This document shows positions 1 through 64,000 of a stretch of DNA of 64,000 nucleotides, piece after piece. Positions within the stretch are counted from its first letter, which is position 1, and the number at the start of each line of letters is the position of its first letter. The stretch covers positions 129,482 to 193,481 of the forward strand of contig QOPF01000002.1 of the NCBI GenBank assembly GCA_003331625.1. Direction: 5' to 3'. The notes beneath the pieces were generated by a model. That model made no database searches and was not told the DNA's origin. It was given only the letters and a program-made list of their open reading frames with translations. Both the position numbers and the translations under genes were made by a program. Source of the DNA: Gammaproteobacteria bacterium (GTDB lineage Bacteria > Pseudomonadota > Gammaproteobacteria > Magnimaribacterales > AG-339-G14).

Positions 1-255
1 AATTACAAGCCAAGCAAAAAATGTTGGAAAAATAAAATTAAGATTATCGGAACCGTCAGGTCCTAAAAATTCAGCAAATCTTGGATTTACAAAAGGAATA
101 TTTTCATTCCAACTCAATTTATTGGCAGAAGTTCCAGCTCCCCAAAATATGAAGAAGAGATATATTCTAATGATGAAAAGTAAAACGAAGTCTAGTTTTG
201 CTAAGTTTCTAAGAAAATCATCTATTTTAAAAACTAAATTTTTTAAAGGTTTCAT
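1..255 (-). CDS. Partial DoxX-like membrane protein (N-terminal part only)
   Basis: An ATG at 255 opens a minus-strand frame that stays open to the left edge, so only about 85 N-terminal residues are present. A basic, polar start is followed by a hydrophobic helix (FVLLFIIRIYLFFIFWGAG), then a loop with W and P residues and the beginning of a second helix. This resembles the first helix and loop of DoxX-family quinone-related membrane proteins. The family assignment rests on this pattern only and is tentative. The gene lies 12 bases after the stop of the DjlA-like gene and is probably co-transcribed with it. Confidence 0.5.
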   Translation of the reverse strand, partial: MKPLKNLVFKIDDFLRNLAKLDFVLLFIIRIYLFFIFWGAGTSANKLSWNENIPFVNPRFAEFLGPDGSDNLNFIFPTFFAWLVI

Positions 256-267
256 GATGTTAAATTA

Positions 268-999
268 TCACTTTTGATGAATTTTTTCTAACTCTTCATA
301 GGCTTCTTGTATTTCAATAAATTTTTCTTTTGCTTTTTCTATAAATTCTTCAGGAAGGCCTTTGCCTATAAGAGTATCTGGATGAAATTCTTTTCTTTTT
401 TTTAAGTAAGATTTTTTTATGTCTTCAAAAGGGCTATTTTCTTTAACACCAAGTACTTTGTAATAACTTTTATTCTGAGAAACATATTTTTCATAGAAAT
501 TATCATAAACACTTTGATCAAAGTTAAAAATATGAGGAATCTTTTTTAATAATTCGTCTTCTTTTGGATGAAGAATGCCATCGGCTAAAGCTAACTCGAA
601 AAGTATTTCATAGAATACTAAAAGGGAGTTTGGACTGGAAGATAGAATTTTGTATAAGTTTGACGCATAAGCTTCAAAAGAATTTTTATCATCTTTTGCT
701 TTTTGAAAAATATTAATTGCAAAGTTCCTATGTTCGCCTGAAAGATTTAGTTTTTTTGAAATTATCTCTTCTATTTTCTGAACTTCTGCTTCATCAACTC
801 TTCCATCGGCTTTTGCAAGTTTTGCAAGACAAGCAAATAAAGCAGCAAAAAAAGCTACTTGCCTATCAAAATTATTAAGCCTCTTTCGAGAAGAATTTCC
901 TGAAATTCTTGATCCAATTACACTCCCAACTAAAGCTCCTATTGGTCCAAGAACAGCAAATCCTAATAACCCACCAGTAATGCCGCCCCAAATACTCAT
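268..999 (-). CDS. djlA: DjlA-type membrane-anchored J-domain co-chaperone
   Basis: The product has 243 residues in the DjlA layout. A glycine-rich hydrophobic N-terminal anchor covers about residues 1-33. A TerB-like helical domain with acidic clusters (ADGRVDEAE near 64-72, and a second ADG near 139) covers about 45-160. A C-terminal J domain from about 177 carries the HPD triad near 206-208, which stimulates DnaK ATPase. DjlA of E. coli is about 271 residues, so this is a slightly short but complete member. It is expected in the inner membrane with the J domain in the cytoplasm. It is divergent from the DUF35/thiolase operon across a 63-base spacer. Confidence 0.8.
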   Translation of the reverse strand: MSIWGGITGGLLGFAVLGPIGALVGSVIGSRISGNSSRKRLNNFDRQVAFFAALFACLAKLAKADGRVDEAEVQKIEEIISKKLNLSGEHRNFAINIFQKAKDDKNSFEAYASNLYKILSSSPNSLLVFYEILFELALADGILHPKEDELLKKIPHIFNFDQSVYDNFYEKYVSQNKSYYKVLGVKENSPFEDIKKSYLKKRKEFHPDTLIGKGLPEEFIEKAKEKFIEIQEAYEELEKIHQK

Positions 1000-1062
1000 A
1001 TTTATAGTTTAATTTTCCTTATTTTTTTGCTTCAATGTACTGTTATATAGGGAGGAGAACAA
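1000..1062. promoter_or_regulatory. Divergent spacer between djlA-like gene and DUF35/thiolase operon
   Basis: These 63 AT-rich bases separate two divergent starts and must hold, or lie next to, the start signals of both units. No convincing paired -35/-10 elements are visible. The TATATA-like stretch at 1043-1049 lies too close to the ribosome-binding site to be a normal -10. The promoter role is inferred from gene orientation only. Confidence 0.35.
1051..1057 (+). promoter_or_regulatory. Strong Shine-Dalgarno site fixing a GTG start
   Basis: GGAGGAG lies five bases upstream of the GTG at 1063. It is one of the few near-perfect Shine-Dalgarno sequences in the window and supports GTG as the start of the DUF35 protein. 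Confidence 0.8.
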
Positions 1063-1476
1063 GTGTCAGATAAAATTTTACCAGCAGTAGGATATTTAAA
1101 AATTCCAGACGATGGAGATCCATATTTAGAAGGTTATAAATGCGATAATTGTGGAGCAGTTTTTCTAGGCGAAAGAAGTGTATGTTCAAAATGTTTTACC
1201 AGAGATAAAATGTCTACAATCAAATTAAAAGAAACCGGAGTTCTGCACTCCTTTTCAGTTGTTTATAGATCTTTTCCTGGGATTGATGTTCCTTATGTTT
1301 CTGCAATTGTAGATATGGATGGTGGTGGAACAGTTAAAGGAAATTTAATAAATATTGAGCCAGATCCAGAAAAAATAGATTTTGGAATGAAAGTTAAATT
1401 AACTTATCAAGATGCTTTAGGAAGAAAAGATAAAGAAGGTAATTCTTACTTGAGTTATTTCTTTGAACCAGCTTAA
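1063..1476 (+). CDS. DUF35 zinc-ribbon/OB-fold protein (thiolase partner)
   Basis: The protein has 137 residues. An N-terminal rubredoxin-like zinc ribbon has Cys at 27, 30, 41 and 44 (CDNC and CSKC), followed by an OB-fold. This is the DUF35/ChsH2-like architecture. Such proteins bind acyl-CoA and pair with SCP-x type thiolases, sometimes as an obligate subunit. The gene starts at GTG behind GGAGGAG, and the thiolase begins 25 bases downstream, which fits a two-subunit complex. The acyl-CoA substrate cannot be read from the sequence. Confidence 0.85.
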   Translation: MSDKILPAVGYLKIPDDGDPYLEGYKCDNCGAVFLGERSVCSKCFTRDKMSTIKLKETGVLHSFSVVYRSFPGIDVPYVSAIVDMDGGGTVKGNLINIEPDPEKIDFGMKVKLTYQDALGRKDKEGNSYLSYFFEPA

Positions 1477-1501
1477 AATAACGAATTATTGAGGAAATAT
1501 T

Positions 1502-2644
1502 ATGAGTGAAGATGTATATGTTTTAGGGGTAGATATGATTAAGTTTGGAAGATTTCCGGACCGAACAGTGCCAAACATTGGAGCTGAAGCTGCTTTGCTT
1601 GCTCTTGATGATGCTGGTTTAACGATAAAAGATATGCAAGCGATGTATTGCGGAAATCTTGGACAGGCTAATGCAATGGTTGGCCAACGAATTTTGCAAG
1701 AGATCGGCCAAACAGGGATTCCCGTTGTTAATTGTGCAAATGCATGTGCAACAGGAGCAACAGCCTTCAGAGAAGCTTGGATGTCTATTAAAGCAGGTAT
1801 TTATGATGTAGTTCTTGCAGTTGGTGTAGAGCAAATGGGTAAAGGCTTACTTGGTGGAGCTGGTGGTGGAGATGGTATTCCTAAGGAAGGTTTATTAGGC
1901 TCAGGAACCATGCCTTGTGTTTTCGCCGAAGCTGGTATGGAACATTCAAAAGATCACGGAACAACTTTTGAGCAATTTGCAAAAATTTCCGTAAAAAATC
2001 ATCATCATTCAACTTTAAATCCTAAAGCTATGTATCAAATTGAAACACCATTAGACGTTGTCATGAATGCAGAGATGATTTCTTACCCCAACACCAAACT
2101 TATGTGCTCTGTAAATGTAGATGGCTCTGCGGCAGCTGTTCTTGTATCTGAAAAGAAAGCAAAAGAGCTTGGTATGGCGAGAGCAGTAAAAGTCAGAGCT
2201 TCAGCATTAGCAAGTGATCCTTATACAGATAGAGACCTTGTTATGCCTGATGTTAATGCTTGTACAAGAATAGCTGCTCAACAAGCTTATGAAATGGCTG
2301 GTGTTGGTCCAGAAGATGTAAATCTAGTTGAACTTCATGATTGTTTCGCTACTGCTGAAATGCTTCATTATGAAAATCTTGGGCTTTGCAAAGATGGTGA
2401 TGCAGGAAAAATGATAGATGAAGGTCATGTAGAGTTAGGTGGTAAGGTTCCTGTAAATGTTTCTGGAGGGTTACTTTCTAAAGGGCATCCTTTAGGAGCA
2501 ACTGGAATTGCGAATATCTATGAAGTTTGTACCCATTTAAGAGGTGAAGCTGGAGCTAGGCAGGTTGAAGGGGCAAAAATGGGAATGACTCATGTTATTG
2601 GTCTTGGAACAGCTTGCGGTATTCATATTTTAGAAAAAGTCTGA
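1502..2644 (+). CDS. SCP-x/lipid-transfer type thiolase
   Basis: This 380-residue thiolase-superfamily enzyme should cleave or transfer acyl groups on CoA. Visible catalytic elements are the nucleophilic Cys near 82 (NACATGATAF), an HDCF motif of the SCP-x subgroup, the His in GHPLGATG near 329 and the C-terminal Cys in GTACGI near 372. It is shorter than classical FadA/PhaA enzymes and has HDCF instead of their NEAFA, so it belongs to the SCP-x branch, which often acts in sterol, branched-chain or other unusual lipid breakdown. The DUF35 partner lies just upstream. Its codons look less AT-rich than those of the polysaccharide genes, as expected for a well-expressed core gene. Confidence 0.85.
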   Translation: MSEDVYVLGVDMIKFGRFPDRTVPNIGAEAALLALDDAGLTIKDMQAMYCGNLGQANAMVGQRILQEIGQTGIPVVNCANACATGATAFREAWMSIKAGIYDVVLAVGVEQMGKGLLGGAGGGDGIPKEGLLGSGTMPCVFAEAGMEHSKDHGTTFEQFAKISVKNHHHSTLNPKAMYQIETPLDVVMNAEMISYPNTKLMCSVNVDGSAAAVLVSEKKAKELGMARAVKVRASALASDPYTDRDLVMPDVNACTRIAAQQAYEMAGVGPEDVNLVELHDCFATAEMLHYENLGLCKDGDAGKMIDEGHVELGGKVPVNVSGGLLSKGHPLGATGIANIYEVCTHLRGEAGARQVEGAKMGMTHVIGLGTACGIHILEKV

Positions 2645-2648
2645 TTAA

Positions 2649-3137
2649 GTGATTATTGGCGTAACTGGAGATACGCATAATAATCTCAAAAATATCAAAA
2701 CTATCTGCTCCATTTTTAATGAAAATACGGTGGATTTAGTGCTTCATACGGGGGACATTTCTCTTCCCAAGTCTCTTTTGGCTTTTAATGAGCTTAACTG
2801 TCCTCTTATAGCTGTTTATGGAAACAACGATATAGGCGAAATGGAAAGCCTTAAAGAAGCTGCAAAAAAATTTAATTGTAAAATATACCAAGAGCCTTTT
2901 TTCATTGAAGTTGAAAACAAAAAGATAACTCTATTACATCATCCAGATTTAATCGACGAGGAGATGATTGTAAATAACGATTTAATTTTACATGGTCATA
3001 CGCATAGATTTAGGTTAGAAAGTATAGATAATTGTATTGTTTTTAATCCTGGTGAGTGTGCCGGCTTTATGAAGAATAAAAATCAAATCGGCTTGATAGA
3101 TTTTAAAGTAAAAGAGCCAAAGATAATTAATTTTTAG
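2649..3137 (+). CDS. Calcineurin-like metallophosphoesterase (YfcE/MJ0936 type)
   Basis: The 162-residue product carries the standard binuclear-metal ligands of small phosphoesterases: GDTHNN at 7-12, a second GD near 36, GNND near 59-62, HH in LLHHPD and the C-terminal HGHTH. Family members hydrolyse phosphodiesters. The size and motif order match the YfcE/Vps29 group, and the cellular substrate is unknown. It starts at GTG only four bases after the thiolase stop, so it is co-transcribed with it. Its 3' end overlaps the convergent 100-residue membrane gene by 11 bases. Confidence 0.8.
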   Translation: MIIGVTGDTHNNLKNIKTICSIFNENTVDLVLHTGDISLPKSLLAFNELNCPLIAVYGNNDIGEMESLKEAAKKFNCKIYQEPFFIEVENKKITLLHHPDLIDEEMIVNNDLILHGHTHRFRLESIDNCIVFNPGECAGFMKNKNQIGLIDFKVKEPKIINF

Positions 3138-3429
3138 ATTTTTTTTTCCATGAGAAAAAAGTTATCAAAGTAAGTAAGAAGGTAATTAAGCTCAAAGGTC
3201 TAATTATTCTTTCAAATCCATTATTCTCTAAAATTGTTGTTTCAAGTATAAATATAGCAAATATTGGTACAACTATATTCTCACCTGGATTCTTAAACCA
3301 AACAGTGCACATCAATGCTAAAGAAAAACTAAAAATAAAAATTTTTAAGATTCTATTATCTACTAGTAAAGAAAAAAGGAAACTTAATCCCAAAGAAAAA
3401 AAAAGGTATGTAGTCCAGAATAAAATCAT
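3127..3429 (-). CDS. Small four-helix membrane protein, unknown function
   Basis: I do not recognise this 100-residue protein. Its hydropathy pattern suggests four transmembrane segments and a basic C-terminal tail (KKKSKN). Its start overlaps the stop of rnd by four bases, so it is translationally coupled to rnd and is the last gene of the minus-strand run. It converges with the phosphoesterase gene and shares 11 bases with it. The overlap and hydrophobic coherence support a real gene. Confidence 0.6.
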   Translation of the reverse strand: MILFWTTYLFFSLGLSFLFSLLVDNRILKIFIFSFSLALMCTVWFKNPGENIVVPIFAIFILETTILENNGFERIIRPLSLITFLLTLITFFSWKKKSKN

Positions 3430-4298
3430 AAAAAATTAGAGATAAATTTATTTGTTAATTCAGAATCACCAATGATAGTCATTACTTTATTTTTAGCTGA
3501 AACATCTTCAGAGTCAATTTTAGATAGCTTTTGTAGAAATTTATCTTTAAAAATAAATGTCGGGGGTATATTTTTAGTTTCTGCTATTTCTTCTCTCCAT
3601 ATAAAGATTTCTTTATTTCTTTTTGATAGTTTTTTTTCTCTTTTTTTTATTCTTAATAGCTTTAATGACTTGTTTCCTAAATCTGCTTCTTTTTTTGAAA
3701 ATAAAAATACTTTTTTTAAAAGTCTCGCCTTTTTTAGTATTTTTATTTGATAACCATATATTTCTAACAAATAGTCAACGTCATCTAAAGCGTAATTAAT
3801 TTGTTCATCTGTTAAAGGTCTTTTTAGCCAGTTAGAATTAGTCTCTGTTTTTTTTAAGCTAATATTAAAAAATTTTTTTACAATTTTTCCATAAGCTTGA
3901 ATTTCCCCATCTGATAATATCCTATCTGCAACTTGGATATCGAAAACATTCTTGGCAAAACATCCAAGACATTTGCTTAAAACTGTTGCATCACTTCTTA
4001 CAGAATGAAATATTTTTAAATATTTTTTACTTTCTAAATATTTTTTTAAGACTTTCTCAGGATTTACTTCTAAACAATCTATAAGATATAAATTTCTCTT
4101 AACAGAAATTTGAATTAAGGAGAGTTTTGGAAAGTATGTTGTTCTCCAATCAAATTCCGTATCAAGACCGAAAACTTTATTTTTGGAAAGTTCTTCATCT
4201 AAATAAAACAATTCTTTCTTGCTAGAAATGTAATGAACTTTTCTTCTTTTTTTCAAAGTTCGCCTCAATAAAGAAATAATCTTCATATCAACACTCAT
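3426..4298 (-). CDS. rnd: Ribonuclease D-type 3'-5' exonuclease
   Basis: The protein carries the DEDDy exonuclease signature: LDTEFDW near 45-51 (Asp46, Glu48), an Asp in SVRSDATVL near 100, and YALDDVDYLLEIYG with the final Tyr/Asp pair. RNase D trims tRNA 3' ends. At 290 residues it is much shorter than E. coli Rnd (about 375). The region after the nuclease fits one helical HRDC-like domain at most, so the second HRDC is missing. The start overlaps the cytidylyltransferase-cupin gene by 11 bases. Its place at the tail of a sugar locus looks accidental. Confidence 0.82.
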   Translation of the reverse strand: MSVDMKIISLLRRTLKKRRKVHYISSKKELFYLDEELSKNKVFGLDTEFDWRTTYFPKLSLIQISVKRNLYLIDCLEVNPEKVLKKYLESKKYLKIFHSVRSDATVLSKCLGCFAKNVFDIQVADRILSDGEIQAYGKIVKKFFNISLKKTETNSNWLKRPLTDEQINYALDDVDYLLEIYGYQIKILKKARLLKKVFLFSKKEADLGNKSLKLLRIKKREKKLSKRNKEIFIWREEIAETKNIPPTFIFKDKFLQKLSKIDSEDVSAKNKVMTIIGDSELTNKFISNFL

Positions 4299-5076
4299 TG
4301 TCTTTAAAATAGTAGAGCCTTTCTATATCGGATTCGTCAACCTTATCTCCGTATTGAATTTCTATAATTTTACAAACTTTATCATTTGGATTAATGATTT
4401 GATGCCATTCACTTTTTTTAACAAAAAAGACATCTTCTTTTGATAGTTTATATTCTTTTTTGTCTGATTCTAATTTCTTACTGTGATTAACAACGCATGA
4501 TCCTTCGCTAATAAACCATATTTCATTTCTATGAAAATGTCTTTGAAAACTCATTCCTTTTTTTGGGTAAATTATTAATTCTTTCACCTTAATATTTTTA
4601 TCTAAAAAAAGATTATAGAAATTTCCCCAAACCCTATCTTCTTTTGCATAATTCCAATCTTTTAAAATTAAGCTAGATGAATTTTTTTTATCACTTCCTC
4701 CAACTTCAAATTCAAATTTTATATTTTCTAAGCTCATTTCTGGAATATTAGTCTTGTTTCTATCTCCGCCATTGCAAAAAATGATTTCGCTGTCTTGATA
4801 ATTTTTTTTTATTTGTTTTAGACCATTTACACAAGATCCAATTTCATCATCCTCAAAACCAATTACTTCGTCTACTAATTTAAGATTTTCTAAAATTATT
4901 TTTCTTTCTATAAACGGAAGAAAATATTTACCTTTCTTCTTTATAAGCCAGTCATTACTATTTAGTAAGACAATTAAATAGTTGCCATATCTTTTTGCAT
5001 CTTCTAAATAAGAGATATGACCACTATGCAAAGGGTCAAATCCTCCGCTTACAATAGATATTTTTTTATTTTTCAT
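4288..5076 (-). CDS. Cytidylyltransferase fused to a mannose-6-phosphate-isomerase-type cupin
   Basis: The N-terminal part, about residues 1-130, is a TagD/HldE-like nucleotidyltransferase with GGFDPLHSGH (the HxGH motif) and a conserved lysine-rich loop. The C-terminal part, about 150-262, is a cupin like the C-terminal domain of type II phosphomannose isomerases: MSFQRHFHRNEIWFISEG, then a KKSEWHQIINP box. The likely role is activation of a sugar- or polyol-phosphate as an NDP derivative, with the cupin isomerising or binding a sugar phosphate. The substrate is unknown. It overlaps galU by 11 bases and lies at the tail of the polysaccharide operon. See the finding on this fusion. Confidence 0.75.
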   Translation of the reverse strand: MKNKKISIVSGGFDPLHSGHISYLEDAKRYGNYLIVLLNSNDWLIKKKGKYFLPFIERKIILENLKLVDEVIGFEDDEIGSCVNGLKQIKKNYQDSEIIFCNGGDRNKTNIPEMSLENIKFEFEVGGSDKKNSSSLILKDWNYAKEDRVWGNFYNLFLDKNIKVKELIIYPKKGMSFQRHFHRNEIWFISEGSCVVNHSKKLESDKKEYKLSKEDVFFVKKSEWHQIINPNDKVCKIIEIQYGDKVDESDIERLYYFKDNEC

Positions 5077-5947
5077 ATTTTTTTAGAAAAGTTTTAAAAT
5101 CTTTACCAATAGATTTATCAAATAAAGCGTATTCAACAATTGCTTTTAAATACCCTATTTTATCTCCGCAGTCATGAAATGTTCCATCTAATTTAAATGC
5201 ATCTACACTATCTTTTTCTTTGAGATGCAGTTTTATTGCATCTGTAAGTTGTATTTCTCCTGTTTTATCTGGCTTTACTTTAGAGATATAAGAAAAAATA
5301 GAATCATTAAAAATATATCTTCCTACAGCAAATAGATTCGATTTAATTTTTTTTGCAGATGGCTTTTCAACAATTTTAAGAACTTCAAATAATTCTTTTT
5401 GTAGATTATTTCTTTTTACCTCTACTACTCCATAATTTGATAATTCTTTTTTACTTGTTTCTGCAACTAAAATGCTAGTTCTACTATTTTTTTCAAAAGC
5501 TTTCTTCATTAAAGCTAGGTTGAACCCTAATTTTTTTTCCCTTAGTAACATGTCAGGCAAAACAACAGCAAATGGCTCATTATTTATAATATTTTTAGCG
5601 CAATTAATAGCATGGCCTAAACCTTTAGCCTCTCCTTGTCTAATTGAGCTGATATTAATCGATAGGCTCGATATGGCTTTTAATTCATTTAATAAAGATC
5701 TTTTAACTCTATTTTTTAAAGTGGATTCTAATTCGAAACTAGTATCAAAATGATTTTCAACCGAATATTTACTTGAATGAGTAATAAAGATTAACTCTTC
5801 AAACCCAGCCTTAGATATCTCTTCTACTATATATTGAATTATTGGCTTATTAACTAATGGCAACATTTCCTTTGGTATTGCTTTTGTGGCAGGCAGAAGC
5901 CTTGTTCCTAAACCGGCTATTGGGACAACTACTTTTTTAACTTTCAT
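5066..5947 (-). CDS. galU: UTP-glucose-1-phosphate uridylyltransferase
   Basis: The N-terminus has the nucleotidyltransferase signature GLGTRLLPATKAIPKEMLP (about 12-30), followed by KPIIQYIVEE, VVLPDML around the metal-binding Asp, and VEKP. Length (293 residues) and motifs match bacterial GalU/GtaB, which makes UDP-glucose from UTP and glucose-1-phosphate. It overlaps the SDR gene upstream by four bases and lies two genes from galE. Together these give UDP-glucose and UDP-galactose for the polysaccharide and LPS. The assignment is firm. Confidence 0.92.
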   Translation of the reverse strand: MKVKKVVVPIAGLGTRLLPATKAIPKEMLPLVNKPIIQYIVEEISKAGFEELIFITHSSKYSVENHFDTSFELESTLKNRVKRSLLNELKAISSLSINISSIRQGEAKGLGHAINCAKNIINNEPFAVVLPDMLLREKKLGFNLALMKKAFEKNSRTSILVAETSKKELSNYGVVEVKRNNLQKELFEVLKIVEKPSAKKIKSNLFAVGRYIFNDSIFSYISKVKPDKTGEIQLTDAIKLHLKEKDSVDAFKLDGTFHDCGDKIGYLKAIVEYALFDKSIGKDFKTFLKKYEK

Positions 5948-6909
5948 TTATTTGAATGATTCTTTAAAAAGTCTCTAGAAATAGTTCGGCTTAAGCCTTC
6001 ATGAATAGTAAAAGGAGGAATAAAATCTTTTGTTTCTTTTTTTTCAAAAACAGATGGGTTTACAAATTTTTTAATTCTTACAGAGCTAATTGGAAAATTA
6101 GTTTTAGTTATGAACGAGAAGATATCAAAAATGAATCCCATAAATATTCCCAAAAAATAAGGAACCCGAAAACTAATTTTTTCCTTTAAGAGTAAAGATT
6201 TCTTAATATATAAAACTAGTTGATTCATAGTCATGTCAGGTTTATCTGCATAATTATAAATATCATATCCTTTATTATTCTTGAGGCAATAAACAATAAA
6301 TGCCGAAACATTATCTACATAAGCAAGGGATTTTTTATTTTCTCCATTACCAATAATAATAAATCTTTTTTTAAAAATTTGATTTATTAAGTTATAAACA
6401 TTTCCTTTATTCCCTTCTCCAAAAATTACAGTAGGCCTAATTATTGTTAATTTTTTATTTTTTTTACTTTTCTTATACCATCTTCTATAAACATTTTCGG
6501 CTAAAAACTTTGTTTTACCATATTCGTTGAAGTAATTAATCTCGCTATTCTCTCTTACAGCATTTTTTGAAAATCCATATACAGCCGCTGAACTTAAAAA
6601 TAAAATATTTTTAATGTTAAGGATTTCTGCCGCATCACAAATATTTCTAGATCCTCTTACGTTTACATCAAAATATTTAGACTTAGGCTTAACATCGTCT
6701 CGATGAATAGCGGCTAGATTAATAATAGTATCGAATCCTTCTAACTTCATTAAAGACTTTTGATCTTCGATATCTATAAAAGAAAATTTATCAGCTTCTT
6801 TTTTTATATTTTTATCGAAAACCTTATAAAAAATTCCTTCTAAATCAAATTTTCTAGATAAATTCGTACCAACAAAACCCATACCTCCTAGTATTGCAAC
6901 CCTGTTCAT
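5944..6909 (-). CDS. NAD-dependent sugar epimerase/dehydratase (extended SDR)
   Basis: The 321-residue Rossmann enzyme has GGMGFVGTNL at the N-terminus, LAAIHRDDV, SSAAVYG, and the catalytic YGKTK (YxxxK) near 130. The overall form matches UDP-hexose 4-epimerase-like or 4-ketoreductase-like extended SDRs. It overlaps galE by four bases and galU by four, so the three are translationally coupled and probably act on UDP-sugars. One option is the 4-keto-sugar reductase or UDP-sugar epimerase that works with an initiating glycosyltransferase. The exact substrate is not deducible. Confidence 0.75.
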   Translation of the reverse strand: MNRVAILGGMGFVGTNLSRKFDLEGIFYKVFDKNIKKEADKFSFIDIEDQKSLMKLEGFDTIINLAAIHRDDVKPKSKYFDVNVRGSRNICDAAEILNIKNILFLSSAAVYGFSKNAVRENSEINYFNEYGKTKFLAENVYRRWYKKSKKNKKLTIIRPTVIFGEGNKGNVYNLINQIFKKRFIIIGNGENKKSLAYVDNVSAFIVYCLKNNKGYDIYNYADKPDMTMNQLVLYIKKSLLLKEKISFRVPYFLGIFMGFIFDIFSFITKTNFPISSVRIKKFVNPSVFEKKETKDFIPPFTIHEGLSRTISRDFLKNHSNK

Positions 6910-7925
6910 GATAAACCTTTTAATTTATTAAGATTTTTTTGTTGCCAATTCCATCCATCTTCAATCATTTTTTCAATAGATTTTGTAGCAGTCCAATGTA
7001 ATGTATTTTTAGCTAATTTTACATCGGCATATATTTCAGAAATATCTCCTTTTCTTCTAGAAGTTACTTCAAAAGGAACTGATATACCTGAGATATTTTC
7101 AAAAATACTCATGATTTCATATACCGAATACCCCCTTCCAGTTCCAAGATTAAAAAAAGAAATTGGGTTTTTTTCCTTTAAAAAATTTAATGCAGATATA
7201 TGTCCTGCAGCAAGATCCTCAATATGAACATAATCTCTAATGCCAGAGCCATCTGGAGTATCGTAATCGTCACCATAAATTTTGAGTTTGTCCAATCTTC
7301 CCTCTGCCACTTGAAATATAAAAGGTAGTAGATTATCTGGAACACCTCTGGGATTTTCTCCTATTTCTCCAGAAGAATGTGCTCCGATGGGATTAAAATA
7401 TCTTAGAACAGAAATCTTCCAACCTTCTTTTTTTCCAATTAAATCCTTTAGAATTTCTTCAATTATAAATTTTGTCCTTCCATAGACATTGGTTGTAGCG
7501 CCGACGTTTGAATTCTCATTTATTGGAAGTTTTTTAGGAAGACCATAAACTGTTGCTGAAGAAGAAAAAACCATTTTTGTAACTTTAAATTGTTTCATTA
7601 CATCTAAAAGGTTTAATGTTCCCAAAATATTATTATCGTAATAAGATAAAGGATCCTCATTACTTTTTTTTACTGATTTTAATCCAGCTAAGTGAACTAC
7701 TGATTCAAAATTATGTTCTTTAAATAATTTTTCTAAAGAAAATTTATCTCTTAAATCAATTTTTTTAAAACCAAAATCTTTTCCAGTAATATTTTTTATA
7801 CCTTTAAGAACATCTGAAGAGCTATTTGATAAATTATCGATGATAAAAATCTCCTGATTAGCATTTAGCAGTTCAACAGCAATATGAGAGCCTATGTACC
7901 CTGTTCCGCCAGTTAAAATAATCAA
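6906..7925 (-). CDS. galE: UDP-glucose 4-epimerase
   Basis: This is a textbook GalE of 339 residues: GGTGYIGSHIAVELL at the N-terminus, FSSSATVYG with the catalytic Ser region, YGRTKFIIE (YxxxK), LRYFNPIGAH, GIRDYVHIEDLAAGH and FNLGTGRGYSV. It interconverts UDP-glucose and UDP-galactose (or their N-acetyl forms). The start is TTG at 7925, supported by GGAAG nine bases upstream. No ATG lies near the glycine-rich loop, so TTG is the only sensible start. Confidence 0.93.
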   Translation of the reverse strand: MIILTGGTGYIGSHIAVELLNANQEIFIIDNLSNSSSDVLKGIKNITGKDFGFKKIDLRDKFSLEKLFKEHNFESVVHLAGLKSVKKSNEDPLSYYDNNILGTLNLLDVMKQFKVTKMVFSSSATVYGLPKKLPINENSNVGATTNVYGRTKFIIEEILKDLIGKKEGWKISVLRYFNPIGAHSSGEIGENPRGVPDNLLPFIFQVAEGRLDKLKIYGDDYDTPDGSGIRDYVHIEDLAAGHISALNFLKEKNPISFFNLGTGRGYSVYEIMSIFENISGISVPFEVTSRRKGDISEIYADVKLAKNTLHWTATKSIEKMIEDGWNWQQKNLNKLKGLS

Positions 7926-7934
7926 TGTCTTTAT

Positions 7935-7939
7935 CTTCC
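7935..7939 (-). promoter_or_regulatory. Ribosome-binding site for the TTG start of galE
   Basis: GGAAG read on the minus strand lies nine bases before the TTG codon at 7925-7923. It supports TTG initiation, since an ATG is absent and the Rossmann glycine loop begins only five residues in. Confidence 0.5.
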
Positions 7940-7968
7940 AGAAATAAGTTATTTTATCATCGAGAAAT

Positions 7969-9075
7969 TTATTTTAAATTCTTTATTTTTGAATATGTAA
8001 ATAATAAAGCTTTTTTAGCATTCCTTGGAGATAGTTTAGCCTCATAAGTAAGAGCTAAATTATCTGATACTTTTTTTAAATTATGAGGCTTGCAATAAAA
8101 ATTAATTGCTTCTATCCACTCACTTAAAGTTGAAGCAAACAAGGCATCATGTCTATTTTTTAGAATTTCTTGATTTCCACCGACTTTAGAAAGAATAAGG
8201 GGTTTTGAGATACTACCTGCCTCAGGAATAATTAAAGGGAAAGTTTCAAAATTAGAACATAGAGCTATAAATTCAGCCTTATGCATTAAGCTATATATAT
8301 CACTTCTTTGTCCTAAGAATATCAAATCGTCTTTTTTATTTTGCATTGAAGAATTGATAAAGTTTTTAAAATTTACTGATTTGGTACCTTCGCCAGCAAA
8401 AATAAGCTTCCCTTTAAAATTAGATAAGTCGAATGCTTTTGCCAAGGTCAAATGATCTTTTGAATTACTTACTCTTGCTGGCATTAAGAAGTATTTATAA
8501 TCTTTATTTATAAAACCTTTTATTGGTAGTTGTGAATTTTTTAAATTAGATGAGTTGTAAATTACTGAAAAATTTTTTTTTGAAATCTTTAATCCCTCTT
8601 TAGAAGCTTCTCTCATTAAGCAATTGGCAACTCCAATGTATGAACATCTAGAAAATTTCATTAATAATTTTTCTACCAAAACTATTAATTTAAATTTCCA
8701 ACCTGAAAATCCTCTCCATGGCCAACCATGAATAGTTAATAAAACTTTTTTTCTTGTGATAATAGATAAAACTCTGCCATAAATTCCTGCCTTAGCACTA
8801 TGACAGTGAATTAAATCTGGATTTATTTTAAAAACCAAATAACAGAATTTGAAAAAAATAAAGAAATCTTTTAGGAAATTAAGTGAACTTTTTATCCCTT
8901 TTAAAATGGATACCTTTTCACCTAATTCTTCTATTAAGCGATTCGAAACTGGACCATAATCTCCAAAAATACAACTAAAATCTACTTCTTTTTTTAATAA
9001 ATGAATTATGCTTTCGACGTGCCGCGGAACTCCAGCTTCATCTCCATTTGTTGAAACTAAAAGTACTTTAATCAT
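7969..9075 (-). CDS. Family 4 glycosyltransferase (GT-B)
   Basis: The 368-residue protein has a GT-B N-terminal loop with GVPRHV, HCHSAKAGIYGR in the first half, and the C-terminal donor-site motif FETFPLIIPEAGSISKPLI, with the E(x7)E of retaining GT4 enzymes, followed by GGNQEIL. It should add a hexose to the lipid-linked oligosaccharide at the cytoplasmic membrane face. Its start overlaps the polysaccharide deacetylase stop by eight bases. The sugar donor is unknown; UDP-hexose from galU/galE is plausible from context only. Confidence 0.85.
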   Translation of the reverse strand: MIKVLLVSTNGDEAGVPRHVESIIHLLKKEVDFSCIFGDYGPVSNRLIEELGEKVSILKGIKSSLNFLKDFFIFFKFCYLVFKINPDLIHCHSAKAGIYGRVLSIITRKKVLLTIHGWPWRGFSGWKFKLIVLVEKLLMKFSRCSYIGVANCLMREASKEGLKISKKNFSVIYNSSNLKNSQLPIKGFINKDYKYFLMPARVSNSKDHLTLAKAFDLSNFKGKLIFAGEGTKSVNFKNFINSSMQNKKDDLIFLGQRSDIYSLMHKAEFIALCSNFETFPLIIPEAGSISKPLILSKVGGNQEILKNRHDALFASTLSEWIEAINFYCKPHNLKKVSDNLALTYEAKLSPRNAKKALLFTYSKIKNLK

Positions 9076-10027
9076 TACTAATTGTTAATAGCTGAGATGC
9101 TTCTAACATATTTAAAGATTTCATATCATAACTATCTTTTAAGGTTTCAAAATGGTTAATAATTTTTTCAAGATTTTTAAAATTTTGATCTTGGTTTTGT
9201 CCAAAATTATGTGGATGCCACCACAAATGAAAACCTGTTTTATTCTTAGCAGCCTTTGTCATATTGTTTAAAATCCTAGTAACTTTAAATTTCTCTGTTT
9301 TAAATTTGCTAGCTGGCCTTAAAAATCTACTAGCTGGAACATTAATTAAACCATTTGAAATGTGAATTTTTGAAAAATTTGAACCGGTAATGTTTATAAA
9401 TGAATCTATTAATCTAATTAGCCTGAAAAATTTATTTGCCTTAGGGTTAAAAATAATATTTTTCTCATTTCCTCTAAAAACTTTAAAACCATTTTCTTTT
9501 AAAATTTTTAAATGTTTATCTTCATATTGATTTCTACAAAAAATATAGGTTTTTGGATCTACTCCCAATCTATTTAAAGATTTTTTTGAGGCAATTAAAT
9601 CATCTCGAAAGGAATTTTTGTTTTTATTGTCTTCTTTGCAGTAAAAATGACTAAAAGAATGGGATGCAATTTCCATACCATGTGTATCAATAATTTTTTT
9701 AACTAGCGAATATCCATAGTGGTATGGATCTTCTTTCTCGCATAAGCCTATTTTTTTTAAATCTGAATATGGATTTAATTTCTGATTAAGATATTCAGGA
9801 AAGCTCTTTGGCAAGTAATCTATTAACTCTTCTTTATTAGAAAAGGATATAAAACCAACAACCGCCCAAGTTGCATGAATATTTTTTTGCTCAAATAGTT
9901 TTAAAATTCTTGGTATTGCCTTTCGCCCTCCAATAATATTTTTTCCATATTCTTTTATTGAAATAACATCTCTCATGCCCCAAAAAAGCTCAAAATCTAT
10001 AGATATAGTAAAAAAAGGATGTTTCAT
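9068..10027 (-). CDS. Polysaccharide deacetylase (NodB-homology family)
   Basis: The 319-residue protein begins with FFTISIDFELFWGM, the D-x-E variant of motif 1 seen in polysaccharide-cluster deacetylases. It has MEIASHSFSHFYC as the H-S-x-x-H metal site, and a late LWWHPHNFG box resembling motif 5. No signal peptide is visible, so it is likely cytoplasmic and acts on a lipid-linked or nucleotide-linked precursor. It lies between a GT4 and a FemAB/GNAT-like gene, a grouping seen in exopolysaccharide loci. Its substrate is an N-acetyl sugar by family analogy. Confidence 0.8.
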   Translation of the reverse strand: MKHPFFTISIDFELFWGMRDVISIKEYGKNIIGGRKAIPRILKLFEQKNIHATWAVVGFISFSNKEELIDYLPKSFPEYLNQKLNPYSDLKKIGLCEKEDPYHYGYSLVKKIIDTHGMEIASHSFSHFYCKEDNKNKNSFRDDLIASKKSLNRLGVDPKTYIFCRNQYEDKHLKILKENGFKVFRGNEKNIIFNPKANKFFRLIRLIDSFINITGSNFSKIHISNGLINVPASRFLRPASKFKTEKFKVTRILNNMTKAAKNKTGFHLWWHPHNFGQNQDQNFKNLEKIINHFETLKDSYDMKSLNMLEASQLLTISND

Positions 10028-10070
10028 CAGGAAATTATAACCACGTTCTTATAAAAGATTTTTTAAAACT

Positions 10071-11168
10071 TTATCTAATAAATCTTATTTTTTTATTTAT
10101 GTTCATAATAAAAAGTCTCAAACGTTGATGATTTTTTATAAAATTAATTACTCTTAAAGTTTTACAAAATATAAAACCTTTGAAACTATTATAATCATAA
10201 TAAGTTATTAAGTTTGTGGAGTTGTTACTCCATTTTTTTTTAAAGTCTTCCGAACCAACAGTAAAATCAAATTTTTTTAAACCGCATTCAATTGAGTGAA
10301 TTATTAATTCATAAAGCAATATTCTACCTGGAGAATATTTATCGAAATTTGATCTTTTAAAAGAAGGAAAAATCCAATAAAAAGTATCGTCATAAATAAA
10401 TCCTAAGTGAGTTGCTAATATTTCATTGTTAAGAGATAAATAAGATAGATGTATTTTAATTTTACCTAGGTCGCTTAAATATAGAGATTCATAAAAATTT
10501 TTTACATCATCTTTAGCAAGTATATTTCTAACTCCCGTTTCTATGTATCTATGTTCTTTTTGTTCAAAAGTTTCTGCTATGATTTTTTTATAGTCCTTGG
10601 ATGAATCACATATTATAAATTTTAATTCACCCCTTTCTGCAATACGCCTTCTTCTTCTTAGTGTTTGACTTTTTGAACTTTTTGAAATGAAACTGAGATT
10701 TTCAATATTACTTGGCAGGTCTATTTGAAAACTTTCCTGTAACGATTTTGAAAAATTTAAAGAAGCAAATGGATTAGAACAACCGCTAATGTGTGAAGGG
10801 ATTTTATCCAAATACTTAACATCATGCTTGGGAAGAGATTCATTTATTTTTTGCCATACTTCAAAAATATTTATATTTTTATCAAAAATAGGAGTTTTAT
10901 AATCAAATTGATCTTGTCCAAAAAATTCAATAATTGTATTGAAATACTTTGTTTTTAAAATTAAAGGAAATATTGCAACTGCTACATTGTCAATAAATGC
11001 AACTTTAATGATTGTTTTTAGATATTTATCTTTTGATGCTATTTTTTCAAACCAGTTTTTGTGCCATGAGAAAGATTGAAAAACAGAAAAAGAATTTTTT
11101 TCTTCCATTTTTTCCCATAATAACCTTAAAGTTGCGTCAGAAAATTCTAATTCCTTAATCTCTATCAT
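10071..11168 (-). CDS. FemAB/CelD-like GNAT acyltransferase
   Basis: The 365-residue protein matches the BioF2-like/FemAB-type GNAT family found in exopolysaccharide loci. SKSQTLRRRRRIAERGELKF near the middle and YWIFPSFKRSNFDKYSPGRI followed by KFDFTVGSEDFKKKW near the C-terminus are the typical conserved blocks of this group (Acetyltransf_6). It probably transfers an acyl or aminoacyl group onto the glycan. No membrane helix is seen. Its start overlaps the stop of the Wzy-like gene by one base. Confidence 0.75.
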   Translation of the reverse strand: MIEIKELEFSDATLRLLWEKMEEKNSFSVFQSFSWHKNWFEKIASKDKYLKTIIKVAFIDNVAVAIFPLILKTKYFNTIIEFFGQDQFDYKTPIFDKNINIFEVWQKINESLPKHDVKYLDKIPSHISGCSNPFASLNFSKSLQESFQIDLPSNIENLSFISKSSKSQTLRRRRRIAERGELKFIICDSSKDYKKIIAETFEQKEHRYIETGVRNILAKDDVKNFYESLYLSDLGKIKIHLSYLSLNNEILATHLGFIYDDTFYWIFPSFKRSNFDKYSPGRILLYELIIHSIECGLKKFDFTVGSEDFKKKWSNNSTNLITYYDYNSFKGFIFCKTLRVINFIKNHQRLRLFIMNINKKIRFIR

Positions 11169-12439
11169 TACTTATAAATTTTAAAACTACTTTTGTAAGA
11201 CATGGAAAAACATACTCCTAAGAAAAAAAATAAATAAAAGATATATCTTGGATAATGAGAAGCCGCAACAGAAAAAATTACTAAAATGAGAATATAATTA
11301 ATGTACTTTTTTATACTAGTTCCCTTCAAAAAAATAACAAAAAAAATATAAAAAATAAGAAAAAAATAGGTTAAAAATCCATATTCAAGAAAAAGTAAAA
11401 TATTTGGTGTCAGGTCATCAAAATCTCCTGCTCTTGCTCCCATAAAGTAATCTCCTACATAGTTATAAAATAGAGGTCCATATGATAAGTAAATTCTTGG
11501 ATCTGATAAATTATTAATAATTGCCATTAATGAAAGATATCTCTTATCAGTTTGTAAAATATAAGAAATAATCTGACCTTCTTCGTTTGTTAAATCAGAT
11601 CTAAAAAGAGTGCTCAATGCTTGATAGTAATAAAAGAACGTATCGGTATTAACGAATAATATGATTACGGGTATGCTGAAAAAAAGAGAAACGTAAAACC
11701 AGGTCTTATTGGGCTTAAAAAAAAGCAAAACAGAAAAAACAAGAAAACTCATCAAACTCAGGTATCTAGTTTGAGCAAGAAGAATTTCTATAAAACCTAA
11801 AGTCGCTGAAAATAAAAGAATATTTGAAAAATTAATTTTTATATTTTTTCTCTCAAAGTAAATATAAAAGGCTAATGAAAGTGACATCCAGATAAATCTA
11901 TTTGTTGCAAAAAAGTGGGTATGCCATTCCAAGCCTTTATAAGCAAGAATTACAAAATCGCCGCCAATGATATTACCTCTTGTCTGATAGGATACATAAT
12001 CTTCGGAATTTGGACGAAAAATGTCCAAGGAAAAGATATCGAAATAAAAATTTATAATGCCGACTATTCCAATAATGATATAAGCTAGAGAAATATTTTT
12101 TAAAAAAAATAAAAAAGAGTCATAAGTCACGAACATGATTCTTCCTACATAATAGGAAGAAAAAAATAAAATGAGACTAACGAAAAATATTAAATATTGA
12201 ATATTGCTTATCCAAAAAACAGAAAATGGAATTATAGATAAAAGTAAAAAAAGAGGTATTGTGTCGTATTTATTTAAAACAGAAGGATTCTTTATCCAAA
12301 AAATTAATACCAATGCTAAGCAGAAAAGATAGCAAACTTTATTGATATCTATATTATTTCCAACAACGCTTATTCCAATTCCAGAAGGAAAAACAATGGA
12401 AATTATAAAAAGAACAATTAGGTTCTTTGAAATGACCAC
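11168..12439 (-). CDS. O-antigen polymerase/ligase-like membrane protein (Wzy type)
   Basis: The 423-residue protein is almost entirely hydrophobic, with about ten transmembrane segments. It has one large hydrophilic loop around 265-340 (DTFFYYYQALSTLFRSDLTN onward), matching the Wzy/WaaL layout. Wzy proteins polymerise repeat units in the periplasm, while WaaL ligases join them to lipid A core. Sequence cannot separate these, but the cluster position with Wzz favours polymerase. The frame begins at GTG (12439), right at the end of the aminotransferase gene. Confidence 0.75.
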   Translation of the reverse strand: MVISKNLIVLFIISIVFPSGIGISVVGNNIDINKVCYLFCLALVLIFWIKNPSVLNKYDTIPLFLLLSIIPFSVFWISNIQYLIFFVSLILFFSSYYVGRIMFVTYDSFLFFLKNISLAYIIIGIVGIINFYFDIFSLDIFRPNSEDYVSYQTRGNIIGGDFVILAYKGLEWHTHFFATNRFIWMSLSLAFYIYFERKNIKINFSNILLFSATLGFIEILLAQTRYLSLMSFLVFSVLLFFKPNKTWFYVSLFFSIPVIILFVNTDTFFYYYQALSTLFRSDLTNEEGQIISYILQTDKRYLSLMAIINNLSDPRIYLSYGPLFYNYVGDYFMGARAGDFDDLTPNILLFLEYGFLTYFFLIFYIFFVIFLKGTSIKKYINYILILVIFSVAASHYPRYIFYLFFFLGVCFSMSYKSSFKIYK

Positions 12440-13555
12440 CTAAATTTCCTTCAAAACATCTTTTAGGGTCTTTGAGATATAGTCAATATCTTTTAAATTT
12501 AAGTCTGGGTGTAAAGGTAAGGTAATAATTTGATTAAATATTCTCTCAGTAACTGGCAAAGTTAATTTCTTTTTAAAAAACTTATCTAAAAAATGATTTG
12601 GTTGATAGTGTAGGCCAGTTTGAATATTTTTTTTTAGTAAATAACTTCTCAATTCTTCTCTATTGAATTTTTTCATTATCCTCAAAGGGTATATATGAGG
12701 AACTACTTCATCATAATTTCTGCTAATCGATGAAATATATTTAGATTTTAAGAAATTTGCATCGTATCTTTTAGCTAAACTTTTCCTAATCTTAAAAAAT
12801 TTATTTACTTTTTTTAACTGTTCTAAACCTATTGCAGCATTTAAATTACTCATGTGATATCTCCAACCCTGATTTTTTACGTTGAATGACCAGCTCCTTT
12901 CTGAAAGGTATCTTTTTTCTGAATCTTTTTCTATTCCAAGTAATCTTGAGTCATTTACATAATTAATCACTTCTTGATTTGATGAAACTACACACCCGCC
13001 TTCGCCAGATGTAATATTTTTTATTCCATCAAAACTAAAACAAATGATATCCCCAAAAGATCCAACTTTTTTTGAGTTGTATTCTGTACCAAAAGCATGA
13101 GCTGCATCCTCAATAACCCTTAGATTATTTTTTTTTGCAAATTTATATATGCTGCTTAAATTTCCAACTCCCCCAGAGTAATGAACCGGCATGATGGCTT
13201 TAGTTTTGTTTGATAGCTTTTTTTTAGCATCCTTTAGACAAATGGTAAGTGATTTATCATCAATGTCACATGCCACTGGAATAGCTCCAGTAGCTGAAAT
13301 TGCTTGAAAACTTGCTACATAAGTTAGTGACTGAACCAAGATTTCATCATTTCTTTTTATACCACAAGCTTCTAAAGCAAGTTGAAGCGCTGCTGTACCG
13401 CTTGAAACACATGAAACATTATTTGATAAATATAATGATAATTTTTCTTCGAATTTTTTTACACTATCTCCCATTCCTAAGTATTCGTCATTCAAGACTC
13501 TCAGAACGGCTTCTTTTTCTTTGCTGTCAATACAGGATTTAGATAGTTTAATCAT
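12440..13555 (-). CDS. DegT/DnrJ/EryC1/StrS-family sugar aminotransferase
   Basis: The 371-residue PLP enzyme has SSGTAALQLALEA at the cofactor phosphate site, VIEDAAHAFG with the pyridine-binding Asp, and the catalytic Lys near 179 in FSFDGIKNITSGEGG. It converts a keto-sugar nucleotide to the amino sugar with Glu as donor. Because the active-site Lys is present, it is not an RfbH/ColD-type dehydratase. The partner keto-sugar could come from RfbG or Gmd elsewhere in the locus, or from the SDRs. Which one is undecided. Confidence 0.85.
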   Translation of the reverse strand: MIKLSKSCIDSKEKEAVLRVLNDEYLGMGDSVKKFEEKLSLYLSNNVSCVSSGTAALQLALEACGIKRNDEILVQSLTYVASFQAISATGAIPVACDIDDKSLTICLKDAKKKLSNKTKAIMPVHYSGGVGNLSSIYKFAKKNNLRVIEDAAHAFGTEYNSKKVGSFGDIICFSFDGIKNITSGEGGCVVSSNQEVINYVNDSRLLGIEKDSEKRYLSERSWSFNVKNQGWRYHMSNLNAAIGLEQLKKVNKFFKIRKSLAKRYDANFLKSKYISSISRNYDEVVPHIYPLRIMKKFNREELRSYLLKKNIQTGLHYQPNHFLDKFFKKKLTLPVTERIFNQIITLPLHPDLNLKDIDYISKTLKDVLKEI

Positions 13556-13583
13556 ATAGCAACGTTTAGGTTATGTCGGCATA

Positions 13584-14363
13584 CTACCTTATTTTTAAAA
13601 AGCCCTTCAACTCTGTAATAAATATAAATATAAATATAGCTGGATAATTTAAAACTTTGGCATGTTTAAAAATGTTTTGATAAAAATATCTTTTTTCGTA
13701 AAGCCAACTTTTATAATCTTCTTTGGTTGTTAAATTATTTGAATGTTTTCTTGAAAATTCTAAAATTTTTTTTATATTTTTAAACCTATAAATTAAAGAT
13801 AGCCTTATCCAAAGGTCAAAATCTCCTAGTAAATTGAATTTTTCATCAAACTTATTTTCATTTAGAATTTTTGTTTTTATGAGCATTGTTCCAATAGAAA
13901 TATTATTTCTTAAAAGCAATTTATTTGTAAGATGAGAATTATCTTCTTTTCTAAGTACTTTTTCATATAATTTTAAATTTTTATCAACTACTTGATAACC
14001 GCCAAAAATAATTTGATGACCTTCAGAAGCAAACTTGCTTTGAATCTCTAACTTTTCTTTGTCCCAAAGATCATCACAATCTAAGAAAGTTATGAATTCA
14101 CCCTGACATTTTTCTATTGCTCGATTTCTTGCAGAATATAGCGGTTCGTTTAAAAGCGAATAGAAATACTTTATTTTTGTATTATTAAAAGATTTAACAA
14201 TTTTTGAAGAGTTATCAGAAGAATTATTGTCCCAAAAAACTATTTCCCAATTTTTATAAGTTTGCTGAATTACTGAGTCTATAGCATCTTTCAAAAACAT
14301 TTCTGAATTATAACAATTCATTATTATGCTTATTAAAGGTTTCTGACTATTTTTACGTGACAT
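13584..14363 (-). CDS. Family 2 glycosyltransferase
   Basis: The 259-residue GT-A protein has ISIIMNCYNSEMFLKDAIDS, WDNNSSDNS and the DxD-like FLDCDDLWD, all standard for inverting GT2 enzymes. There is no long membrane segment apart from a hydrophobic C-terminal stretch (IFIFIFI). It starts one base inside the stop of the DprE2-like gene and so belongs to the same transcription unit as the arabinose-lipid module. The donor is unknown. Confidence 0.85.
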   Translation of the reverse strand: MSRKNSQKPLISIIMNCYNSEMFLKDAIDSVIQQTYKNWEIVFWDNNSSDNSSKIVKSFNNTKIKYFYSLLNEPLYSARNRAIEKCQGEFITFLDCDDLWDKEKLEIQSKFASEGHQIIFGGYQVVDKNLKLYEKVLRKEDNSHLTNKLLLRNNISIGTMLIKTKILNENKFDEKFNLLGDFDLWIRLSLIYRFKNIKKILEFSRKHSNNLTTKEDYKSWLYEKRYFYQNIFKHAKVLNYPAIFIFIFITELKGFLKIR

Positions 14364-15112
14364 TAAAAATTCATTCTTTTAAAAATAAATTCTGGAATTA
14401 ATTTAACTATCGTCATTATGGAAAACCAAAATTTTGAATAAACAACATTTTTTTTCTTTTTATGAGCTTGATAGATAATTTTTGCAATTTGTTCTGGAGA
14501 AGATGTTATGAACTTTGGTAGATTGAGATGGTTTGTCATTTTAGTTCTGACGAAGCCCAGTTTAACTGTTATGACAGAAATTTTTGATTTCCCTAACTCC
14601 TGCCTTATAGATGAGGAAAAAGAAGATAAACCTGCTTTAGAAGATCCATAAAATGGGTTCTTTAATCTTCCTCTATCTCCTGCAACAGAGCTTAAAATTA
14701 TGATTGATGCTTTTTTGTCACTATTGACTAAATAGTCTTTTAGTTTGGAAAGAAAAATAATAGGACCTGAAAAGTTTGTAGCAACAATATCATTAATTTC
14801 CTGAGAGAAATGTCCTCTATTTTTTGATGAAATTAATTCATCAGACTCCATCTTGCCTGGACAAAATAATACAAGATCGGGGCTTTCTTTTAAATTTGAA
14901 AAGAAGTTATCAAACGAATCAAAATCTCTTATGTCTAAAGGAATTAAAAAACAATTTTTTGAAGAAGTATCAGAAATTTCTTTTACAAGATCTTTACAAC
15001 TTTGAGTTTTTCTAGAAGTCAAAGTAATTGAATATTCCTTTTCGGCTAATAGCCTAGCAGTTGCAGAAGCAATATCTGAAGATCCCGAAATAATTAAAGC
15101 AGACTTATTCAT
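14363..15112 (-). CDS. dprE2: DprE2-like decaprenylphosphoryl-keto-pentose reductase (SDR)
   Basis: The 249-residue classical SDR has IISGSSDIASATARLL at the nucleotide loop, LSSVAG, and YGSSKAGLSSF (YxxxK). In isolation it is just an SDR. Its start overlaps by four bases the stop of the DprE1-like FAD oxidase, and such pairing is the hallmark of DprE1/DprE2, which epimerise polyprenylphosphoryl-ribose to polyprenylphosphoryl-arabinose. DprE2 performs the NADH-dependent reduction of the 2-keto intermediate. The assignment is mainly by context. Confidence 0.8.
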   Translation of the reverse strand: MNKSALIISGSSDIASATARLLAEKEYSITLTSRKTQSCKDLVKEISDTSSKNCFLIPLDIRDFDSFDNFFSNLKESPDLVLFCPGKMESDELISSKNRGHFSQEINDIVATNFSGPIIFLSKLKDYLVNSDKKASIIILSSVAGDRGRLKNPFYGSSKAGLSSFSSSIRQELGKSKISVITVKLGFVRTKMTNHLNLPKFITSSPEQIAKIIYQAHKKKKNVVYSKFWFSIMTIVKLIPEFIFKRMNF

Positions 15113-16407
15113 AATATATTTAATCTTTCAGACTGTTCAGAATGAAAATTTTTAATATTATATTTATTTAAAATATTTCTTAAGCCGTCCGCGTCATAGT
15201 TCATTAAAGAAAAACTATCTTTTGAAAGCCTGCTATCCTTTGCTAAATAAACCTTTCCTGAGTGTTTCATAACTATTTTGTCTAGCTCTGAAAGAAGACG
15301 GAAAGTTTTCTCATTAACTTGAAAATCCATAGCTAGGGTAAAACCTTCATCAGGAAAAGATAGAAGTCCTTTATTGCCTTTTTTAAATAATTTTAAGACA
15401 GATAAAAAAGATGCTTCCTTAGAATGAGTTACTTTCTCTAAAACTTCTCTAATAGCTTCAAGAGACCCTTTCTTAGGGACTAAAAACTGATATTGAATAA
15501 ATCCATTTTTCCCATAAATTTTATTCCAATGCGAAATTTTATCTAGGGGATAAAAAAAAGAATCTCCATCAACTTCTTTCTTCGTAAAAAATTTATTAGA
15601 GTAAAAATAGAAATAATTAAATAATTTAATTGAAAAATAATTCAATATCCAAGACGGAAAAAAGAAGGGTATTCTCAATATGTATTTTGGATTATATGAA
15701 ATTTTACCTTGAGATAATTTGTGCTCACCTTTAAAAAAAACTGATCTTCCAAATGAGCTTCCTTTCGACAAACAGTCTATCCATGCCACCGTATATGTAG
15801 AATTCTTATATTTTTCAAAAAGACTCATTACTTCTTCTAAATTTTGAGTAACGGTAACCTCTTGATTTATTTTGTAACTTGAGATTTTCTTTAATTTAAA
15901 TTTAATCTCCGTAATGATTCCTGTTAGCCCCATACCCCCAATAGTTGCCCAGAATAAATCTGAGTTAAAATCATCTGAACAATACATTACTTCCGAATTT
16001 GAAATTTTTATTTTTAAACTAATCAAGTGATCTCCAAAGGAGCCTTCTAGATGATGGTTTTTTCCATGAACATCTGAAGCAACCATTCCCCCCAATGTCA
16101 CAAATTTTGTACCCGGGGAAACTGGAAGAAACCATCCTTTGGGTATGAGAATTTTTAAAAGCTCATCTGAAGAGATTCCAGACTGAACACAAATTACTCC
16201 TAACTCTTCATCAAAAGAGATAATTTGATTTAAATTCTTTGTAATTATTGTTTTATTAGTTTGAAGAGAGCTATCACCGTAAGACCTTCCTAATCCTCTT
16301 GAAATAATTTTTTCATTCTCATTAAATTTGATCTCATTTTCACTAGAGGGAATTTCAACTTTACAGTTGATTTTAGGATAATTGCCCCAGCCACTAATCT
16401 TAAGCAT
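15109..16407 (-). CDS. dprE1: DprE1-like FAD-dependent polyprenylphosphoryl-ribose oxidase
   Basis: This FAD-binding_4/ALO-type oxidase closely follows DprE1. It has the N-terminal ISGWGNYP, the FAD-binding SRGLGRSYGDSSL, GVICVQSGIS, PVSPGTKFVTLGGMVASDVH, and GKNHHLEGSFGDH, which holds the conserved His residues of the active site. DprE1 oxidises polyprenylphosphoryl-ribose at C2'. I choose the ATG at 16407, three residues before the GWG motif and overlapping the gtrA stop. A longer frame begins at TTG 16434 but has no ribosome-binding site. The C-terminal half fits the substrate-binding domain, and the length is close to that of mycobacterial DprE1. Confidence 0.88.
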   Translation of the reverse strand: MLKISGWGNYPKINCKVEIPSSENEIKFNENEKIISRGLGRSYGDSSLQTNKTIITKNLNQIISFDEELGVICVQSGISSDELLKILIPKGWFLPVSPGTKFVTLGGMVASDVHGKNHHLEGSFGDHLISLKIKISNSEVMYCSDDFNSDLFWATIGGMGLTGIITEIKFKLKKISSYKINQEVTVTQNLEEVMSLFEKYKNSTYTVAWIDCLSKGSSFGRSVFFKGEHKLSQGKISYNPKYILRIPFFFPSWILNYFSIKLFNYFYFYSNKFFTKKEVDGDSFFYPLDKISHWNKIYGKNGFIQYQFLVPKKGSLEAIREVLEKVTHSKEASFLSVLKLFKKGNKGLLSFPDEGFTLAMDFQVNEKTFRLLSELDKIVMKHSGKVYLAKDSRLSKDSFSLMNYDADGLRNILNKYNIKNFHSEQSERLNIL

Positions 16408-16792
16408 TTGGGTTAAAGGTAATTTTTTTATCAAGTTGGTATTTCATGAAGAAGCCAATGCTAAGTCCAATTACAGCACCAGAGATTTTAAATGCTTTTG
16501 ACTCAAATAAATATAAAAAAATTAGCTCAAAGCTCCAAAAAATAGTTGTAGTTAATATAGCTGTCGAAGAATATAACATTAACTCTTTTAGGGAAAAGAT
16601 AGTATCCTCACGGGTAAAAATATATTTCCTGTCCACATAAAATTTAAATAAAAATCCAGTGATTGTCCCATTAAGAATAGAAAAGATTATATTTGAATAA
16701 AAAATTAGTGTGATTTCCTGAGAAGTTATATTTATCAGTATTGAAAAAAAAGAAAATAAGAAATACTTTAAAAAAATTTTTTTCTTAATCAT
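16400..16792 (-). CDS. GtrA-family four-helix membrane protein, likely polyprenyl-phosphate-pentose flippase
   Basis: The 130-residue protein has four hydrophobic helices, the GtrA layout: GTITGFLFKFYVDRKYIF after helix two and FFMKYQLDKKITF at the C-terminus. GtrA proteins are associated with flipping lipid-linked sugars. In Mycobacterium the GtrA protein Rv3789 sits beside dprE1 (Rv3790) and is linked to arabinose-lipid handling. The same neighbour order here supports that role. It lies directly after the HAD-UbiA gene and overlaps the dprE1 start. Confidence 0.8.
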   Translation of the reverse strand: MIKKKIFLKYFLFSFFSILINITSQEITLIFYSNIIFSILNGTITGFLFKFYVDRKYIFTREDTIFSLKELMLYSSTAILTTTIFWSFELIFLYLFESKAFKISGAVIGLSIGFFMKYQLDKKITFNPNA

Positions 16793-18226
16793 CTAAAGAG
16801 CAAGAATAAAAAAGAAAAGTACTAAAGTGCCCATTAAAATACTTAAACGATCCTTTATTGCAAAAACTATTGGATCATCAGTAATTTTACCGTCAACAGA
16901 TGTTTTATAAATGTTTAAAAACCATGCGAGAGTAATAAATGGAATAAAGAGAAGATAAAAGGGATTTGTGTAAATTTCTAAAGCTTGGTTTGAGAAAAGA
17001 TATACAGCTAGTAAAAAGCACCCAGCTGATCCAGTCAAAAGTGAAAAGATTTTTAAAAAATTTATATCTGAGCTTTTGAAACCTCTATCTGCTTTTATAA
17101 TTTCATTTTCTGAGAGTTGAGTTAATTCACCGAGTCTTTTAATAGATGACAATCCTAGAAAAAAGAAAAAGGAAAATGAAATTAGCCAAATGGAAATATC
17201 TAAATTTGTAGCTTCTCCTCCAGCATAAATTCTTAAAGAATAAAAGAAAGATAGTATAAAGAGAGAAATAGAAGTCAATTTCTTAAAATAGAATGAATAA
17301 AAGAAATTTAAAATAATATAAGACAATAAAATCCAAAAAAAACTTATAGGTAGAAAAGATATTGAAATCAAAAAAGAAAAAGAAATTAAAATGATAAATA
17401 TAAAAAAAGATTGAAAAATTGATATTTCTCCATTGGTAATCGGTCTTTCTTTTTTTCTTGGGTGGATCCTGTCTTTATGTATATCAAAGATATCATTAAA
17501 AATATAAACAGATGAAGATATCAGTGAGAATGAAAAAAAAGCAACAGCGCTTGAGAAGAAATTTGAAAATCCAAAATTTGCAGCCAACATCATTGGAACA
17601 AAAATTAGAAAGTTTTTGACCCACTGATAAAGTCTTATCGCTTTGAAGAGAGATTTAATTTTTTTAAAAAAAGAAATTTTATGGGTCAAAAAAATTAAAT
17701 TCTTTTTAAGGTCTTTATCTTTAACTCTGAAAAAAATGTTTTTATTATAAACGTAAGCTTCGTTAGAAATTTTCCATATTGGAATATCTTCTACCGAATT
17801 TCCAATATAAGAGAAAGAGTCCATTTCAAAATGACTTTTTATGTATTCAATTTTTTTTAAGCCTTTTAAACTTAAGTTTTGTCTTGATCCGAATGCATAA
17901 TCAAAAATTTTTAATTTTTCCGATATCTCTGACACTTGCCTTTGATGACTAGCTGAACATAATATTATAATTGATCCCTCTTCTTTCTTTTTTTTAATAA
18001 TAGAAATCACCTCTCTTGAAAAATTTAAGTTTTCAAATTCAAGTAAAGAATTTTTTGACATTTTTTCTTTTACATTTTCTTTACCTTTCAAAAGTATTGA
18101 GAGAAAAATAAAAAAGTTTTTAATCGGATTTTTTTTTATAAAACTTATGATTGACTCCTCTAAGGTATCGCTTGGAGTTAATGTTCCGTCCAAATCTACA
18201 ATAAGATAATGCTTATTAGAATTCAT
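16793..18226 (-). CDS. HAD phosphatase fused to UbiA-type prenyltransferase (phosphoribosyl-polyprenol-phosphate synthase)
   Basis: Residues about 1-180 form a HAD domain (VDLDGTLTPSDT, LCSAS, YIGNSVEDIP). Residues about 195-477 form a multi-helix UbiA domain with NDIFDIHKDRIHPRKKERPI and a second Asp-rich loop near TDDPIVFAIKDR. UbiA enzymes of this group join PRPP to polyprenyl phosphate (DPPR synthase, first step to DPA). The fused HAD could remove the 5'-phosphate, which the mycobacterial path needs before DprE1. The gene starts within the GT-C stop and ends against gtrA, so the module is translationally coupled. Confidence 0.82.
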   Translation of the reverse strand: MNSNKHYLIVDLDGTLTPSDTLEESIISFIKKNPIKNFFIFLSILLKGKENVKEKMSKNSLLEFENLNFSREVISIIKKKKEEGSIIILCSASHQRQVSEISEKLKIFDYAFGSRQNLSLKGLKKIEYIKSHFEMDSFSYIGNSVEDIPIWKISNEAYVYNKNIFFRVKDKDLKKNLIFLTHKISFFKKIKSLFKAIRLYQWVKNFLIFVPMMLAANFGFSNFFSSAVAFFSFSLISSSVYIFNDIFDIHKDRIHPRKKERPITNGEISIFQSFFIFIILISFSFLISISFLPISFFWILLSYIILNFFYSFYFKKLTSISLFILSFFYSLRIYAGGEATNLDISIWLISFSFFFFLGLSSIKRLGELTQLSENEIIKADRGFKSSDINFLKIFSLLTGSAGCFLLAVYLFSNQALEIYTNPFYLLFIPFITLAWFLNIYKTSVDGKITDDPIVFAIKDRLSILMGTLVLFFFILAL

Positions 18227-19926
18227 AAGTTTTCACATAAGTTTTCATTTATTCTCCATATGAAGAACGAATTAGTTGCATTATTTTTTTTTGAAAAAGA
18301 TGGATTTGAATTCCAGATTAATTCTAAATGAGGCCACATTGCGTTTAAATATTTTCCTCTATATGTTCTTATTTGTGACTTTTCTCTGAATAACTGTTCA
18401 GGCATAAATTCATCTACATGTATATTTCTAAACTCAGCATTAAGAAATAAATACTTAATTTTTTGATTGCAGGTGTATTGAACAAATGCTTCTTTTTTTA
18501 AAATATTTAGAAAATTATTAGAATTTACTAGACCTTCTAATTGTATGGTGTGATGATTTAAATGAAATCCAAGTTGGCCTGCTGCCCAGGCTCCTACAAT
18601 TGAATTTTTAGGAAGGTTTTCATTTGCCCATTCATAAGCCTTTACATATAAATTGTTATTTTCTCCGCCAAAAGATATATGATCCTTTGTGGAATTTTGA
18701 TATGAGAAGATAGGAAAAATCTGAAGCAAGGCTGCAAAAATAATTACAAAAGAGATATTCATACCAGAAACATACTTTCTGAATAAAATATCAAAATTAT
18801 TAAGAGCAAGGATTAAAAAGGTAAAATAAAGAATAAACAATCCTGAAAGTCCATATGTCCAATTATCTAAACCTATAAGAAAAATATTGTAGTAAAGAAC
18901 TTGAAAGATTGAATAAAGGATAACCGATAAAATTAGAATTATTTGAACAGAAAATTTCATGCTTGCCTTTTTGGAAACGAAATAAAAAGGAATAAAGAAA
19001 AATACAAACGATATGAAAGAAATGAATAGAGAAACATAAAAATGAAAATTTATAAATTTCAAAATATATGGTGTCGCAAAGAAAGAAGAATATTTTAAGA
19101 AGGATATACTGTTTAAATAAACGTCATCTAAATAATAAAAGTAATCCTGAAATGTAGGATTTGGAAAAAAATACTTAAAAGTAGAGTAAAAATTTTTAAC
19201 CTCTCCGCTAATAGGAATAATTGATCCTGATGATATATATAGCCAAACCAAATAAGGGATGGTTACCATTAAATGAGATAACGAAGAAGTAAAAAAATAC
19301 TTTCGATTAATTAATAATAAGTATGAATATGGCAATATAAAAAAAATGAAAGAGTCTAATCTTGAAAGCATTGCTAGCCCTGTAAATATCCCAAAATAAA
19401 TATGGTATCTAGAGGTTTTCTCACTTATCAATATATTGAAGGTTCGTATAGATAAAATAACAAAAACAGCCAAAAGAGCTGTTTCCATACCATTAAAAAT
19501 ATATTGGCCTAATGTAGGAAAAAAACTAATCGAAATTACCAAAAATACAAGTGGAATAAAAGGTAGATTATTCTCGTCAAGAATTTTTTTAAAAATGTAA
19601 AAAAAATAAATAACTAAAAAAAGATTTATGAACAAAGATATCTTTAGTAAGTTTTCTCCAGAAAAAAAGAAAGAGGGGACTAATAAAATGAATTGCCATA
19701 ATGGTTGAAACCCATTTGTGAAATTTATTCCATCAAATGTGAAAAAACCCTTTATCCAAAAGTTTTCTGCAATTTTTAAATAATAATAGAAGTCATCTTG
19801 AAAAAAAATACCATTTCCTCTGGATTCATCTGGTAAAAAAATTCGCCAAGTAAATGCTAAAAATAGTAAAGAATAAATAATTAAATATTCTTTTTCTTTG
19901 AAAGATCTAATGAAATTCATTTGCAA
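18223..19926 (-). CDS. GT-C fold membrane glycosyltransferase, candidate pentosyltransferase
   Basis: The 567-residue protein has about ten hydrophobic helices and a large C-terminal hydrophilic domain from about 430 (residues such as GAWAAGQLGF and LEGLVNSNNF). An acidic pair near the first periplasmic loop (QDDFYYYLKIAENF, DxD-like) is typical of GT-C transferases that use polyprenyl-phosphate sugars. Position directly upstream of HAD-UbiA, GtrA, DprE1 and DprE2 makes it the best candidate to use polyprenylphosphoryl-arabinose. The start is either TTG 19926 or ATG 19920. Confidence 0.72.
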   Translation of the reverse strand: MQMNFIRSFKEKEYLIIYSLLFLAFTWRIFLPDESRGNGIFFQDDFYYYLKIAENFWIKGFFTFDGINFTNGFQPLWQFILLVPSFFFSGENLLKISLFINLFLVIYFFYIFKKILDENNLPFIPLVFLVISISFFPTLGQYIFNGMETALLAVFVILSIRTFNILISEKTSRYHIYFGIFTGLAMLSRLDSFIFFILPYSYLLLINRKYFFTSSLSHLMVTIPYLVWLYISSGSIIPISGEVKNFYSTFKYFFPNPTFQDYFYYLDDVYLNSISFLKYSSFFATPYILKFINFHFYVSLFISFISFVFFFIPFYFVSKKASMKFSVQIILILSVILYSIFQVLYYNIFLIGLDNWTYGLSGLFILYFTFLILALNNFDILFRKYVSGMNISFVIIFAALLQIFPIFSYQNSTKDHISFGGENNNLYVKAYEWANENLPKNSIVGAWAAGQLGFHLNHHTIQLEGLVNSNNFLNILKKEAFVQYTCNQKIKYLFLNAEFRNIHVDEFMPEQLFREKSQIRTYRGKYLNAMWPHLELIWNSNPSFSKKNNATNSFFIWRINENLCENL

Positions 19927-19928
19927 GA

Positions 19929-20657
19929 TTACTTTTTAAAAAAAATGAAAGCAGATTCAAGATTTCCAAAGATAGTTTTTTTAAATCTTTTTTTATTAAA
20001 ATTCACCCTTTCTAATTTTAAGTTACATTGATTAGCCATTATTTTGAAATCATTTAAGGTTCTATACCATCCTCTAAATTGGAGCTGTCTTATCGAAAAA
20101 AACAGAGCTAATACATTTTGCAAAAAAACTCTTAATTCTAACAATATTGAAATTATTTTTTGCTTAATTGAAGCATTATAGATATGAGCATTGCTAATTA
20201 TTATTTTTTCTGATTTGGATAGTATCTTTTCAAATTCCTTTTTGTTTAAAAAATATTCTGATAGGTTTAATACTATAAAGTCTCCTTCAGAAGGCATGAA
20301 TTCCTGCAGAGAAGACTCTAGGAAATCAACATTTTTAAATAATGATGAAACTTTTCTTATATGACTATCATCTACATCTATTAGAAGAAATTTTTTGGAT
20401 GGATATTTCTGCAAAAAATGTATCTCTTTAAGGCAATCAAAGACCCCAATAAAAACAACTCTTTTTGAGACCTCAATTTGCTCAGAAATAAAATCTTCTT
20501 CCTCATCATAATCTTCATGACATGGTCTTGACTTTAGTAAAATAGATTCATCAAATACTAATTCTTTAATATTTTGTTTATAGTCAGAAATGACTGATAT
20601 TTTAAAAAGGTTCCAAAATTTTTTCTTTGAATCAGCAGAAGTGTAGAATCTCATCAT
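19929..20657 (-). CDS. Methyltransferase-like Rossmann protein, unknown
   Basis: The 242-residue protein has a possible Rossmann nucleotide-binding pattern: RVVFIGVFDC, then FLLIDVDDSH about 25 residues later, then FIVLNLSEYFL. That resembles motifs I and II of class I SAM methyltransferases, although the glycine loop is weak. Late residues (FRGWYRTLNDFKIMANQCNLKLERV) also match the C-terminal part of small methyltransferases. I cannot assign a substrate. It begins 12 bases after the aminotransferase stop and ends two bases before the GT-C gene. Confidence 0.5.
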   Translation of the reverse strand: MMRFYTSADSKKKFWNLFKISVISDYKQNIKELVFDESILLKSRPCHEDYDEEEDFISEQIEVSKRVVFIGVFDCLKEIHFLQKYPSKKFLLIDVDDSHIRKVSSLFKNVDFLESSLQEFMPSEGDFIVLNLSEYFLNKKEFEKILSKSEKIIISNAHIYNASIKQKIISILLELRVFLQNVLALFFSIRQLQFRGWYRTLNDFKIMANQCNLKLERVNFNKKRFKKTIFGNLESAFIFFKK

Positions 20658-20669
20658 AGCTTTATAGAG

Positions 20670-21974
20670 TTAATTCAATAAAAATAAAAATTTTTTTAGT
20701 TTTTTTAAAAGCAATTCATTTATATGTTTTGAATTACTTACAGGAATATTAATCATTTTAGGTCCTATTTCTTCTGAATTTTTACATGATCCTGCATTGT
20801 ATAAAAAGTTTTTTAATGGTTCATTTCTTACAATAATAGGCTCTAAAAACCATGTTGAATCAACATCAATTAAAAATCTTAGTCTTTTTCTGAAATCGGA
20901 TCCATTATTTATCTGAAAGCAAATCCTTGATGGGATAATATCCAATCTGTCATTTAAGTAGCTTTTAGGGAGAATATCTTCTATGGATGATTCTTTTATC
21001 AATTTTATAAAATTTTTAAGAAAAACCTTCTTTGCCTCAGAGAATTCCTTAAAATTCTTTATTTCTTCTAAACCAATAGAGCATAAAAAAGAGGGCATCC
21101 TTGCTGGATAAGGGTAATCTGAAATGTAAGAAGTTCCGAAATCATCATCTAAAAATGGAGATTTAATAAAAAATATTTTCCTAAAAAAACTTCTTAATTT
21201 GCTAATAAAAAATCCTTTTGCGGCAATATTATTTCTGAAGAATTTATTTTCAAAAATGAATTCTTTCCATATCTTTTTTTGTCTATAAACAGGAATATTC
21301 TCTATTTTTTTCCATGAATTTTTAAGTTTTTCAAAAAGTTGAACATTTTCAGTATATAAAACACCGCCCATAAAAAGATTTATTGGCTTAGTATGATCAA
21401 ATGAGAAGATAGCTGCGTCTCCAAAAGTACCCACATTTTTATTTTTAATTTTTGATCCTACTGTTAGTGCGCAATCTTCTACTAAAAAAATATTTTTATC
21501 TTTTAGGAAATCTTTAATTTTATCTATTTCACAAGGTATTCCATATGAATGTTGAGCAATGATGACTTTAGTATTTTTTGAAATACAATTTTTTATTCCG
21601 GACAATGAAGACCCAAAAGTTTCCTTGTCTACATCAGAGTAAATTGGAGTTGCTCCAGTGCGAATGATGGCATTTGGCATCACTGAGCATGTTGATCCTA
21701 GCAAAATTACTTCGTCATTTTTACCTATTCCTAACTCTTTTAGTAAATGATAAAGCCCCATTCTTGCAGCAGCATAAGTAAGACTTTTTCCTGAACCAAT
21801 GAGTTTTGAAAACTTATTTTCAAACTCTTCATTCAGATAACTATTATCCAAAGATATTTCTTTGTATATTGAATTTAATTTCATTTTTGAAAAATCTGAG
21901 TTTCCAGATACAAAAATAAAAAAATGCCTCTTAAAAAATATGTAAAAGTATCTTAACAGCCTTAGAAAGAACAA
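20670..21974 (-). CDS. DegT-family PLP aminotransferase with extended N-terminus
   Basis: The 434-residue DegT-type enzyme has YAAARMGLYHLL near 67, FLVEDCALTVGS with the PLP-binding Asp, and catalytic Lys196 in FSFDHTKPINLFMGG. Unlike its two paralogues in the locus, it has about 30 extra N-terminal residues, basic and aromatic, that could touch the membrane. The start is TTG at 21974 with AAGAG upstream; Met31 is the alternative. The C-terminal domain is divergent, so the substrate may not be a normal sugar nucleotide. It lies four bases after the GT-B-like gene. Confidence 0.7.
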   Translation of the reverse strand: MFFLRLLRYFYIFFKRHFFIFVSGNSDFSKMKLNSIYKEISLDNSYLNEEFENKFSKLIGSGKSLTYAAARMGLYHLLKELGIGKNDEVILLGSTCSVMPNAIIRTGATPIYSDVDKETFGSSLSGIKNCISKNTKVIIAQHSYGIPCEIDKIKDFLKDKNIFLVEDCALTVGSKIKNKNVGTFGDAAIFSFDHTKPINLFMGGVLYTENVQLFEKLKNSWKKIENIPVYRQKKIWKEFIFENKFFRNNIAAKGFFISKLRSFFRKIFFIKSPFLDDDFGTSYISDYPYPARMPSFLCSIGLEEIKNFKEFSEAKKVFLKNFIKLIKESSIEDILPKSYLNDRLDIIPSRICFQINNGSDFRKRLRFLIDVDSTWFLEPIIVRNEPLKNFLYNAGSCKNSEEIGPKMINIPVSNSKHINELLLKKLKKFLFLLN

Positions 21975-21978
21975 TGTT

Positions 21979-23535
21979 TTACTCTTGAAGGGTGCTTTTT
22001 AAAAACATTGCTGATTTGCCATTATCAGGAGTATACATATTGTTTATATAATCCTTAATAAGGTCAGTGTCGAAAGTTTTATCTATTTTTTTATTTATAA
22101 GATTGTCAGAAAACTCCTTTAAATTTTTTGGATCAAGTTTTGTATTCCATTCATCAAAATAAAAAAATCTATCTTCAAGATATTTATCGTCTAAGAAAAA
22201 TTGAAAGGATTTTACACCCTGCATAAGGGATTCTATTCCAAACGAATTATCATTAAAAAGTACAAAATCATAATTGAATCTTAAATTTTCAACATCAACC
22301 TTATTTATTATTTTAAAGTTTTTTGGAATATCAAAGTTTCTTTCTAAAGAATAAAAATCATATTGAGGATGAAATCTTAAATGAATCTCTAAAGAATCAT
22401 GCTCAAAATATTTTTTTAGAATTTCAATTATTGGAAGATATTTTGACTTATTCACAGAAAATGAATACAAAATTTTATTGGTGTAAGATAAGTTTGGTTG
22501 TTTTACATTATATTTACCATTTGAAGTATCATAATTAAATCTTAGAGAAAAGAAGGTTTCTATTTGAGTTCTGATATTACAGTTTTCTTTTAAAAACTTA
22601 GTAAAATTATCACCAACTGTAAGAATCACATCAGGCTCAGGTATTTCTTCGCCAGGTATATTAAAGAAGTTTAAAAATAATGGTGAGAACCCACTGCCCT
22701 GCACTCCTATTGTCTTGATATTATCTTGAGAAAAAGAGTTGCAACAAACTTTTTCCCAAGCCTGATTTTCAAAAACATATATAAATGCCTTAATTTCTTT
22801 ATTTATTAGTTTTTGTGAAATAAATTTTTCTTCAAAAGCTATAAAAGATCTAAATTTTAAAAAATCTAGTAGTAATGATCTATTTATTTGTTTTGTGACA
22901 TTCTTTTTTTTATAAAAAAAACTTTCCTGAGTTTTTAATCTTCCATATCTTAAATAGTCCAAAAAAATAAAAAATATATCTTTTATTGTTAAAAGAGCTT
23001 GAGGAATTATAAAGAGGTAATCATTGTCCTTTTTACTGTAAAACTTCTTCACTCCTTGAAAGCTATATGCATGTAGGGCCGAAATTACTAGATATTGACT
23101 TGATATCCTTGAGGGAAGATCTCTAAAATGTTCATCGATTAATTTAATTCCATCTAAGCATCTTGGCTCTAACCAAGATCGAAAATATAAAGCATTTTTA
23201 GGGAAGTTTATTTTTGGTGATTTAAATTTTATATAAAATAAAAAAAATATTTTTATAAATAACTTTGGAATAAATTGGAAATAAGCTTTGAAAAGTTCAT
23301 ATGAAGAATTATTTGGGTGATTTTTATCAATAATAGATTCATATAGTTCAGTTATAGTTTCTTGTTTACTTAAGGTTGGACTTGCTAATTTATATTCATC
23401 TTTTTCAAAACTTATCCTGACTTTATTAAGAATAAGATTATATTCTTCTAAATAATCACTATAAATTGAATTAGAAGTCTTCACAAAAAAGCTGGATAGG
23501 TTATTTGGATAAATTTTCCCATGGTCTTGATCCAT
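21979..23535 (-). CDS. Putative GT-B-like surface-glycan transferase, unknown family
   Basis: I do not recognise a family with certainty. Its C-terminal half has features of GT-B capsule or poly-phosphopolyol transferases: GVQGSGFSPLF, PDVILTVGDNF, the LRFHPQYD box and FVLFNDNSFGIESLMQGV, which resembles a donor-site helix. No membrane helices except a short one near 110-120. It overlaps the rfbF 3' end by about 35 bases; ATG 23535 follows an in-frame TTG. Together with context it is probably a glycosyltransferase working on the lipid-linked glycan. Confidence 0.5.
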   Translation of the reverse strand: MDQDHGKIYPNNLSSFFVKTSNSIYSDYLEEYNLILNKVRISFEKDEYKLASPTLSKQETITELYESIIDKNHPNNSSYELFKAYFQFIPKLFIKIFFLFYIKFKSPKINFPKNALYFRSWLEPRCLDGIKLIDEHFRDLPSRISSQYLVISALHAYSFQGVKKFYSKKDNDYLFIIPQALLTIKDIFFIFLDYLRYGRLKTQESFFYKKKNVTKQINRSLLLDFLKFRSFIAFEEKFISQKLINKEIKAFIYVFENQAWEKVCCNSFSQDNIKTIGVQGSGFSPLFLNFFNIPGEEIPEPDVILTVGDNFTKFLKENCNIRTQIETFFSLRFNYDTSNGKYNVKQPNLSYTNKILYSFSVNKSKYLPIIEILKKYFEHDSLEIHLRFHPQYDFYSLERNFDIPKNFKIINKVDVENLRFNYDFVLFNDNSFGIESLMQGVKSFQFFLDDKYLEDRFFYFDEWNTKLDPKNLKEFSDNLINKKIDKTFDTDLIKDYINNMYTPDNGKSAMFLKSTLQE

Positions 23536-24271
23536 CAAGCCACAATGATTCTAATCTATCAAAGTCTCTTTTTGTATCCATGCACTGCCAAAATCCTTCA
23601 TGTTTGTAAGCCATTAATTCTCCCAATTTTGCAACCTCTTCCAATGGTGATGATTCTAATACTGTTTCATCATTTTCAATGAACTCAATAAACTCAGGCT
23701 CGATAATAAAAAAACCTCCATTGATCCAATCCTTTCTCGTTTGAGGTTTTTCTTTAAATGATAACACCTTGTTATCCTCTATAGAGAGTTCTCCAAATCT
23801 TGCAGATGGATGAACAGCGCTTACTGTAACCATCTTTCCATGACTTTGATGAAATTCTAATAATTCATCTATATCAATATTCGATAACGCATCTCCATAG
23901 GTCAACATGAAGGTTTCTTGCAAGTAAGGTTTAAGTCTTTTTAATCTTCCGCCTGTCATAGTTTCAATTCCAGTTTGAATTGCGTTTACTTTCCAATCTA
24001 TTTTTTCTTTATTTAGAAAATCTACCTTTTGATTTTGTAGATCTAAAGATAAGTCAGAATTAAGTGAATTAAATTTTAAAAAATATTCTTTTATTACGTT
24101 TGATTTGTAGCCCAGAGCCAAATAAAAATCTTTGTGTTTAAATCTAGCGTAATGATTCATTATGTGCCAAAGAATAGGTTTATTTCCTATTTCTACCATT
24201 GGCTTAGGCAAATCTTTACTAAATTCTGCTATTCTTGTGCCGAATCCGCCAGCTAAAATCACTACTTTCAT
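23501..24271 (-). CDS. rfbF: Glucose-1-phosphate cytidylyltransferase
   Basis: The 256-residue protein follows RfbF from the N-terminus: VVILAGGFGTRIAEFSKDLP, KPMVEIGNKPILWHIM, LALGYKSNVIKEYF, MLTYGDALSNIDI and INGGFFIIEPEF. It makes CDP-glucose from CTP and glucose-1-phosphate. The next enzyme of that branch, RfbG, lies 2.2 kb downstream in sequence number, so the CDP branch is split by the methyltransferase and NeuA-type genes but still in one operon. The assignment is firm. Confidence 0.92.
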   Translation of the reverse strand: MKVVILAGGFGTRIAEFSKDLPKPMVEIGNKPILWHIMNHYARFKHKDFYLALGYKSNVIKEYFLKFNSLNSDLSLDLQNQKVDFLNKEKIDWKVNAIQTGIETMTGGRLKRLKPYLQETFMLTYGDALSNIDIDELLEFHQSHGKMVTVSAVHPSARFGELSIEDNKVLSFKEKPQTRKDWINGGFFIIEPEFIEFIENDETVLESSPLEEVAKLGELMAYKHEGFWQCMDTKRDFDRLESLWLDGSRPWENLSK

Positions 24272-24276
24272 ATGGC

Positions 24277-24960
24277 TTATTTTATATTCTTTTTGCCTGA
24301 AATAAGAATTTCAGCAAGCAGCCATTCATTTGATTCGTCTATATCAAGCGATTCAAAATTATTAGATTCCATTTCATACACATAAGGATTATCGCCAATT
24401 CTGTGATTATTTTTTAAAAAAGCGTCTCCGGAAAAAATATAAATATTTGAATTTTCCTCAAACACCGTTGGTAAATTTTGAGTTTGTACTAATTTTTTAG
24501 GATTGTGATTAAGAGGTTTTAAATATTCATCATAGAGTCTTTTTTTCATAGGAGTTACTGTAAACAAGCTATCGTATTTTTTATTTTTTTGATTTGAAAG
24601 AAAAATTTCAATAGCATTTTTTATTGTAAATATTGATAACAATGGGTTTGTACTGTGAGTTTGTAAAAAACTATTGTCGGCTCCTATGTGATTAACATCA
24701 TGTTTTATTATGGAGTTCATAGAAACCTCATGACCGCATAGATTTTTGGGTCTTTTTATAATAATTACCCATTGCCCATATCTTTCTTTGGCTAATTTCT
24801 CTATATCTGGACAATCTGTATTTATTACCAAATTAGTTATTAAATTTGTTTTCTTTAATTTATCAGCTATGTGAAAAAATAAAGGTTTCCCTGCTATAAG
24901 CCTTTTATTTTTTTTTGGAACTCTTTCAGAATCCCTCTTCATTGGTAGTAAAGCAATCAA
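24277..24960 (-). CDS. NeuA-type CMP-sugar (ulosonate) cytidylyltransferase
   Basis: The 227-residue protein starts with MIALLPMKRDSERVPKKNKR, the RxxSxRxxxKN nucleotide signature in a NeuA/KdsB-like form, followed by GKPLFFHI, NTDCPDI and QTHSTNPLL. It should activate a 2-keto-3-deoxy sugar acid with CTP. It is the second such enzyme in the locus (the other is at 34967). Start is TTG 24960, the first codon before the signature. Its acid substrate is unknown. It could be a non-sialic ulosonate, since only one NeuB is visible. Confidence 0.78.
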   Translation of the reverse strand: MIALLPMKRDSERVPKKNKRLIAGKPLFFHIADKLKKTNLITNLVINTDCPDIEKLAKERYGQWVIIIKRPKNLCGHEVSMNSIIKHDVNHIGADNSFLQTHSTNPLLSIFTIKNAIEIFLSNQKNKKYDSLFTVTPMKKRLYDEYLKPLNHNPKKLVQTQNLPTVFEENSNIYIFSGDAFLKNNHRIGDNPYVYEMESNNFESLDIDESNEWLLAEILISGKKNIK

Positions 24961-24964
24961 TTTT

Positions 24965-25990
24965 TTAAATATCTCTGGCTAAAAAAGCCTTAATTATTTT
25001 AATCAAGTAGTTAACAAAATAAGAATTTCTAAAACGTTTATACTTCTCGCTTTTAACATTAGCTTTTTCCAAGGAAATCATTGTATCTGAGAAGGCTGAG
25101 ATGAATTCACTTTTAAAAGAATCTTTTTTGGATAATTTAAAAAGTGTTCTTACAAATTCGTCTCCAGTAATTAATTCAAAGCCGCCATAATTCATAACAT
25201 TAGTTAGAGATTGCAAACTAAAATTATAAGTATGGGCTAGAACATTGTACATTTGGTAGTTGTACTTATATTCTTTTTTGTTTTCCAGATCATTGATTCC
25301 CGGTACTTCTACGTAAATAAATGATTTTTCATGAACTAACTTTTCAAGCTCAGCCATTGCAACTTTAAGATCAGTAAAGTGTTCAAAAACATGGCTTAAA
25401 ATAACAATATCAGCTTTTCCTAAATTAGCTAAATCTTTCATTCCTCCTTGCACAGTTTTTATTTTTCTATTTTGAGCTACCTTTAAAGCATTAATTGAAT
25501 AATCACACCCACACTTCTCAACTACATAGCCTTTTTTTTCAAAAATAGACGATAAATTTAGTATTCTGTTTCCGGCACCACAGCCAACTTCAAAGATGGT
25601 AATTTCTTTTTTTTCAAAATTCATTTGCGAAGAAAAGAATGGATCAGGGTGAGATTCTTTTGAAAAAGTGAAGTAGTTTCCTTCTTTACCTTCAATAAGA
25701 GGCCAATAAATGTTCTCATAAAAGTGTTTCATGGAAGATTCATCTATTCTAATTTTTTGAGTTACCAAACCACATGACTGGCATATTTGAGAGCCAAAAG
25801 GCAATCCAAACCTATCAAGTTGGCTAAGAGCTAGAAAATTAGAAGCGCCACAAAAACATTCCTTAATTTGGTTAATTTTAATTTTTTGAGAATAGATATC
25901 TTGATTTAACTTATTAAAAGCACGCCTTCTAACTCCATTTAAAGGTATACCTTCAAATTCAGTAACATATTTTGTTTGAAAAAATTTCAC
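24965..25990 (-). CDS. Zinc-finger class I SAM methyltransferase, probable sugar C-methyltransferase
   Basis: The 341-residue protein has an N-terminal zinc-binding part (CFCG near 44-47 and CQSCGLV near 70-76), as in the Methyltransf_13 C-methyltransferases, and then a Rossmann methyltransferase core with EVGCGAGNRIL and ILSHVFEHF. It starts at GTG overlapping the epimerase stop (GTGA). Located between RfbF and RfbG with a dTDP-dehydrorhamnose-epimerase-like cupin, it may methylate a CDP-4-keto-6-deoxysugar. That is inferred from context. It is a little shorter than typical TylC3-type C-methyltransferases. Confidence 0.7.
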   Translation of the reverse strand: MKFFQTKYVTEFEGIPLNGVRRRAFNKLNQDIYSQKIKINQIKECFCGASNFLALSQLDRFGLPFGSQICQSCGLVTQKIRIDESSMKHFYENIYWPLIEGKEGNYFTFSKESHPDPFFSSQMNFEKKEITIFEVGCGAGNRILNLSSIFEKKGYVVEKCGCDYSINALKVAQNRKIKTVQGGMKDLANLGKADIVILSHVFEHFTDLKVAMAELEKLVHEKSFIYVEVPGINDLENKKEYKYNYQMYNVLAHTYNFSLQSLTNVMNYGGFELITGDEFVRTLFKLSKKDSFKSEFISAFSDTMISLEKANVKSEKYKRFRNSYFVNYLIKIIKAFLARDI

Positions 25991-26415
25991 TCTTCGTTCC
26001 AGTCGTAGTCTATATCTTGAGTGTTCATTTTTTCAGATTCATCAGGATCATGTACCTCATCAATCAAATTCATAATCACACTATGAGGATAATTTAATCC
26101 TTTGAATCCAAACCATAATCCTGGTTTTACAATTAATTTTTTATTCGTTTCGCCATCAAGTACTTCTTCATGAAAACTTTCTATGCCGTCAAAAAAAACA
26201 AACCTTACTCTTCCATACGGCACTACAAGATTAGAAGTAACTTTTGTATGTTTTTTCCATGATTTTATTGCATCTTTTTTAATGAAAGAAAAATAAGCTT
26301 CACCAAAGTTTGAAAAAGATTTGTCATTAAGGCTATGAAATTTAAGAACATCTCCTTCTGGGATAGATATTCTTTGAAGACTTTCTATGGATATTTTGTT
26401 TGAAAACTTTTTCAT
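25987..26415 (-). CDS. Cupin of the dTDP-4-dehydrorhamnose 3,5-epimerase type
   Basis: The 142-residue cupin has WKKHTKVTSNLVVPYGRVRF, a block typical of sugar 3,5-epimerases, where His and Tyr act in proton transfer. It also has PGLWFGFKGL, then an acidic C-terminal tail. It probably epimerises a 4-keto-6-deoxy sugar produced by RfbG, with which it lies in tandem (8 bases apart). It is shorter than RfbC (about 185 residues). Some members of this group act as 3-epimerases only. Confidence 0.7.
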   Translation of the reverse strand: MKKFSNKISIESLQRISIPEGDVLKFHSLNDKSFSNFGEAYFSFIKKDAIKSWKKHTKVTSNLVVPYGRVRFVFFDGIESFHEEVLDGETNKKLIVKPGLWFGFKGLNYPHSVIMNLIDEVHDPDESEKMNTQDIDYDWNEE

Positions 26416-26422
26416 AGATTTA

Positions 26423-27487
26423 TTATTTATTTTCGTATTCTTCTATTTGAGAAAGAGTAAATTCTTTTATGTTTAGTTTTGAATCATAGAAATTTTTATA
26501 CCACTGTACAGTGGCAGAAGCACTTTCTTCAAAAGACATTTTTGGTTTCCAGTTCAAAAAATGTAGTGCTTTATCACAGTTTAATTTAAGGAGACTTGAT
26601 TCCTTCTGCCCATCATCTAACCGTAAAATTTTCCATTTAATCTTTTTCCAATCTTTAGACATAGTCTTTATAAGATCTTTAACAGAAACATTCAAATCAT
26701 TACTTGGTCCAAAATTAAATGCCTCGCCATGTATGTTTTTATTTTCATATAAATTTTTAGCTAAGACCAAATATCCTGAAAGAGGCTCAAGTACATGTTG
26801 CCATGGTCTAGTAGAATTAGGATTCCTAATTTGTGTTACTGTATTTATACTTGCCGATTTCATGCAATCAGGAACAATTCTATTTTCTGACCAATCACCG
26901 CCTCCAATGACATTTCCAGCTCTTCCAATAGATAATTTTATATTTCCTTCATCAGGGAAAAAAGATCTTTGAAATGAGCTAATTGCAATTTCTGCTGCAC
27001 CTTTTGATCCACTATATGGATCTGGGCCACCTAGTCTGTCAGTTTCTCTATATCCCCAGGACCATTCGAAATTATCATAAGATTTATCACTTGTTATAAA
27101 CACAGCGTAAACATTTTTTTTTAATTTTCTTATCGCATTGAGTAAATAGACACTACCAAGCGTATTTGTTTTAAAAGTTTCTATTGGATTTAAATATGAT
27201 TCTTTAACAAGTGATTGAGCTGCTAAGTGAAAAATAAAGTCTGGTTGAAATTTAATAACTTCTTTTTCTAACCTATCATCTTTAGATATATCGAGGTATA
27301 TGCTTTTTATTTCCTTATGCAATTTTAATTCTTTATAGAGAGATGGCTTTGTAGGAATTCCTTTAGATACCCCAAGAATTTTTGCATCCATTTTTAAAAG
27401 CCATTGAGTTAGCCATGCTCCTTTAAATCCAGTATGGCCAGTTATAAGTATTTTTTTTCCTTTGAAAATTTGTTTCATATTATTCAT
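26423..27487 (-). CDS. rfbG: CDP-glucose 4,6-dehydratase
   Basis: The 354-residue extended SDR matches RfbG: FKGKKILITGHTGFKGAWLT, FHLAAQSLVKESYLNP, TSDKSYDN (acidic and basic catalytic residues), YSGSKGAAE (YxxxK), GNVIGGGDWSENRIVPD and RPWQHVLEPLSGYL. It converts CDP-glucose to CDP-4-keto-6-deoxyglucose. Start is ATG 27487, with a second ATG at 27478. Its partner RfbF lies further along the same transcript. Confidence 0.92.
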   Translation of the reverse strand: MNNMKQIFKGKKILITGHTGFKGAWLTQWLLKMDAKILGVSKGIPTKPSLYKELKLHKEIKSIYLDISKDDRLEKEVIKFQPDFIFHLAAQSLVKESYLNPIETFKTNTLGSVYLLNAIRKLKKNVYAVFITSDKSYDNFEWSWGYRETDRLGGPDPYSGSKGAAEIAISSFQRSFFPDEGNIKLSIGRAGNVIGGGDWSENRIVPDCMKSASINTVTQIRNPNSTRPWQHVLEPLSGYLVLAKNLYENKNIHGEAFNFGPSNDLNVSVKDLIKTMSKDWKKIKWKILRLDDGQKESSLLKLNCDKALHFLNWKPKMSFEESASATVQWYKNFYDSKLNIKEFTLSQIEEYENK

Positions 27488-29216
27488 TAGGGTTTTCTAT
27501 AAGATTTATTATTTTTTTTGCAATAAGATTTTCAGAGCTCTTAGAAAAATATGAATTTACAAAAGACTCATCGAATAAATCAGAATCGTATTGCTCGTAT
27601 TTCAAATAATTATTCAACTTTGAAATTAATTCATCAAGTGAATTGCACCAAATTACCCTTCTACTAACTTTCTCTATAAATTCTTCAGAGTATACGTTTC
27701 TTCCTGACAAAACAAAAATTGGTATTGTAGTTGAACAAGCTTCTATTAAAGTTGTTGAAGGGGTATCTAAAATAACAAGCTCAGAGTTTTTTAAAAGATC
27801 TGTGAAAGGAATATTGGATTCGAATTTAATTTTATTAAATTTATTTTTGTAAGGAATTTCATTTAAGCCTTTTGTATTGTTAGTCTTAAAAATAGTATTC
27901 CAATTTTCTATATTATTCAGATAACCAAGTATTTTTAAATGTGCTCTGACCAATCTAATATCTGAATCTAAAACATTTAAAAAGGGAATAGCATTTTTAT
28001 GCCACTTTCCTGTTGCATATAAAATATTCTTTGAATTATTTTTTTCCCAGCTTACTTGTTTTGTTAAAGACCCAATACTTTTAATATTTGTTAAATTATT
28101 CTTATAAAGCCAGTTTTTATAAAAATTATCTACTGAACTTCCATAAGTGAGAAGATCTGTTGTATAGAGCATTTCAGTAAATTCTATTGAGGGATCAGGA
28201 GATTGCCCCCTCTCTCCATGCTGCCATAAAATTACTCTCTTATTGTTTTTAATAGCTATATGAGCAAGAAAATTTTCTTCTGGCCAGGTTAAGACTCCAG
28301 TTGCTACGCAATAAAATCTGTTTATAACTTTTTCAAGATTATTTGTTTTTCTTGCAAAGTATTCTAGATATTTTTTTATTTCGTGGGATAAGAATGATAA
28401 GTCAATGAAAGGTTTTCTTTTATCAAAATAAGCCTTTTTTAGTAATTCTAATATTTCTTTATCTTTTCCATTAGAAGGATTTGGATTTTTTATTCTCAAG
28501 AGAGACAATGAAAGAGTATTTATTACTCTTTTATTTTTTGCTAATTTAAACCAATCATATGCTCCACCTATGATGGCTATTTTTTTATTTTTTCTAGAAA
28601 AAAAATTTCTTAGATTGAATAACTTAAAAGCATCTCTAATATATCTCAAAACATATTTGATGCTTTCTGTAGAAAAGTAAAAAATGTATTGTTTTTTTTC
28701 ACAGATAATATTTATATTTTCACTATCAAATAAATCTGATTTTTCTAATACTTCTGCCAGAAGGGAAGTTGGATCTGGTCTGAGCCTTAAGAACCTTGAT
28801 TTATTTTTATTTTTAAAAACTAATATATTTATTTCCAAAAATTTTTTTTTAAGTGAAGAAATAATGAATTCATTAAAAGAAATTTGTCCTAAAATTATAT
28901 ATAGTTGAAAAGAAAAATAATCTCCTATATCAAGATCAAGATTTGGCTTTTTTTGTCTTGAATATTCATTCAAATCTTTAATAAGATTTTTTAAATTAAG
29001 ATTAAACTCTAAGCTTTCTTCTTGATAATTTTTTTTATCTATGAAATCTTTTTCAGTAATAAACTCTAAATCGTTATCAATGCAAAAAAAAATTGATGAT
29101 GCTCCAATAGGGTAAACTAAATCTCCTTTTTGTTTTAATTTGTCATGATATCTCTTTGCTTGACTTTTATTCTGAAGAATAACAATTCTACTGAATTGTT
29201 TGCTAGAAGAGCGCAT
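27480..29216 (-). CDS. Surface carbohydrate biosynthesis protein, GT-B/capsule-like, unknown
   Basis: The 578-residue protein resembles poorly characterised surface-carbohydrate biosynthesis proteins of Proteobacteria. Features are VILWQHGERGQSPDPS, then TYGSSVDNF, a NILYATGKWHK block, and VILDTPSTTLIEACSTTIPI near the C-terminus, which looks like a GT-B donor-binding helix. The N-terminal half is rich in Lys and aromatic residues. No transmembrane helices are apparent. The start is ATG 29216, 10 bases after the aldolase gene. A glycosyl or glycosyl-phosphate transferase role is likely but unproven. Confidence 0.5.
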   Translation of the reverse strand: MRSSSKQFSRIVILQNKSQAKRYHDKLKQKGDLVYPIGASSIFFCIDNDLEFITEKDFIDKKNYQEESLEFNLNLKNLIKDLNEYSRQKKPNLDLDIGDYFSFQLYIILGQISFNEFIISSLKKKFLEINILVFKNKNKSRFLRLRPDPTSLLAEVLEKSDLFDSENINIICEKKQYIFYFSTESIKYVLRYIRDAFKLFNLRNFFSRKNKKIAIIGGAYDWFKLAKNKRVINTLSLSLLRIKNPNPSNGKDKEILELLKKAYFDKRKPFIDLSFLSHEIKKYLEYFARKTNNLEKVINRFYCVATGVLTWPEENFLAHIAIKNNKRVILWQHGERGQSPDPSIEFTEMLYTTDLLTYGSSVDNFYKNWLYKNNLTNIKSIGSLTKQVSWEKNNSKNILYATGKWHKNAIPFLNVLDSDIRLVRAHLKILGYLNNIENWNTIFKTNNTKGLNEIPYKNKFNKIKFESNIPFTDLLKNSELVILDTPSTTLIEACSTTIPIFVLSGRNVYSEEFIEKVSRRVIWCNSLDELISKLNNYLKYEQYDSDLFDESFVNSYFSKSSENLIAKKIINLIENPNE

Positions 29217-29226
29217 AACTAGTTAA

Positions 29227-29994
29227 CTAAAATGTTGCTAAAGGATTTTGGGAAAATTCTGTAAGAAAAACTGCATCAATTGAAAAAGGAATAAAGGTAC
29301 ATCCTTTTTTAATGAGATTTTTCAATTCTTTTTTAGAAGGACTTACTTGATGGAATCCAAAAGGTATAGAATTTTTTTTACATTCTTTAATAATAAGGTC
29401 GATGTGATCTTTGAACTTTTTATTTTTAAAATCTCCAGTAATTCCGAGAGATGCAGATAAATCATATGGTCCGATTAAAATACCATCTAAACCTTTAACA
29501 CTTAAAATTTCTTTTAAGTTTTTAATTGACTCAGCATTTTCTATCATAGCAATAATCAATGGACTGTTTGCTTCTTTGATGTATTTATGGAAGTTTTTTC
29601 CAAAAAGGTTTGCCCTAGAAAAGCCTACTCCTCTTTTTCCTGAGGGAGGCCAACATGAATATTTAATAACATCTTTTAGTTCTTCTTTATTTTTTATCAT
29701 TGGAGCGATTACTCCAGCAGCCCCTGCATCAAGTGCTGTTTTACAATTTTCTTTTGTGCAATCGGCCAGCCTTGCAAGAGGAATAGTATTGGTTAACTCT
29801 AATGCCCTAAATATATCTGGTAAAGATTCCACGGAAAATGACCCATGTTCAAGATCGACAGCTACCCAATCATAATTTTGATTTCCCATAATTTCTGCTA
29901 TGGAAGAGCTTGGAATTTGCATCCAACTACCAATGCTAGGTTCATTATTTGTGAGTTTTGATCTTAGTTTTTTTAAACTGTTAAATTTGTTCAT
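29227..29994 (-). CDS. HpcH/HpaI-family class II aldolase
   Basis: The 255-residue protein is a clear HpcH/HpaI aldolase: GSWMQIPSSSIAEIM, VAVDLEHGSF, ALDAGAAGVIAPMI, ENAESIKNLKEIL and DGILIGPYDLSASLG. These enzymes are metal-dependent pyruvate aldolases that join or split 2-keto-3-deoxy acids. The metal-binding acids and Arg70-type residue (LARLAD) are present. Placed next to a HAD phosphatase and near CMP-ulosonate transferases, it may build a 3-deoxy-ulosonic acid rather than degrade one. Only biochemistry could settle the direction. It overlaps the HAD gene by 14 bases. Confidence 0.85.
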   Translation of the reverse strand: MNKFNSLKKLRSKLTNNEPSIGSWMQIPSSSIAEIMGNQNYDWVAVDLEHGSFSVESLPDIFRALELTNTIPLARLADCTKENCKTALDAGAAGVIAPMIKNKEELKDVIKYSCWPPSGKRGVGFSRANLFGKNFHKYIKEANSPLIIAMIENAESIKNLKEILSVKGLDGILIGPYDLSASLGITGDFKNKKFKDHIDLIIKECKKNSIPFGFHQVSPSKKELKNLIKKGCTFIPFSIDAVFLTEFSQNPLATF

Positions 29995-30619
29995 AATTTA
30001 TAAAATCTTTAACTTTATAATCTATAGAAATATTTTCAAAAATATCTTTATTATGCCTATGCATTCTTAATAAGAAAGAAATACCATTTTCTAAAGATGC
30101 ATTATAGTCTGTTAATGCATCTCCAAAAAAAATACATTCTCTTTTAAGAAGTTTATTATCAAATATAATTTTTTTTACTGCTAAAGATTTTTCTATAGGA
30201 GATCCAAAAATAGATGAGAAAGCATCAAAAATATTTAATTTTTTTAAAATAAATTCAATCTCTGTTTGAGGTGTAGCAGTTACTAAAAAAAAGTTTTGTT
30301 GATAAGGGTTCAAACGTAAGTATTCTCTTGCGCCCATCACCCAATTTGATTCTATTACCCTAGATATTACATCTTTTTCAAAGGCATCAAGATAATTTGT
30401 AAGTTGTGATTTATCTATCTCTGCCCAATCTAAATATAAAGGAATTTTTTTATATCTTGATATACCTGAATTATTTAAGTGATGATCTTCGATCTTTTTT
30501 TTTAGATTAATATCTATTCCATGAAACAAATTCAAAAATGCTTCACTTTTTACTTCTACAGAATCTTTTAATACCCCATCAAAATCCCAAAAAATATTTT
30601 TATATTTTTTAAGACTCAC
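29981..30619 (-). CDS. HAD-superfamily phosphatase
   Basis: The 212-residue protein has WDFDGVLKDSVEVKSEAF (nucleophile Asp and general acid), TATPQTE as motif II, and a Lys in SLAVKKI near motif III, then CIFFGDALTDYNA as motif IV. It is a single-domain-plus-cap phosphatase of the phosphoglycolate/sugar-phosphate type. It starts at GTG, overlapping the SDR stop, and ends inside the aldolase start. This coupling suggests it dephosphorylates a product or precursor of the aldolase. Confidence 0.8.
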   Translation of the reverse strand: MSLKKYKNIFWDFDGVLKDSVEVKSEAFLNLFHGIDINLKKKIEDHHLNNSGISRYKKIPLYLDWAEIDKSQLTNYLDAFEKDVISRVIESNWVMGAREYLRLNPYQQNFFLVTATPQTEIEFILKKLNIFDAFSSIFGSPIEKSLAVKKIIFDNKLLKRECIFFGDALTDYNASLENGISFLLRMHRHNKDIFENISIDYKVKDFINYEQI

Positions 30620-31508
30620 TTTTATCTAACTCAACTTGAACTTCTTCAACGATTTCTAATAATCCTTGTCCTAAATCTTTAAATTCTGTTGGAACAATTT
30701 TTTTTGCATCTTTAGCTTTATGTCTATAAGGGGTTAATCCATAGTGTTCTGATCTAGAATTATCGTCTAAAAAATCTACTTTTCTTTTCATGCCAATTAT
30801 TTCAAATAGTATTGAAAAAAGGTCATCTACTTTAATAGTTTGCTGACCTGTTATTGTATAAGCATTATTTGCATATTTTTTGTCTAATAATTTCACACTT
30901 AATTCAGCTGCATCTTCAACATTAATATACTCTCTTATTTCTTTTCCGGTTCCACTGTAAGTAAGTTTTTTAGTTTTTAAAATTTGTTTGACGAAATCTC
31001 TTATTGCATTCCAATCCTGTGATCTTGATCCATATAGCGATCCATATCTCATAAGAGTGAAATCAATTCCAAATTCTTTTCCGTAAGCCTCAATAATTGA
31101 TTCTGCTGATGATTTACTTACGCTATAAAAAGATCCTAGATCACTATAGACATACATGCTTGAAGCAAAAAGAAATCTTTTTACCTTTGTGTTTTTAATG
31201 GCTTCTAGAATCTTTACAGTTCCTAAAATATTAAAATACAAAGTATTAAACGGATCTCTCTTTGATTCGGCAATATCAGCTATAGCGCCAAAATGATAAA
31301 CGAGAGATACTCCTTTTAAAGCGTTTTTTAGATCTATCTCTTCTGAATAGTCACCAAGAATCATTTCTTGGTCACTGCGTAACCATCTCGAGGGTTTTTT
31401 ATCAAAAATTGATACTTCATAGCCTTTTTTTGAAAGAGCATCAGCTGTATGACTTCCCATAAAACCTCCGCCACCTATTACCAATACTTTTTCTAATTTT
31501 TTACTCAT
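30609..31508 (-). CDS. NAD-dependent epimerase/dehydratase (extended SDR)
   Basis: The 299-residue protein has VLVIGGGGFMGSHTADAL, YHFGAIADIAES, FASSMYVYSDLG, YSVSKSSAESII (YxxxK) and REYINVEDAAEL. These are motifs of extended SDRs acting on sugar nucleotides. The substrate is unknown. It lies five bases from the 2-hydroxyacid dehydrogenase and overlaps the HAD gene, inside the aldolase/lactonase block. Confidence 0.78.
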   Translation of the reverse strand: MSKKLEKVLVIGGGGFMGSHTADALSKKGYEVSIFDKKPSRWLRSDQEMILGDYSEEIDLKNALKGVSLVYHFGAIADIAESKRDPFNTLYFNILGTVKILEAIKNTKVKRFLFASSMYVYSDLGSFYSVSKSSAESIIEAYGKEFGIDFTLMRYGSLYGSRSQDWNAIRDFVKQILKTKKLTYSGTGKEIREYINVEDAAELSVKLLDKKYANNAYTITGQQTIKVDDLFSILFEIIGMKRKVDFLDDNSRSEHYGLTPYRHKAKDAKKIVPTEFKDLGQGLLEIVEEVQVELDKSES

Positions 31509-31512
31509 TTAT

Positions 31513-32454
31513 TCAAATTTGATTATTAAGTTTTTTGTTGCCTATAAATCTTATTACTTCTTGTAATGATTCATTTTCCATTTGAATTCTCGAAGAACTT
31601 GTCATGGGTCCTAAGTGAGATGTTAGCAAGCAACTCGAAAAATTAGTCAAAGGGCCTAAATATGGTTCTTGGGAGAAAACATCTAGAGCAACGCCTTTAA
31701 AGTGATCTTTTTTAAGAAGAGATACCAAGTCCTTTTCATTTATTATTTGTCCTCTTGAAGTATTAATTAAGTAACTACCCTTCTTCATCTTTAAAAATTC
31801 TTTTTTTGATAAAAAATGTTTAGTCAATTTATTTAATGGCAAGTGTAAAGTTAATATATCAGACCGTTCCAATATTTCATTCTTTGAAACGAAAAAGACA
31901 TTTTTATTTTCTTTTATTACTTTCTTATTATTTTCATTAACCAAAATGTCTTTCGCTCCTAATCCTTTAAGCTTTTTTCTAACCGACTGACCAATTTTTC
32001 CATATCCGACTATACCTATTGTTTTATTAACAATATCCTCGCCCATATATTTTAACCATCTTCCGTGATGAATATCATCGTTTGATAAATGTATAGACCT
32101 CAATAATGAAAAAATTAGTCCAATAGTTAGCTCAGATACTGCGCTTACAGGCGCCTCTGGGGTAATAGTTACTTTGATATCATGGTTATTACAATAATCC
32201 ATATCAATGTTGTCATAACCAACCCCAACTCTCGATATGAGTTTTAAATTCTTTAGTTTATTTAAAACAAATTTATCTAATTTATCAGTGCCAGCAATTA
32301 GAAAATCACAATCTTTACCAAAACTTATCAATTCATTTTTAGAAAATTTACTATTTTTTTGATTAAATATAATATCTACCCCTAGCTTTTTTAATTTCTT
32401 TGCATAAATACTTTTTTCAATTTCAAATGGAGTAGTTGTTATTAATGCTTTCAT
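31513..32454 (-). CDS. D-2-hydroxyacid dehydrogenase
   Basis: The 313-residue protein follows the SerA/VanH-type fold. It has RVGVGYDNID with the catalytic Arg, TIGIVGYGKIGQSVRKKL for NAD, HLPL, NTSRGQIINEKDL, DVFSQEP with Glu and TSHLGPMT with His. It reduces a 2-keto acid or oxidises a 2-hydroxyacid. It sits in the block with an HpcH aldolase and a lactonase-like protein, so it may handle a 2-keto sugar acid. It does not look like the core serine enzyme, since a serC is present in the window but a full SerA regulatory domain is absent here. Confidence 0.82.
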   Translation of the reverse strand: MKALITTTPFEIEKSIYAKKLKKLGVDIIFNQKNSKFSKNELISFGKDCDFLIAGTDKLDKFVLNKLKNLKLISRVGVGYDNIDMDYCNNHDIKVTITPEAPVSAVSELTIGLIFSLLRSIHLSNDDIHHGRWLKYMGEDIVNKTIGIVGYGKIGQSVRKKLKGLGAKDILVNENNKKVIKENKNVFFVSKNEILERSDILTLHLPLNKLTKHFLSKKEFLKMKKGSYLINTSRGQIINEKDLVSLLKKDHFKGVALDVFSQEPYLGPLTNFSSCLLTSHLGPMTSSSRIQMENESLQEVIRFIGNKKLNNQI

Positions 32455-32458
32455 TAGA

Positions 32459-33121
32459 CTAAGTTATAAGAATCCAATCAGATTTTCTTAAAAGAGATGC
32501 TGGGTATTTTTTTTTATCGTAGCTGCCATGAAGTATGTCCGTCATGACCTGTTTTTTTTCTTTGCCTTTAACAATTATTAGAGAATTATTTGCTTTTTTT
32601 ATTAATACTGGAGAAGCAGTAACTCTTTTGAATTTATGGGAATCACTTTCCGAGTGAACAAAAAATCTGTCTTTTTCTTTAAGACTTTCTGAATAAGGAA
32701 AAAGTGAAGCAATATGGCCATCGGTTCCCAAACTAAAAATCATTAAATCTATTTGTTGAGGAATAATATTAGAATAATTCTCTGCTGCATCATTAGCACT
32801 ATATTTTTCAACTTCAATTCTATGTAATTTACAATCATTTGGGATACCTTCTTTGAAAAGAGTGTTTAAAGTCATATTGTAGTTACTATGAATTGAATTG
32901 AATTTAACCAATCTTTCATCGCTGAAGTAAAAATCTATTTCTTTTAAATCTTTGAAAGAATTTTGTTTTCCCCAAAATTTGTAAAAGCTTTTTATAGAAT
33001 TTCCCCCAGTTAAGAATATATTCCTTCTTTTATTATTAATTTTAGGATAAATGATATTGCTAATATGATCATAAAGATTTCTATGCCAATTATCTTTTTT
33101 GAATTCTAAAAGCCTTGCCAT
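32459..33121 (-). CDS. 6-phosphogluconolactonase-like protein (Pgl/NagB fold)
   Basis: The 220-residue protein has the glucosamine-6-phosphate isomerase/6-phosphogluconolactonase fold: FLTGGNSIKSFYKF, FYFSDERLVKFNSIHSNYN, and FSLGTDGHIASLFPYS. The last two match Pgl, not NagB, whose catalytic residues differ. Pgl opens 6-phosphogluconolactone. Its place in a polysaccharide operon is unusual; it may work on a sugar lactone from the Gfo/Idh or SDR enzymes nearby, or be the cell's only Pgl captured in this locus. Confidence 0.75.
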   Translation of the reverse strand: MARLLEFKKDNWHRNLYDHISNIIYPKINNKRRNIFLTGGNSIKSFYKFWGKQNSFKDLKEIDFYFSDERLVKFNSIHSNYNMTLNTLFKEGIPNDCKLHRIEVEKYSANDAAENYSNIIPQQIDLMIFSLGTDGHIASLFPYSESLKEKDRFFVHSESDSHKFKRVTASPVLIKKANNSLIIVKGKEKKQVMTDILHGSYDKKKYPASLLRKSDWILIT

Positions 33122-33134
33122 TTAATTTTGAAGA

Positions 33135-34157
33135 TCAGTGATAATTTGAAAGCTTGCTTGGAAATTTTTTATTGTAGACTTCTATTAAGTTGTTAAAACT
33201 ATCAATATTTTCTTTTGATCCTTTTTTTTGAAGCCTTAAAACTAATTTTTTATAAAATTCTTCTTCGTTTTGGTTATCTTTAATTTTTTTAAATCCATAA
33301 CTTTGGTGACCCAACCCATCTATCAAAAGTTTTCTAGGAATTCTCTGTCTTGCAAGAATTCTTTTTATTTTTTTATGATGAGTTCTTTTCAAAAAAGTTG
33401 AAAGGTCTGACAATATTTTATCAGGATTTGTAACAATATCTTCAAAGCTTAAATATAGAAGTGGTTTTTCATTATTTGAATCTAGTAACTCAGTTTTAAA
33501 TAATTTTTCATAGCACTTTCTTATAGAAATTAAAGCTTTGTCAAAAACATCATATGAGAAATACTCGTCCTTAAATTCATCAGCCCACCAAGGAATTTTT
33601 GTTTGTTGATAATAAAAAGAAACTGTAAATTCTCTTGGTGAATCAAATCTCCTTAAATAATTTTCCCAATGTTCTATCATATAGAGCGGATGTCTTACGA
33701 CTTCTATAATTTTTAATCTATCTCCATAAGCAGTAAAAAGAAGTTCAGGAGTCATCAAAATCATATGAGACATTAAATTCAAAGCAATATTATTCTCATT
33801 AATATTTACAAGATTGTGATCTCCATCTTTCTTAAAAAGCCTCTGTAAGTAATCCAATGAATTGGGGTTGTTTTTTAAACCGGAATCGTCACCAAATCTT
33901 AAGTTTACTTCTCTTGATATAGAATTGTTGTATTGAGAAAGATCGGCATAGGTATTAAGCATCCATGTAGCAGAATCTTTTTCTATTTTATTTAAATGAT
34001 ATAAAACAGATATATATTCATAAATATGTTCCAACTTGAATTTTTCTACTTTTTGCATGCCGCCTATGATTGGTCCAAGAATACTTTTGCCTGTACCCCA
34101 TAATCCATCAATAAAAATTATGTCATTTTCTAAGTTGAGCTTTTTTTCTAAAAACAT
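33135..34157 (-). CDS. P-loop sulfotransferase-like protein
   Basis: The 340-residue protein starts with FIDGLWGTGKSILGPIIGGM, a full Walker A pattern (GxxxxGKS). Near the middle is EVVRHPLYMIEHWENYLRR, like the 3'-phosphate-binding region of sulfotransferases (R-x-P). It belongs to the sulfotransferase-like P-loop superfamily and might sulfate a sugar with PAPS or act as a kinase. The GKS is more kinase-like than typical sulfotransferase 5'-PSB loops. No membrane helices. It lies 13 bases from the Pgl-like gene. Confidence 0.6.
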   Translation of the reverse strand: MFLEKKLNLENDIIFIDGLWGTGKSILGPIIGGMQKVEKFKLEHIYEYISVLYHLNKIEKDSATWMLNTYADLSQYNNSISREVNLRFGDDSGLKNNPNSLDYLQRLFKKDGDHNLVNINENNIALNLMSHMILMTPELLFTAYGDRLKIIEVVRHPLYMIEHWENYLRRFDSPREFTVSFYYQQTKIPWWADEFKDEYFSYDVFDKALISIRKCYEKLFKTELLDSNNEKPLLYLSFEDIVTNPDKILSDLSTFLKRTHHKKIKRILARQRIPRKLLIDGLGHQSYGFKKIKDNQNEEEFYKKLVLRLQKKGSKENIDSFNNLIEVYNKKFPSKLSNYH

Positions 34158-34162
34158 TTTAA

Positions 34163-34963
34163 TTATTCAAGACCAAAGCCGCCGTCTACCCTAATATCTT
34201 GTCCTGTCATATAAGCTGATAGATCTGAAGCTAAAAATGCAATAACGCCAGAAATGTCCTCTTCTTTAGCCATTCTTCCTAAAGGCGTTTTACTTTCATA
34301 ACGCTTAATAAATTTTAAAGGCTGATTTCTTTTTATACCTCCTGGAGATACTGAATTTACTCTGATATCAGGAGATAGTGTTACAGCAAGCCACTTAGTA
34401 AGATTTATTAATCCTGCTTTCGAAGCACCGTATGCAGCAGGATTATAAATAGATGTATTTTTATACATTTTCCAGTCAGGAGCAGATGATCCATAAATTG
34501 AGCCAACGTTTATTATGTTGCCTTGTTTTGTTTTTTTTAGATCTGGAGAAAATTTTTGAACTAAGTTAAAAACTGAAAACAAGTTGAGCTCAAAACTTTT
34601 TTGCCAACCTTCTTTCTTTTGATTTTCAAAATTTGTATTCCAGCCTTCTATGTTAGAAGAGCCTGTGTAAGCTGCATTATTTATCATGACATTTAAACCT
34701 CCTGCTTTTTTTATTTCCTTGTAAAGATTATTCACTTCTTTATCGTTTGTTATGTCACAGTTATGATATGAAATTTTTCTGGGATAGGAAGAAAGGAGTT
34801 TTTTTAAATTTCCATCCGATCCAGTTTCTCTAATATCAACCATATACACTTTAGCTCCAAGCTCTAATAAGTTTTTAGTTAAAGAAAGTCCGAGGCCTCC
34901 AGCAGCTCCAGTAATTAAGATTTTTTTATTATTTAGAGATAGGAAAGGAATGTTTTTTTTCAT
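34163..34963 (-). CDS. Short-chain dehydrogenase/reductase (gluconate 5-dehydrogenase-like)
   Basis: The 266-residue classical SDR has ILITGAAGGLGLSLT, NNAAYTG, NVGSIYG, YGASKAGLINLTKWLAV (YxxxK), and the C-terminal RMAKEEDISGVIAFLASDLS, then DGGF. It resembles gluconate/idonate dehydrogenases and oxidoreductases of keto-sugars. It is three bases from the NeuA-type gene. In PseA/LegF-type loci such SDRs often act on the sugar acid or its CMP derivative. The substrate is unknown. Confidence 0.78.
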   Translation of the reverse strand: MKKNIPFLSLNNKKILITGAAGGLGLSLTKNLLELGAKVYMVDIRETGSDGNLKKLLSSYPRKISYHNCDITNDKEVNNLYKEIKKAGGLNVMINNAAYTGSSNIEGWNTNFENQKKEGWQKSFELNLFSVFNLVQKFSPDLKKTKQGNIINVGSIYGSSAPDWKMYKNTSIYNPAAYGASKAGLINLTKWLAVTLSPDIRVNSVSPGGIKRNQPLKFIKRYESKTPLGRMAKEEDISGVIAFLASDLSAYMTGQDIRVDGGFGLE

Positions 34964-34966
34964 TTT

Positions 34967-35677
34967 TTATCTTTTAATTTTTAATAAAGCTTCAGCTATT
35001 TTAAAATCAATAATGTCATCAATATCAATAGCTCTATGCTTTGGAATTTCTATCTGACCTACTTTCCCAGAAAAAATACTATCATTTTCTAAAACAAATT
35101 TAGAGTATGCTGCGTAAGCTACAGTAGTCATATCATAAGTTTTTGGAGCATCTTGGCGCCTGAAAACTTTTTTATTTGGTTTATTAATTAACTCGGAGAG
35201 ATTTTTATTATTTTTCCTGACCATATTGAACCATGGATTTCTAAAAGAATCAGACACAGTAATGGCAATATCTATGTCATTTTTGATGAGTTTATTTATG
35301 CATCTTTCAATATCTTTTGAATTCCTTAATGGCGCTGTAGGTGGAATGGAAACCATAATTTCAGGAATTTTATTTTCTGTTTTTTTTAAAAAATTTAGAG
35401 CATGCTGCCAAGCTAACCACTCAGGAGATTTATCTGAAGACAAGTATTTTGGTCTTTTAAATAAAATCTCAGCACCATATTTTTTAGCTTCAGCAGCTAT
35501 CTTTTCACTATCGGTTGATATTATTATTCTATTTATTTTTGATACGGACTTAGCATGGTCTATAGACCAACCCAAAAGAGACTTGCCCGAAAGTTTTTTT
35601 AAATTTTTATTTTTTAAACCTTTAGAGCCTCCCCTAGCAAAAATAAAACCGTATACTTCTTTTCTGTTATGAGTCAT
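34967..35677 (-). CDS. neuA: NeuA-type CMP-nonulosonate/ulosonate synthetase
   Basis: The 236-residue enzyme has GFIFARGGSKGLKNKN (the NeuA/KdsB ARxGSKGxxxKN signature), ISTDSEKIAA, and IPPTAPLRN. It activates a nonulosonic or other 3-deoxy-ulosonic acid with CTP. Of the two in the locus, this one keeps the classical signature best and is the natural partner of the NeuB at 42176. The product would be a CMP-sialic acid-like donor. It overlaps the Gfo/Idh gene by 11 bases. Confidence 0.82.
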   Translation of the reverse strand: MTHNRKEVYGFIFARGGSKGLKNKNLKKLSGKSLLGWSIDHAKSVSKINRIIISTDSEKIAAEAKKYGAEILFKRPKYLSSDKSPEWLAWQHALNFLKKTENKIPEIMVSIPPTAPLRNSKDIERCINKLIKNDIDIAITVSDSFRNPWFNMVRKNNKNLSELINKPNKKVFRRQDAPKTYDMTTVAYAAYSKFVLENDSIFSGKVGQIEIPKHRAIDIDDIIDFKIAEALLKIKR

Positions 35678-36668
35678 TTATTGAAATTCTTTTTCCAGAA
35701 AGAGATGATGATTTCTTAGCAGCCTTAATGATTTTCATTATTTTTAGAGACTCATGCAAACTTTTTGTTGAATGATGGTTGTTAATTATTTTTTTAAAAA
35801 AATATTCCCACTGTATTTCATATGTATCACTTATCTTTTGGTCAGAAATAAATATATTTTCCCAATTTTGTTTTTCTAAATTCCATTTCTGAATTCTGCT
35901 TGGTTCTGCTTGCCACCTTAAGGAAGATTTTTCTCCAATTATTGTCATTTCTCTAGTTTTATTTCGCCTAATGAAATCAAGATAGAGATTAATAATAGCA
36001 GGGTTATCTGATTTTGTTCCCATCATTAAAGATGCCGAATCCTCAACATCTATTTTTAATTTGCTTATTGTCGCCATGTGTGAGTTTACCCAAGATATCT
36101 CTCCAAAAAGCCAATTTAAATAATCAATTTCGTGACTAAGCTCCAAAACTACTCCACCTCCCAATTTATTAGATGCTGAAACAGTTTTTTCATAATTTGA
36201 TGATCTCCAATCAGGTAAATACTGACCACTTTCACAGTGTACCGAATAAATTTTTCCTATAATTTTGTTATTTATTAATCTCTTAAGTTCAATCAAAGTT
36301 TCTAAAAACCTTAAATTGTATCCAACTAAAACATGTATTTTTGATAATTCAACTTGTTTTATAAAAGTCTTAATCCCAATACTCCTGTCAGTAAGAGGTT
36401 TTTCAATAAAAATATTGCTTTTCATCTCTAATGCTTTTTTTGCGTAAAACAGGTGCATTGAGGATGGGTTAGAAATAACAGTTAGATTTGGAATAAACTT
36501 TGATATCTTATTTTCTGGTAATAAAGAACTTTTTGATAATTCTGTATGATTTTTACTATTTTTTGTTTTAAGAACTTTGACTTCAGCCTCAGGGAATCTT
36601 TTTTTTAAGTATTTAAAGTGTCTTTTGCCTATAGAACCAAAACCAATAATTAATATTTTATTTATCAT
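35667..36668 (-). CDS. Gfo/Idh/MocA-family oxidoreductase
   Basis: The 333-residue protein has ILIIGFGSIGKRHFKYL (NAD loop), NPSSMHLFYAKKALE, IFIEKPLTD (the EKP signature of the family) and GYNLRF. It oxidises or reduces a sugar or inositol, often at C3. It overlaps the NeuA-type gene and lies five bases from HisF2. In acetamidino-sugar loci a Gfo/Idh enzyme can act on the 3-position of a 2-acetamido sugar, which would fit here, but this is inference. Confidence 0.82.
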   Translation of the reverse strand: MINKILIIGFGSIGKRHFKYLKKRFPEAEVKVLKTKNSKNHTELSKSSLLPENKISKFIPNLTVISNPSSMHLFYAKKALEMKSNIFIEKPLTDRSIGIKTFIKQVELSKIHVLVGYNLRFLETLIELKRLINNKIIGKIYSVHCESGQYLPDWRSSNYEKTVSASNKLGGGVVLELSHEIDYLNWLFGEISWVNSHMATISKLKIDVEDSASLMMGTKSDNPAIINLYLDFIRRNKTREMTIIGEKSSLRWQAEPSRIQKWNLEKQNWENIFISDQKISDTYEIQWEYFFKKIINNHHSTKSLHESLKIMKIIKAAKKSSSLSGKRISINDS

Positions 36669-36673
36669 TATAT

Positions 36674-37456
36674 TTATTCAATTGCATCTTGGCTTTTCCA
36701 TTTTGCAAGAGAAAAGCCTTCCTTTAAAAGATTCATTCTTGCTTCTTTGAGACCATCGCCAACAAAATTAAATAAATTTGCTGTAGCTGTAGCATCAACT
36801 TTGCTCGATGACATTCCTTGAGAGAGATGAGATGAGTTACCAACACCGCCGGCTAATATAATCGGAATTTTGTTTTCAGATGGTAATAATTCTAAAAGAT
36901 CTAGGTCAAATCCCTGCCCGGTTCCATCTTGATCAATAGAGTTCAAATATATTTCTCCTACAAATCCAGAATTAATCAAATCTTGAATTAGATTTATTTC
37001 TTCTATTTTTTTAGATCCAGATTGAGTGAAGATTTCATATTTCGAATTTTTTTTAATATCTAATGAACCTACAATACATTGTTGTCCAAATTCTTTTGAA
37101 AGATCTTGTATGAGTTTGAAATCCTCAAACAAAGCAGTATTTAAAACAATCTTATCTGCTCCTGACCTTAATATTTTTCTGGCATCTTGCATGCTTCTTA
37201 TGCCTCCTCCAGAAGATATAGGAACAAAACAACCGTATGAAATCTCTTTTAAAATATCGCAAAATTTATCAATGCTTCTGTCCTTTCTAGAAACATCTAA
37301 AACAATGAGCTCATCAATATAAAAAGAAATTTTTTGAAAATCATAATTTCTTTTTAACCACTCAAGATCTCCTACTTTTTGAAGCCTGAAATTTCTACTT
37401 AACATGAAATTTCCAGAATCATGTAACAAAGTAAATATTAGTCTTTTTTTTAGCAC
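36674..37456 (-). CDS. HisF2/AglZ-type synthase subunit for acetamidino modification
   Basis: The 260-residue (beta/alpha)8 protein is HisF-like but starts MLKKRLIFTLLHDSGN. The catalytic Asp at position 11 of canonical HisF (CLDV) is replaced by Leu here. The other acid, in GSLDIKK, is kept. This loss fits the HisF2/AglZ group that passes ammonia to a WbpG/PseA amidotransferase and does not cyclise in histidine synthesis. Start is GTG 37456. It lies four bases after HisH and two genes after PseA/WbpG. Confidence 0.87.
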   Translation of the reverse strand: MLKKRLIFTLLHDSGNFMLSRNFRLQKVGDLEWLKRNYDFQKISFYIDELIVLDVSRKDRSIDKFCDILKEISYGCFVPISSGGGIRSMQDARKILRSGADKIVLNTALFEDFKLIQDLSKEFGQQCIVGSLDIKKNSKYEIFTQSGSKKIEEINLIQDLINSGFVGEIYLNSIDQDGTGQGFDLDLLELLPSENKIPIILAGGVGNSSHLSQGMSSSKVDATATANLFNFVGDGLKEARMNLLKEGFSLAKWKSQDAIE

Positions 37457-37460
37457 TTAC

Positions 37461-38084
37461 TCAGATTTCTAAAAAGTTCTTTAAAAGTTGAAGTCCATTT
37501 GTTTGACTTTTCTCTGGATGGAATTGAGTAGCAAAAATATTATCTCTCTCATAAGCAGCTGTGAATTTTATCCCATACTCACATTTTGCTTCTATTAAGT
37601 TAACCTCTTTATGAAATAAGTGGTAAGAATGCACGAAATAAAAATCTGAATTATTATCAATGTGATTACCCAAAATAGATTTTTTATCGAAGCTTACTGT
37701 ATTGAAACCAATGTGAGGAAGCTTCAATTTTTCATTATCAGGAATGATCATTCTCTTTACACGTCCATCAATAAATCCTAAGCCTTTTGAAAATCCATCC
37801 TCTTCGCCTTCTGAAGCAAAAAGCTGCATGCCTAAACAAATACCTAAAATATTCTTTTGTTTTTCAAGGACAGATTCTTTAAGTACGTCAATAAAACCAT
37901 TATTGTTCAAAGAAGACATTGCTTTTTTAAAAGAGCCAACTCCAGGAAGAATAATTGAATCAGCTTTTAGAATTTCAGATGGATTGTTAGATATTTCTAC
38001 AGGAAAATTAAGGTACTTTATAGCGTTTAGTACAGAAAATAAATTTCCCATACCGTAATCTAGAATTACAGTTTTTTTTTTCAT
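37461..38084 (-). CDS. hisH: HisH-type glutaminase for sugar amidotransferase
   Basis: The 207-residue class I glutamine amidotransferase has ILPGVGSF, the nucleophile in GICLGMQLF, VHSY and the FHPEKSQ His-Glu pair. It releases ammonia from glutamine. It sits between HisF2 and the WbpG/PseA-type amidotransferase in a tight three-gene set, the arrangement known for acetamidino sugar synthesis. I therefore do not treat it as the histidine-pathway HisH, although fold and residues are the same. Confidence 0.87.
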   Translation of the reverse strand: MKKKTVILDYGMGNLFSVLNAIKYLNFPVEISNNPSEILKADSIILPGVGSFKKAMSSLNNNGFIDVLKESVLEKQKNILGICLGMQLFASEGEEDGFSKGLGFIDGRVKRMIIPDNEKLKLPHIGFNTVSFDKKSILGNHIDNNSDFYFVHSYHLFHKEVNLIEAKCEYGIKFTAAYERDNIFATQFHPEKSQTNGLQLLKNFLEI

Positions 38085-38086
38085 TT

Positions 38087-39202
38087 TTAAGCTACTTTAA
38101 ACTTTGGCCGCCAGAAACCTTCTATTTTTTCAAATATTTCCTTGTTAGCCCATTTATCTAAAACAGCATCAAATTCATCTTGAGACATTTTGTAGTAATT
38201 TAAAAAAGTATCCATATGCTCATCTGGAAATTGCCCGTCGTACAAGTTAACTAAATTCACAGCCTGAGATCTACTCATAGCTCCCCTTCTTATTTCTATT
38301 GATGCATCTTGGTTTGCTCTTCCAAATCCATATTTTAAATACATAAGATAAGTATGAAGAGAATATAAAGCTTGATCGTTCTGAGAAAAGTTAGTAAAAG
38401 TTCCAGAATTTGTTTCATCGGATTCTTTTAATCCACAATGTTCTTTTGCTACTAAGTAATTACGATAGGGATCCCAATTTTCAAAATAGGACCAGTGAGT
38501 TAATTTTATTTTTTCTGCTGACTTAGATATTTCAGGAAACTTAAAAAAATTTAGATCTTTATTTTTCAATTCTTTAGAATTAAAAACTTTTTCATATCCT
38601 CCTTCAAGGTATATTCTCTTCATATATTCAATGTTGAAAATAGGATTTTTATTTGTTTCCTCACTTCCTCCATATTCGATCTCACCATCTTCGCCATAAA
38701 AAATTAAATCAATTCCCATTTTTATAGCCATTGTAATTGGCGCAGATTGAATCGCTATCAACCATCCATAATAAGGAAACCCCATTTTTTCAAACCCTAA
38801 TTTATTTAAAAGTCTCATTGTTTCATTCTCTGGATTAATAGATATATGACTATATCCGCTATCAATGAAAGATTTAAGATTTTCATCTCCTAATGGCAAA
38901 GATAAAGGGGGTGTTACTGTAAGGCACAAAGGATTCATGTTGTATTTATGTTTTAAATTATAAGCAACATAAGAGCCGTCTTTCCCTCCGCTGCAGGGAA
39001 CTAAACAATCGAATTCTCTCTTATTAGATCTATGATCATTAAGTAAATTATTGAGTTCATTTTGTCTAGCTTTCCAATCTAGCGATTTTTTTTTCTCCAT
39101 CCATCTACAGGCATTACAAAAACCTCTTTCATCAAAAGAAATTCTATTTCTTGTAGACATTGCTAAGCAATTTGAGCACCACTTGAGACTGGAGGAGATC
39201 AT
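38087..39202 (-). CDS. N-acetyl-sugar amidotransferase (WbpG/PseA family)
   Basis: The 371-residue protein has a zinc site (Cys 9, 12, 29 and 32) and a PP-loop, PCSGGKDGSYVA, near 69-80, the WbpG/PseA signature. The PP-loop activates an N-acetyl group with ATP and uses ammonia from HisH/HisF2 to form an acetamidino group. The substrate may be a nonulosonic acid precursor (as in PseA) or an amino-uronic acid (as in WbpG). With NeuB and NeuA in the same locus, the nonulosonate option is favoured. It is adjacent to HisH by two bases. Confidence 0.88.
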   Translation of the reverse strand: MISSSLKWCSNCLAMSTRNRISFDERGFCNACRWMEKKKSLDWKARQNELNNLLNDHRSNKREFDCLVPCSGGKDGSYVAYNLKHKYNMNPLCLTVTPPLSLPLGDENLKSFIDSGYSHISINPENETMRLLNKLGFEKMGFPYYGWLIAIQSAPITMAIKMGIDLIFYGEDGEIEYGGSEETNKNPIFNIEYMKRIYLEGGYEKVFNSKELKNKDLNFFKFPEISKSAEKIKLTHWSYFENWDPYRNYLVAKEHCGLKESDETNSGTFTNFSQNDQALYSLHTYLMYLKYGFGRANQDASIEIRRGAMSRSQAVNLVNLYDGQFPDEHMDTFLNYYKMSQDEFDAVLDKWANKEIFEKIEGFWRPKFKVA

Positions 39203-39245
39203 ATAATAACTTTTTTGAAATTAATTTTTAAATTTAATTTTACAG

Positions 39246-40682
39246 TTAATCAATGCATCTATGAATAGCTATTACTAATCTATCACACACAAATTGAATT
39301 TCTTCGTTAGTCATATTTATAGATGTTGGAAGAGATATTCCCCTTTCTGAGAAACTTATTGAATTTGTTAATGAGTACTTAGGTTTATATTTAATATATG
39401 GAGGCATTAAATGCAAAGGATTAAATGTTGGTCTAACTTCTATATCGCTTTTAGTAAGAATTGAAATTATCTTATCTCTATACATTGAAATGGATTCATC
39501 TAATAGAACTGTATATAGCCAAAAAGAATTTTTAATATTTTTACCATCTTTTGGAAGAATAAGTTTATCAAAAGTTGATAAGTAGCTATCATATTTTTTT
39601 GCTATTTCTCTTTTTCTTTTTACAAAGAAATCTATTTTTTCCATTTGTGCAACTCCAACTGCAGATTGTAAATTTGTTAATCTATAATTGAAGCCCACTT
39701 CTTCATGCCAGTACCTTTTATTCTGAGACATTCCATGATCTCTTAATTTTTTTGCAAAATTTAAGTGTTTTTTTCTTTTAAATTGAAGCATGCCTCCTTC
39801 ACCTGTAGAAATTGTTTTATTCCCAAAAAAACTAAAAGTTGCCGCGTCTCCGACTATGCCAACATGTTTATCTTTATAGAAAGTTCCTAAAGCTTCAGCA
39901 CAATCCTCGATAACATACAATCCATGTTTTTTTGCAATTTTTAAGATTTTTTCCATGTTAGCTGAATACCCATACAAATGAACAGCGATGATTGCCTTAG
40001 TTTTTTTTGTAATATTTTTTTCAATCAAAGTGCTATCTATAGTCATATCTCTTTTATTTACATCAATGATTACTGGCTTTGCACCTGAATAAATAACAGC
40101 ATTTATAACTGCCGCAAATGTAAAATCTGGAATTATTACTTCATCACCTTCGCCAATTCCTAAAGCGCAAATTGATAGATGTAAAGCGGAGGTTCCATTT
40201 GAAACTGCTAAGGTATTGGGGCAAGAAGAATATTTACTAAAAATTTTTTCAAATTTAGTCACGAATGACCCTTGAGAAGATATCCATCCAGTTTCTATGC
40301 ATTCTGTTAAATATTTTTTTTCATTTCCATTAAAAAGGGGCTGAACTAATGGAATATTATGATATGTTTTATTATTAACTGTACTTACTATGTTTCCTTT
40401 CTCATCAATTATTGGAATGAATTTATATTTTTCTAAAGATGTTTGAATTTTATTTGCACTTGTTCCGAGTGGAAGACTAAAAAAATTCTTATTCATTATT
40501 TTTTTTACTTTATCATCAAGCAAAATTCCCTTTACAAGACCTCTTCTTATATCTCCATCTGTCATAATCCCAACCAGCACATTTTTTTGAAAAACATAAC
40601 AAACTCCGTATCCATCTTCATTCATTAAATTCAAAGCATCTTTTAAAATTGCATTGGAATCAATTGATGTTATTTTATTCAT
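39246..40682 (-). CDS. CBS-domain pair fused to DegT/GDP-perosamine-synthase-like aminotransferase
   Basis: Residues 1-110 form two CBS motifs (ILKDALNLMNED, GIMTDGDIRRG and FIPIIDEKGNIVS). Residues 110-478 form an aminotransferase of the Per/LegC-like group with SNGTSALHLS, YVIEDCAEALG, and catalytic Lys289 in FSFFGNKTISTGEGG. The Per-like FGNK form and gmd three genes upstream suggest conversion of GDP-4-keto-6-deoxymannose to GDP-perosamine. The CBS module may sense a nucleotide. Its start overlaps the TIM-barrel stop by four bases. LegC-type 4-aminotransferase remains the main alternative. Confidence 0.82.
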   Translation of the reverse strand: MNKITSIDSNAILKDALNLMNEDGYGVCYVFQKNVLVGIMTDGDIRRGLVKGILLDDKVKKIMNKNFFSLPLGTSANKIQTSLEKYKFIPIIDEKGNIVSTVNNKTYHNIPLVQPLFNGNEKKYLTECIETGWISSQGSFVTKFEKIFSKYSSCPNTLAVSNGTSALHLSICALGIGEGDEVIIPDFTFAAVINAVIYSGAKPVIIDVNKRDMTIDSTLIEKNITKKTKAIIAVHLYGYSANMEKILKIAKKHGLYVIEDCAEALGTFYKDKHVGIVGDAATFSFFGNKTISTGEGGMLQFKRKKHLNFAKKLRDHGMSQNKRYWHEEVGFNYRLTNLQSAVGVAQMEKIDFFVKRKREIAKKYDSYLSTFDKLILPKDGKNIKNSFWLYTVLLDESISMYRDKIISILTKSDIEVRPTFNPLHLMPPYIKYKPKYSLTNSISFSERGISLPTSINMTNEEIQFVCDRLVIAIHRCID

Positions 40683-41548
40683 TTTCTTTTGGATTGATTT
40701 ATATTTTCAATTGAGTTTTCAACCAGACTTTTCTGTATCTTGAGTTCTTCAACAGACGTATTGTAGATTTCTAAAGTAAAAAATTTAACTTTAGTTTTGA
40801 GATCTTTCCAAAACCAACTTGTTTCTTTTAAAGATTTATTTTGATCTGATAGCCCGTTGTTTTCACTCAAATGATATGCAGAAATTTCTTGGAAAAGATT
40901 TTTATGCCCTTCCTCTAAATCAAAACCCAGTGAATTTGAGCTTACTTTTAAATGCGCGACATCTAAAAGAAATCCTATATCGGAAGGAAGCATACTCATT
41001 ATTTCTTTTATTTCTTTAGGATTTGTAAAAAGAAGAGGATCATCTTGAAAATGTTCTATATTTTTTTTTGAAATGACATTGTTTTCAATCATGAGCTGTA
41101 CATTGATTTTTTTAGCTTCTTCATGTAAAAATTTGACTCTTTTTAAAAATAAATCGGTAGCTTCTTCTCTAGAAATTAGAGAATTCTTATTAATTTTCTT
41201 TCCTAATTCGTTTACTTTAGGATCAAGTCTAAATCCTGCATGAAAAGCAAAAATTTTACTTCCTATTTTTGAGCATAAGTCTATTGATTTTTTGACATGA
41301 TTAATACTCAAGGATGATATTTCTTCGTCTTTAGAAGCTAAGTTAAATACAAAAGGTACCTTTGCAGGAGGATAGTAATTATGAATCTGAATATCTAAAG
41401 TTTTAGGTAATTCCTTAATTTCCCTTCTAAAGTTTTTAGAATAAATCCCACCTGAGAGTTCTATTTTATTAATTCCACTTTCATGAAATTCTAAAGCAGC
41501 ACTTGTAGCAGTTTTATTTTTAATACCTCCTGTTGAAATGTAAATCAT
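40679..41548 (-). CDS. TIM-barrel sugar isomerase/epimerase-like protein (AP endonuclease 2 family)
   Basis: The 289-residue protein has a xylose-isomerase-like barrel pattern with possible metal ligands: FAFHAGFRLD, LMIENN, LLDVAHLKVSS and AYHLSENNG. Family members isomerise or epimerise small sugars, and some are hydrolases. It is locked by overlaps between the NeuD-type and the CBS-aminotransferase genes, so it is part of the nonulosonate branch. It may supply or epimerise the free sugar that NeuB uses, which is speculative. Confidence 0.65.
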   Translation of the reverse strand: MIYISTGGIKNKTATSAALEFHESGINKIELSGGIYSKNFRREIKELPKTLDIQIHNYYPPAKVPFVFNLASKDEEISSLSINHVKKSIDLCSKIGSKIFAFHAGFRLDPKVNELGKKINKNSLISREEATDLFLKRVKFLHEEAKKINVQLMIENNVISKKNIEHFQDDPLLFTNPKEIKEIMSMLPSDIGFLLDVAHLKVSSNSLGFDLEEGHKNLFQEISAYHLSENNGLSDQNKSLKETSWFWKDLKTKVKFFTLEIYNTSVEELKIQKSLVENSIENINQSKRK

Positions 41549-42192
41549 ATTTCTCTTTTAAATTTAGCAGGAACGCCAACGTATAAACATTTTTTCTTAT
41601 CTATGCTGTTTAGCAATATTGAACCCGCTCCTAAAATTGAATGCTCTGATATTAATAAGTTATCTTTTATTACGGATCCCGCTCCGATGAAGCAGTTATT
41701 TTTAATGGTTACTCTTCCAGCAATTGTTGATCCGGGAGCAATATGACAATTATTCTCAATAATTGTTTCATGATCAATAATTGAGCCTGTGTTAATAATG
41801 TTATTGTCGCCTATTTTTGATAAAACGCCTAAATAGGAATTCGGACATATTATATTTCCTTCTCCAATTTCTGAATTTCTTTCTATAATTGCTTTGTCAC
41901 TAATTAATGAGGGGCATGAAATATTGATTTCATTTAATTTTTTCCACCATACTTCTCTTTTTTTGTTATCTCCTATTGCTAAATAAAAATCAAAGCTTTT
42001 TTTATTATAAGCTTCAAAATTGTTATCAATTTTTTCTACATTGATGTTTAGTATTTTTTTTTCTTTTGGTTCTGAAAAGTCCAATATTTTAATAAATTCA
42101 TATTTTTTTTGAGATATTAACATTGAAGCAATGACTCTACAGTGACCTCCAGCACCAATGATTACAGCATTTTTTTTATTTTTTTGGCTCAT
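41545..42192 (-). CDS. NeuD/PglD-type sugar O/N-acyltransferase
   Basis: The 215-residue protein has an N-terminal sugar-binding Rossmann part (VIIGAGGHCRVIASML) and a C-terminal left-handed beta-helix of hexapeptide repeats from about 105 (NSEIGEGNIICPNSYLG, then NCHIAPGSTIAGRVTIKNN). The putative catalytic His is in IDHE. It transfers an acetyl group from acetyl-CoA to an amino sugar (PerB, PglD, LegH) or a sialic acid (NeuD). Beside a Per-like aminotransferase and gmd, N-acetylation of GDP-perosamine is a good guess. Confidence 0.85.
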   Translation of the reverse strand: MSQKNKKNAVIIGAGGHCRVIASMLISQKKYEFIKILDFSEPKEKKILNINVEKIDNNFEAYNKKSFDFYLAIGDNKKREVWWKKLNEINISCPSLISDKAIIERNSEIGEGNIICPNSYLGVLSKIGDNNIINTGSIIDHETIIENNCHIAPGSTIAGRVTIKNNCFIGAGSVIKDNLLISEHSILGAGSILLNSIDKKKCLYVGVPAKFKREI

Positions 42193-43240
42193 TAAAATGC
42201 GTCCAGTGTATTTTTTTATTTACTTTCAAATTTACCTTGAGTGTTCTGCCCACTATTTTATTCAAGAAACTAGGATAAATTCCATTTCCAGGTCTTCGTG
42301 AAATTAAATCATTTCTTGAGATTTTATGACCTGCCGAAAGATCTCTGGAAGTAAAAAGACTTTTTCTTGAGATTTTTTTCATTTCTATCTCTTCTTTTTG
42401 ACATTTTTTTATTGGAGATCCGAGTATAATTTCAGCTTTTCTAATCTGTTCAACGTAGTTTTTAAATTCTGAAGGGGAAGATGATGCAGAGTGATCTGGA
42501 CCGTTTAAGGATTTATCTAGAGTAAAGTGTCTTTCAATAATTTTTACCCCTTTTGAAATTGCAATAATTGCTGAGTCTATTCCTAAGCTATGGTCAGAAT
42601 AGCCCACAGGAACTTTAAACTTATTTTTAAGAGTATCTATAACTTTCATATTTAAAGAATTATCTGATGCTGGGTAATTTGATACCGCATGCAAAATCGC
42701 TATCTTATTCTTATGTTTCTTCTTATAAACTCTCAGAATGAAATCTATTTCATCTAGAGAGGCCATCCCAACAGATAAAATTACTGGTTTTTTTGTCGTT
42801 ACGAGATACTCATGAAGAGGAAGATCTACTATATCAGCAGAAGCAACTTTAAAAGCTTTAACATTTAAAGAATTTAGAAATTTTGCGCTTTCTATATCAT
42901 ACGGAGTAGACAAAAAATCTATGCTACTCTTTTTTGCAAATTTAAATAACTCAATCTGCTGATCAAAACTTAATTCAAGTTTTTTTAGCATCTCATAATG
43001 AGTTTCTTTTTTAGAACCGCTTCTTTTCTGATATTTGACTTTTGGAGTTTTGCTGTCAGCTAAAGATTCTGCATTAAATGATTGAAATTTTATAGCGTTT
43101 GCGCCTATGGATTTTGCCTCTTTGATAAGCTTTTTAGCAAGACTAATATCTCCATTATGGTTTACTCCTATTTCAGCAATTATATAGGCAGGAATATGAT
43201 CATGAATTTTATCAAAAAATAAATTATTAATTTTTTTCAT
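42176..43240 (-). CDS. neuB: NeuB-type nonulosonic acid synthase
   Basis: The 354-residue protein has the NeuB barrel: [52 protein letters not shown] and GYSDHS, then a C-terminal SAF domain ([20 protein letters not shown]). It condenses PEP with a free N-acetylhexosamine-like sugar to give a nine-carbon acid. The precise member (Neu, Pse, Leg or other) cannot be told. It overlaps gmd by 14 bases and NeuD by 17. Confidence 0.88.
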
Positions 43241-44318
43241 TAGAATTTATTAAAAGTTTCATTTTTGCTAAATGCAAGTCTGTATCTACCATTTCAGAAA
43301 CTAATTCATCAAAACTTATTTTTGGAGTCCACCCAAGCTCTTTCTTTGCTAGAGAAGCATCTCCCATCAAAGTATCGACTTCAGTTGGCCTAAAAAAATG
43401 AGGATCTACTAAAATTATTTCTTTGCTGAACTTTTTTTCTAATTCTTTTGGGATATTAATCCAGGTTCCTTTTTCATTTGCTCCCTTTCCAGACCAAGAG
43501 ATAACCATATCTAACTTTTTAGCCACAAGATTAATAAAATCTCTTACGCTGTGCTGAATTCCCGAAGCAATTACAAAGTCTTTGGGAATATCTTGCTGAA
43601 GCATCAACCATTGTGACTCTACATAATCTTTAGCATGCCCCCAATCTCTTTTAGCTTCAAGATTTCCTATATATAAATTTTCCTGAATTCCTAACTTGAT
43701 ATTTGTTAGAGCTTGCGTAATTTTTCTTGTGACAAAAATTTCTCCTCTTACAGGCGACTCATGATTGAAAAGAATTCCGTTGCACGCATAAATATCATAA
43801 GCCTCTCTGTAATTAACTGTTATCCAGTATGCATATAATTTAGCCGCTGCATAAGGACTTCTTGGGTAAAATGGTGTCGATTCTTTTTGCGGGACTTCTT
43901 GAACAAGCCCATATAATTCAGAGGTACTTGCTTGATAAAATTTAGTTTTTTTATTTAAGCCCAGTAACCTTATTGATTCTAGTAATCTTAAAGTACCTAA
44001 AGCATCTGCATTTGCGGTATATTCTGGTTCCTCAAAGCTTACTCTTACATGAGATTGTGCTGCAAGATTATAAATTTCATCTGGTTCTACACGTTTTAAT
44101 ATACTAGTAATGCTAGAGGAATCTGTCATATCTCCATAGTGAAGAAAAAGATTTGCATCTTTATAATGTCTGTCCTTAAAAAGATGATCTATTCTTCCTG
44201 TATTAAATGAGGATGAACGTCTTCTTAGACCATGAACCTCGTAACCTTTTTTAATAAGAAATTCAGCTAAATAGGAACCGTCTTGACCTGTAATTCCTGT
44301 AATTAGAGCTTTTTTCAT
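43227..44318 (-). CDS. gmd: GDP-mannose 4,6-dehydratase
   Basis: The 363-residue extended SDR matches Gmd throughout: [71 protein letters not shown] (YxxxK) and [16 protein letters not shown]. It makes GDP-4-keto-6-deoxymannose, a precursor to GDP-fucose, rhamnose or perosamine. No fcl (GDP-fucose synthase) is seen. It is the second gene after the Wzz and ABC pair and the first enzyme of the sugar operon. Confidence 0.95.
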
Positions 44319-44325
44319 AATTTTT

Positions 44326-46125
44326 CTAATGTTTGTTTATTGCGTCTAACATATTTTTGAAGTCGTTATTATTTTGGGACAACTCCTTAAAAGAACCTTC
44401 TCCTTGAATAGCTCCATTTTTTAGATAAAATATTTTTTCACAATTTTCTAAGGTAGAAAGTCTATGAGCTACCATTATGACAGTTATGTTTGGAATATTT
44501 TGTATATTTTTTATGATTTTTCTTTCAGTTATGTTGTCCAATGAGCTAGTAGCTTCATCTAGAATTAATACCTCTGGCATTCTAAATAAAGCTCTTGCAA
44601 TTCCAATTCTTTGAAGCTGCCCTCCAGATAATTGAACTCCTCGTTCGCCTATTTTTGTATCTAACCCTTTGGGTAGGCCCTTAATAAAGTCTGAAACTAG
44701 TGCAATGTCAGCAACATTTTCCAGTTGCTCTTTTTTTATATTTTCATTTTTTAAGCCAAAGGCTATATTTTCTCTTATGGTTGTATCCGATAGGAAAATA
44801 TTCTGAGGAACATGAGATAAATTATTTTGCCATTTTCGAACATTTGTTTCCTCTATTTCTATATCATCAACCATCATTCTTCCGGAGTTAGGAGACAAAA
44901 TTCCTAAAATTAGATCAAGGGTCGAGGTTTTTCCGCTTCCAGTTTCTCCTGCAAGACCAACAACAGAATTCTTTTGAATTGATAGCGAAAGATTTTCTAA
45001 AACATGATTATCCTCTTTGTATCTGAAACAAACTTCTTCAAAAGAAATTGATTTATTAAATTCTAATTTTTCTATGTTTTTTTTCAAAGCTATAGAAGGC
45101 GAACGGTCTAAAAAGTTTAAAATATCTTTTAGAGACTCTTCACCTCCTAATATGAATGAGATACCTGCATATCCTTGATTAAGAACTGGTAATAATCTTT
45201 GGGCACCTAAAGCTAAAGCTCCAAGGAACGGCACTACATTAGAAATTCCATTATAATTTTTGGTAAAAATGAGAGCCACAATTACAATTAAAATCATTCC
45301 TAAGGCTTCAATAAAAAATCTAGGCAAAGTTACCAATACTTGTGTACTTGCTTGCGCCTTTTTTAAAGGCACATCAACATTAATAAACTTTTGATAGAAA
45401 GTTTCTTGTGTTCCATCAACAATAACTTGTTTTATGCCTCCAAGTGATTCCTGAAGACTTTTCATTACTTTATTTGTATTTAGAGAAATTTTTTTGCTAT
45501 TTAATGAAAGTCTCGATTTATTAAAAAAGATTATTAAAGAATATAGGACTCCTAATCCAAGAAAAACAGAAATTGCCATTTGTGGATTGATAAAAACAAG
45601 GAAACTTATAACAACTAATATAAAAAAGAAAGAAGAAATAACTCTGGTAGATTCTAGGATAATATCCTGAATAATAAAGTCAGTTTTTCTAACTATTCCG
45701 TTTATTATCTCACTACTATTTGATTCGACATGAATTTTATATGGCTGATAAAGAGTTTTTTTAAATATATCCGCTCCAATTTCTAAACCTGTTTCAAAGG
45801 ATAATTTTGTTGAAAACCAAACCAATACTATTCTTGCTACAGAAGAAATGATTATCGCTATAATAAAAAGTAACGCGAACGGTAAAATGAGATCGTCAGG
45901 CTCATTTATTGCAAAAGCACGAGAAATATTTAAAACATATTCTTGGTTATAAATAATTTCAGGATCTGCTAATACAGCTAAAAATGGAATCACAGCTCCT
46001 ATACTTAAAATTTCACAAAATGATACGAACATCATTAAAGTAATTAATAAGATATATTGTTTTTTTCTTCTAATAGAAAAAAATTTCCACAATCGATTTA
46101 ATGAAAAGAAAATACCTACTTTCAT
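44326..46125 (-). CDS. ABC exporter of the MsbA/PglK lipid-oligosaccharide flippase type
   Basis: The 599-residue half-transporter has about six N-terminal membrane helices and a C-terminal nucleotide-binding domain with [13 protein letters not shown] (Walker A), [16 protein letters not shown] (signature) and [12 protein letters not shown] (Walker B), then an H-loop in VAHRLST. PglK of Campylobacter flips lipid-linked oligosaccharides, and this product has that size. A flippase role is inferred from its place between Wzz and the sugar genes. A lipid A flippase (MsbA) is unlikely in this context but not excluded. Confidence 0.82.
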
Positions 46126-46132
46126 ATCTTAT

Positions 46133-47017
46133 TTAAGTATTTCTTGAAATAAAAAGAAATCTAACTAATGTTATTGAGATACTTATAAAAATTCCGAAGA
46201 GAAAACAAAAAATCACTATCTGACTTCTTAATGGTTCTATTTTTTTTTCAGGAGTAAAAGGGGGATCTACTATCTGAAAAACATAGTCTTCCTTGAACTT
46301 AATTAACATCTGTTTCTTTAGCTGTTCTTCCATCATTGAGCTAATTAAAGATTTTATTGAAGATACTTTAGAAGTTAAAAATTTTTTATTTAAATATTCA
46401 ATAGAATTTTCTGTCTCTGCAAGATCTTTTTCTACTGTAAGTTTATGAAATTCATTTAAAACAAGATCAAGAAAATCTTTAGCAAAAATAGGTGATAGAT
46501 GTTTGAAAGAAACTTTTATAATGCCTGTATTTTCTTCACGATCTATTTCTAAATTTTCTAATAGAAATGAATGAGCCTCTAAGGGTGTTGGTTTTTTTCT
46601 TGGAAGCCATTTTTCTGACGAACTATCAAAAAGATCACTATCAAAAACTAATTCTCCTGAAGAAATATCATAAGAAGATGGGGCCATTAAGTTTTCTAAA
46701 ATCCCAGGAAAGGATAAAAGATGTTGATGAAATTTTCTTGATTTAAGGGTTTCTATGTATACGAAAAGCTTATTTTTTTCTTGATTGATATTGATTCCTG
46801 CTAAATTGGCTAAACTTCCAATTTGTGAACTAACGCCTGGTAGATCCTCTTCTTTTGGAAAAAGAGTGGTCTCACTTTTATAAATATCTTGTAAAAATAA
46901 AACATAGATTATTGAAGATATTGTGAAAAAGAAAGTGAATAAAAAAATAAAAATTTTTTCTTTATTTAAAATTTTGAAAATATCTCTTAGAGTTGTTTCT
47001 TGAAATTTTTCTTCCAT
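46133..47017 (-). CDS. wzz: Wzz-type chain length determinant
   Basis: The 294-residue protein has an N-terminal transmembrane helix (about 20-42), a periplasmic region with coiled-coil helices, and a second C-terminal helix preceded by a Pro-rich stretch (VDPPFTPEKKIEPLRS). This is the polysaccharide co-polymerase (PCP1) topology. It controls chain length together with a Wzy polymerase. It starts 11 bases past the tRNA-Leu 3' end and is followed by the ABC exporter. No tyrosine kinase domain is present. Confidence 0.85.
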   Translation of the reverse strand: MEEKFQETTLRDIFKILNKEKIFIFLFTFFFTISSIIYVLFLQDIYKSETTLFPKEEDLPGVSSQIGSLANLAGININQEKNKLFVYIETLKSRKFHQHLLSFPGILENLMAPSSYDISSGELVFDSDLFDSSSEKWLPRKKPTPLEAHSFLLENLEIDREENTGIIKVSFKHLSPIFAKDFLDLVLNEFHKLTVEKDLAETENSIEYLNKKFLTSKVSSIKSLISSMMEEQLKKQMLIKFKEDYVFQIVDPPFTPEKKIEPLRSQIVIFCFLFGIFISISITLVRFLFISRNT

Positions 47018-47028
47018 CGAATTTTAGG

Positions 47029-47115
47029 TGGTACCCAGGGCCGGACTTGAACCGGCACGAAGTCGCCTTCGAGGGATTTTAAGTCCCTTGTGTCTACCAA
47101 TTCCACCACCTGGGC
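47029..47115 (-). tRNA. leuZ: tRNA-Leu (anticodon UAA)
   Basis: The 87-base minus-strand gene folds with acceptor stem GCCCAGG/CCTGGGT, a long variable arm typical of leucine tRNAs (class II), anticodon loop CTTAAAA giving UAA, and a GGTTCAAGTCC T-loop. The encoded CCA end is at 47029-47031. It lies 29 bases from the tRNA-Cys gene. E. coli has the same pair (cysT-leuZ) after pgsA. Confidence 0.96.
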
Positions 47116-47144
47116 AAAACAATTCTTCTATTCTATATTAAATT

Positions 47145-47218
47145 TGGAGGCTGAGGTCGGAATTGAACCGGCGTGAACGGATTTGCAGTCCGCCGCATGA
47201 CCACTCTGCCACTCAGCC
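47145..47218 (-). tRNA. cysT: tRNA-Cys (anticodon GCA)
   Basis: The 74-base minus-strand gene has acceptor stem GGCTGAG/CTCAGCC, anticodon loop CTGCAAA giving GCA, a T-loop GGTTCAATTCC and an encoded CCA at its 3' end. It begins 24 bases after the pgsA stop codon and is probably co-transcribed with pgsA and uvrC. No tRNA-Gly is present in the gap. Confidence 0.96.
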
Positions 47219-47242
47219 ACAGATATATTGTATATACTTGAA

Positions 47243-47770
47243 TTAAACAATCCATTTTTTATAGTAATTTAGAAATGATAGCCATGAAAAAATTACGCTT
47301 AAGGAAATTAAAATTAATGAGATTGTGAATAATAAATCAAAACTTAGTGGGGCAATGAAAAGAAATCCTATTCCTATCATTTGGAAAGTAGTTTTTAATT
47401 TTCCTCCTCTATCAGCATTTAATTCGCCTACAGTTTTTCCAATTTGTAAGGCGTGAATTCTTAAATAACTGATAGAAAGCTCTCTAGAGACTATTAAAAT
47501 AGTTAAAATCAATAAAATGAAATTAGTGAAATTAAATGTAGCCCAAATTAATAATGATGAAACGAAAACCTTATCAGCGATTAAATCCAGTAAACTACCT
47601 AGGATTGTTTCTTCTTGGTAAAGCCTAGCGATATATCCATCAAAAAAATCTGTTAGCGCAGCAATAATAAAAACTATTAAAGAAGAAATATAGAAGTCAT
47701 ATATAAATAAAATAATTATGGGAACTATCAAAAAAATTCTTATTAATGATAGTAAATTAGGTATAGACAT
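47243..47770 (-). CDS. pgsA: CDP-diacylglycerol-glycerol-3-phosphate 3-phosphatidyltransferase
   Basis: The 175-residue membrane protein contains the full CDP-alcohol phosphatidyltransferase motif, D-x2-DG-x2-AR-x8-G-x3-D-x3-D, near 42-66 (DFFDGYIAR onward). It makes phosphatidylglycerol-phosphate in the inner membrane. The gene starts one base after the uvrC stop and is followed by tRNA genes. This uvrC-pgsA-tRNA order is a well-known gammaproteobacterial block. Confidence 0.94.
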   Translation of the reverse strand: MSIPNLLSLIRIFLIVPIIILFIYDFYISSLIVFIIAALTDFFDGYIARLYQEETILGSLLDLIADKVFVSSLLIWATFNFTNFILLILTILIVSRELSISYLRIHALQIGKTVGELNADRGGKLKTTFQMIGIGFLFIAPLSFDLLFTISLILISLSVIFSWLSFLNYYKKWIV

Positions 47771-47771
47771 T

Positions 47772-49589
47772 TTATTTTTTATTTAAGGCAGAATGAATTT
47801 CTTTAGCTTTAACGCTCCCTATTCCTGGAATTGATTTTAAATCATCTATTGAAGCTTCCATAATTTTACTTTTAGATCCGAAATGCCTTAAAAGATTAGA
47901 ATGTAATTTAATCCCTATCCCATTTATTTCATCTATACCGGAAGCTAGCAAACTTTTACTTCTCCTTTTTCTATGCTGACTAATGGCAAACCTATGAGAT
48001 TCATTTCTCAAAAGTTGTAAGATTTTTGAAATATCCTTCAACTCTGTCAATTCAAATCTCTTATTATTAAAATGCAAAAAATCGTATTTCTCTTTCCTAT
48101 TGGGTCCTTTAGAAACTGAAATAAAAATTATTTTATCTAGTATGTTTTTATCGAGGTTCTTTTGAACAGAATTCAATTGTCCTTTTCCGCCATCTATGAG
48201 AATAACTTCTGGCAATATCAATTTACTATTTTGAAGATTCTTTATTCTTCTAGATATTGCCTCTGATAAAGCAAAATAGTCGTTATTAACATCACTTTTG
48301 ATATTCATAAGTCTGTAATTTTTTTTATCCGGTCCATCTTTATTAAGTGCAACGCAAGAGGCAGAAACTTGTCTGCCAGATGTATGGCTAATATCAAAGG
48401 CTTCAATTCTATTAATGCGTTTAATTTTTAAAAAATTTGATAAGGCTTCTAAAGCAAATGAAACCCAAAAAAAGCTGTTATTTCTATTAAGAGCATCCTC
48501 AGCTTGTGACGAACATATTTCTATAAGATTATTATTTTTACTATCTAACTTATGAATATTAATCTTAGGATTGTCTAATTTTTTTAAAAAATCTTTAGTT
48601 TCTTCTCTTATCTTTTGATCAGTTAAGAGGTTTAGTTTTTTTCTATTCTCATTTTCAATAACATATCTTTCTAAAAAGATTGATAGAAGGTGTTCTTCAG
48701 AAATATTCTCTTTCGTATCAGGATAAAAGTTTTGAGAACTATTTATCCATCCTTCTTCTACTTTCAAAACACTAATACAAGAATTATATTTATTTTTCTT
48801 AATTGCAAAAACATCTAAGTCTTTAAATCCTGTCAACACGTTTTGTTTCTTCTGAGTGTCTCTTATAGCATTAATTTTATCCCTGTAAATTATTGCTCTT
48901 TCATAATCTTCCTTGATGGAATACGCATCCATGTTTTTATTTAAATCTTTAATTATTTTTTTTGTGTCTCCTGAGAGAAAATTTATTGCATTTTTGACGT
49001 CTTTTGCATATTCATTTTCTGAAATATAACCTACACAGGGTGCAGAACATCTATTCATTTGATATTCGATACAAGGTCTCGACCTATTTTTAAAATTTAT
49101 GTCTTTGCAATTTCTGAGCTTAAAGATAGACCTTATAAGGTTAACATTCGTTCTCATAGCTCCTACATTAGCGTATGGACCAAACATAGTACTTTCTTTG
49201 TCTTTTAATCTTGAAACGTAAATAGCCGGATAGCTTTTTTTTGTAGAAAAATGAATTGCCGGATAAGACTTATCGTCTTTAAACTGAATATTGAAAGGCG
49301 GTCTTATTTTGGAAATTAATCCTTGTTCAAGAATTAAGGCATCAGATTCTGTTTTAGTAATAATAGTTTCTATAAATTTTATGTTTGACTTAAGCTTTAT
49401 TAGTCTTTTACCTTCTCCTTTTCTCACATTTAAATAGCTAGAAACCCTCTTTTTGATATTTTTAGCTTTTCCAATGTATAAAATTTCATTTCTTTCATCA
49501 AAAAATTTATAAATACCAGGAGACTCAGGAAAATCTAGATTTTTATCAAAAATTGATTTTTTATTTATGAATTGTGCTTGCTTTTCCAT
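47772..49589 (-). CDS. uvrC: UvrABC excinuclease subunit C
   Basis: The 605-residue protein has a GIY-YIG nuclease domain (GIYKFFDERNEILYIGKAKN, about 24-43), Cys-rich CSAPCVGYI, a UVR coil, the RNase H-like nuclease domain with FDISHTSGRQ and NESHRFAISQHRK, and two C-terminal helix-hairpin-helix motifs (GIDEINGIG, IPGIGSVKAKEI). It makes both incisions in nucleotide excision repair. It overlaps ggt by 29 bases, and its start is ATG 49589. Confidence 0.95.
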   Translation of the reverse strand: MEKQAQFINKKSIFDKNLDFPESPGIYKFFDERNEILYIGKAKNIKKRVSSYLNVRKGEGKRLIKLKSNIKFIETIITKTESDALILEQGLISKIRPPFNIQFKDDKSYPAIHFSTKKSYPAIYVSRLKDKESTMFGPYANVGAMRTNVNLIRSIFKLRNCKDINFKNRSRPCIEYQMNRCSAPCVGYISENEYAKDVKNAINFLSGDTKKIIKDLNKNMDAYSIKEDYERAIIYRDKINAIRDTQKKQNVLTGFKDLDVFAIKKNKYNSCISVLKVEEGWINSSQNFYPDTKENISEEHLLSIFLERYVIENENRKKLNLLTDQKIREETKDFLKKLDNPKINIHKLDSKNNNLIEICSSQAEDALNRNNSFFWVSFALEALSNFLKIKRINRIEAFDISHTSGRQVSASCVALNKDGPDKKNYRLMNIKSDVNNDYFALSEAISRRIKNLQNSKLILPEVILIDGGKGQLNSVQKNLDKNILDKIIFISVSKGPNRKEKYDFLHFNNKRFELTELKDISKILQLLRNESHRFAISQHRKRRSKSLLASGIDEINGIGIKLHSNLLRHFGSKSKIMEASIDDLKSIPGIGSVKAKEIHSALNKK

Positions 49590-51252
49590 CTGGTCTTCTT
49601 TTGTCAGAATGTGCTGTAATAATATTTTCTTTTATAAGAATAGAGTGAGTTTCTCCTAATTTTCTATTCATTAATTTTCTATCTAAAAGTAAATTGCTTT
49701 TAATTTTATCGTCTATTTTTTCATGAAATAAAATATCTGGTAAATGTTGGAAATGAATTCTACTCTTATTAGAAGATTCATTTAAGGTCATTTGAAAATC
49801 TATAATGTTTAAAATTTCTTGGAGAACGGTAGTAATAATAGTCGAGCCTCCTGGAGAGCCGGTAACTAAAAAAGGTTTTTCTTCAAAGAAAACTATCACG
49901 GGAGACATTGAAGAAAGAGGTGTTTTATTTGGCTCAATTTTATTAGCCTCTGAGCCAACTAATCCGTAAGCATTTGGATATCCTGGTTTTGATGAAAAAT
50001 CATCCATTTCGTTATTCATTAATATTCCAGTTCCAGAAGGAACTATACCTGATCCATATGCTGTATTGAGAGTGTAGGTGTTACTAACAACATTACCCCA
50101 TTTATCTATTACTGAGAAATGAGTGGTTTCTTCACTTTCAGAAAAAATAATATTAGATTCATTAGGTTTTATTTTTTTTAAAATACGGTCATAAATGGTT
50201 TTTCCATATTTTTTTGAAGTTAAAATTTTTTGTGGAACATTAAAGAACTCTGAATCTCCTAGGTATTTAGCCCTATCAAAAAAGGCATAGTTCATAACGG
50301 AAATAAGAATTTTTATATATTCTTCTGAGTTATGGTTAATTTCCGAAAGATTAAAATTTTCTAAGATGTTAAGCATTTGAATCAAAGCTATCCCACCTGA
50401 GCTTGGAGGAGGCATTGAGCAAACTTTATAAACTCTGTAACTTCCACAAATTGACTTAGATTCTTTAACTTGATATCGAAGAAGATCTGCTTGAGATAAG
50501 ATTCCTCCATTACTGTTAAAGAAATCTGATATTTTTCTTGCTGTTTGGCCTGAATAAAATTCAGACATTCCATTTTGTGAAATCCTTTCTAAAGTATTAC
50601 CAAGATCTTCCTGTACTAGAAGATCATTTGTTTTGAATCCTCCAGATCTTGTAAAAATTCTTGTAGCATCTACATTTCTTTTAAATTTCTTTTTATATTT
50701 ATTAATATTCTTTGATTGAAATTCAGATAGTGTAAATCCATTTTTTGCTAGTTTTATAGATGGTTCAATTAAAGACTCAATCTTCAAAGAGCCAAATTTT
50801 TCAGAAGCATAAAACAATCCAGCAATGGTACCGGGAACTCCGGAAGCAAGTGTAGAATTTAAACTCAGGCCTTTAATGACATTACCGTCATCATCAAGGT
50901 ACATATTTGTTGAGGACTTTAAAGGAGCTCTTTCTCTATAATCTAAGGCAATGTTTTGAGATTTTTCCGCAAGATGAATCAGCATAAATCCACCTCCCCC
51001 TATATTTCCTGCTGAAGGGTTTACGACAGCTAAAGCAAAAGCAACGGCTACAGCTGCATCGACCGCGTTACCTCCTCGATTTAAAACTTCCATACCTATA
51101 TCGGTTGCTAAATGATGGCGAGAAGCCACTGCTTGATAGTCAGAAGATATTTGCGAACAGCTGAGAGTTAGGCAAAAAGAGATTAAGATTAACAAAGTTT
51201 TGAAAAAAAAACTTTTTTTACTTAGGTTGAGTTTCAGTATGCCTTTCTCCAT
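49561..51252 (-). CDS. ggt: Gamma-glutamyltranspeptidase, lipoprotein-like export signal
   Basis: The product of about 563 residues matches Ggt: TDIGMEVLNRGGNAVDAAVA early, SGVPGTIAG, PPPSSGGIAL and the autocleavage/nucleophile Thr in TTHFSVIDKWGNVVSNTYTL, then GILMNNEMDDF and PLSSMSPVIVF. It hydrolyses or transfers gamma-glutamyl groups of glutathione. The N-terminus (TLLILISFCLTLSCS) looks like a signal peptide with a possible lipobox LTLSC, so a lipid-anchored periplasmic protein is likely. I choose ATG 51252; a TTG at 51267 is also in frame. The start overlaps the cupin gene by 35 bases. Confidence 0.9.
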   Translation of the reverse strand: MEKGILKLNLSKKSFFFKTLLILISFCLTLSCSQISSDYQAVASRHHLATDIGMEVLNRGGNAVDAAVAVAFALAVVNPSAGNIGGGGFMLIHLAEKSQNIALDYRERAPLKSSTNMYLDDDGNVIKGLSLNSTLASGVPGTIAGLFYASEKFGSLKIESLIEPSIKLAKNGFTLSEFQSKNINKYKKKFKRNVDATRIFTRSGGFKTNDLLVQEDLGNTLERISQNGMSEFYSGQTARKISDFFNSNGGILSQADLLRYQVKESKSICGSYRVYKVCSMPPPSSGGIALIQMLNILENFNLSEINHNSEEYIKILISVMNYAFFDRAKYLGDSEFFNVPQKILTSKKYGKTIYDRILKKIKPNESNIIFSESEETTHFSVIDKWGNVVSNTYTLNTAYGSGIVPSGTGILMNNEMDDFSSKPGYPNAYGLVGSEANKIEPNKTPLSSMSPVIVFFEEKPFLVTGSPGGSTIITTVLQEILNIIDFQMTLNESSNKSRIHFQHLPDILFHEKIDDKIKSNLLLDRKLMNRKLGETHSILIKENIITAHSDKRRPDGKASTIHK

Positions 51253-51547
51253 TGAATACTGCAGCAAACTCTAATATCTCTTCAGATTCATTAAAAACTC
51301 TATGAAATGCACCATCGGGAACTGGTATGACATCGCCTTGTTTAACATTAAATTTAGTATCGTCTATTTGCATAATGCCTCTGCCCTTGTAAAAGACATA
51401 AACTTCTTCTTGACCTGCGTGTTTATGCCCAGAGGTACTTTTATTTGGATTTAACTTGGTAATGCTTGGTACTAATTTTGATAGAGAACTATTGTCTAAT
51501 ACGACATATCTATCGTCTTCCTTTACTACGTGCCACTCATTATTCAT
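51218..51547 (-). CDS. Small single-domain cupin
   Basis: The 109-residue protein has the two cupin boxes: GHKHAGQEEVYVFYKGRG with metal ligands H-x-H and E, and PDGAFHRVFNES with the third His. It is a metal-binding beta-barrel, possibly a dioxygenase, isomerase or regulatory binding protein. It starts three bases after pyrF and overlaps ggt, so it is part of that run. The function is unknown. Confidence 0.72.
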   Translation of the reverse strand: MNNEWHVVKEDDRYVVLDNSSLSKLVPSITKLNPNKSTSGHKHAGQEEVYVFYKGRGIMQIDDTKFNVKQGDVIPVPDGAFHRVFNESEEILEFAAVFNGERHTETQPK

Positions 51548-51550
51548 ATT

Positions 51551-52252
51551 TCAAATTATATACGATTCAATATTTTTTATCATTTGTGGAATATCTTTTG
51601 CTTTAGAAATTTCTCTACCCAAAACTAAATAATCTGAACCATAATTTATAGCTTCTTTTAATGTGGTCACTCTGGATTGGTCTCCTTTTTGAGAATTTAT
51701 TCTTATTCCTGGAGTAACCAAAACAAAATCTTTGCCAAAAGTTTTTTTTAATTCTTTTGCTTCTTGTGCAGAACATACCACTCCATCGAGCAAAGCGTTT
51801 TTAGCTTCGGAGGCTAATTTTTTTACAAGCTGAGGAACTTTGTCTTTGAATCCAATAAGTTTTAATTGAGTTTCATCTAGACTTGTAAGAATAGTTACGC
51901 CTATTAAAAAAGCTTCTTTATTAGATTCTAATCTAGCTTTCTGAGCGGCGTTAATCATCTCTTTACCGCCTAAAAGATGGATGTTTGACATCCAAACTCC
52001 ATGGCCGTAAATATTTTTTAATGCTTTATAAACCGTATTGGGAATATCATGAAGCTTAAGATCTAAAAAAATTTCAAACCCCTCTTTATGAAATTTATCT
52101 AAAATGAAAGGTCCTTCATTACTAAAAAGTTGCTTCCCAATTTTTAGTCTAAATTTCTCAGGGTCTAAATATTTCGTTAATTTATTAGCTTCTTCATAAG
52201 AATTAAAATCTAAAGCTACAATAGCCTGTTTAGGATTTAGTATCTTCGTCAC
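51551..52252 (-). CDS. pyrF: Orotidine 5'-phosphate decarboxylase
   Basis: The 233-residue (beta/alpha)8 enzyme has ALDFNSYEEA, KIGKQLF, LDLKLHDIPNTV (the DxKxxD catalytic array), GVTILTSLD and VTPGIR. It makes UMP. The start is GTG 52252, overlapping lapA by 23 bases. In E. coli the order is lapA-lapB-pyrF; here lapB is missing between the two. Confidence 0.94.
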   Translation of the reverse strand: MTKILNPKQAIVALDFNSYEEANKLTKYLDPEKFRLKIGKQLFSNEGPFILDKFHKEGFEIFLDLKLHDIPNTVYKALKNIYGHGVWMSNIHLLGGKEMINAAQKARLESNKEAFLIGVTILTSLDETQLKLIGFKDKVPQLVKKLASEAKNALLDGVVCSAQEAKELKKTFGKDFVLVTPGIRINSQKGDQSRVTTLKEAINYGSDYLVLGREISKAKDIPQMIKNIESYII

Positions 52253-52478
52253 TTTGGGAATTTTTCTTTTTTTTATTACTTCTTAAAAGTATAGGAAGCT
52301 GAAGAATGAGAGATATTAAAGCCCCTACAAGAACAGCGTTAATTATAATAAACCCAATTGATGTTCCGCTAATTTCGATGAATAAGAGGTCTATAGATGT
52401 ATGTTCTGAATTTAGATTTACAAAAATAAAAAGGATTGAGACTAAAAGAACCAAGAAAATGAAATAGAAATATTTCAT
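52230..52478 (-). CDS. lapA: LapA/DUF1049-type inner-membrane protein
   Basis: The 82-residue protein has an N-terminal transmembrane helix (YFYFIFLVLLVSILFIFVNL), a short loop and a second helix (about 41-63), then a polar Lys/Ser/Asp-rich tail, as in LapA (YciS). LapA works with LapB in LPS assembly in E. coli. No LapB is next to it here. It lies 21 bases after ihfB and overlaps pyrF. Confidence 0.85.
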   Translation of the reverse strand: MKYFYFIFLVLLVSILFIFVNLNSEHTSIDLLFIEISGTSIGFIIINAVLVGALISLILQLPILLRSNKKKKNSQSDEDTKS

Positions 52479-52499
52479 AATTTCATTTTAACATAGATT

Positions 52500-52775
52500 T
52501 TAATTTACCCTGTCTTTTAAAGCTTTTGATGCTCTAAAATAAGGAATTGAGCGTTTTTGGAGCTCTATTGTTTCGCCTGATTTAGGATTTCTTGCTCTAA
52601 TAGATTTTCTGTCCCTAATACAAAATGAACCAAAGCCTCTGATTTCTATGCGTCTTCTTTTTTTAAGAGATTCACTTATTGATTTTTGTATTAAATCTGC
52701 AGAAAGAGAAACATCTATCTCGTTATACTCATTAAGGCTATCGCTCAAAAGATTAATAAAATCAGATTTTTTCAT
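52500..52775 (-). CDS. ihfB: Integration host factor beta subunit
   Basis: The 91-residue HU/IHF-fold protein has IEIRGFGSFCIRDRKSIRAR followed by NPKSGETI, the DNA-bending beta-arm with its conserved Arg-Asn-Pro motif. It pairs with IhfA to bend DNA at specific sites. It sits directly after rpsA, the gammaproteobacterial order. No ihfA is in this window. Confidence 0.93.
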   Translation of the reverse strand: MKKSDFINLLSDSLNEYNEIDVSLSADLIQKSISESLKKRRRIEIRGFGSFCIRDRKSIRARNPKSGETIELQKRSIPYFRASKALKDRVN

Positions 52776-54449
52776 CTATTCCTTAGAAGAGTCATCAAGT
52801 TCTTCTTGAATTAAATCTCCTATCGAAGTTTTGGTTTCAGATTCAATCTGCTTATTTTTTGAAATATTTTCTTTAATCAATTCTTTTTCTTGGGATTTTT
52901 CCAAGGCAAATATAGATAAATTTATCTGTCGATTTTTTCTGTCTATTGAAGTAACTAGAGAAGTGATGCTTTCTCCCTCAGAAGGAACATTATCTTTAAA
53001 TTCTTTGAGTTTAATTTTACCAACAACTTCTTCAGAAAGGTTAATAAAGAGGTAGTCTTCGCCAATAGAGCTTACAGTTCCAATTAATTCTGTTCCTTTA
53101 GCATTATTTTTTGCATAAGAATCGAAAACATCCTCTGATAATTGTTTTATTCCAAGGGAAATTCTTTCTTTATGCGGATCTATTCCCAAGATAACTGCTT
53201 CAACTTCTTGTCCTTTAGAAAAAGCCTTAACAGCCTCTTCTTCTGTTTGACTCCAAGATAGGTCAGAAAGATGAACCAATCCATCTATGTTTCCTTCCAA
53301 ACCAACGAACATTCCAAAATCAGTTATTGACTTAACTTCTCCCTTTACATTGTCTCCAAGGCTATTATTTTCAGAGAAAGTGAGCCAGGGGTTTTCCTGA
53401 CACTGTTTCATTCCTAAAGAGACCCTTCTTTTGTCTACGTCAATTTCTAAAATCATGACTTCTACTTCATCTCCAACGGAGACAACTTTTGAAGGATGTA
53501 TGCTTTTATTGGTCCAATCTATCTCGGAAATATGCACTAAACCTTCGGTGTTTGAATCTAATTCAGCAAAAAAACCGTATTCAGCTATGCTTGTCACTCT
53601 TGCTTTGTTTATTGAATTTATTGGAAAAGAATCTTTTATATTCTCCCAAGGGTCACTTGATAATTGTTTGAGGCCTAAAGAAATTCTTGATTTTTCTTTA
53701 TCAAAATTTGTAACTTTAAAATCTAGTTTATCACCAACATTCAAAACTTCTGAAGGATGATTAATTCTCTTCCAAGTTATGTCAGTAATATGCAAAAGAC
53801 CATCAACGCCACCAAGATCAACAAAAGCACCATAGTCAGTAAGATTTTTTACAGTTCCAGAAATTAGAGTCCCTTCTTGAATAGTTGCAAAAATCTTTTC
53901 TCTTTCTTCTGAATTTAAATCTTCTTGGACTGCTTTTCTAGATAAAACTACGTTACTCTTTTCCTTATCAAGTTTAATGACTTTGAAATCTTGAAAAGTT
54001 TTTTCTAAATGATCAAAGCTATCGAGAGGCCTTGAATCAACTAAAGATCCTGGCAAGAATGCTCTTACCCCTGCGACATCTACAGTCATACCGCCTCTTA
54101 CTTTTCCAGAAATATAGCCCTTTATTAAGGCTTCTGTCTCTAGAGCTTCTTCAAGGTTTTTCCAACTTTCATCATGCATAGCTCTTATTCTAGAAACTCG
54201 AGTAGAGCCGTGTCCGTCTTCAACCGCTTCTAATGAAACTTTAACTTCATCTCCAATTGAAAGTTTTTCATCGGCCTCATCAGCTAAAAATTCAGCTCTA
54301 GGGATTAAAGACTCGGATTTTAAACCTACATGAACAGTAACCCAATCGTTGGTTAGGTCAACAATTACGCCAGAGATTAAGGCTCCTTGCTCAAAGTTAA
54401 GTGAAGTAAGACTCTCATCTAATAATTTTTCAAAAGCTGTATCTGTCAT
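52776..54449 (-). CDS. rpsA: 30S ribosomal protein S1
   Basis: The 557-residue protein has six S1 repeats. The first begins at about residue 20 (GALISGVIVDLTNDWVTVHV), and later ones carry the GxVxxIxxFGAFVxL pattern (for example GTVKNLTDYGAFVDLGGVDG). It brings mRNA to the ribosome. It overlaps cmk by four bases. It is the usual gammaproteobacterial length. E. coli rpsA is autoregulated from its leader; no such hairpin is obvious in the short upstream region here. Confidence 0.96.
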   Translation of the reverse strand: MTDTAFEKLLDESLTSLNFEQGALISGVIVDLTNDWVTVHVGLKSESLIPRAEFLADEADEKLSIGDEVKVSLEAVEDGHGSTRVSRIRAMHDESWKNLEEALETEALIKGYISGKVRGGMTVDVAGVRAFLPGSLVDSRPLDSFDHLEKTFQDFKVIKLDKEKSNVVLSRKAVQEDLNSEEREKIFATIQEGTLISGTVKNLTDYGAFVDLGGVDGLLHITDITWKRINHPSEVLNVGDKLDFKVTNFDKEKSRISLGLKQLSSDPWENIKDSFPINSINKARVTSIAEYGFFAELDSNTEGLVHISEIDWTNKSIHPSKVVSVGDEVEVMILEIDVDKRRVSLGMKQCQENPWLTFSENNSLGDNVKGEVKSITDFGMFVGLEGNIDGLVHLSDLSWSQTEEEAVKAFSKGQEVEAVILGIDPHKERISLGIKQLSEDVFDSYAKNNAKGTELIGTVSSIGEDYLFINLSEEVVGKIKLKEFKDNVPSEGESITSLVTSIDRKNRQINLSIFALEKSQEKELIKENISKNKQIESETKTSIGDLIQEELDDSSKE

Positions 54450-55144
54450 AATTTTTTGTATATCTCCATTACCTTTTCTTCCACTTCACTAATACACATT
54501 TTAGAGGTATCAATAATAATAGCTTCTTTAGCCGGTCTAAGAGGAGATACGTTTCTATTCATATCTTTTTCATCTCTTTTCTTAATAGCTAATAAAAGGT
54601 CGTGCATGATAACGTTCATACCCTTTTCTTTCAACTGATTGGCTCTTCTTTCTGCTCTTATTTCGGGACTGGCTTCTAGAAAAATTTTTAATGCTGCCTC
54701 AGGAAAAATCACAGTGCCCATATCTCTTCCATCTGCGATTAAACCTCTATCTTCTAGATAAGCATTTCTTTGAATTTTTATAATTGCAGATCTAATATTT
54801 GCATCTTTAGAAATTTCTGAAGCCTTAACGGCAATTTTTTCATTCCTAAGTTCTTCACCTAAAATTTTATTATTAAAATTTATTTCACACGAATAAGAGT
54901 CGATATTAGTAATAAGCTTGATTGAAGATTTTTCTAAAGTTTCAATTATTTCTTTGGAACTAGCTAAATTTTTTTCTGCAGCGATAAATCCTATAAGCCT
55001 ATATATCAAGCCACTATCTAGAACTTCCCAGCCTAATTTTTTAGCTAAAGAAAAAGCTAAAGTTCCTTTGCCCACGCCTCCAGGACCATCGATGGTGATA
55101 ATATTTTTAAGAAGTTTCAAACTTACACCCAAGTTTACTTCCAA
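54446..55144 (-). CDS. cmk: Cytidylate kinase
   Basis: The 232-residue frame has ITIDGPGGVGKGTLAFSLAK (P-loop, about 17-36), DGRDMGTVIFP and RRANQLKEKG. It phosphorylates CMP and dCMP. No ATG lies upstream of the P-loop. TTG codons at 55144, 55132 and 55120 are all possible starts; the one at 55132 has GGAAG five bases upstream. The gene overlaps the aroA 3' end. The order aroA-cmk-rpsA is typical of the group. Confidence 0.92.
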   Translation of the reverse strand: MEVNLGVSLKLLKNIITIDGPGGVGKGTLAFSLAKKLGWEVLDSGLIYRLIGFIAAEKNLASSKEIIETLEKSSIKLITNIDSYSCEINFNNKILGEELRNEKIAVKASEISKDANIRSAIIKIQRNAYLEDRGLIADGRDMGTVIFPEAALKIFLEASPEIRAERRANQLKEKGMNVIMHDLLLAIKKRDEKDMNRNVSPLRPAKEAIIIDTSKMCISEVEEKVMEIYKKL

Positions 55145-56414
55145 GAGAAATGAACTCAGGGAAGGAAGTACTTATGCATTCAGGAGAAAGAATATTAATT
55201 GAATCTTTGCAATTCGTTCCTGCAACTGCAAAAGACATCGCAATTCTATGATCAAAATAAGTCTCTACTTCGAAACCAGAAAACAAGTAATCCTTTCCTT
55301 TGCCTTCGACACAAAAGATATTTTCTTTGAAGAAGGTATTAATATTCATTTTCTTTAAACCTTTTTCCATTGCCAGCAGTCTATCGCTTTCTTTGTGCCT
55401 CAATTCTTCTATATCACTAAATTTTGAAACTCCCTCTGCAAAAGAACTTGCTATGAAAAGAATAGGTAGTTCGTCAATTAAATTTGGAACATCATTAGAA
55501 CTAACCTCACAAGCTTTCAAGTAAGAACTCTTTATAAGAATATCGCCGACGGGTTCTTTTCCTAAGTTTTTTTTATTTGTTATCTCAATATCTCCATCCA
55601 TTTCTTTTAATTTCTTTAGAAGAGCAATTCTTGAAGGATTTAAACCAACATTTTTTAGTAAAATCTTTGAATCTTTAGAAATTAGTGCCGCAACTATAAA
55701 AAAAGCTGCTGATGAAAAATCTCCTGGAATTTCTATATCACGAGCTAAAAATTTATCAGTTTTGTAAAGCGTCACCTCTGAATCAGTGTAAGAAATATTT
55801 GCGCCAAAATATTCAAACATCCTTTCGGTATGATCTCTTGTTGCACTTTTCTCTATAATTTTAGTTTCTTTTTCTTGGCCAAGACCCGCGTAAAGTAAAG
55901 AAGATTTTACTTGTGCACTGGCTATAGGCATTTCATAAATAATAGATTTTATTGTTTCAGAAGGGATAATATTTATTGGTAAAGTGAATTCTTTCGAAGC
56001 GTTAATGTTTGCACCCATTTTTGATAAAGGATCAATAATTCTCTTCATCGGCCTTTTTGATAAAGAATCATCTCCAGTCAGTCTTGAAGGGAAATTTTGT
56101 TGAGACAGTACACCGGACATAAGCCTCAATCCAGTTCCTGAGTTTCCAAAATATAAGTCATCTTTTGCTTCTGTAAAGCCCTTAAATCCCTTTCCCAAAA
56201 CAAAAAAGACATTATCTTTTTTAAAAATTTCAATACCTAAACTTTTCAAGGACTCTAATGTATTCAAAACATCTTCACTTTCTTGTAAATTCTTTATCCT
56301 AGACTCTCCCTCCGACATGGCGGAGCATATAAGAGCCCTGTGAGAAATAGATTTGTCTCCGGGAAGATTTATTTCGCCATTAAGTTGTTTTGAAAAATTT
56401 GAAATTAATTTCAT
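55107..56414 (-). CDS. aroA: 5-enolpyruvylshikimate-3-phosphate synthase
   Basis: The 435-residue EPSP synthase has LPGDKSISHRALICSAMSEG, the phosphate/PEP-binding GNSGTGLRLMSGVL, and RHKESDRLLAM. It performs the sixth step of the shikimate route. The glyphosate-binding stretch here is LYFGNSGTGLRLMSG, close to the Gly96-type glyphosate-sensitive form. It overlaps tyrA by four bases. Confidence 0.95.
   Translation of the reverse strand: MKLISNFSKQLNGEINLPGDKSISHRALICSAMSEGESRIKNLQESEDVLNTLESLKSLGIEIFKKDNVFFVLGKGFKGFTEAKDDLYFGNSGTGLRLMSGVLSQQNFPSRLTGDDSLSKRPMKRIIDPLSKMGANINASKEFTLPINIIPSETIKSIIYEMPIASAQVKSSLLYAGLGQEKETKIIEKSATRDHTERMFEYFGANISYTDSEVTLYKTDKFLARDIEIPGDFSSAAFFIVAALISKDSKILLKNVGLNPSRIALLKKLKEMDGDIEITNKKNLGKEPVGDILIKSSYLKACEVSSNDVPNLIDELPILFIASSFAEGVSKFSDIEELRHKESDRLLAMEKGLKKMNINTFFKENIFCVEGKGKDYLFSGFEVETYFDHRIAMSFAVAGTNCKDSINILSPECISTSFPEFISLGSKLGCKFETS
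55138..55142 (-). promoter_or_regulatory. Possible ribosome-binding site deciding the cmk start
   Basis: GGAAG on the minus strand lies five bases before a TTG at 55132 inside the 3' end of aroA. It favours initiation at 55132, not at the longest TTG at 55144, and would give a protein four residues shorter. The site is within aroA coding sequence, so the pair would be translationally coupled. Confidence 0.4.
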
Positions 56415-57274
56415 TGATTAAGAGACTTTTTGGTTTTTTTTATTTTTTTTAAATGACTTAGTAATTTAGTTGCATCATCATTTGAAATATACTTTTTAAA
56501 ATTATCTATCTCATTTTGTAATTCATTAATATCCTTTAAAAGGTTCTTTCTATTTAGAGAGAATATATTTTCCCACATGACAGGGTCGCTTTCGGCTATT
56601 CTTGTAAAGTCTTTTAATCCTCCACCAATAAAATTTTTATATTGTGAAATTTTTCTTTTTGAAAATAGCGATATTAAGCTAAAAGCTACAATGTGAGGAA
56701 GATGGCTGGTCAAAGAAAATATTTTGTCATGTAATTTATAATCCAAAACTATACTCGTCGCTCCTAATTCATCCCATAACTCTTTGCAAGCATTTAAAGA
56801 ACGTGAAGAATTTCCCGGTAATTTAGAAATTGTTGATATTCTGTCTTTGAATAAGTTTGCTTTTGAATTTATAAAACCACTATTTTCAGAGCCAGCAATT
56901 GGATGAGATAAAATAAATTTTGATGATAAATTATATTTTTTAACTAGCTTGTATATGTCACCTTTGACACTTGAACAATCCGTAATAAATTCTGAAGTAT
57001 CTAAAAATTTTGGAAATTCTTGAAAAACTTTTAATAAATCTTTAGGAGGCAAGGCAAGGATAACAAATAATTTTTTTTTGCTATCAATTTTTTCCTGACC
57101 GCCTCTAATTACTTTTGCTTTCTTTGCCATTTCAAAAATCTTTTTGCTTTTATCTATAGCTAAAACTTCATAATTATTCTTTGAAAGTTTTTTTGCAATA
57201 GAGCCCCCAATTAAGCCAAGCCCTATAATTAAAAATTGAATATTTTTTTTATTTTGAGAGAAGATCTTTTTCAT
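56411..57274 (-). CDS. tyrA: Prephenate (or arogenate) dehydrogenase
   Basis: The 287-residue protein has FLIIGLGLIGGSIAKKL for NAD, ITDCSSVKG and FILSHPIAGSENSG, with the catalytic His. There is no chorismate mutase domain, unlike E. coli TyrA. It makes hydroxyphenylpyruvate (or tyrosine). It overlaps hisC by 26 bases and aroA by four. Confidence 0.9.
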   Translation of the reverse strand: MKKIFSQNKKNIQFLIIGLGLIGGSIAKKLSKNNYEVLAIDKSKKIFEMAKKAKVIRGGQEKIDSKKKLFVILALPPKDLLKVFQEFPKFLDTSEFITDCSSVKGDIYKLVKKYNLSSKFILSHPIAGSENSGFINSKANLFKDRISTISKLPGNSSRSLNACKELWDELGATSIVLDYKLHDKIFSLTSHLPHIVAFSLISLFSKRKISQYKNFIGGGLKDFTRIAESDPVMWENIFSLNRKNLLKDINELQNEIDNFKKYISNDDATKLLSHLKKIKKTKKSLNQ

Positions 57275-58361
57275 ATTCCTCTAAAATCTGCAAGAAAAAA
57301 TCCATCTCTTCTTCTGTACCAATTGAAACCCTAAGATGCTGTGGCATTTCATAAACTTTTAAAGACCTTAAAATTATTCCTCTCTCTAAAAAAAACTGAA
57401 AAGCTTTGTCAGAATCTTGTTTTGCATCAAATGAGATAAAGTTCCCAAAGGAGTTAATATATTCAAAATTGAACTTTTCCAGAATTAGTTTTATTTTTTT
57501 CATCCCGGATTCATTTATTTTAATAGATTCCTCTATGTGATCTTTATCGAAAATGGCTACAATTCCTGATGATAAAGCTAGTGAATTTACATTAAAGGGT
57601 TGTCGTACTCTATTAAGATAATCTGCAAGATCTGGATTAGAAATGCAAAATCCTAACCTTAGGGCAGCTAATCCATGAGCTTTAGAAAAACTTCTAGAAA
57701 TAACTAAGTTTGGATATTCTTTGATAAGTGAAAAAGGGATATCAAATTCTGAACCTTCAATATACTCAAAATAGGCCTGGTCGAGAAAAACTATAATATC
57801 GTCTGAGATATTACTAAGAAAATCCTTAATCTCTTTCAGGTTTTTCACTGTACCGGTTGGATTATTTGGCGAAGCAATAAATACTATTTTGGTATTTTTA
57901 TCTACTAGATTAAGCATCAAATCAAGATCATGACCCCAATTTTTTGCTTTGGCTTTAATTGGTTCAGCTCCTGTTGCTTTAATTGCTAGAGGGTAAATTG
58001 CAAAACCATGTTGAGAGTAAATTGCATTCGTACCCTCTCCTAGAAAACATCTTGAAACAAATTCAATTAAATCATTAGAACCGTTTCCAATAGTAATTTG
58101 ATTTAAATCTACTTCATATTTTTTAGAAATGTTTTGTTTTAAATCATATGCATTGCCATCTGGATAGCGGTTCAATTCAATATGCTTTTGAATTACTGCT
58201 AATGCTTTTGGACTTGCGCCAAGAGGATTTTCATTACTTGCTAACTTAATCATTTTAGAGAGGCCTAATTTTTTTTGTGTATGCTCTAAAGGAAGTCCAG
58301 GTTCATAGGGCTCAAGACCAAGTACTCCCTTATTTAAGTTGTCTAAAAAAGAATTTTTCAT
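57249..58361 (-). CDS. hisC: Histidinol-phosphate/aromatic aminotransferase
   Basis: The 370-residue class I/II PLP enzyme has LASNENPLGASPKAL, ITIGNGSNDLIE, FIASPNNPTGT, FLDQAYFEYIEG and the PLP Lys in SRSFSKAHGLAALRLG. It can serve histidine and probably also phenylalanine/tyrosine synthesis, since it lies between pheA and tyrA. It starts four bases after the pheA stop. Confidence 0.9.
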   Translation of the reverse strand: MKNSFLDNLNKGVLGLEPYEPGLPLEHTQKKLGLSKMIKLASNENPLGASPKALAVIQKHIELNRYPDGNAYDLKQNISKKYEVDLNQITIGNGSNDLIEFVSRCFLGEGTNAIYSQHGFAIYPLAIKATGAEPIKAKAKNWGHDLDLMLNLVDKNTKIVFIASPNNPTGTVKNLKEIKDFLSNISDDIIVFLDQAYFEYIEGSEFDIPFSLIKEYPNLVISRSFSKAHGLAALRLGFCISNPDLADYLNRVRQPFNVNSLALSSGIVAIFDKDHIEESIKINESGMKKIKLILEKFNFEYINSFGNFISFDAKQDSDKAFQFFLERGIILRSLKVYEMPQHLRVSIGTEEEMDFFLQILEEYEKDLLSK

Positions 58362-58365
58362 AGGG

Positions 58366-59454
58366 TTAGTAGGCTTTTGGATAAGAGCCTAATATTTGAA
58401 GATCTTGACTAACTTTTTCTAGCTCCTTGAATAGATTTACAATATTTTTATCAGAAGCATGTCCTTGGAACTCCAGAAAAAAAGAATATTGCCATTTATT
58501 ATTTTTTACTGGTCTAGATAATATATTAGTTAAATTAACTCTATTTTTGTTGAGAATTTGAAGGACTTTATAAAGTGCTCCTTGCTCATTTTTTAAACTC
58601 AAACAAATAGAAGTTTTATCTTGAAAGGATTTTTCAGGATATTCGTTTCCAATAACCAAAAATCTCGTAGTGTTGCCTGCTTGATCTTGAATTTTTGATT
58701 GCAATATATTTAGATTATAAATCTCGCCAATTTTTTTTGAACCAATACATGATTTACCTATTTTGTTTTTTACTAACTGAGCAGCTTTTGCGGAACTATC
58801 TGTTTCTATGATTTTGACTTTAGGTAACTTTCTTTGAAGCCAATTCCTGCATTGAGCTAATGCCTGAGGATGGGCATAAACTGATTTTATTTTATTTATA
58901 TTTTTTTCTGATGAAATCAAACAATGCTCTATCTTAAGTTCAAGCTCGGAACAAATTTTTAAGTTGCTTTGCATGAGACTATCCAAAGATTGATTAACAA
59001 TACCTTCTATAGAATTTTCGATGGGAACAACTCCATACGAGTTATCGTCCTTGGCAACTTCATTAAAGATTTCTGTTATGTTTGAACTTTCAATTTTTTC
59101 TACAGAACTTCCAAAGTGTTGAATCGTAGCAATTTCAGAAAAAGTTCCTTTAGGCCCTAAAAAATGTACTTTAATTTTTTTTTCTAATGTGAAGCAAGCA
59201 GAGATAATTTCTTTAAAAATATTTTTTATCTTATTTGAAGGAATAGAACTTTTATTTTTATTTAATAAATTTTTTATTAGTTTTGCTTCTCTATCTGGAC
59301 GATAAAAGGTTTTATTTCCTGATTTTTTTTTAATTTTTCCAGCATTTATTACTAATTCTGAACGATCAGAAATGAGATTTAAAATCCTCTCATCAATTAA
59401 ATCGATTTGATTTCTATTATCTTCTAAATTATTTGGAAGCTTTTTTTTAACCAT
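58366..59454 (-). CDS. pheA: Bifunctional chorismate mutase/prephenate dehydratase
   Basis: The protein has an N-terminal AroQ helical chorismate mutase (about 5-90; DLIDERILNLISDRSELV), a prephenate dehydratase domain with VHFLGPKGTFSE and the catalytic NTTRFLVIG, and a C-terminal ACT domain (TSICLSLKNEQGALYKVLQI). Phe feedback by the ACT domain is expected from the family. I choose ATG 59454; a TTG at 59466 gives four more residues and a longer overlap with serC. Confidence 0.93.
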   Translation of the reverse strand: MVKKKLPNNLEDNRNQIDLIDERILNLISDRSELVINAGKIKKKSGNKTFYRPDREAKLIKNLLNKNKSSIPSNKIKNIFKEIISACFTLEKKIKVHFLGPKGTFSEIATIQHFGSSVEKIESSNITEIFNEVAKDDNSYGVVPIENSIEGIVNQSLDSLMQSNLKICSELELKIEHCLISSEKNINKIKSVYAHPQALAQCRNWLQRKLPKVKIIETDSSAKAAQLVKNKIGKSCIGSKKIGEIYNLNILQSKIQDQAGNTTRFLVIGNEYPEKSFQDKTSICLSLKNEQGALYKVLQILNKNRVNLTNILSRPVKNNKWQYSFFLEFQGHASDKNIVNLFKELEKVSQDLQILGSYPKAY

Positions 59455-60529
59455 TAGACTTTTCAAACTCTTTCATAAAACTGATTAAGGAATCTACTCC
59501 TTCTTTTGGAACGCCATTATAGATACTGGCTCTCATTCCTCCTACAGAACGATGTCCGCCAAGATTTAGAAGTCCATTAGATTCTGCTTCAGACAGAAAT
59601 TTTGAATTCAAAGAATCATCACTGAGTAAAAAAGGAACGTTCATTAGCGATCTAGAAACTTTATCGATATCGTTCATATAAAAACTACTTTCATCTATGA
59701 ATGAATATAATGCGTTTGCTTTTGACTCATTTACGGCCTTTTGGTTCAACAATCCGCCATTTTTCTTTAGCCATTTAAATACCATTCCTGATAAGTACCA
59801 AGCAAAAGTTGGGGGCGTGTTGTACATTGAATCAGAGTCGGCATAAGTTTTGTATTGCATCATCGCGGGAAGATTTTCTTTTTCTTTAATTAATTCCTTT
59901 TTGATTACAATGATTGCCAAGCCCGACGGGCCAATATTTTTTTGAGCTCCAGCGTAAAGCATACCAAATTTAGAAACATCTAAAGGCTCTGAAAGAATAC
60001 AAGATGAACAGTCTGCAACAAGATTAGATTTAGGAAGATTTTCTAAATTTCTTAAACTAACACCATCTATTGTTTCGTTTAAAACAAGATGAGTAAAAAG
60101 TGAATTTTCATCAATATTCCAACTTTTTGGATCTGGGTATTTTTTATAGGATTCGTCTGCTGATGACGCAGATATTTCAACCAAGCCAAATTTTTTTGCT
60201 TCTTTAATCGCTTTTTTTGACCACTGGCCAACGTCTAAATAACTACAAAGAGATTTGTTGCTAGTTAAGAGATTCATGGGAACCATAGAAAACTGTAAAG
60301 AAGCTCCTCCTTGAATGAATAAAACTTCGTAATCTGAATTTATTTTCAAAAGATCTATGAAATCTTGTTTAGCAGTTTCAGCTATCTCAACAAATTCTTT
60401 GCTTCTGTGGCTCATTTCCATAACGGACAAACCCTTCCCTTTCCAGTCAGGAATTTCTTCCTTTAACTGACTTAAAACCTCTTCTGGAATTGCAGCAGGT
60501 CCTGCACAAAAATTATAATTTCTAGACAT
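59447..60529 (-). CDS. serC: Phosphoserine aminotransferase
   Basis: The 360-residue class V PLP enzyme has NFCAGPAAIPEEVLSQLKEE, FIQGGASLQFSMVPMNLL and the PLP Lys in LYAGAQKNIGPSGLAIIVI. It makes phosphoserine from phosphohydroxypyruvate and also serves vitamin B6 synthesis. It begins 11 bases after the gyrA stop. Confidence 0.95.
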   Translation of the reverse strand: MSRNYNFCAGPAAIPEEVLSQLKEEIPDWKGKGLSVMEMSHRSKEFVEIAETAKQDFIDLLKINSDYEVLFIQGGASLQFSMVPMNLLTSNKSLCSYLDVGQWSKKAIKEAKKFGLVEISASSADESYKKYPDPKSWNIDENSLFTHLVLNETIDGVSLRNLENLPKSNLVADCSSCILSEPLDVSKFGMLYAGAQKNIGPSGLAIIVIKKELIKEKENLPAMMQYKTYADSDSMYNTPPTFAWYLSGMVFKWLKKNGGLLNQKAVNESKANALYSFIDESSFYMNDIDKVSRSLMNVPFLLSDDSLNSKFLSEAESNGLLNLGGHRSVGGMRASIYNGVPKEGVDSLISFMKEFEKSNG

Positions 60530-60540
60530 TTTTTTATTAT

Positions 60541-63063
60541 TTACGAATCTATTGCTAATGCAAGTCCATTTAAAGCTTCGTCTTCTTTTAATTTAATTAC
60601 TCTTACTCCTTGAGTATTCCTCCCAATTAAACTTATTTCTGAAACTTTTGTCCTTACCAACATTCCTTTATTGGTAATAAGTATGACTTCATCGTCTTTC
60701 ACTACTTCTTTTGCTGATATTAAACTTCCATTTCTAGAGGTTGTTTGCATTGCAATTACTCCTTTTGCTCCTCTTTTGGTTTTTCTAAAGTCACTTACCT
60801 TGGATCTTTTTCCATATCCTTTTTCTGAAACAGTAAGGATTTCCGATTCAGCAGATGGCTTGAGTAATGAAATAACTTTTTGATCTTTATTGAGAGTAAT
60901 GCCTTTAACGCCTCTTGTATCTCTTCCCATTGACCTGGCATCGGATTCATTAAAAAATACGGCTTTTCCTGCATTTGAAACAACCATTAATTCTGAACTG
61001 CCATTAGTTATTAAAGTGCCAACCAACTCATCGTTCTCGTCTAATTTGATGGCTCTCTTACCGTTTTTTCTAGGTTTTTTAAATTCTGATAAAGGAGTTT
61101 TTTTAACTATTCCATTTTGAGTAGCCATAAAAACATAAGCTTCTTCTTCAAAAGATTCTACATCTAATAAACTAGTGACTCTTTCGGATTCGTCTAAATC
61201 AATTAAATTTACTAATGGCCTACCCTTTGCAATTCTTGACGCTTGGGGTATTTGATAAACTTTTAACCAATAAACCTTACCCAAGTTTGAAAAACACAAT
61301 AAAGTTCTGTGAGTATTGGCAACAATTAATTGCTCTACAAAATCTTCATCTTTGACAGATGCTGCGGTCTTACCCATACCTCCTCTTCTTTGAGATTGAT
61401 ATACATCAAGAGGTTGAGTTTTGGCATACCCTAGATTAGAGATTGTCACAACCATATCTTCTGGTTTAATTAAATCTTCTGTTGATAAGTCTAATTTATC
61501 TTCTATAGGTGTTTTCCTTTGATCTCCAAATTCCTCTTTAACAAAAATTAATTCCTCTTCAATGACTTCTTGCAATCTTTCAGGATTCTCAAGAATTTCA
61601 TTTAAAGCTGCAATGTCTTGAAGAACTTCTTCGTATTCCTTTATTAAATTGTCTTGTTCCAAACCAGTTAATCTTTGTAGTCTTAAATCTAGAATTGCTT
61701 GAGCTTGTTTTGAAGATAATTTATAGCTGGACCCATTCAAACCAAAATCCTCAAAAATATCTTCTGGTTTAGTATCTATTGATCCGGCTTTTTTTATTAA
61801 TCCATTAATAACTGAGGATTTCCAATTTTTTGAGAGCAGTTTTTTCTTTGCTTCATTTGGATCTTTGGATTTTTTAATTAGATCTATAATTGGGTCTATG
61901 TTTGAAAGAGCAACTGTTAAACCTTCTAAAATATGACCTCTATCTTTGGATTTAGCTAAATCAAAAATTGTCCTTCTAGAAACAACTGATCTTCGATGGC
62001 CTAAAAATATTTCCAGAATCTCTTTGAGATTCAAAACTTTAGGCACTCGGTCAACAATAGCAACGTTATTTATTCCATACGAAGTCTGGAGTTGTGACTG
62101 AGCATAAAGATTATTTAGGATTACTTCAGGATTTTGGCCAGTTTTAAGATCAACAACTATCCTTACTCCTTCTCTATCAGATTCGTCTCTAATTTCAGAT
62201 ATACCTTCTATTTTTTTATCTTTTGAAAGATCTGCTATCTTTTCCACTAAATTTGCCTTGTTGACCTGATAAGGAATTTCAGTAACTACTAACTTACTTC
62301 TGTCGTTTTTATCAGTTTCTATGTCAACTTTTGCTCTGAGAACAATCTTTCCTCTTCCTGTCTTTGCTGCCTCTATGGCTCCTGACTTACCATTTATGAT
62401 TCCTCCAGTTGGGAAATCTGGTCCCGGAATTATTTCAATTAACTCATCAAAAGAAATTTCTGGATTTTTTAAAACAGCCAAACAACCATTTATAGTTTCA
62501 GTTAAGTTATGAGGAAGAATATTTGTTGCTAGGCCAACTGCAATACCTGATGATCCATTTACTAAAAGATTTGGATATGTTGTAGGAAGAACATCTGGAA
62601 TAAGTTCAGTTCCATCATAATTCTCTACGTAATCAACTGTCTCTTTATTTATATCGTTAAGTAGAGCATTACTAATTTTTGCCATTCTTGCTTCTGTATA
62701 TCTCATCGCTGCAGCTCCGTCTCCATCCATAGAACCGAAGTTCCCTTGGCCATCTACTAATGGATATCGCATACTAAAATCTTGAGCCATTCTGACTACA
62801 GTTTGATAAATAGCAGAATCTCCATGAGGGTGATATTTACCCATTACTTCTCCAACTATTCTCGCTGATTTTAAATGGGGTCTATTCCATTCGTTATTCA
62901 ACTTGAACATTGCATACAATGTTCTTCGGTGGACTGGTTTTAAGCCGTCTCTGGCGTCGGGAAGAGCTCTGCCAACGATTACGCTCATTGCGTAATCCAT
63001 ATAAGAGCTCTTTAATTCATCCGTAATATTAACGGGAATTACATCTGAAATAGTATCGTCCAT
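60541..63063 (-). CDS. gyrA: DNA gyrase subunit A
   Basis: The 840-residue protein has the breakage-reunion domain with catalytic Tyr122 ([11 protein letters not shown]) and a beta-pinwheel C-terminal domain with GyrA-box QRRGGMGK near 560. It lacks the acidic tail of the 875-residue E. coli protein. Position 83 is Ser, but position 87 (usually Asp or Glu) is Gln: GDSAIYQT. It cuts and passes DNA for negative supercoiling with GyrB, which is not in the window. Promoter sequence in the 107-base spacer to pntB is not evident. Confidence 0.96.
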
Positions 63064-63170
63064 AAAGAAAAATTAAGAAAATTTATTGAAGTTTTAAGCA
63101 AAAATAAAGACTCATAAACTACATTTATTTTAGCATTTTATGGGTATTTTTACTCTTAAAATTTTAAGAA

Positions 63171-64000
63171 TTACGACTTAAATTCTGAAACTAAAGTAGA
63201 TATAGATTCTTTAGCATCACCAAACAACATCCTTGTATTTTCTTTTAAAAATAAAGGATTATCTATTCCGGCAAATCCTGCTGCCATACTTCTTTTTAGA
63301 ACAAAAACTGTTTTTGCACGATCTACTTCAATGACTGGCATACCAAAAATTGGGCTACTTTCATTTTCTCTTGCATCTGGATTTACAACATCATTTGCAC
63401 CAATGACAATACAAACATCAGTAGTGTCCATCAAAGGATTGACATCATCAGGTTCTGCTAAAAGATCATATGAAACATTTGCTTCTGCAAGAAGTACGTT
63501 CATATGCCCAGGCATTCTTCCAGCCACAGGATGAATGGCATATTTAACTTCACAGCCATTTTCTTCTAAAAGTTCGCCAAGCTCTCTCACAACATGCTGA
63601 GCTTGAGATACTGCCATACCATAACCAGGAACTACTAGAACTGAATTAGCGGCCTCTAAAATTAAGTAAGCATCTTCTGCAGAAATAGGTTTAACTTCGC
63701 CTTGAATTTGACCTCCTTTTGAAGAATCCCCAGAAGCCGATCCAAAGCCGCCAAACAAAACATTCGTAAGAGACCTATTCATTGCCTTACACATAATATT
63801 AGTAAGAATTAGCCCGCTTGCTCCAACTAAGGCACCTGCAACAATCAATACATTATTATTTATTACAAATCCTGCTGAAGAGGCTGCCAAGCCTGAATAG
63901 CTGTTTAGCAAGGCTATTACTACAGGCATATCTGCCCCACCTATGGGAGCAGTAAGAAGGATTCCTAAAATCAAAGTTACTGCTATTAGGATATATAAAA
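63171..64000 (-). CDS. pntB: NAD(P) transhydrogenase subunit beta, C-terminal part (partial)
   Basis: The frame is open to the right edge, so the N-terminus is missing. It shows the membrane end (ITSxMP-like GGADMPVVIALLNSYSGLAA, then NNNVLIVAGALVGASGLIL) and a full NADP-binding domain: GYGMAVSQAQHVVREL, YAIHPVAGRMPGHMNVLLAE, VNPDARENESSPIFGMPVIE and VLKRSMAAGFAGIDN. It couples NADH oxidation and NADP reduction to proton flow across the inner membrane. The stop is 107 bases from the gyrA start. Confidence 0.95.
   Translation of the reverse strand, partial: LYILIAVTLILGILLTAPIGGADMPVVIALLNSYSGLAASSAGFVINNNVLIVAGALVGASGLILTNIMCKAMNRSLTNVLFGGFGSASGDSSKGGQIQGEVKPISAEDAYLILEAANSVLVVPGYGMAVSQAQHVVRELGELLEENGCEVKYAIHPVAGRMPGHMNVLLAEANVSYDLLAEPDDVNPLMDTTDVCIVIGANDVVNPDARENESSPIFGMPVIEVDRAKTVFVLKRSMAAGFAGIDNPLFLKENTRMLFGDAKESISTLVSEFKS

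Follow-up and report, generated by a model that had tools for sequence, protein, structure and literature searches.

A predicted lipid-linked D-arabinofuranose cassette within an exchangeable surface-glycan locus of a small-genome gammaproteobacterium

Introduction

The mycobacterial DPA pathway involves Rv3806c, Rv3807c, DprE1 (Rv3790), DprE2 (Rv3791), the GtrA protein Rv3789 and AftA (Rv3792), and the steps proposed below from DprE1 onwards are either established in mycobacteria or inferred. The cassette described here has the same predicted steps, and its synthase, oxidase, reductase and flippase belong to the same families as the mycobacterial ones. However, the mycobacterial phosphatase, Rv3807c, is a separate protein unrelated to the HAD domain found here, and the GT-C enzymes differ.

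Several related Gram-negative systems have been described. The kind of system to which our cassette most likely belongs was defined by Kelly 2024 (PMC11127046), and both activities of its fused enzyme were shown in Citrobacter. The three-component pentofuranose system of Citrobacter youngae O1/O2 comprises ORF12 (GT136), ORF13 (an epimerase), ORF14 (MATE) and ORF15 (HAD-UbiA PPPRS), while loci for Araf-containing glycans carry DprE1/DprE2 homologues instead of ORF13 (PMC11127046). Our locus resembles the C. youngae one in having a fused synthase with an N-terminal HAD domain, predicted epimerisation before export, a presumably periplasmic GT-C enzyme and a setting in an O-antigen-type locus. 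It differs in carrying GtrA rather than MATE and DprE1/DprE2 rather than the ORF13 epimerase, and its GT-C protein may also differ from the GT136 enzyme of C. youngae.

Two further Gram-negative cases are older. In rhizobia (Azorhizobium, Rhizobium sp. IRBG74), the noeC(N)HOP operon is responsible for D-arabinosylation of Nod factors (PMC5080398). It is likewise a compact Gram-negative operon for lipid-linked D-Araf, with a transferase and with NoeC, NoeH and NoeO corresponding by description to DPPR synthase, DprE1 and DprE2; however, its phosphatase is proposed to be separate (noeN) and its acceptor is the Nod factor. In Pseudomonas paraeruginosa, the D-Araf genes PSPA7_6245-6251 act with the pilin transferase TfpW (PMC12369383). 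This, too, is a gammaproteobacterial lipid-linked D-Araf route with a GT-C transferase, but the UbiA-type synthase has no HAD domain (PMC11127046), the D-Araf genes lie in a genomic island away from the pilin genes, and the acceptor is the type IV pilin. Given these precedents, the locus presented here adds a good example to a known kind of system.

Results

The window, that is, the whole stretch of DNA analysed, is 64,000 nucleotides long. The genome size of 1.09 Mb and the low G+C content of 0.295 point to a SAR86-like marine lineage. A preliminary description had named five consecutive, overlapping genes, and their coordinates, order and broad naming proved correct: the minus strand at 14363-19926 carries five co-directional, tightly packed ORFs with no inter-gene gap greater than 0 (Table 1). 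They would be transcribed in the order GT-C-like, HAD-UbiA, GtrA, DprE1 and DprE2. Overlaps are indeed present between GT-C and HAD-UbiA (4 bases), GtrA and DprE1, and DprE1 and DprE2 (4 bases), but HAD-UbiA and GtrA merely abut, with a gap of 0. The GtrA/DprE1 overlap is 35 bases with a TTG start (16434) and 8 bases with the ATG at 16407 (MLKISGWG...), the ATG being the more plausible start. A gene of unknown family lies 2 bases off one side of the cassette, and a GT2 glycosyltransferase gene overlaps it by 1 base on the other. As these flanking genes are equally tightly spaced, the cassette is probably part of a longer polysaccharide operon. A scan for promoters and terminators gave sites no more numerous than in shuffled sequences, and no transcript boundary is therefore claimed.

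Table 1. Features of the cassette and of the surrounding locus (positions in the window)
Feature	Position	Strand	Evidence
Polytopic membrane protein, probable Wzy-type polymerase (inferred)	11168..12439	-	423 aa, hydrophobic, Wzz-containing locus
DegT/DnrJ/EryC1 aminotransferase	12440..13555	-	PF01041, E 5.3e-93
GT2 glycosyltransferase	13584-14363		
DprE2-type SDR reductase (2'-keto to arabino), predicted	14363..15112	-	NF005489, NF053786
DprE1-type FAD oxidase (polyprenyl-P-ribose 2'-oxidase), predicted	15109..16407 (TTG start 16434 possible)	-	NF053785, 4aut
GtrA-family small membrane protein, predicted polyprenyl-P-pentose flippase	16400..16792	-	NF037976
HAD-UbiA fusion, polyprenyl-phosphate phosphoribosyltransferase + 5-phosphatase (PPPRS, ORF15 type), predicted; HAD residues 1-~160, UbiA ~190-477	16793..18226	-	NF006088, 8j8j
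GT-C-like integral membrane glycosyltransferase, predicted pentofuranosyl (arabinosyl) transferase	18223..19926	-	sub-threshold PMT_2, context
Gene of unknown family	19929-20657		
Wzz chain-length determinant, locus edge	46133..47017	-	PF02706, E 4.7e-11

Very probably, the cassette is an arabinose version of the already described "extracytoplasmic pentofuranose addition" systems, leading from PRPP via polyprenyl-P-Araf to an O-antigen-like polysaccharide. We propose that: the UbiA half would transfer ribose-5-phosphate from PRPP to polyprenyl phosphate, giving polyprenyl-P-ribose-5-P; the HAD half would remove the 5-phosphate to yield polyprenyl-P-ribose; DprE1 would oxidise C2' to a 2-keto intermediate, and DprE2 would reduce it with inversion to polyprenyl-P-D-arabinofuranose; GtrA would flip polyprenyl-P-Araf to the periplasm; and the GT-C protein would add Araf to the O-antigen-like polysaccharide of the surrounding Wzz-dependent locus. 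The predicted UbiA, HAD and DprE1/DprE2 steps are strongly supported by homology and conserved active sites. We infer flipping by GtrA and transfer by the GT-C protein from family and gene neighbourhood, and gene content points to D-Araf as the probable product.

The fused protein exceeded the cut-off of the NCBIfam model NF006088 (428.6 bits versus 351) over residues 3-476, which include both domains, and Pfam supported UbiA and HAD. When searched against PDB sequences, the UbiA half matched 8j8j, the decaprenyl-phosphate phosphoribosyltransferase of M. tuberculosis (Rv3806c), at E 3.8e-27; the next UbiA family followed at E 0.0017. Structure prediction, which the preliminary description had suggested, gave a confident AF2 model (pLDDT 88.2, pTM 0.86), for which Foldseek against PDB ranked 8j8j first (TMt 0.79), followed by other UbiA proteins; the N-terminal half had HAD phosphatases as fold matches. 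The UbiA domain thus groups, in both sequence and fold, with the PRPP-using Rv3806c and not with a non-PRPP prenyltransferase. Across two alignments, one of 15 and one of 21 sequences, the nucleophile D11 of the HAD motif (D11xDGT) and residues N244, D245, D248 and D252 of the UbiA NDxxDxxxD Mg/PRPP motif were invariant, and the KRxxE motif (K363R364..E367) was invariant or nearly so. In G443, a genome of the same order, HAD (L183:7412-7948) and UbiA (7948-8805) are encoded by separate adjacent genes joined by TAATG, with DprE1 and DprE2 coming after them and the motifs retained in both halves. This natural split supports the view that HAD is the phosphatase working with the synthase. The suggestion that the HAD domain takes the place of a separate 5-phosphatase is hence backed both by the G443 arrangement and by the two activities reported by Kelly 2024 (PMC11127046).

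DprE1 matched NF053785 at E 1.6e-111 (373.7 bits), under the equivalog cut-off of 500; DprE1 genes of other such operons were also under this cut-off, at 392-395 bits. FAD_binding_4 was supported by Pfam. Among PDB sequences, 4aut was matched at E 5.7e-77, all nine matches below 1e-60 were DprE1 proteins, and the next flavoenzyme family first appeared at 3.6e-7. Residues Y60, H132, K134, W230, Q334, Q336 and K418 (Mtb numbering), to which substrate and catalytic roles in DprE1 are most often assigned, are identical in the window protein and are conserved in those operon homologues that cover the site, and a loss of substrate residues, considered in the preliminary description, was not found. 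Four positions differ from the Mtb enzyme (S228V, Y314F, N385T and C387A), and each of these substitutions is common to 57-65 of 67 operon homologues.

The best model for DprE2 was NF005489 (218.9 bits, below its cut-off of 267), which was also the top model, at 340-347 bits, for those DprE2 genes of other such operons that were compared. The best characterised family for this reductase was NF053786 DprE2, at 118 bits against an equivalog cut-off of 250. Pfam supported adh_short, and a YxxxK motif (YGSSK) is present. In the HMM comparison that had been proposed, the fusion exceeded its cut-off, and DprE1 and DprE2 stayed below the NF053785 and NF053786 equivalog cut-offs.

GtrA exceeded the NF037976 cut-off of 50 with 108.3 bits. 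It reached only E 0.0013 with PF04138 (19.4 bits versus a cut-off of 26.1), and its homologues, which matched PF04138 with E values down to 1.1e-11, link it to the family.

The GT-C protein, the least certain of the five assignments, may be called such from weak homology and context. It is 567 aa long with about 10 TM-like segments and an invariant Asp45 in an FxxDD(F/Y)YY region after TM1, and it scored 22.5 bits with Pfam PMT_2, under the cut-off of 26.1. Nothing significant was found for it among PDB sequences, the sole profile match being AftB at E 0.44, and an AF2 model from a three-sequence alignment had a pLDDT of 38. The family occurs in 4 of 369 genomes of the class, and its closest homologues (in L021, L062, L149 and L164) each lie in a locus with the same Ara cassette. 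A tentative and rather doubtful extension is that this protein is the first of a rare polyprenyl-P-arabinofuranose transferase family that would be distantly AftB-like and distinct from GT136. Such a family would travel together with the arabinose cassette of the GtrA type, and among small-genome gammaproteobacteria of marine type it would serve as an O-antigen decoration that can be swapped.

Taken together, the family assignments, the DprE1 residues and the grouping of UbiA with Rv3806c support well the reading, made earlier, of a route from PRPP to a transferred furanosyl residue. Counted on the other side were the DprE1 and DprE2 scores relative to equivalog cut-offs, the four DprE1 changes relative to Mtb and the weak GT-C match.

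A synthase, a flippase and a GT-C enzyme (the last by weak homology and context) occur together here in a glycan locus. The cassette sits within an unbroken polysaccharide locus of about 43 kb with sugar-nucleotide genes, glycosyltransferases, nucleotidyltransferases, DegT aminotransferases, NeuB and Wzz; the probable Wzy-type protein of this locus had no Pfam match. The locus adjoins the gyrA, pheA, hisC-like aminotransferase, tyrA, aroA, cmk and rpsA genes, and these are also the neighbours of the O-antigen locus in Pseudomonas aeruginosa. By this analogy, an O-antigen-like polysaccharide of the Wzz-dependent locus is the likeliest acceptor. Literature on the O-antigen in SAR86 yielded nothing relevant. 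It is also conceivable that the lipid-linked Araf donor is made for a protein (pilin-like, as with TfpW) or another glycolipid, as GT-C enzymes take varied acceptors and the same donor serves pilin modification in P. paraeruginosa (PMC12369383). We regard this as unlikely, because the five genes lie within the continuous Wzz-containing locus and general annotation brought up no pilin-like gene next to them, and we retain the O-antigen-like polysaccharide as the favoured acceptor.

The preliminary description had called D-arabinose rare in Gram-negative glycans, known for some Pseudomonas pilin modification. However, of 369 sampled genomes of the class, 45 (12%) had a fusion above the NF006088 cut-off, a count in which a few matches span the UbiA part or the HAD-side part only, and searching named genomes with a single peptide pattern brought up at least 571 confirmed fusion relatives, those listed being from Proteobacteria, Acidobacteria, Ignavibacteria/Bacteroidota-type MAGs and Nocardioides. 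In a by-eye reading of the best 80 of these, the one-strand order HAD-UbiA, GtrA, DprE1, DprE2 was seen in at least 17 named-record loci, with carriers including Shimia, Lutimaribacter, Yoonia, Nioella, Ancylobacter, Rhizobium, Sedimenticola, Granulosicoccus and Nocardioides; it also occurs in L078, L083 and L088. The rarity argument therefore fails, and the idea of a rare system was rejected. No fusion relative was found in the viral contigs and phage records searched; one phage example of the fused enzyme is mentioned in PMC11127046.

Among the same best 80 loci (of at least 571), DprE1 and DprE2 are near the fusion in 45, GtrA is present in 27, and the fusion occurs without DprE1/DprE2 in 23. 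The fusion-only loci bring up another possibility, that DprE1 and DprE2 are some other oxidase/reductase pair, so that the final donor would be ribose again or another pentofuranose instead of Araf. The sub-cut-off scores of both proteins fit this idea, as does the making of Xylf by other epimerases (PMC11127046). Nevertheless, we consider it quite improbable: every close structure relative of the window DprE1 is a DprE1, the window protein itself keeps the active site, the reductase is closest to DprE2 among the characterised SDR families, and this reductase is the operon partner of DprE1, the pair recurring in more than half of these loci. Polyprenyl-P-Araf remains the preferred donor.

In a quick DprE1 tree, with branch support by SH-aLRT and no bootstrap, the sequences formed two sets divided by a branch with an SH-aLRT of 100. 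Of the 27 rows in the window's set, 25 had GtrA within the stretch retrieved, against 4 of 43 rows in the other. Mycobacterial DprE1 forms a separate long branch, and its C387/Y314/N385/S228 are A/F/T/V in the Gram-negative type. By tree position and residue signature, the window's lineage is well separated from the mycobacterial one, and the description of the operon as remarkably "Mycobacterium-like" is not supported, the operon being widespread in Gram-negative bacteria and its DprE1 lineage being far from that of mycobacteria. G428 (L182), of the window's own family, has a DprE1 from the other lineage, which suggests that DprE1 was acquired separately within this order, a reading to be taken with caution given the long branches and skewed composition.

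DprE1 is present in 4 of 121 relatives, and an over-threshold HAD-UbiA in 2 of 61. Compared with the same-genus genome G010, the block 11168-44318 has protein identities of about 79-99%, while many genes nearby are far lower (RNase D 62%, 10071-11168 48%, pyrF 45%, part of aroA 66%) and some conserved genes are high (thiolase 97%, rpsA 92%). On this comparative evidence, the cassette is an accessory, horizontally moving trait in an exchangeable surface-glycan locus of a genome of about 1.1 Mb. As dS relative to G010 is 0.17 for GT-C and 0.52-0.96 for the other four genes, the block seems to be a mosaic whose parts join near 18.2 kb. The presence of DprE1 in so few relatives means that it is dispensable, and the operon might then be a decaying, functionless remnant of horizontal acquisition. 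This is very improbable and largely refuted: all five frames are open in both species, with dN/dS values of 0.09-0.17, indicating purifying selection that has kept the five genes for function. Along with the four-gene order in the named-record loci, these values argue that the five-gene set is not a chance assembly.

Discussion

What is modestly new here is: the occurrence of the cassette as an accessory mobile trait in a genome of about 1.1 Mb; the natural split of HAD and UbiA in a relative; and the rare GT-C family, which travels with the cassette. The locus offers a clean and apparently complete gene set for lipid-linked D-arabinose in a genome where each accessory gene is costly. The trait moves here within a surface-glycan locus that is itself exchangeable, and the split gene pair of G443 backs the proposed role of the HAD domain.

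Cys387 of the mycobacterial DprE1 is the known target of covalent benzothiazinones. The signature Ala at this position sets the Gram-negative DprE1 group apart from the mycobacterial drug target.

Apparent exchange of the glycan locus

A whole surface-glycan locus appears to have been exchanged by recombination, as approximately 33 kb of it (11168-44318) encode proteins with about 79-99% identity to those of G010, the genome of another species of the same genus, many flanking genes are 45-70% identical, and the identity to G010 has a sharp edge near position 11168. In addition, the set of sugar genes at 27480-44318 (see table) suggests that the locus also encodes an unusual pathway for a rare sugar, either nonulosonic or of another kind. 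No Pfam match was obtained for five large or mid-size proteins of the locus (19929-20657, 21979-23538, 27480-29216, 33135-34157 and 38087-39202). The ABC transporter gene adjoining the chain-length determinant gene, Wzz, possibly encodes a lipid-linked oligosaccharide flippase replacing Wzx.

Features of the glycan locus (window positions)
Feature	Position	Remark
NeuB	within 27480-44318	
GDP-mannose-dehydratase-like	within 27480-44318	
HpcH/HpaI aldolase	within 27480-44318	
2-hydroxyacid dehydrogenase	within 27480-44318	
Glucosamine-6-P-isomerase-like	within 27480-44318	
GFO/IDH/MocA	within 27480-44318	
CBS-DegT	within 27480-44318	
ABC transporter	44326-46125	MsbA/PglK-like size and domains

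DprE1 and HAD-UbiA in related operons

In the DprE1 of Gram-negative operons, including that of the window (15109-16407), alanine occupies the position of M. tuberculosis Cys387 (in 65 of 67 operon homologues) and, together with F314, T385 and V228 (M. tuberculosis numbering), forms a group signature. In G443, a genome of the same order, the HAD-UbiA fusion of the window has a split counterpart: HAD and UbiA are two genes overlapping at TAATG (L183:7412-8805), followed by DprE1 and DprE2.
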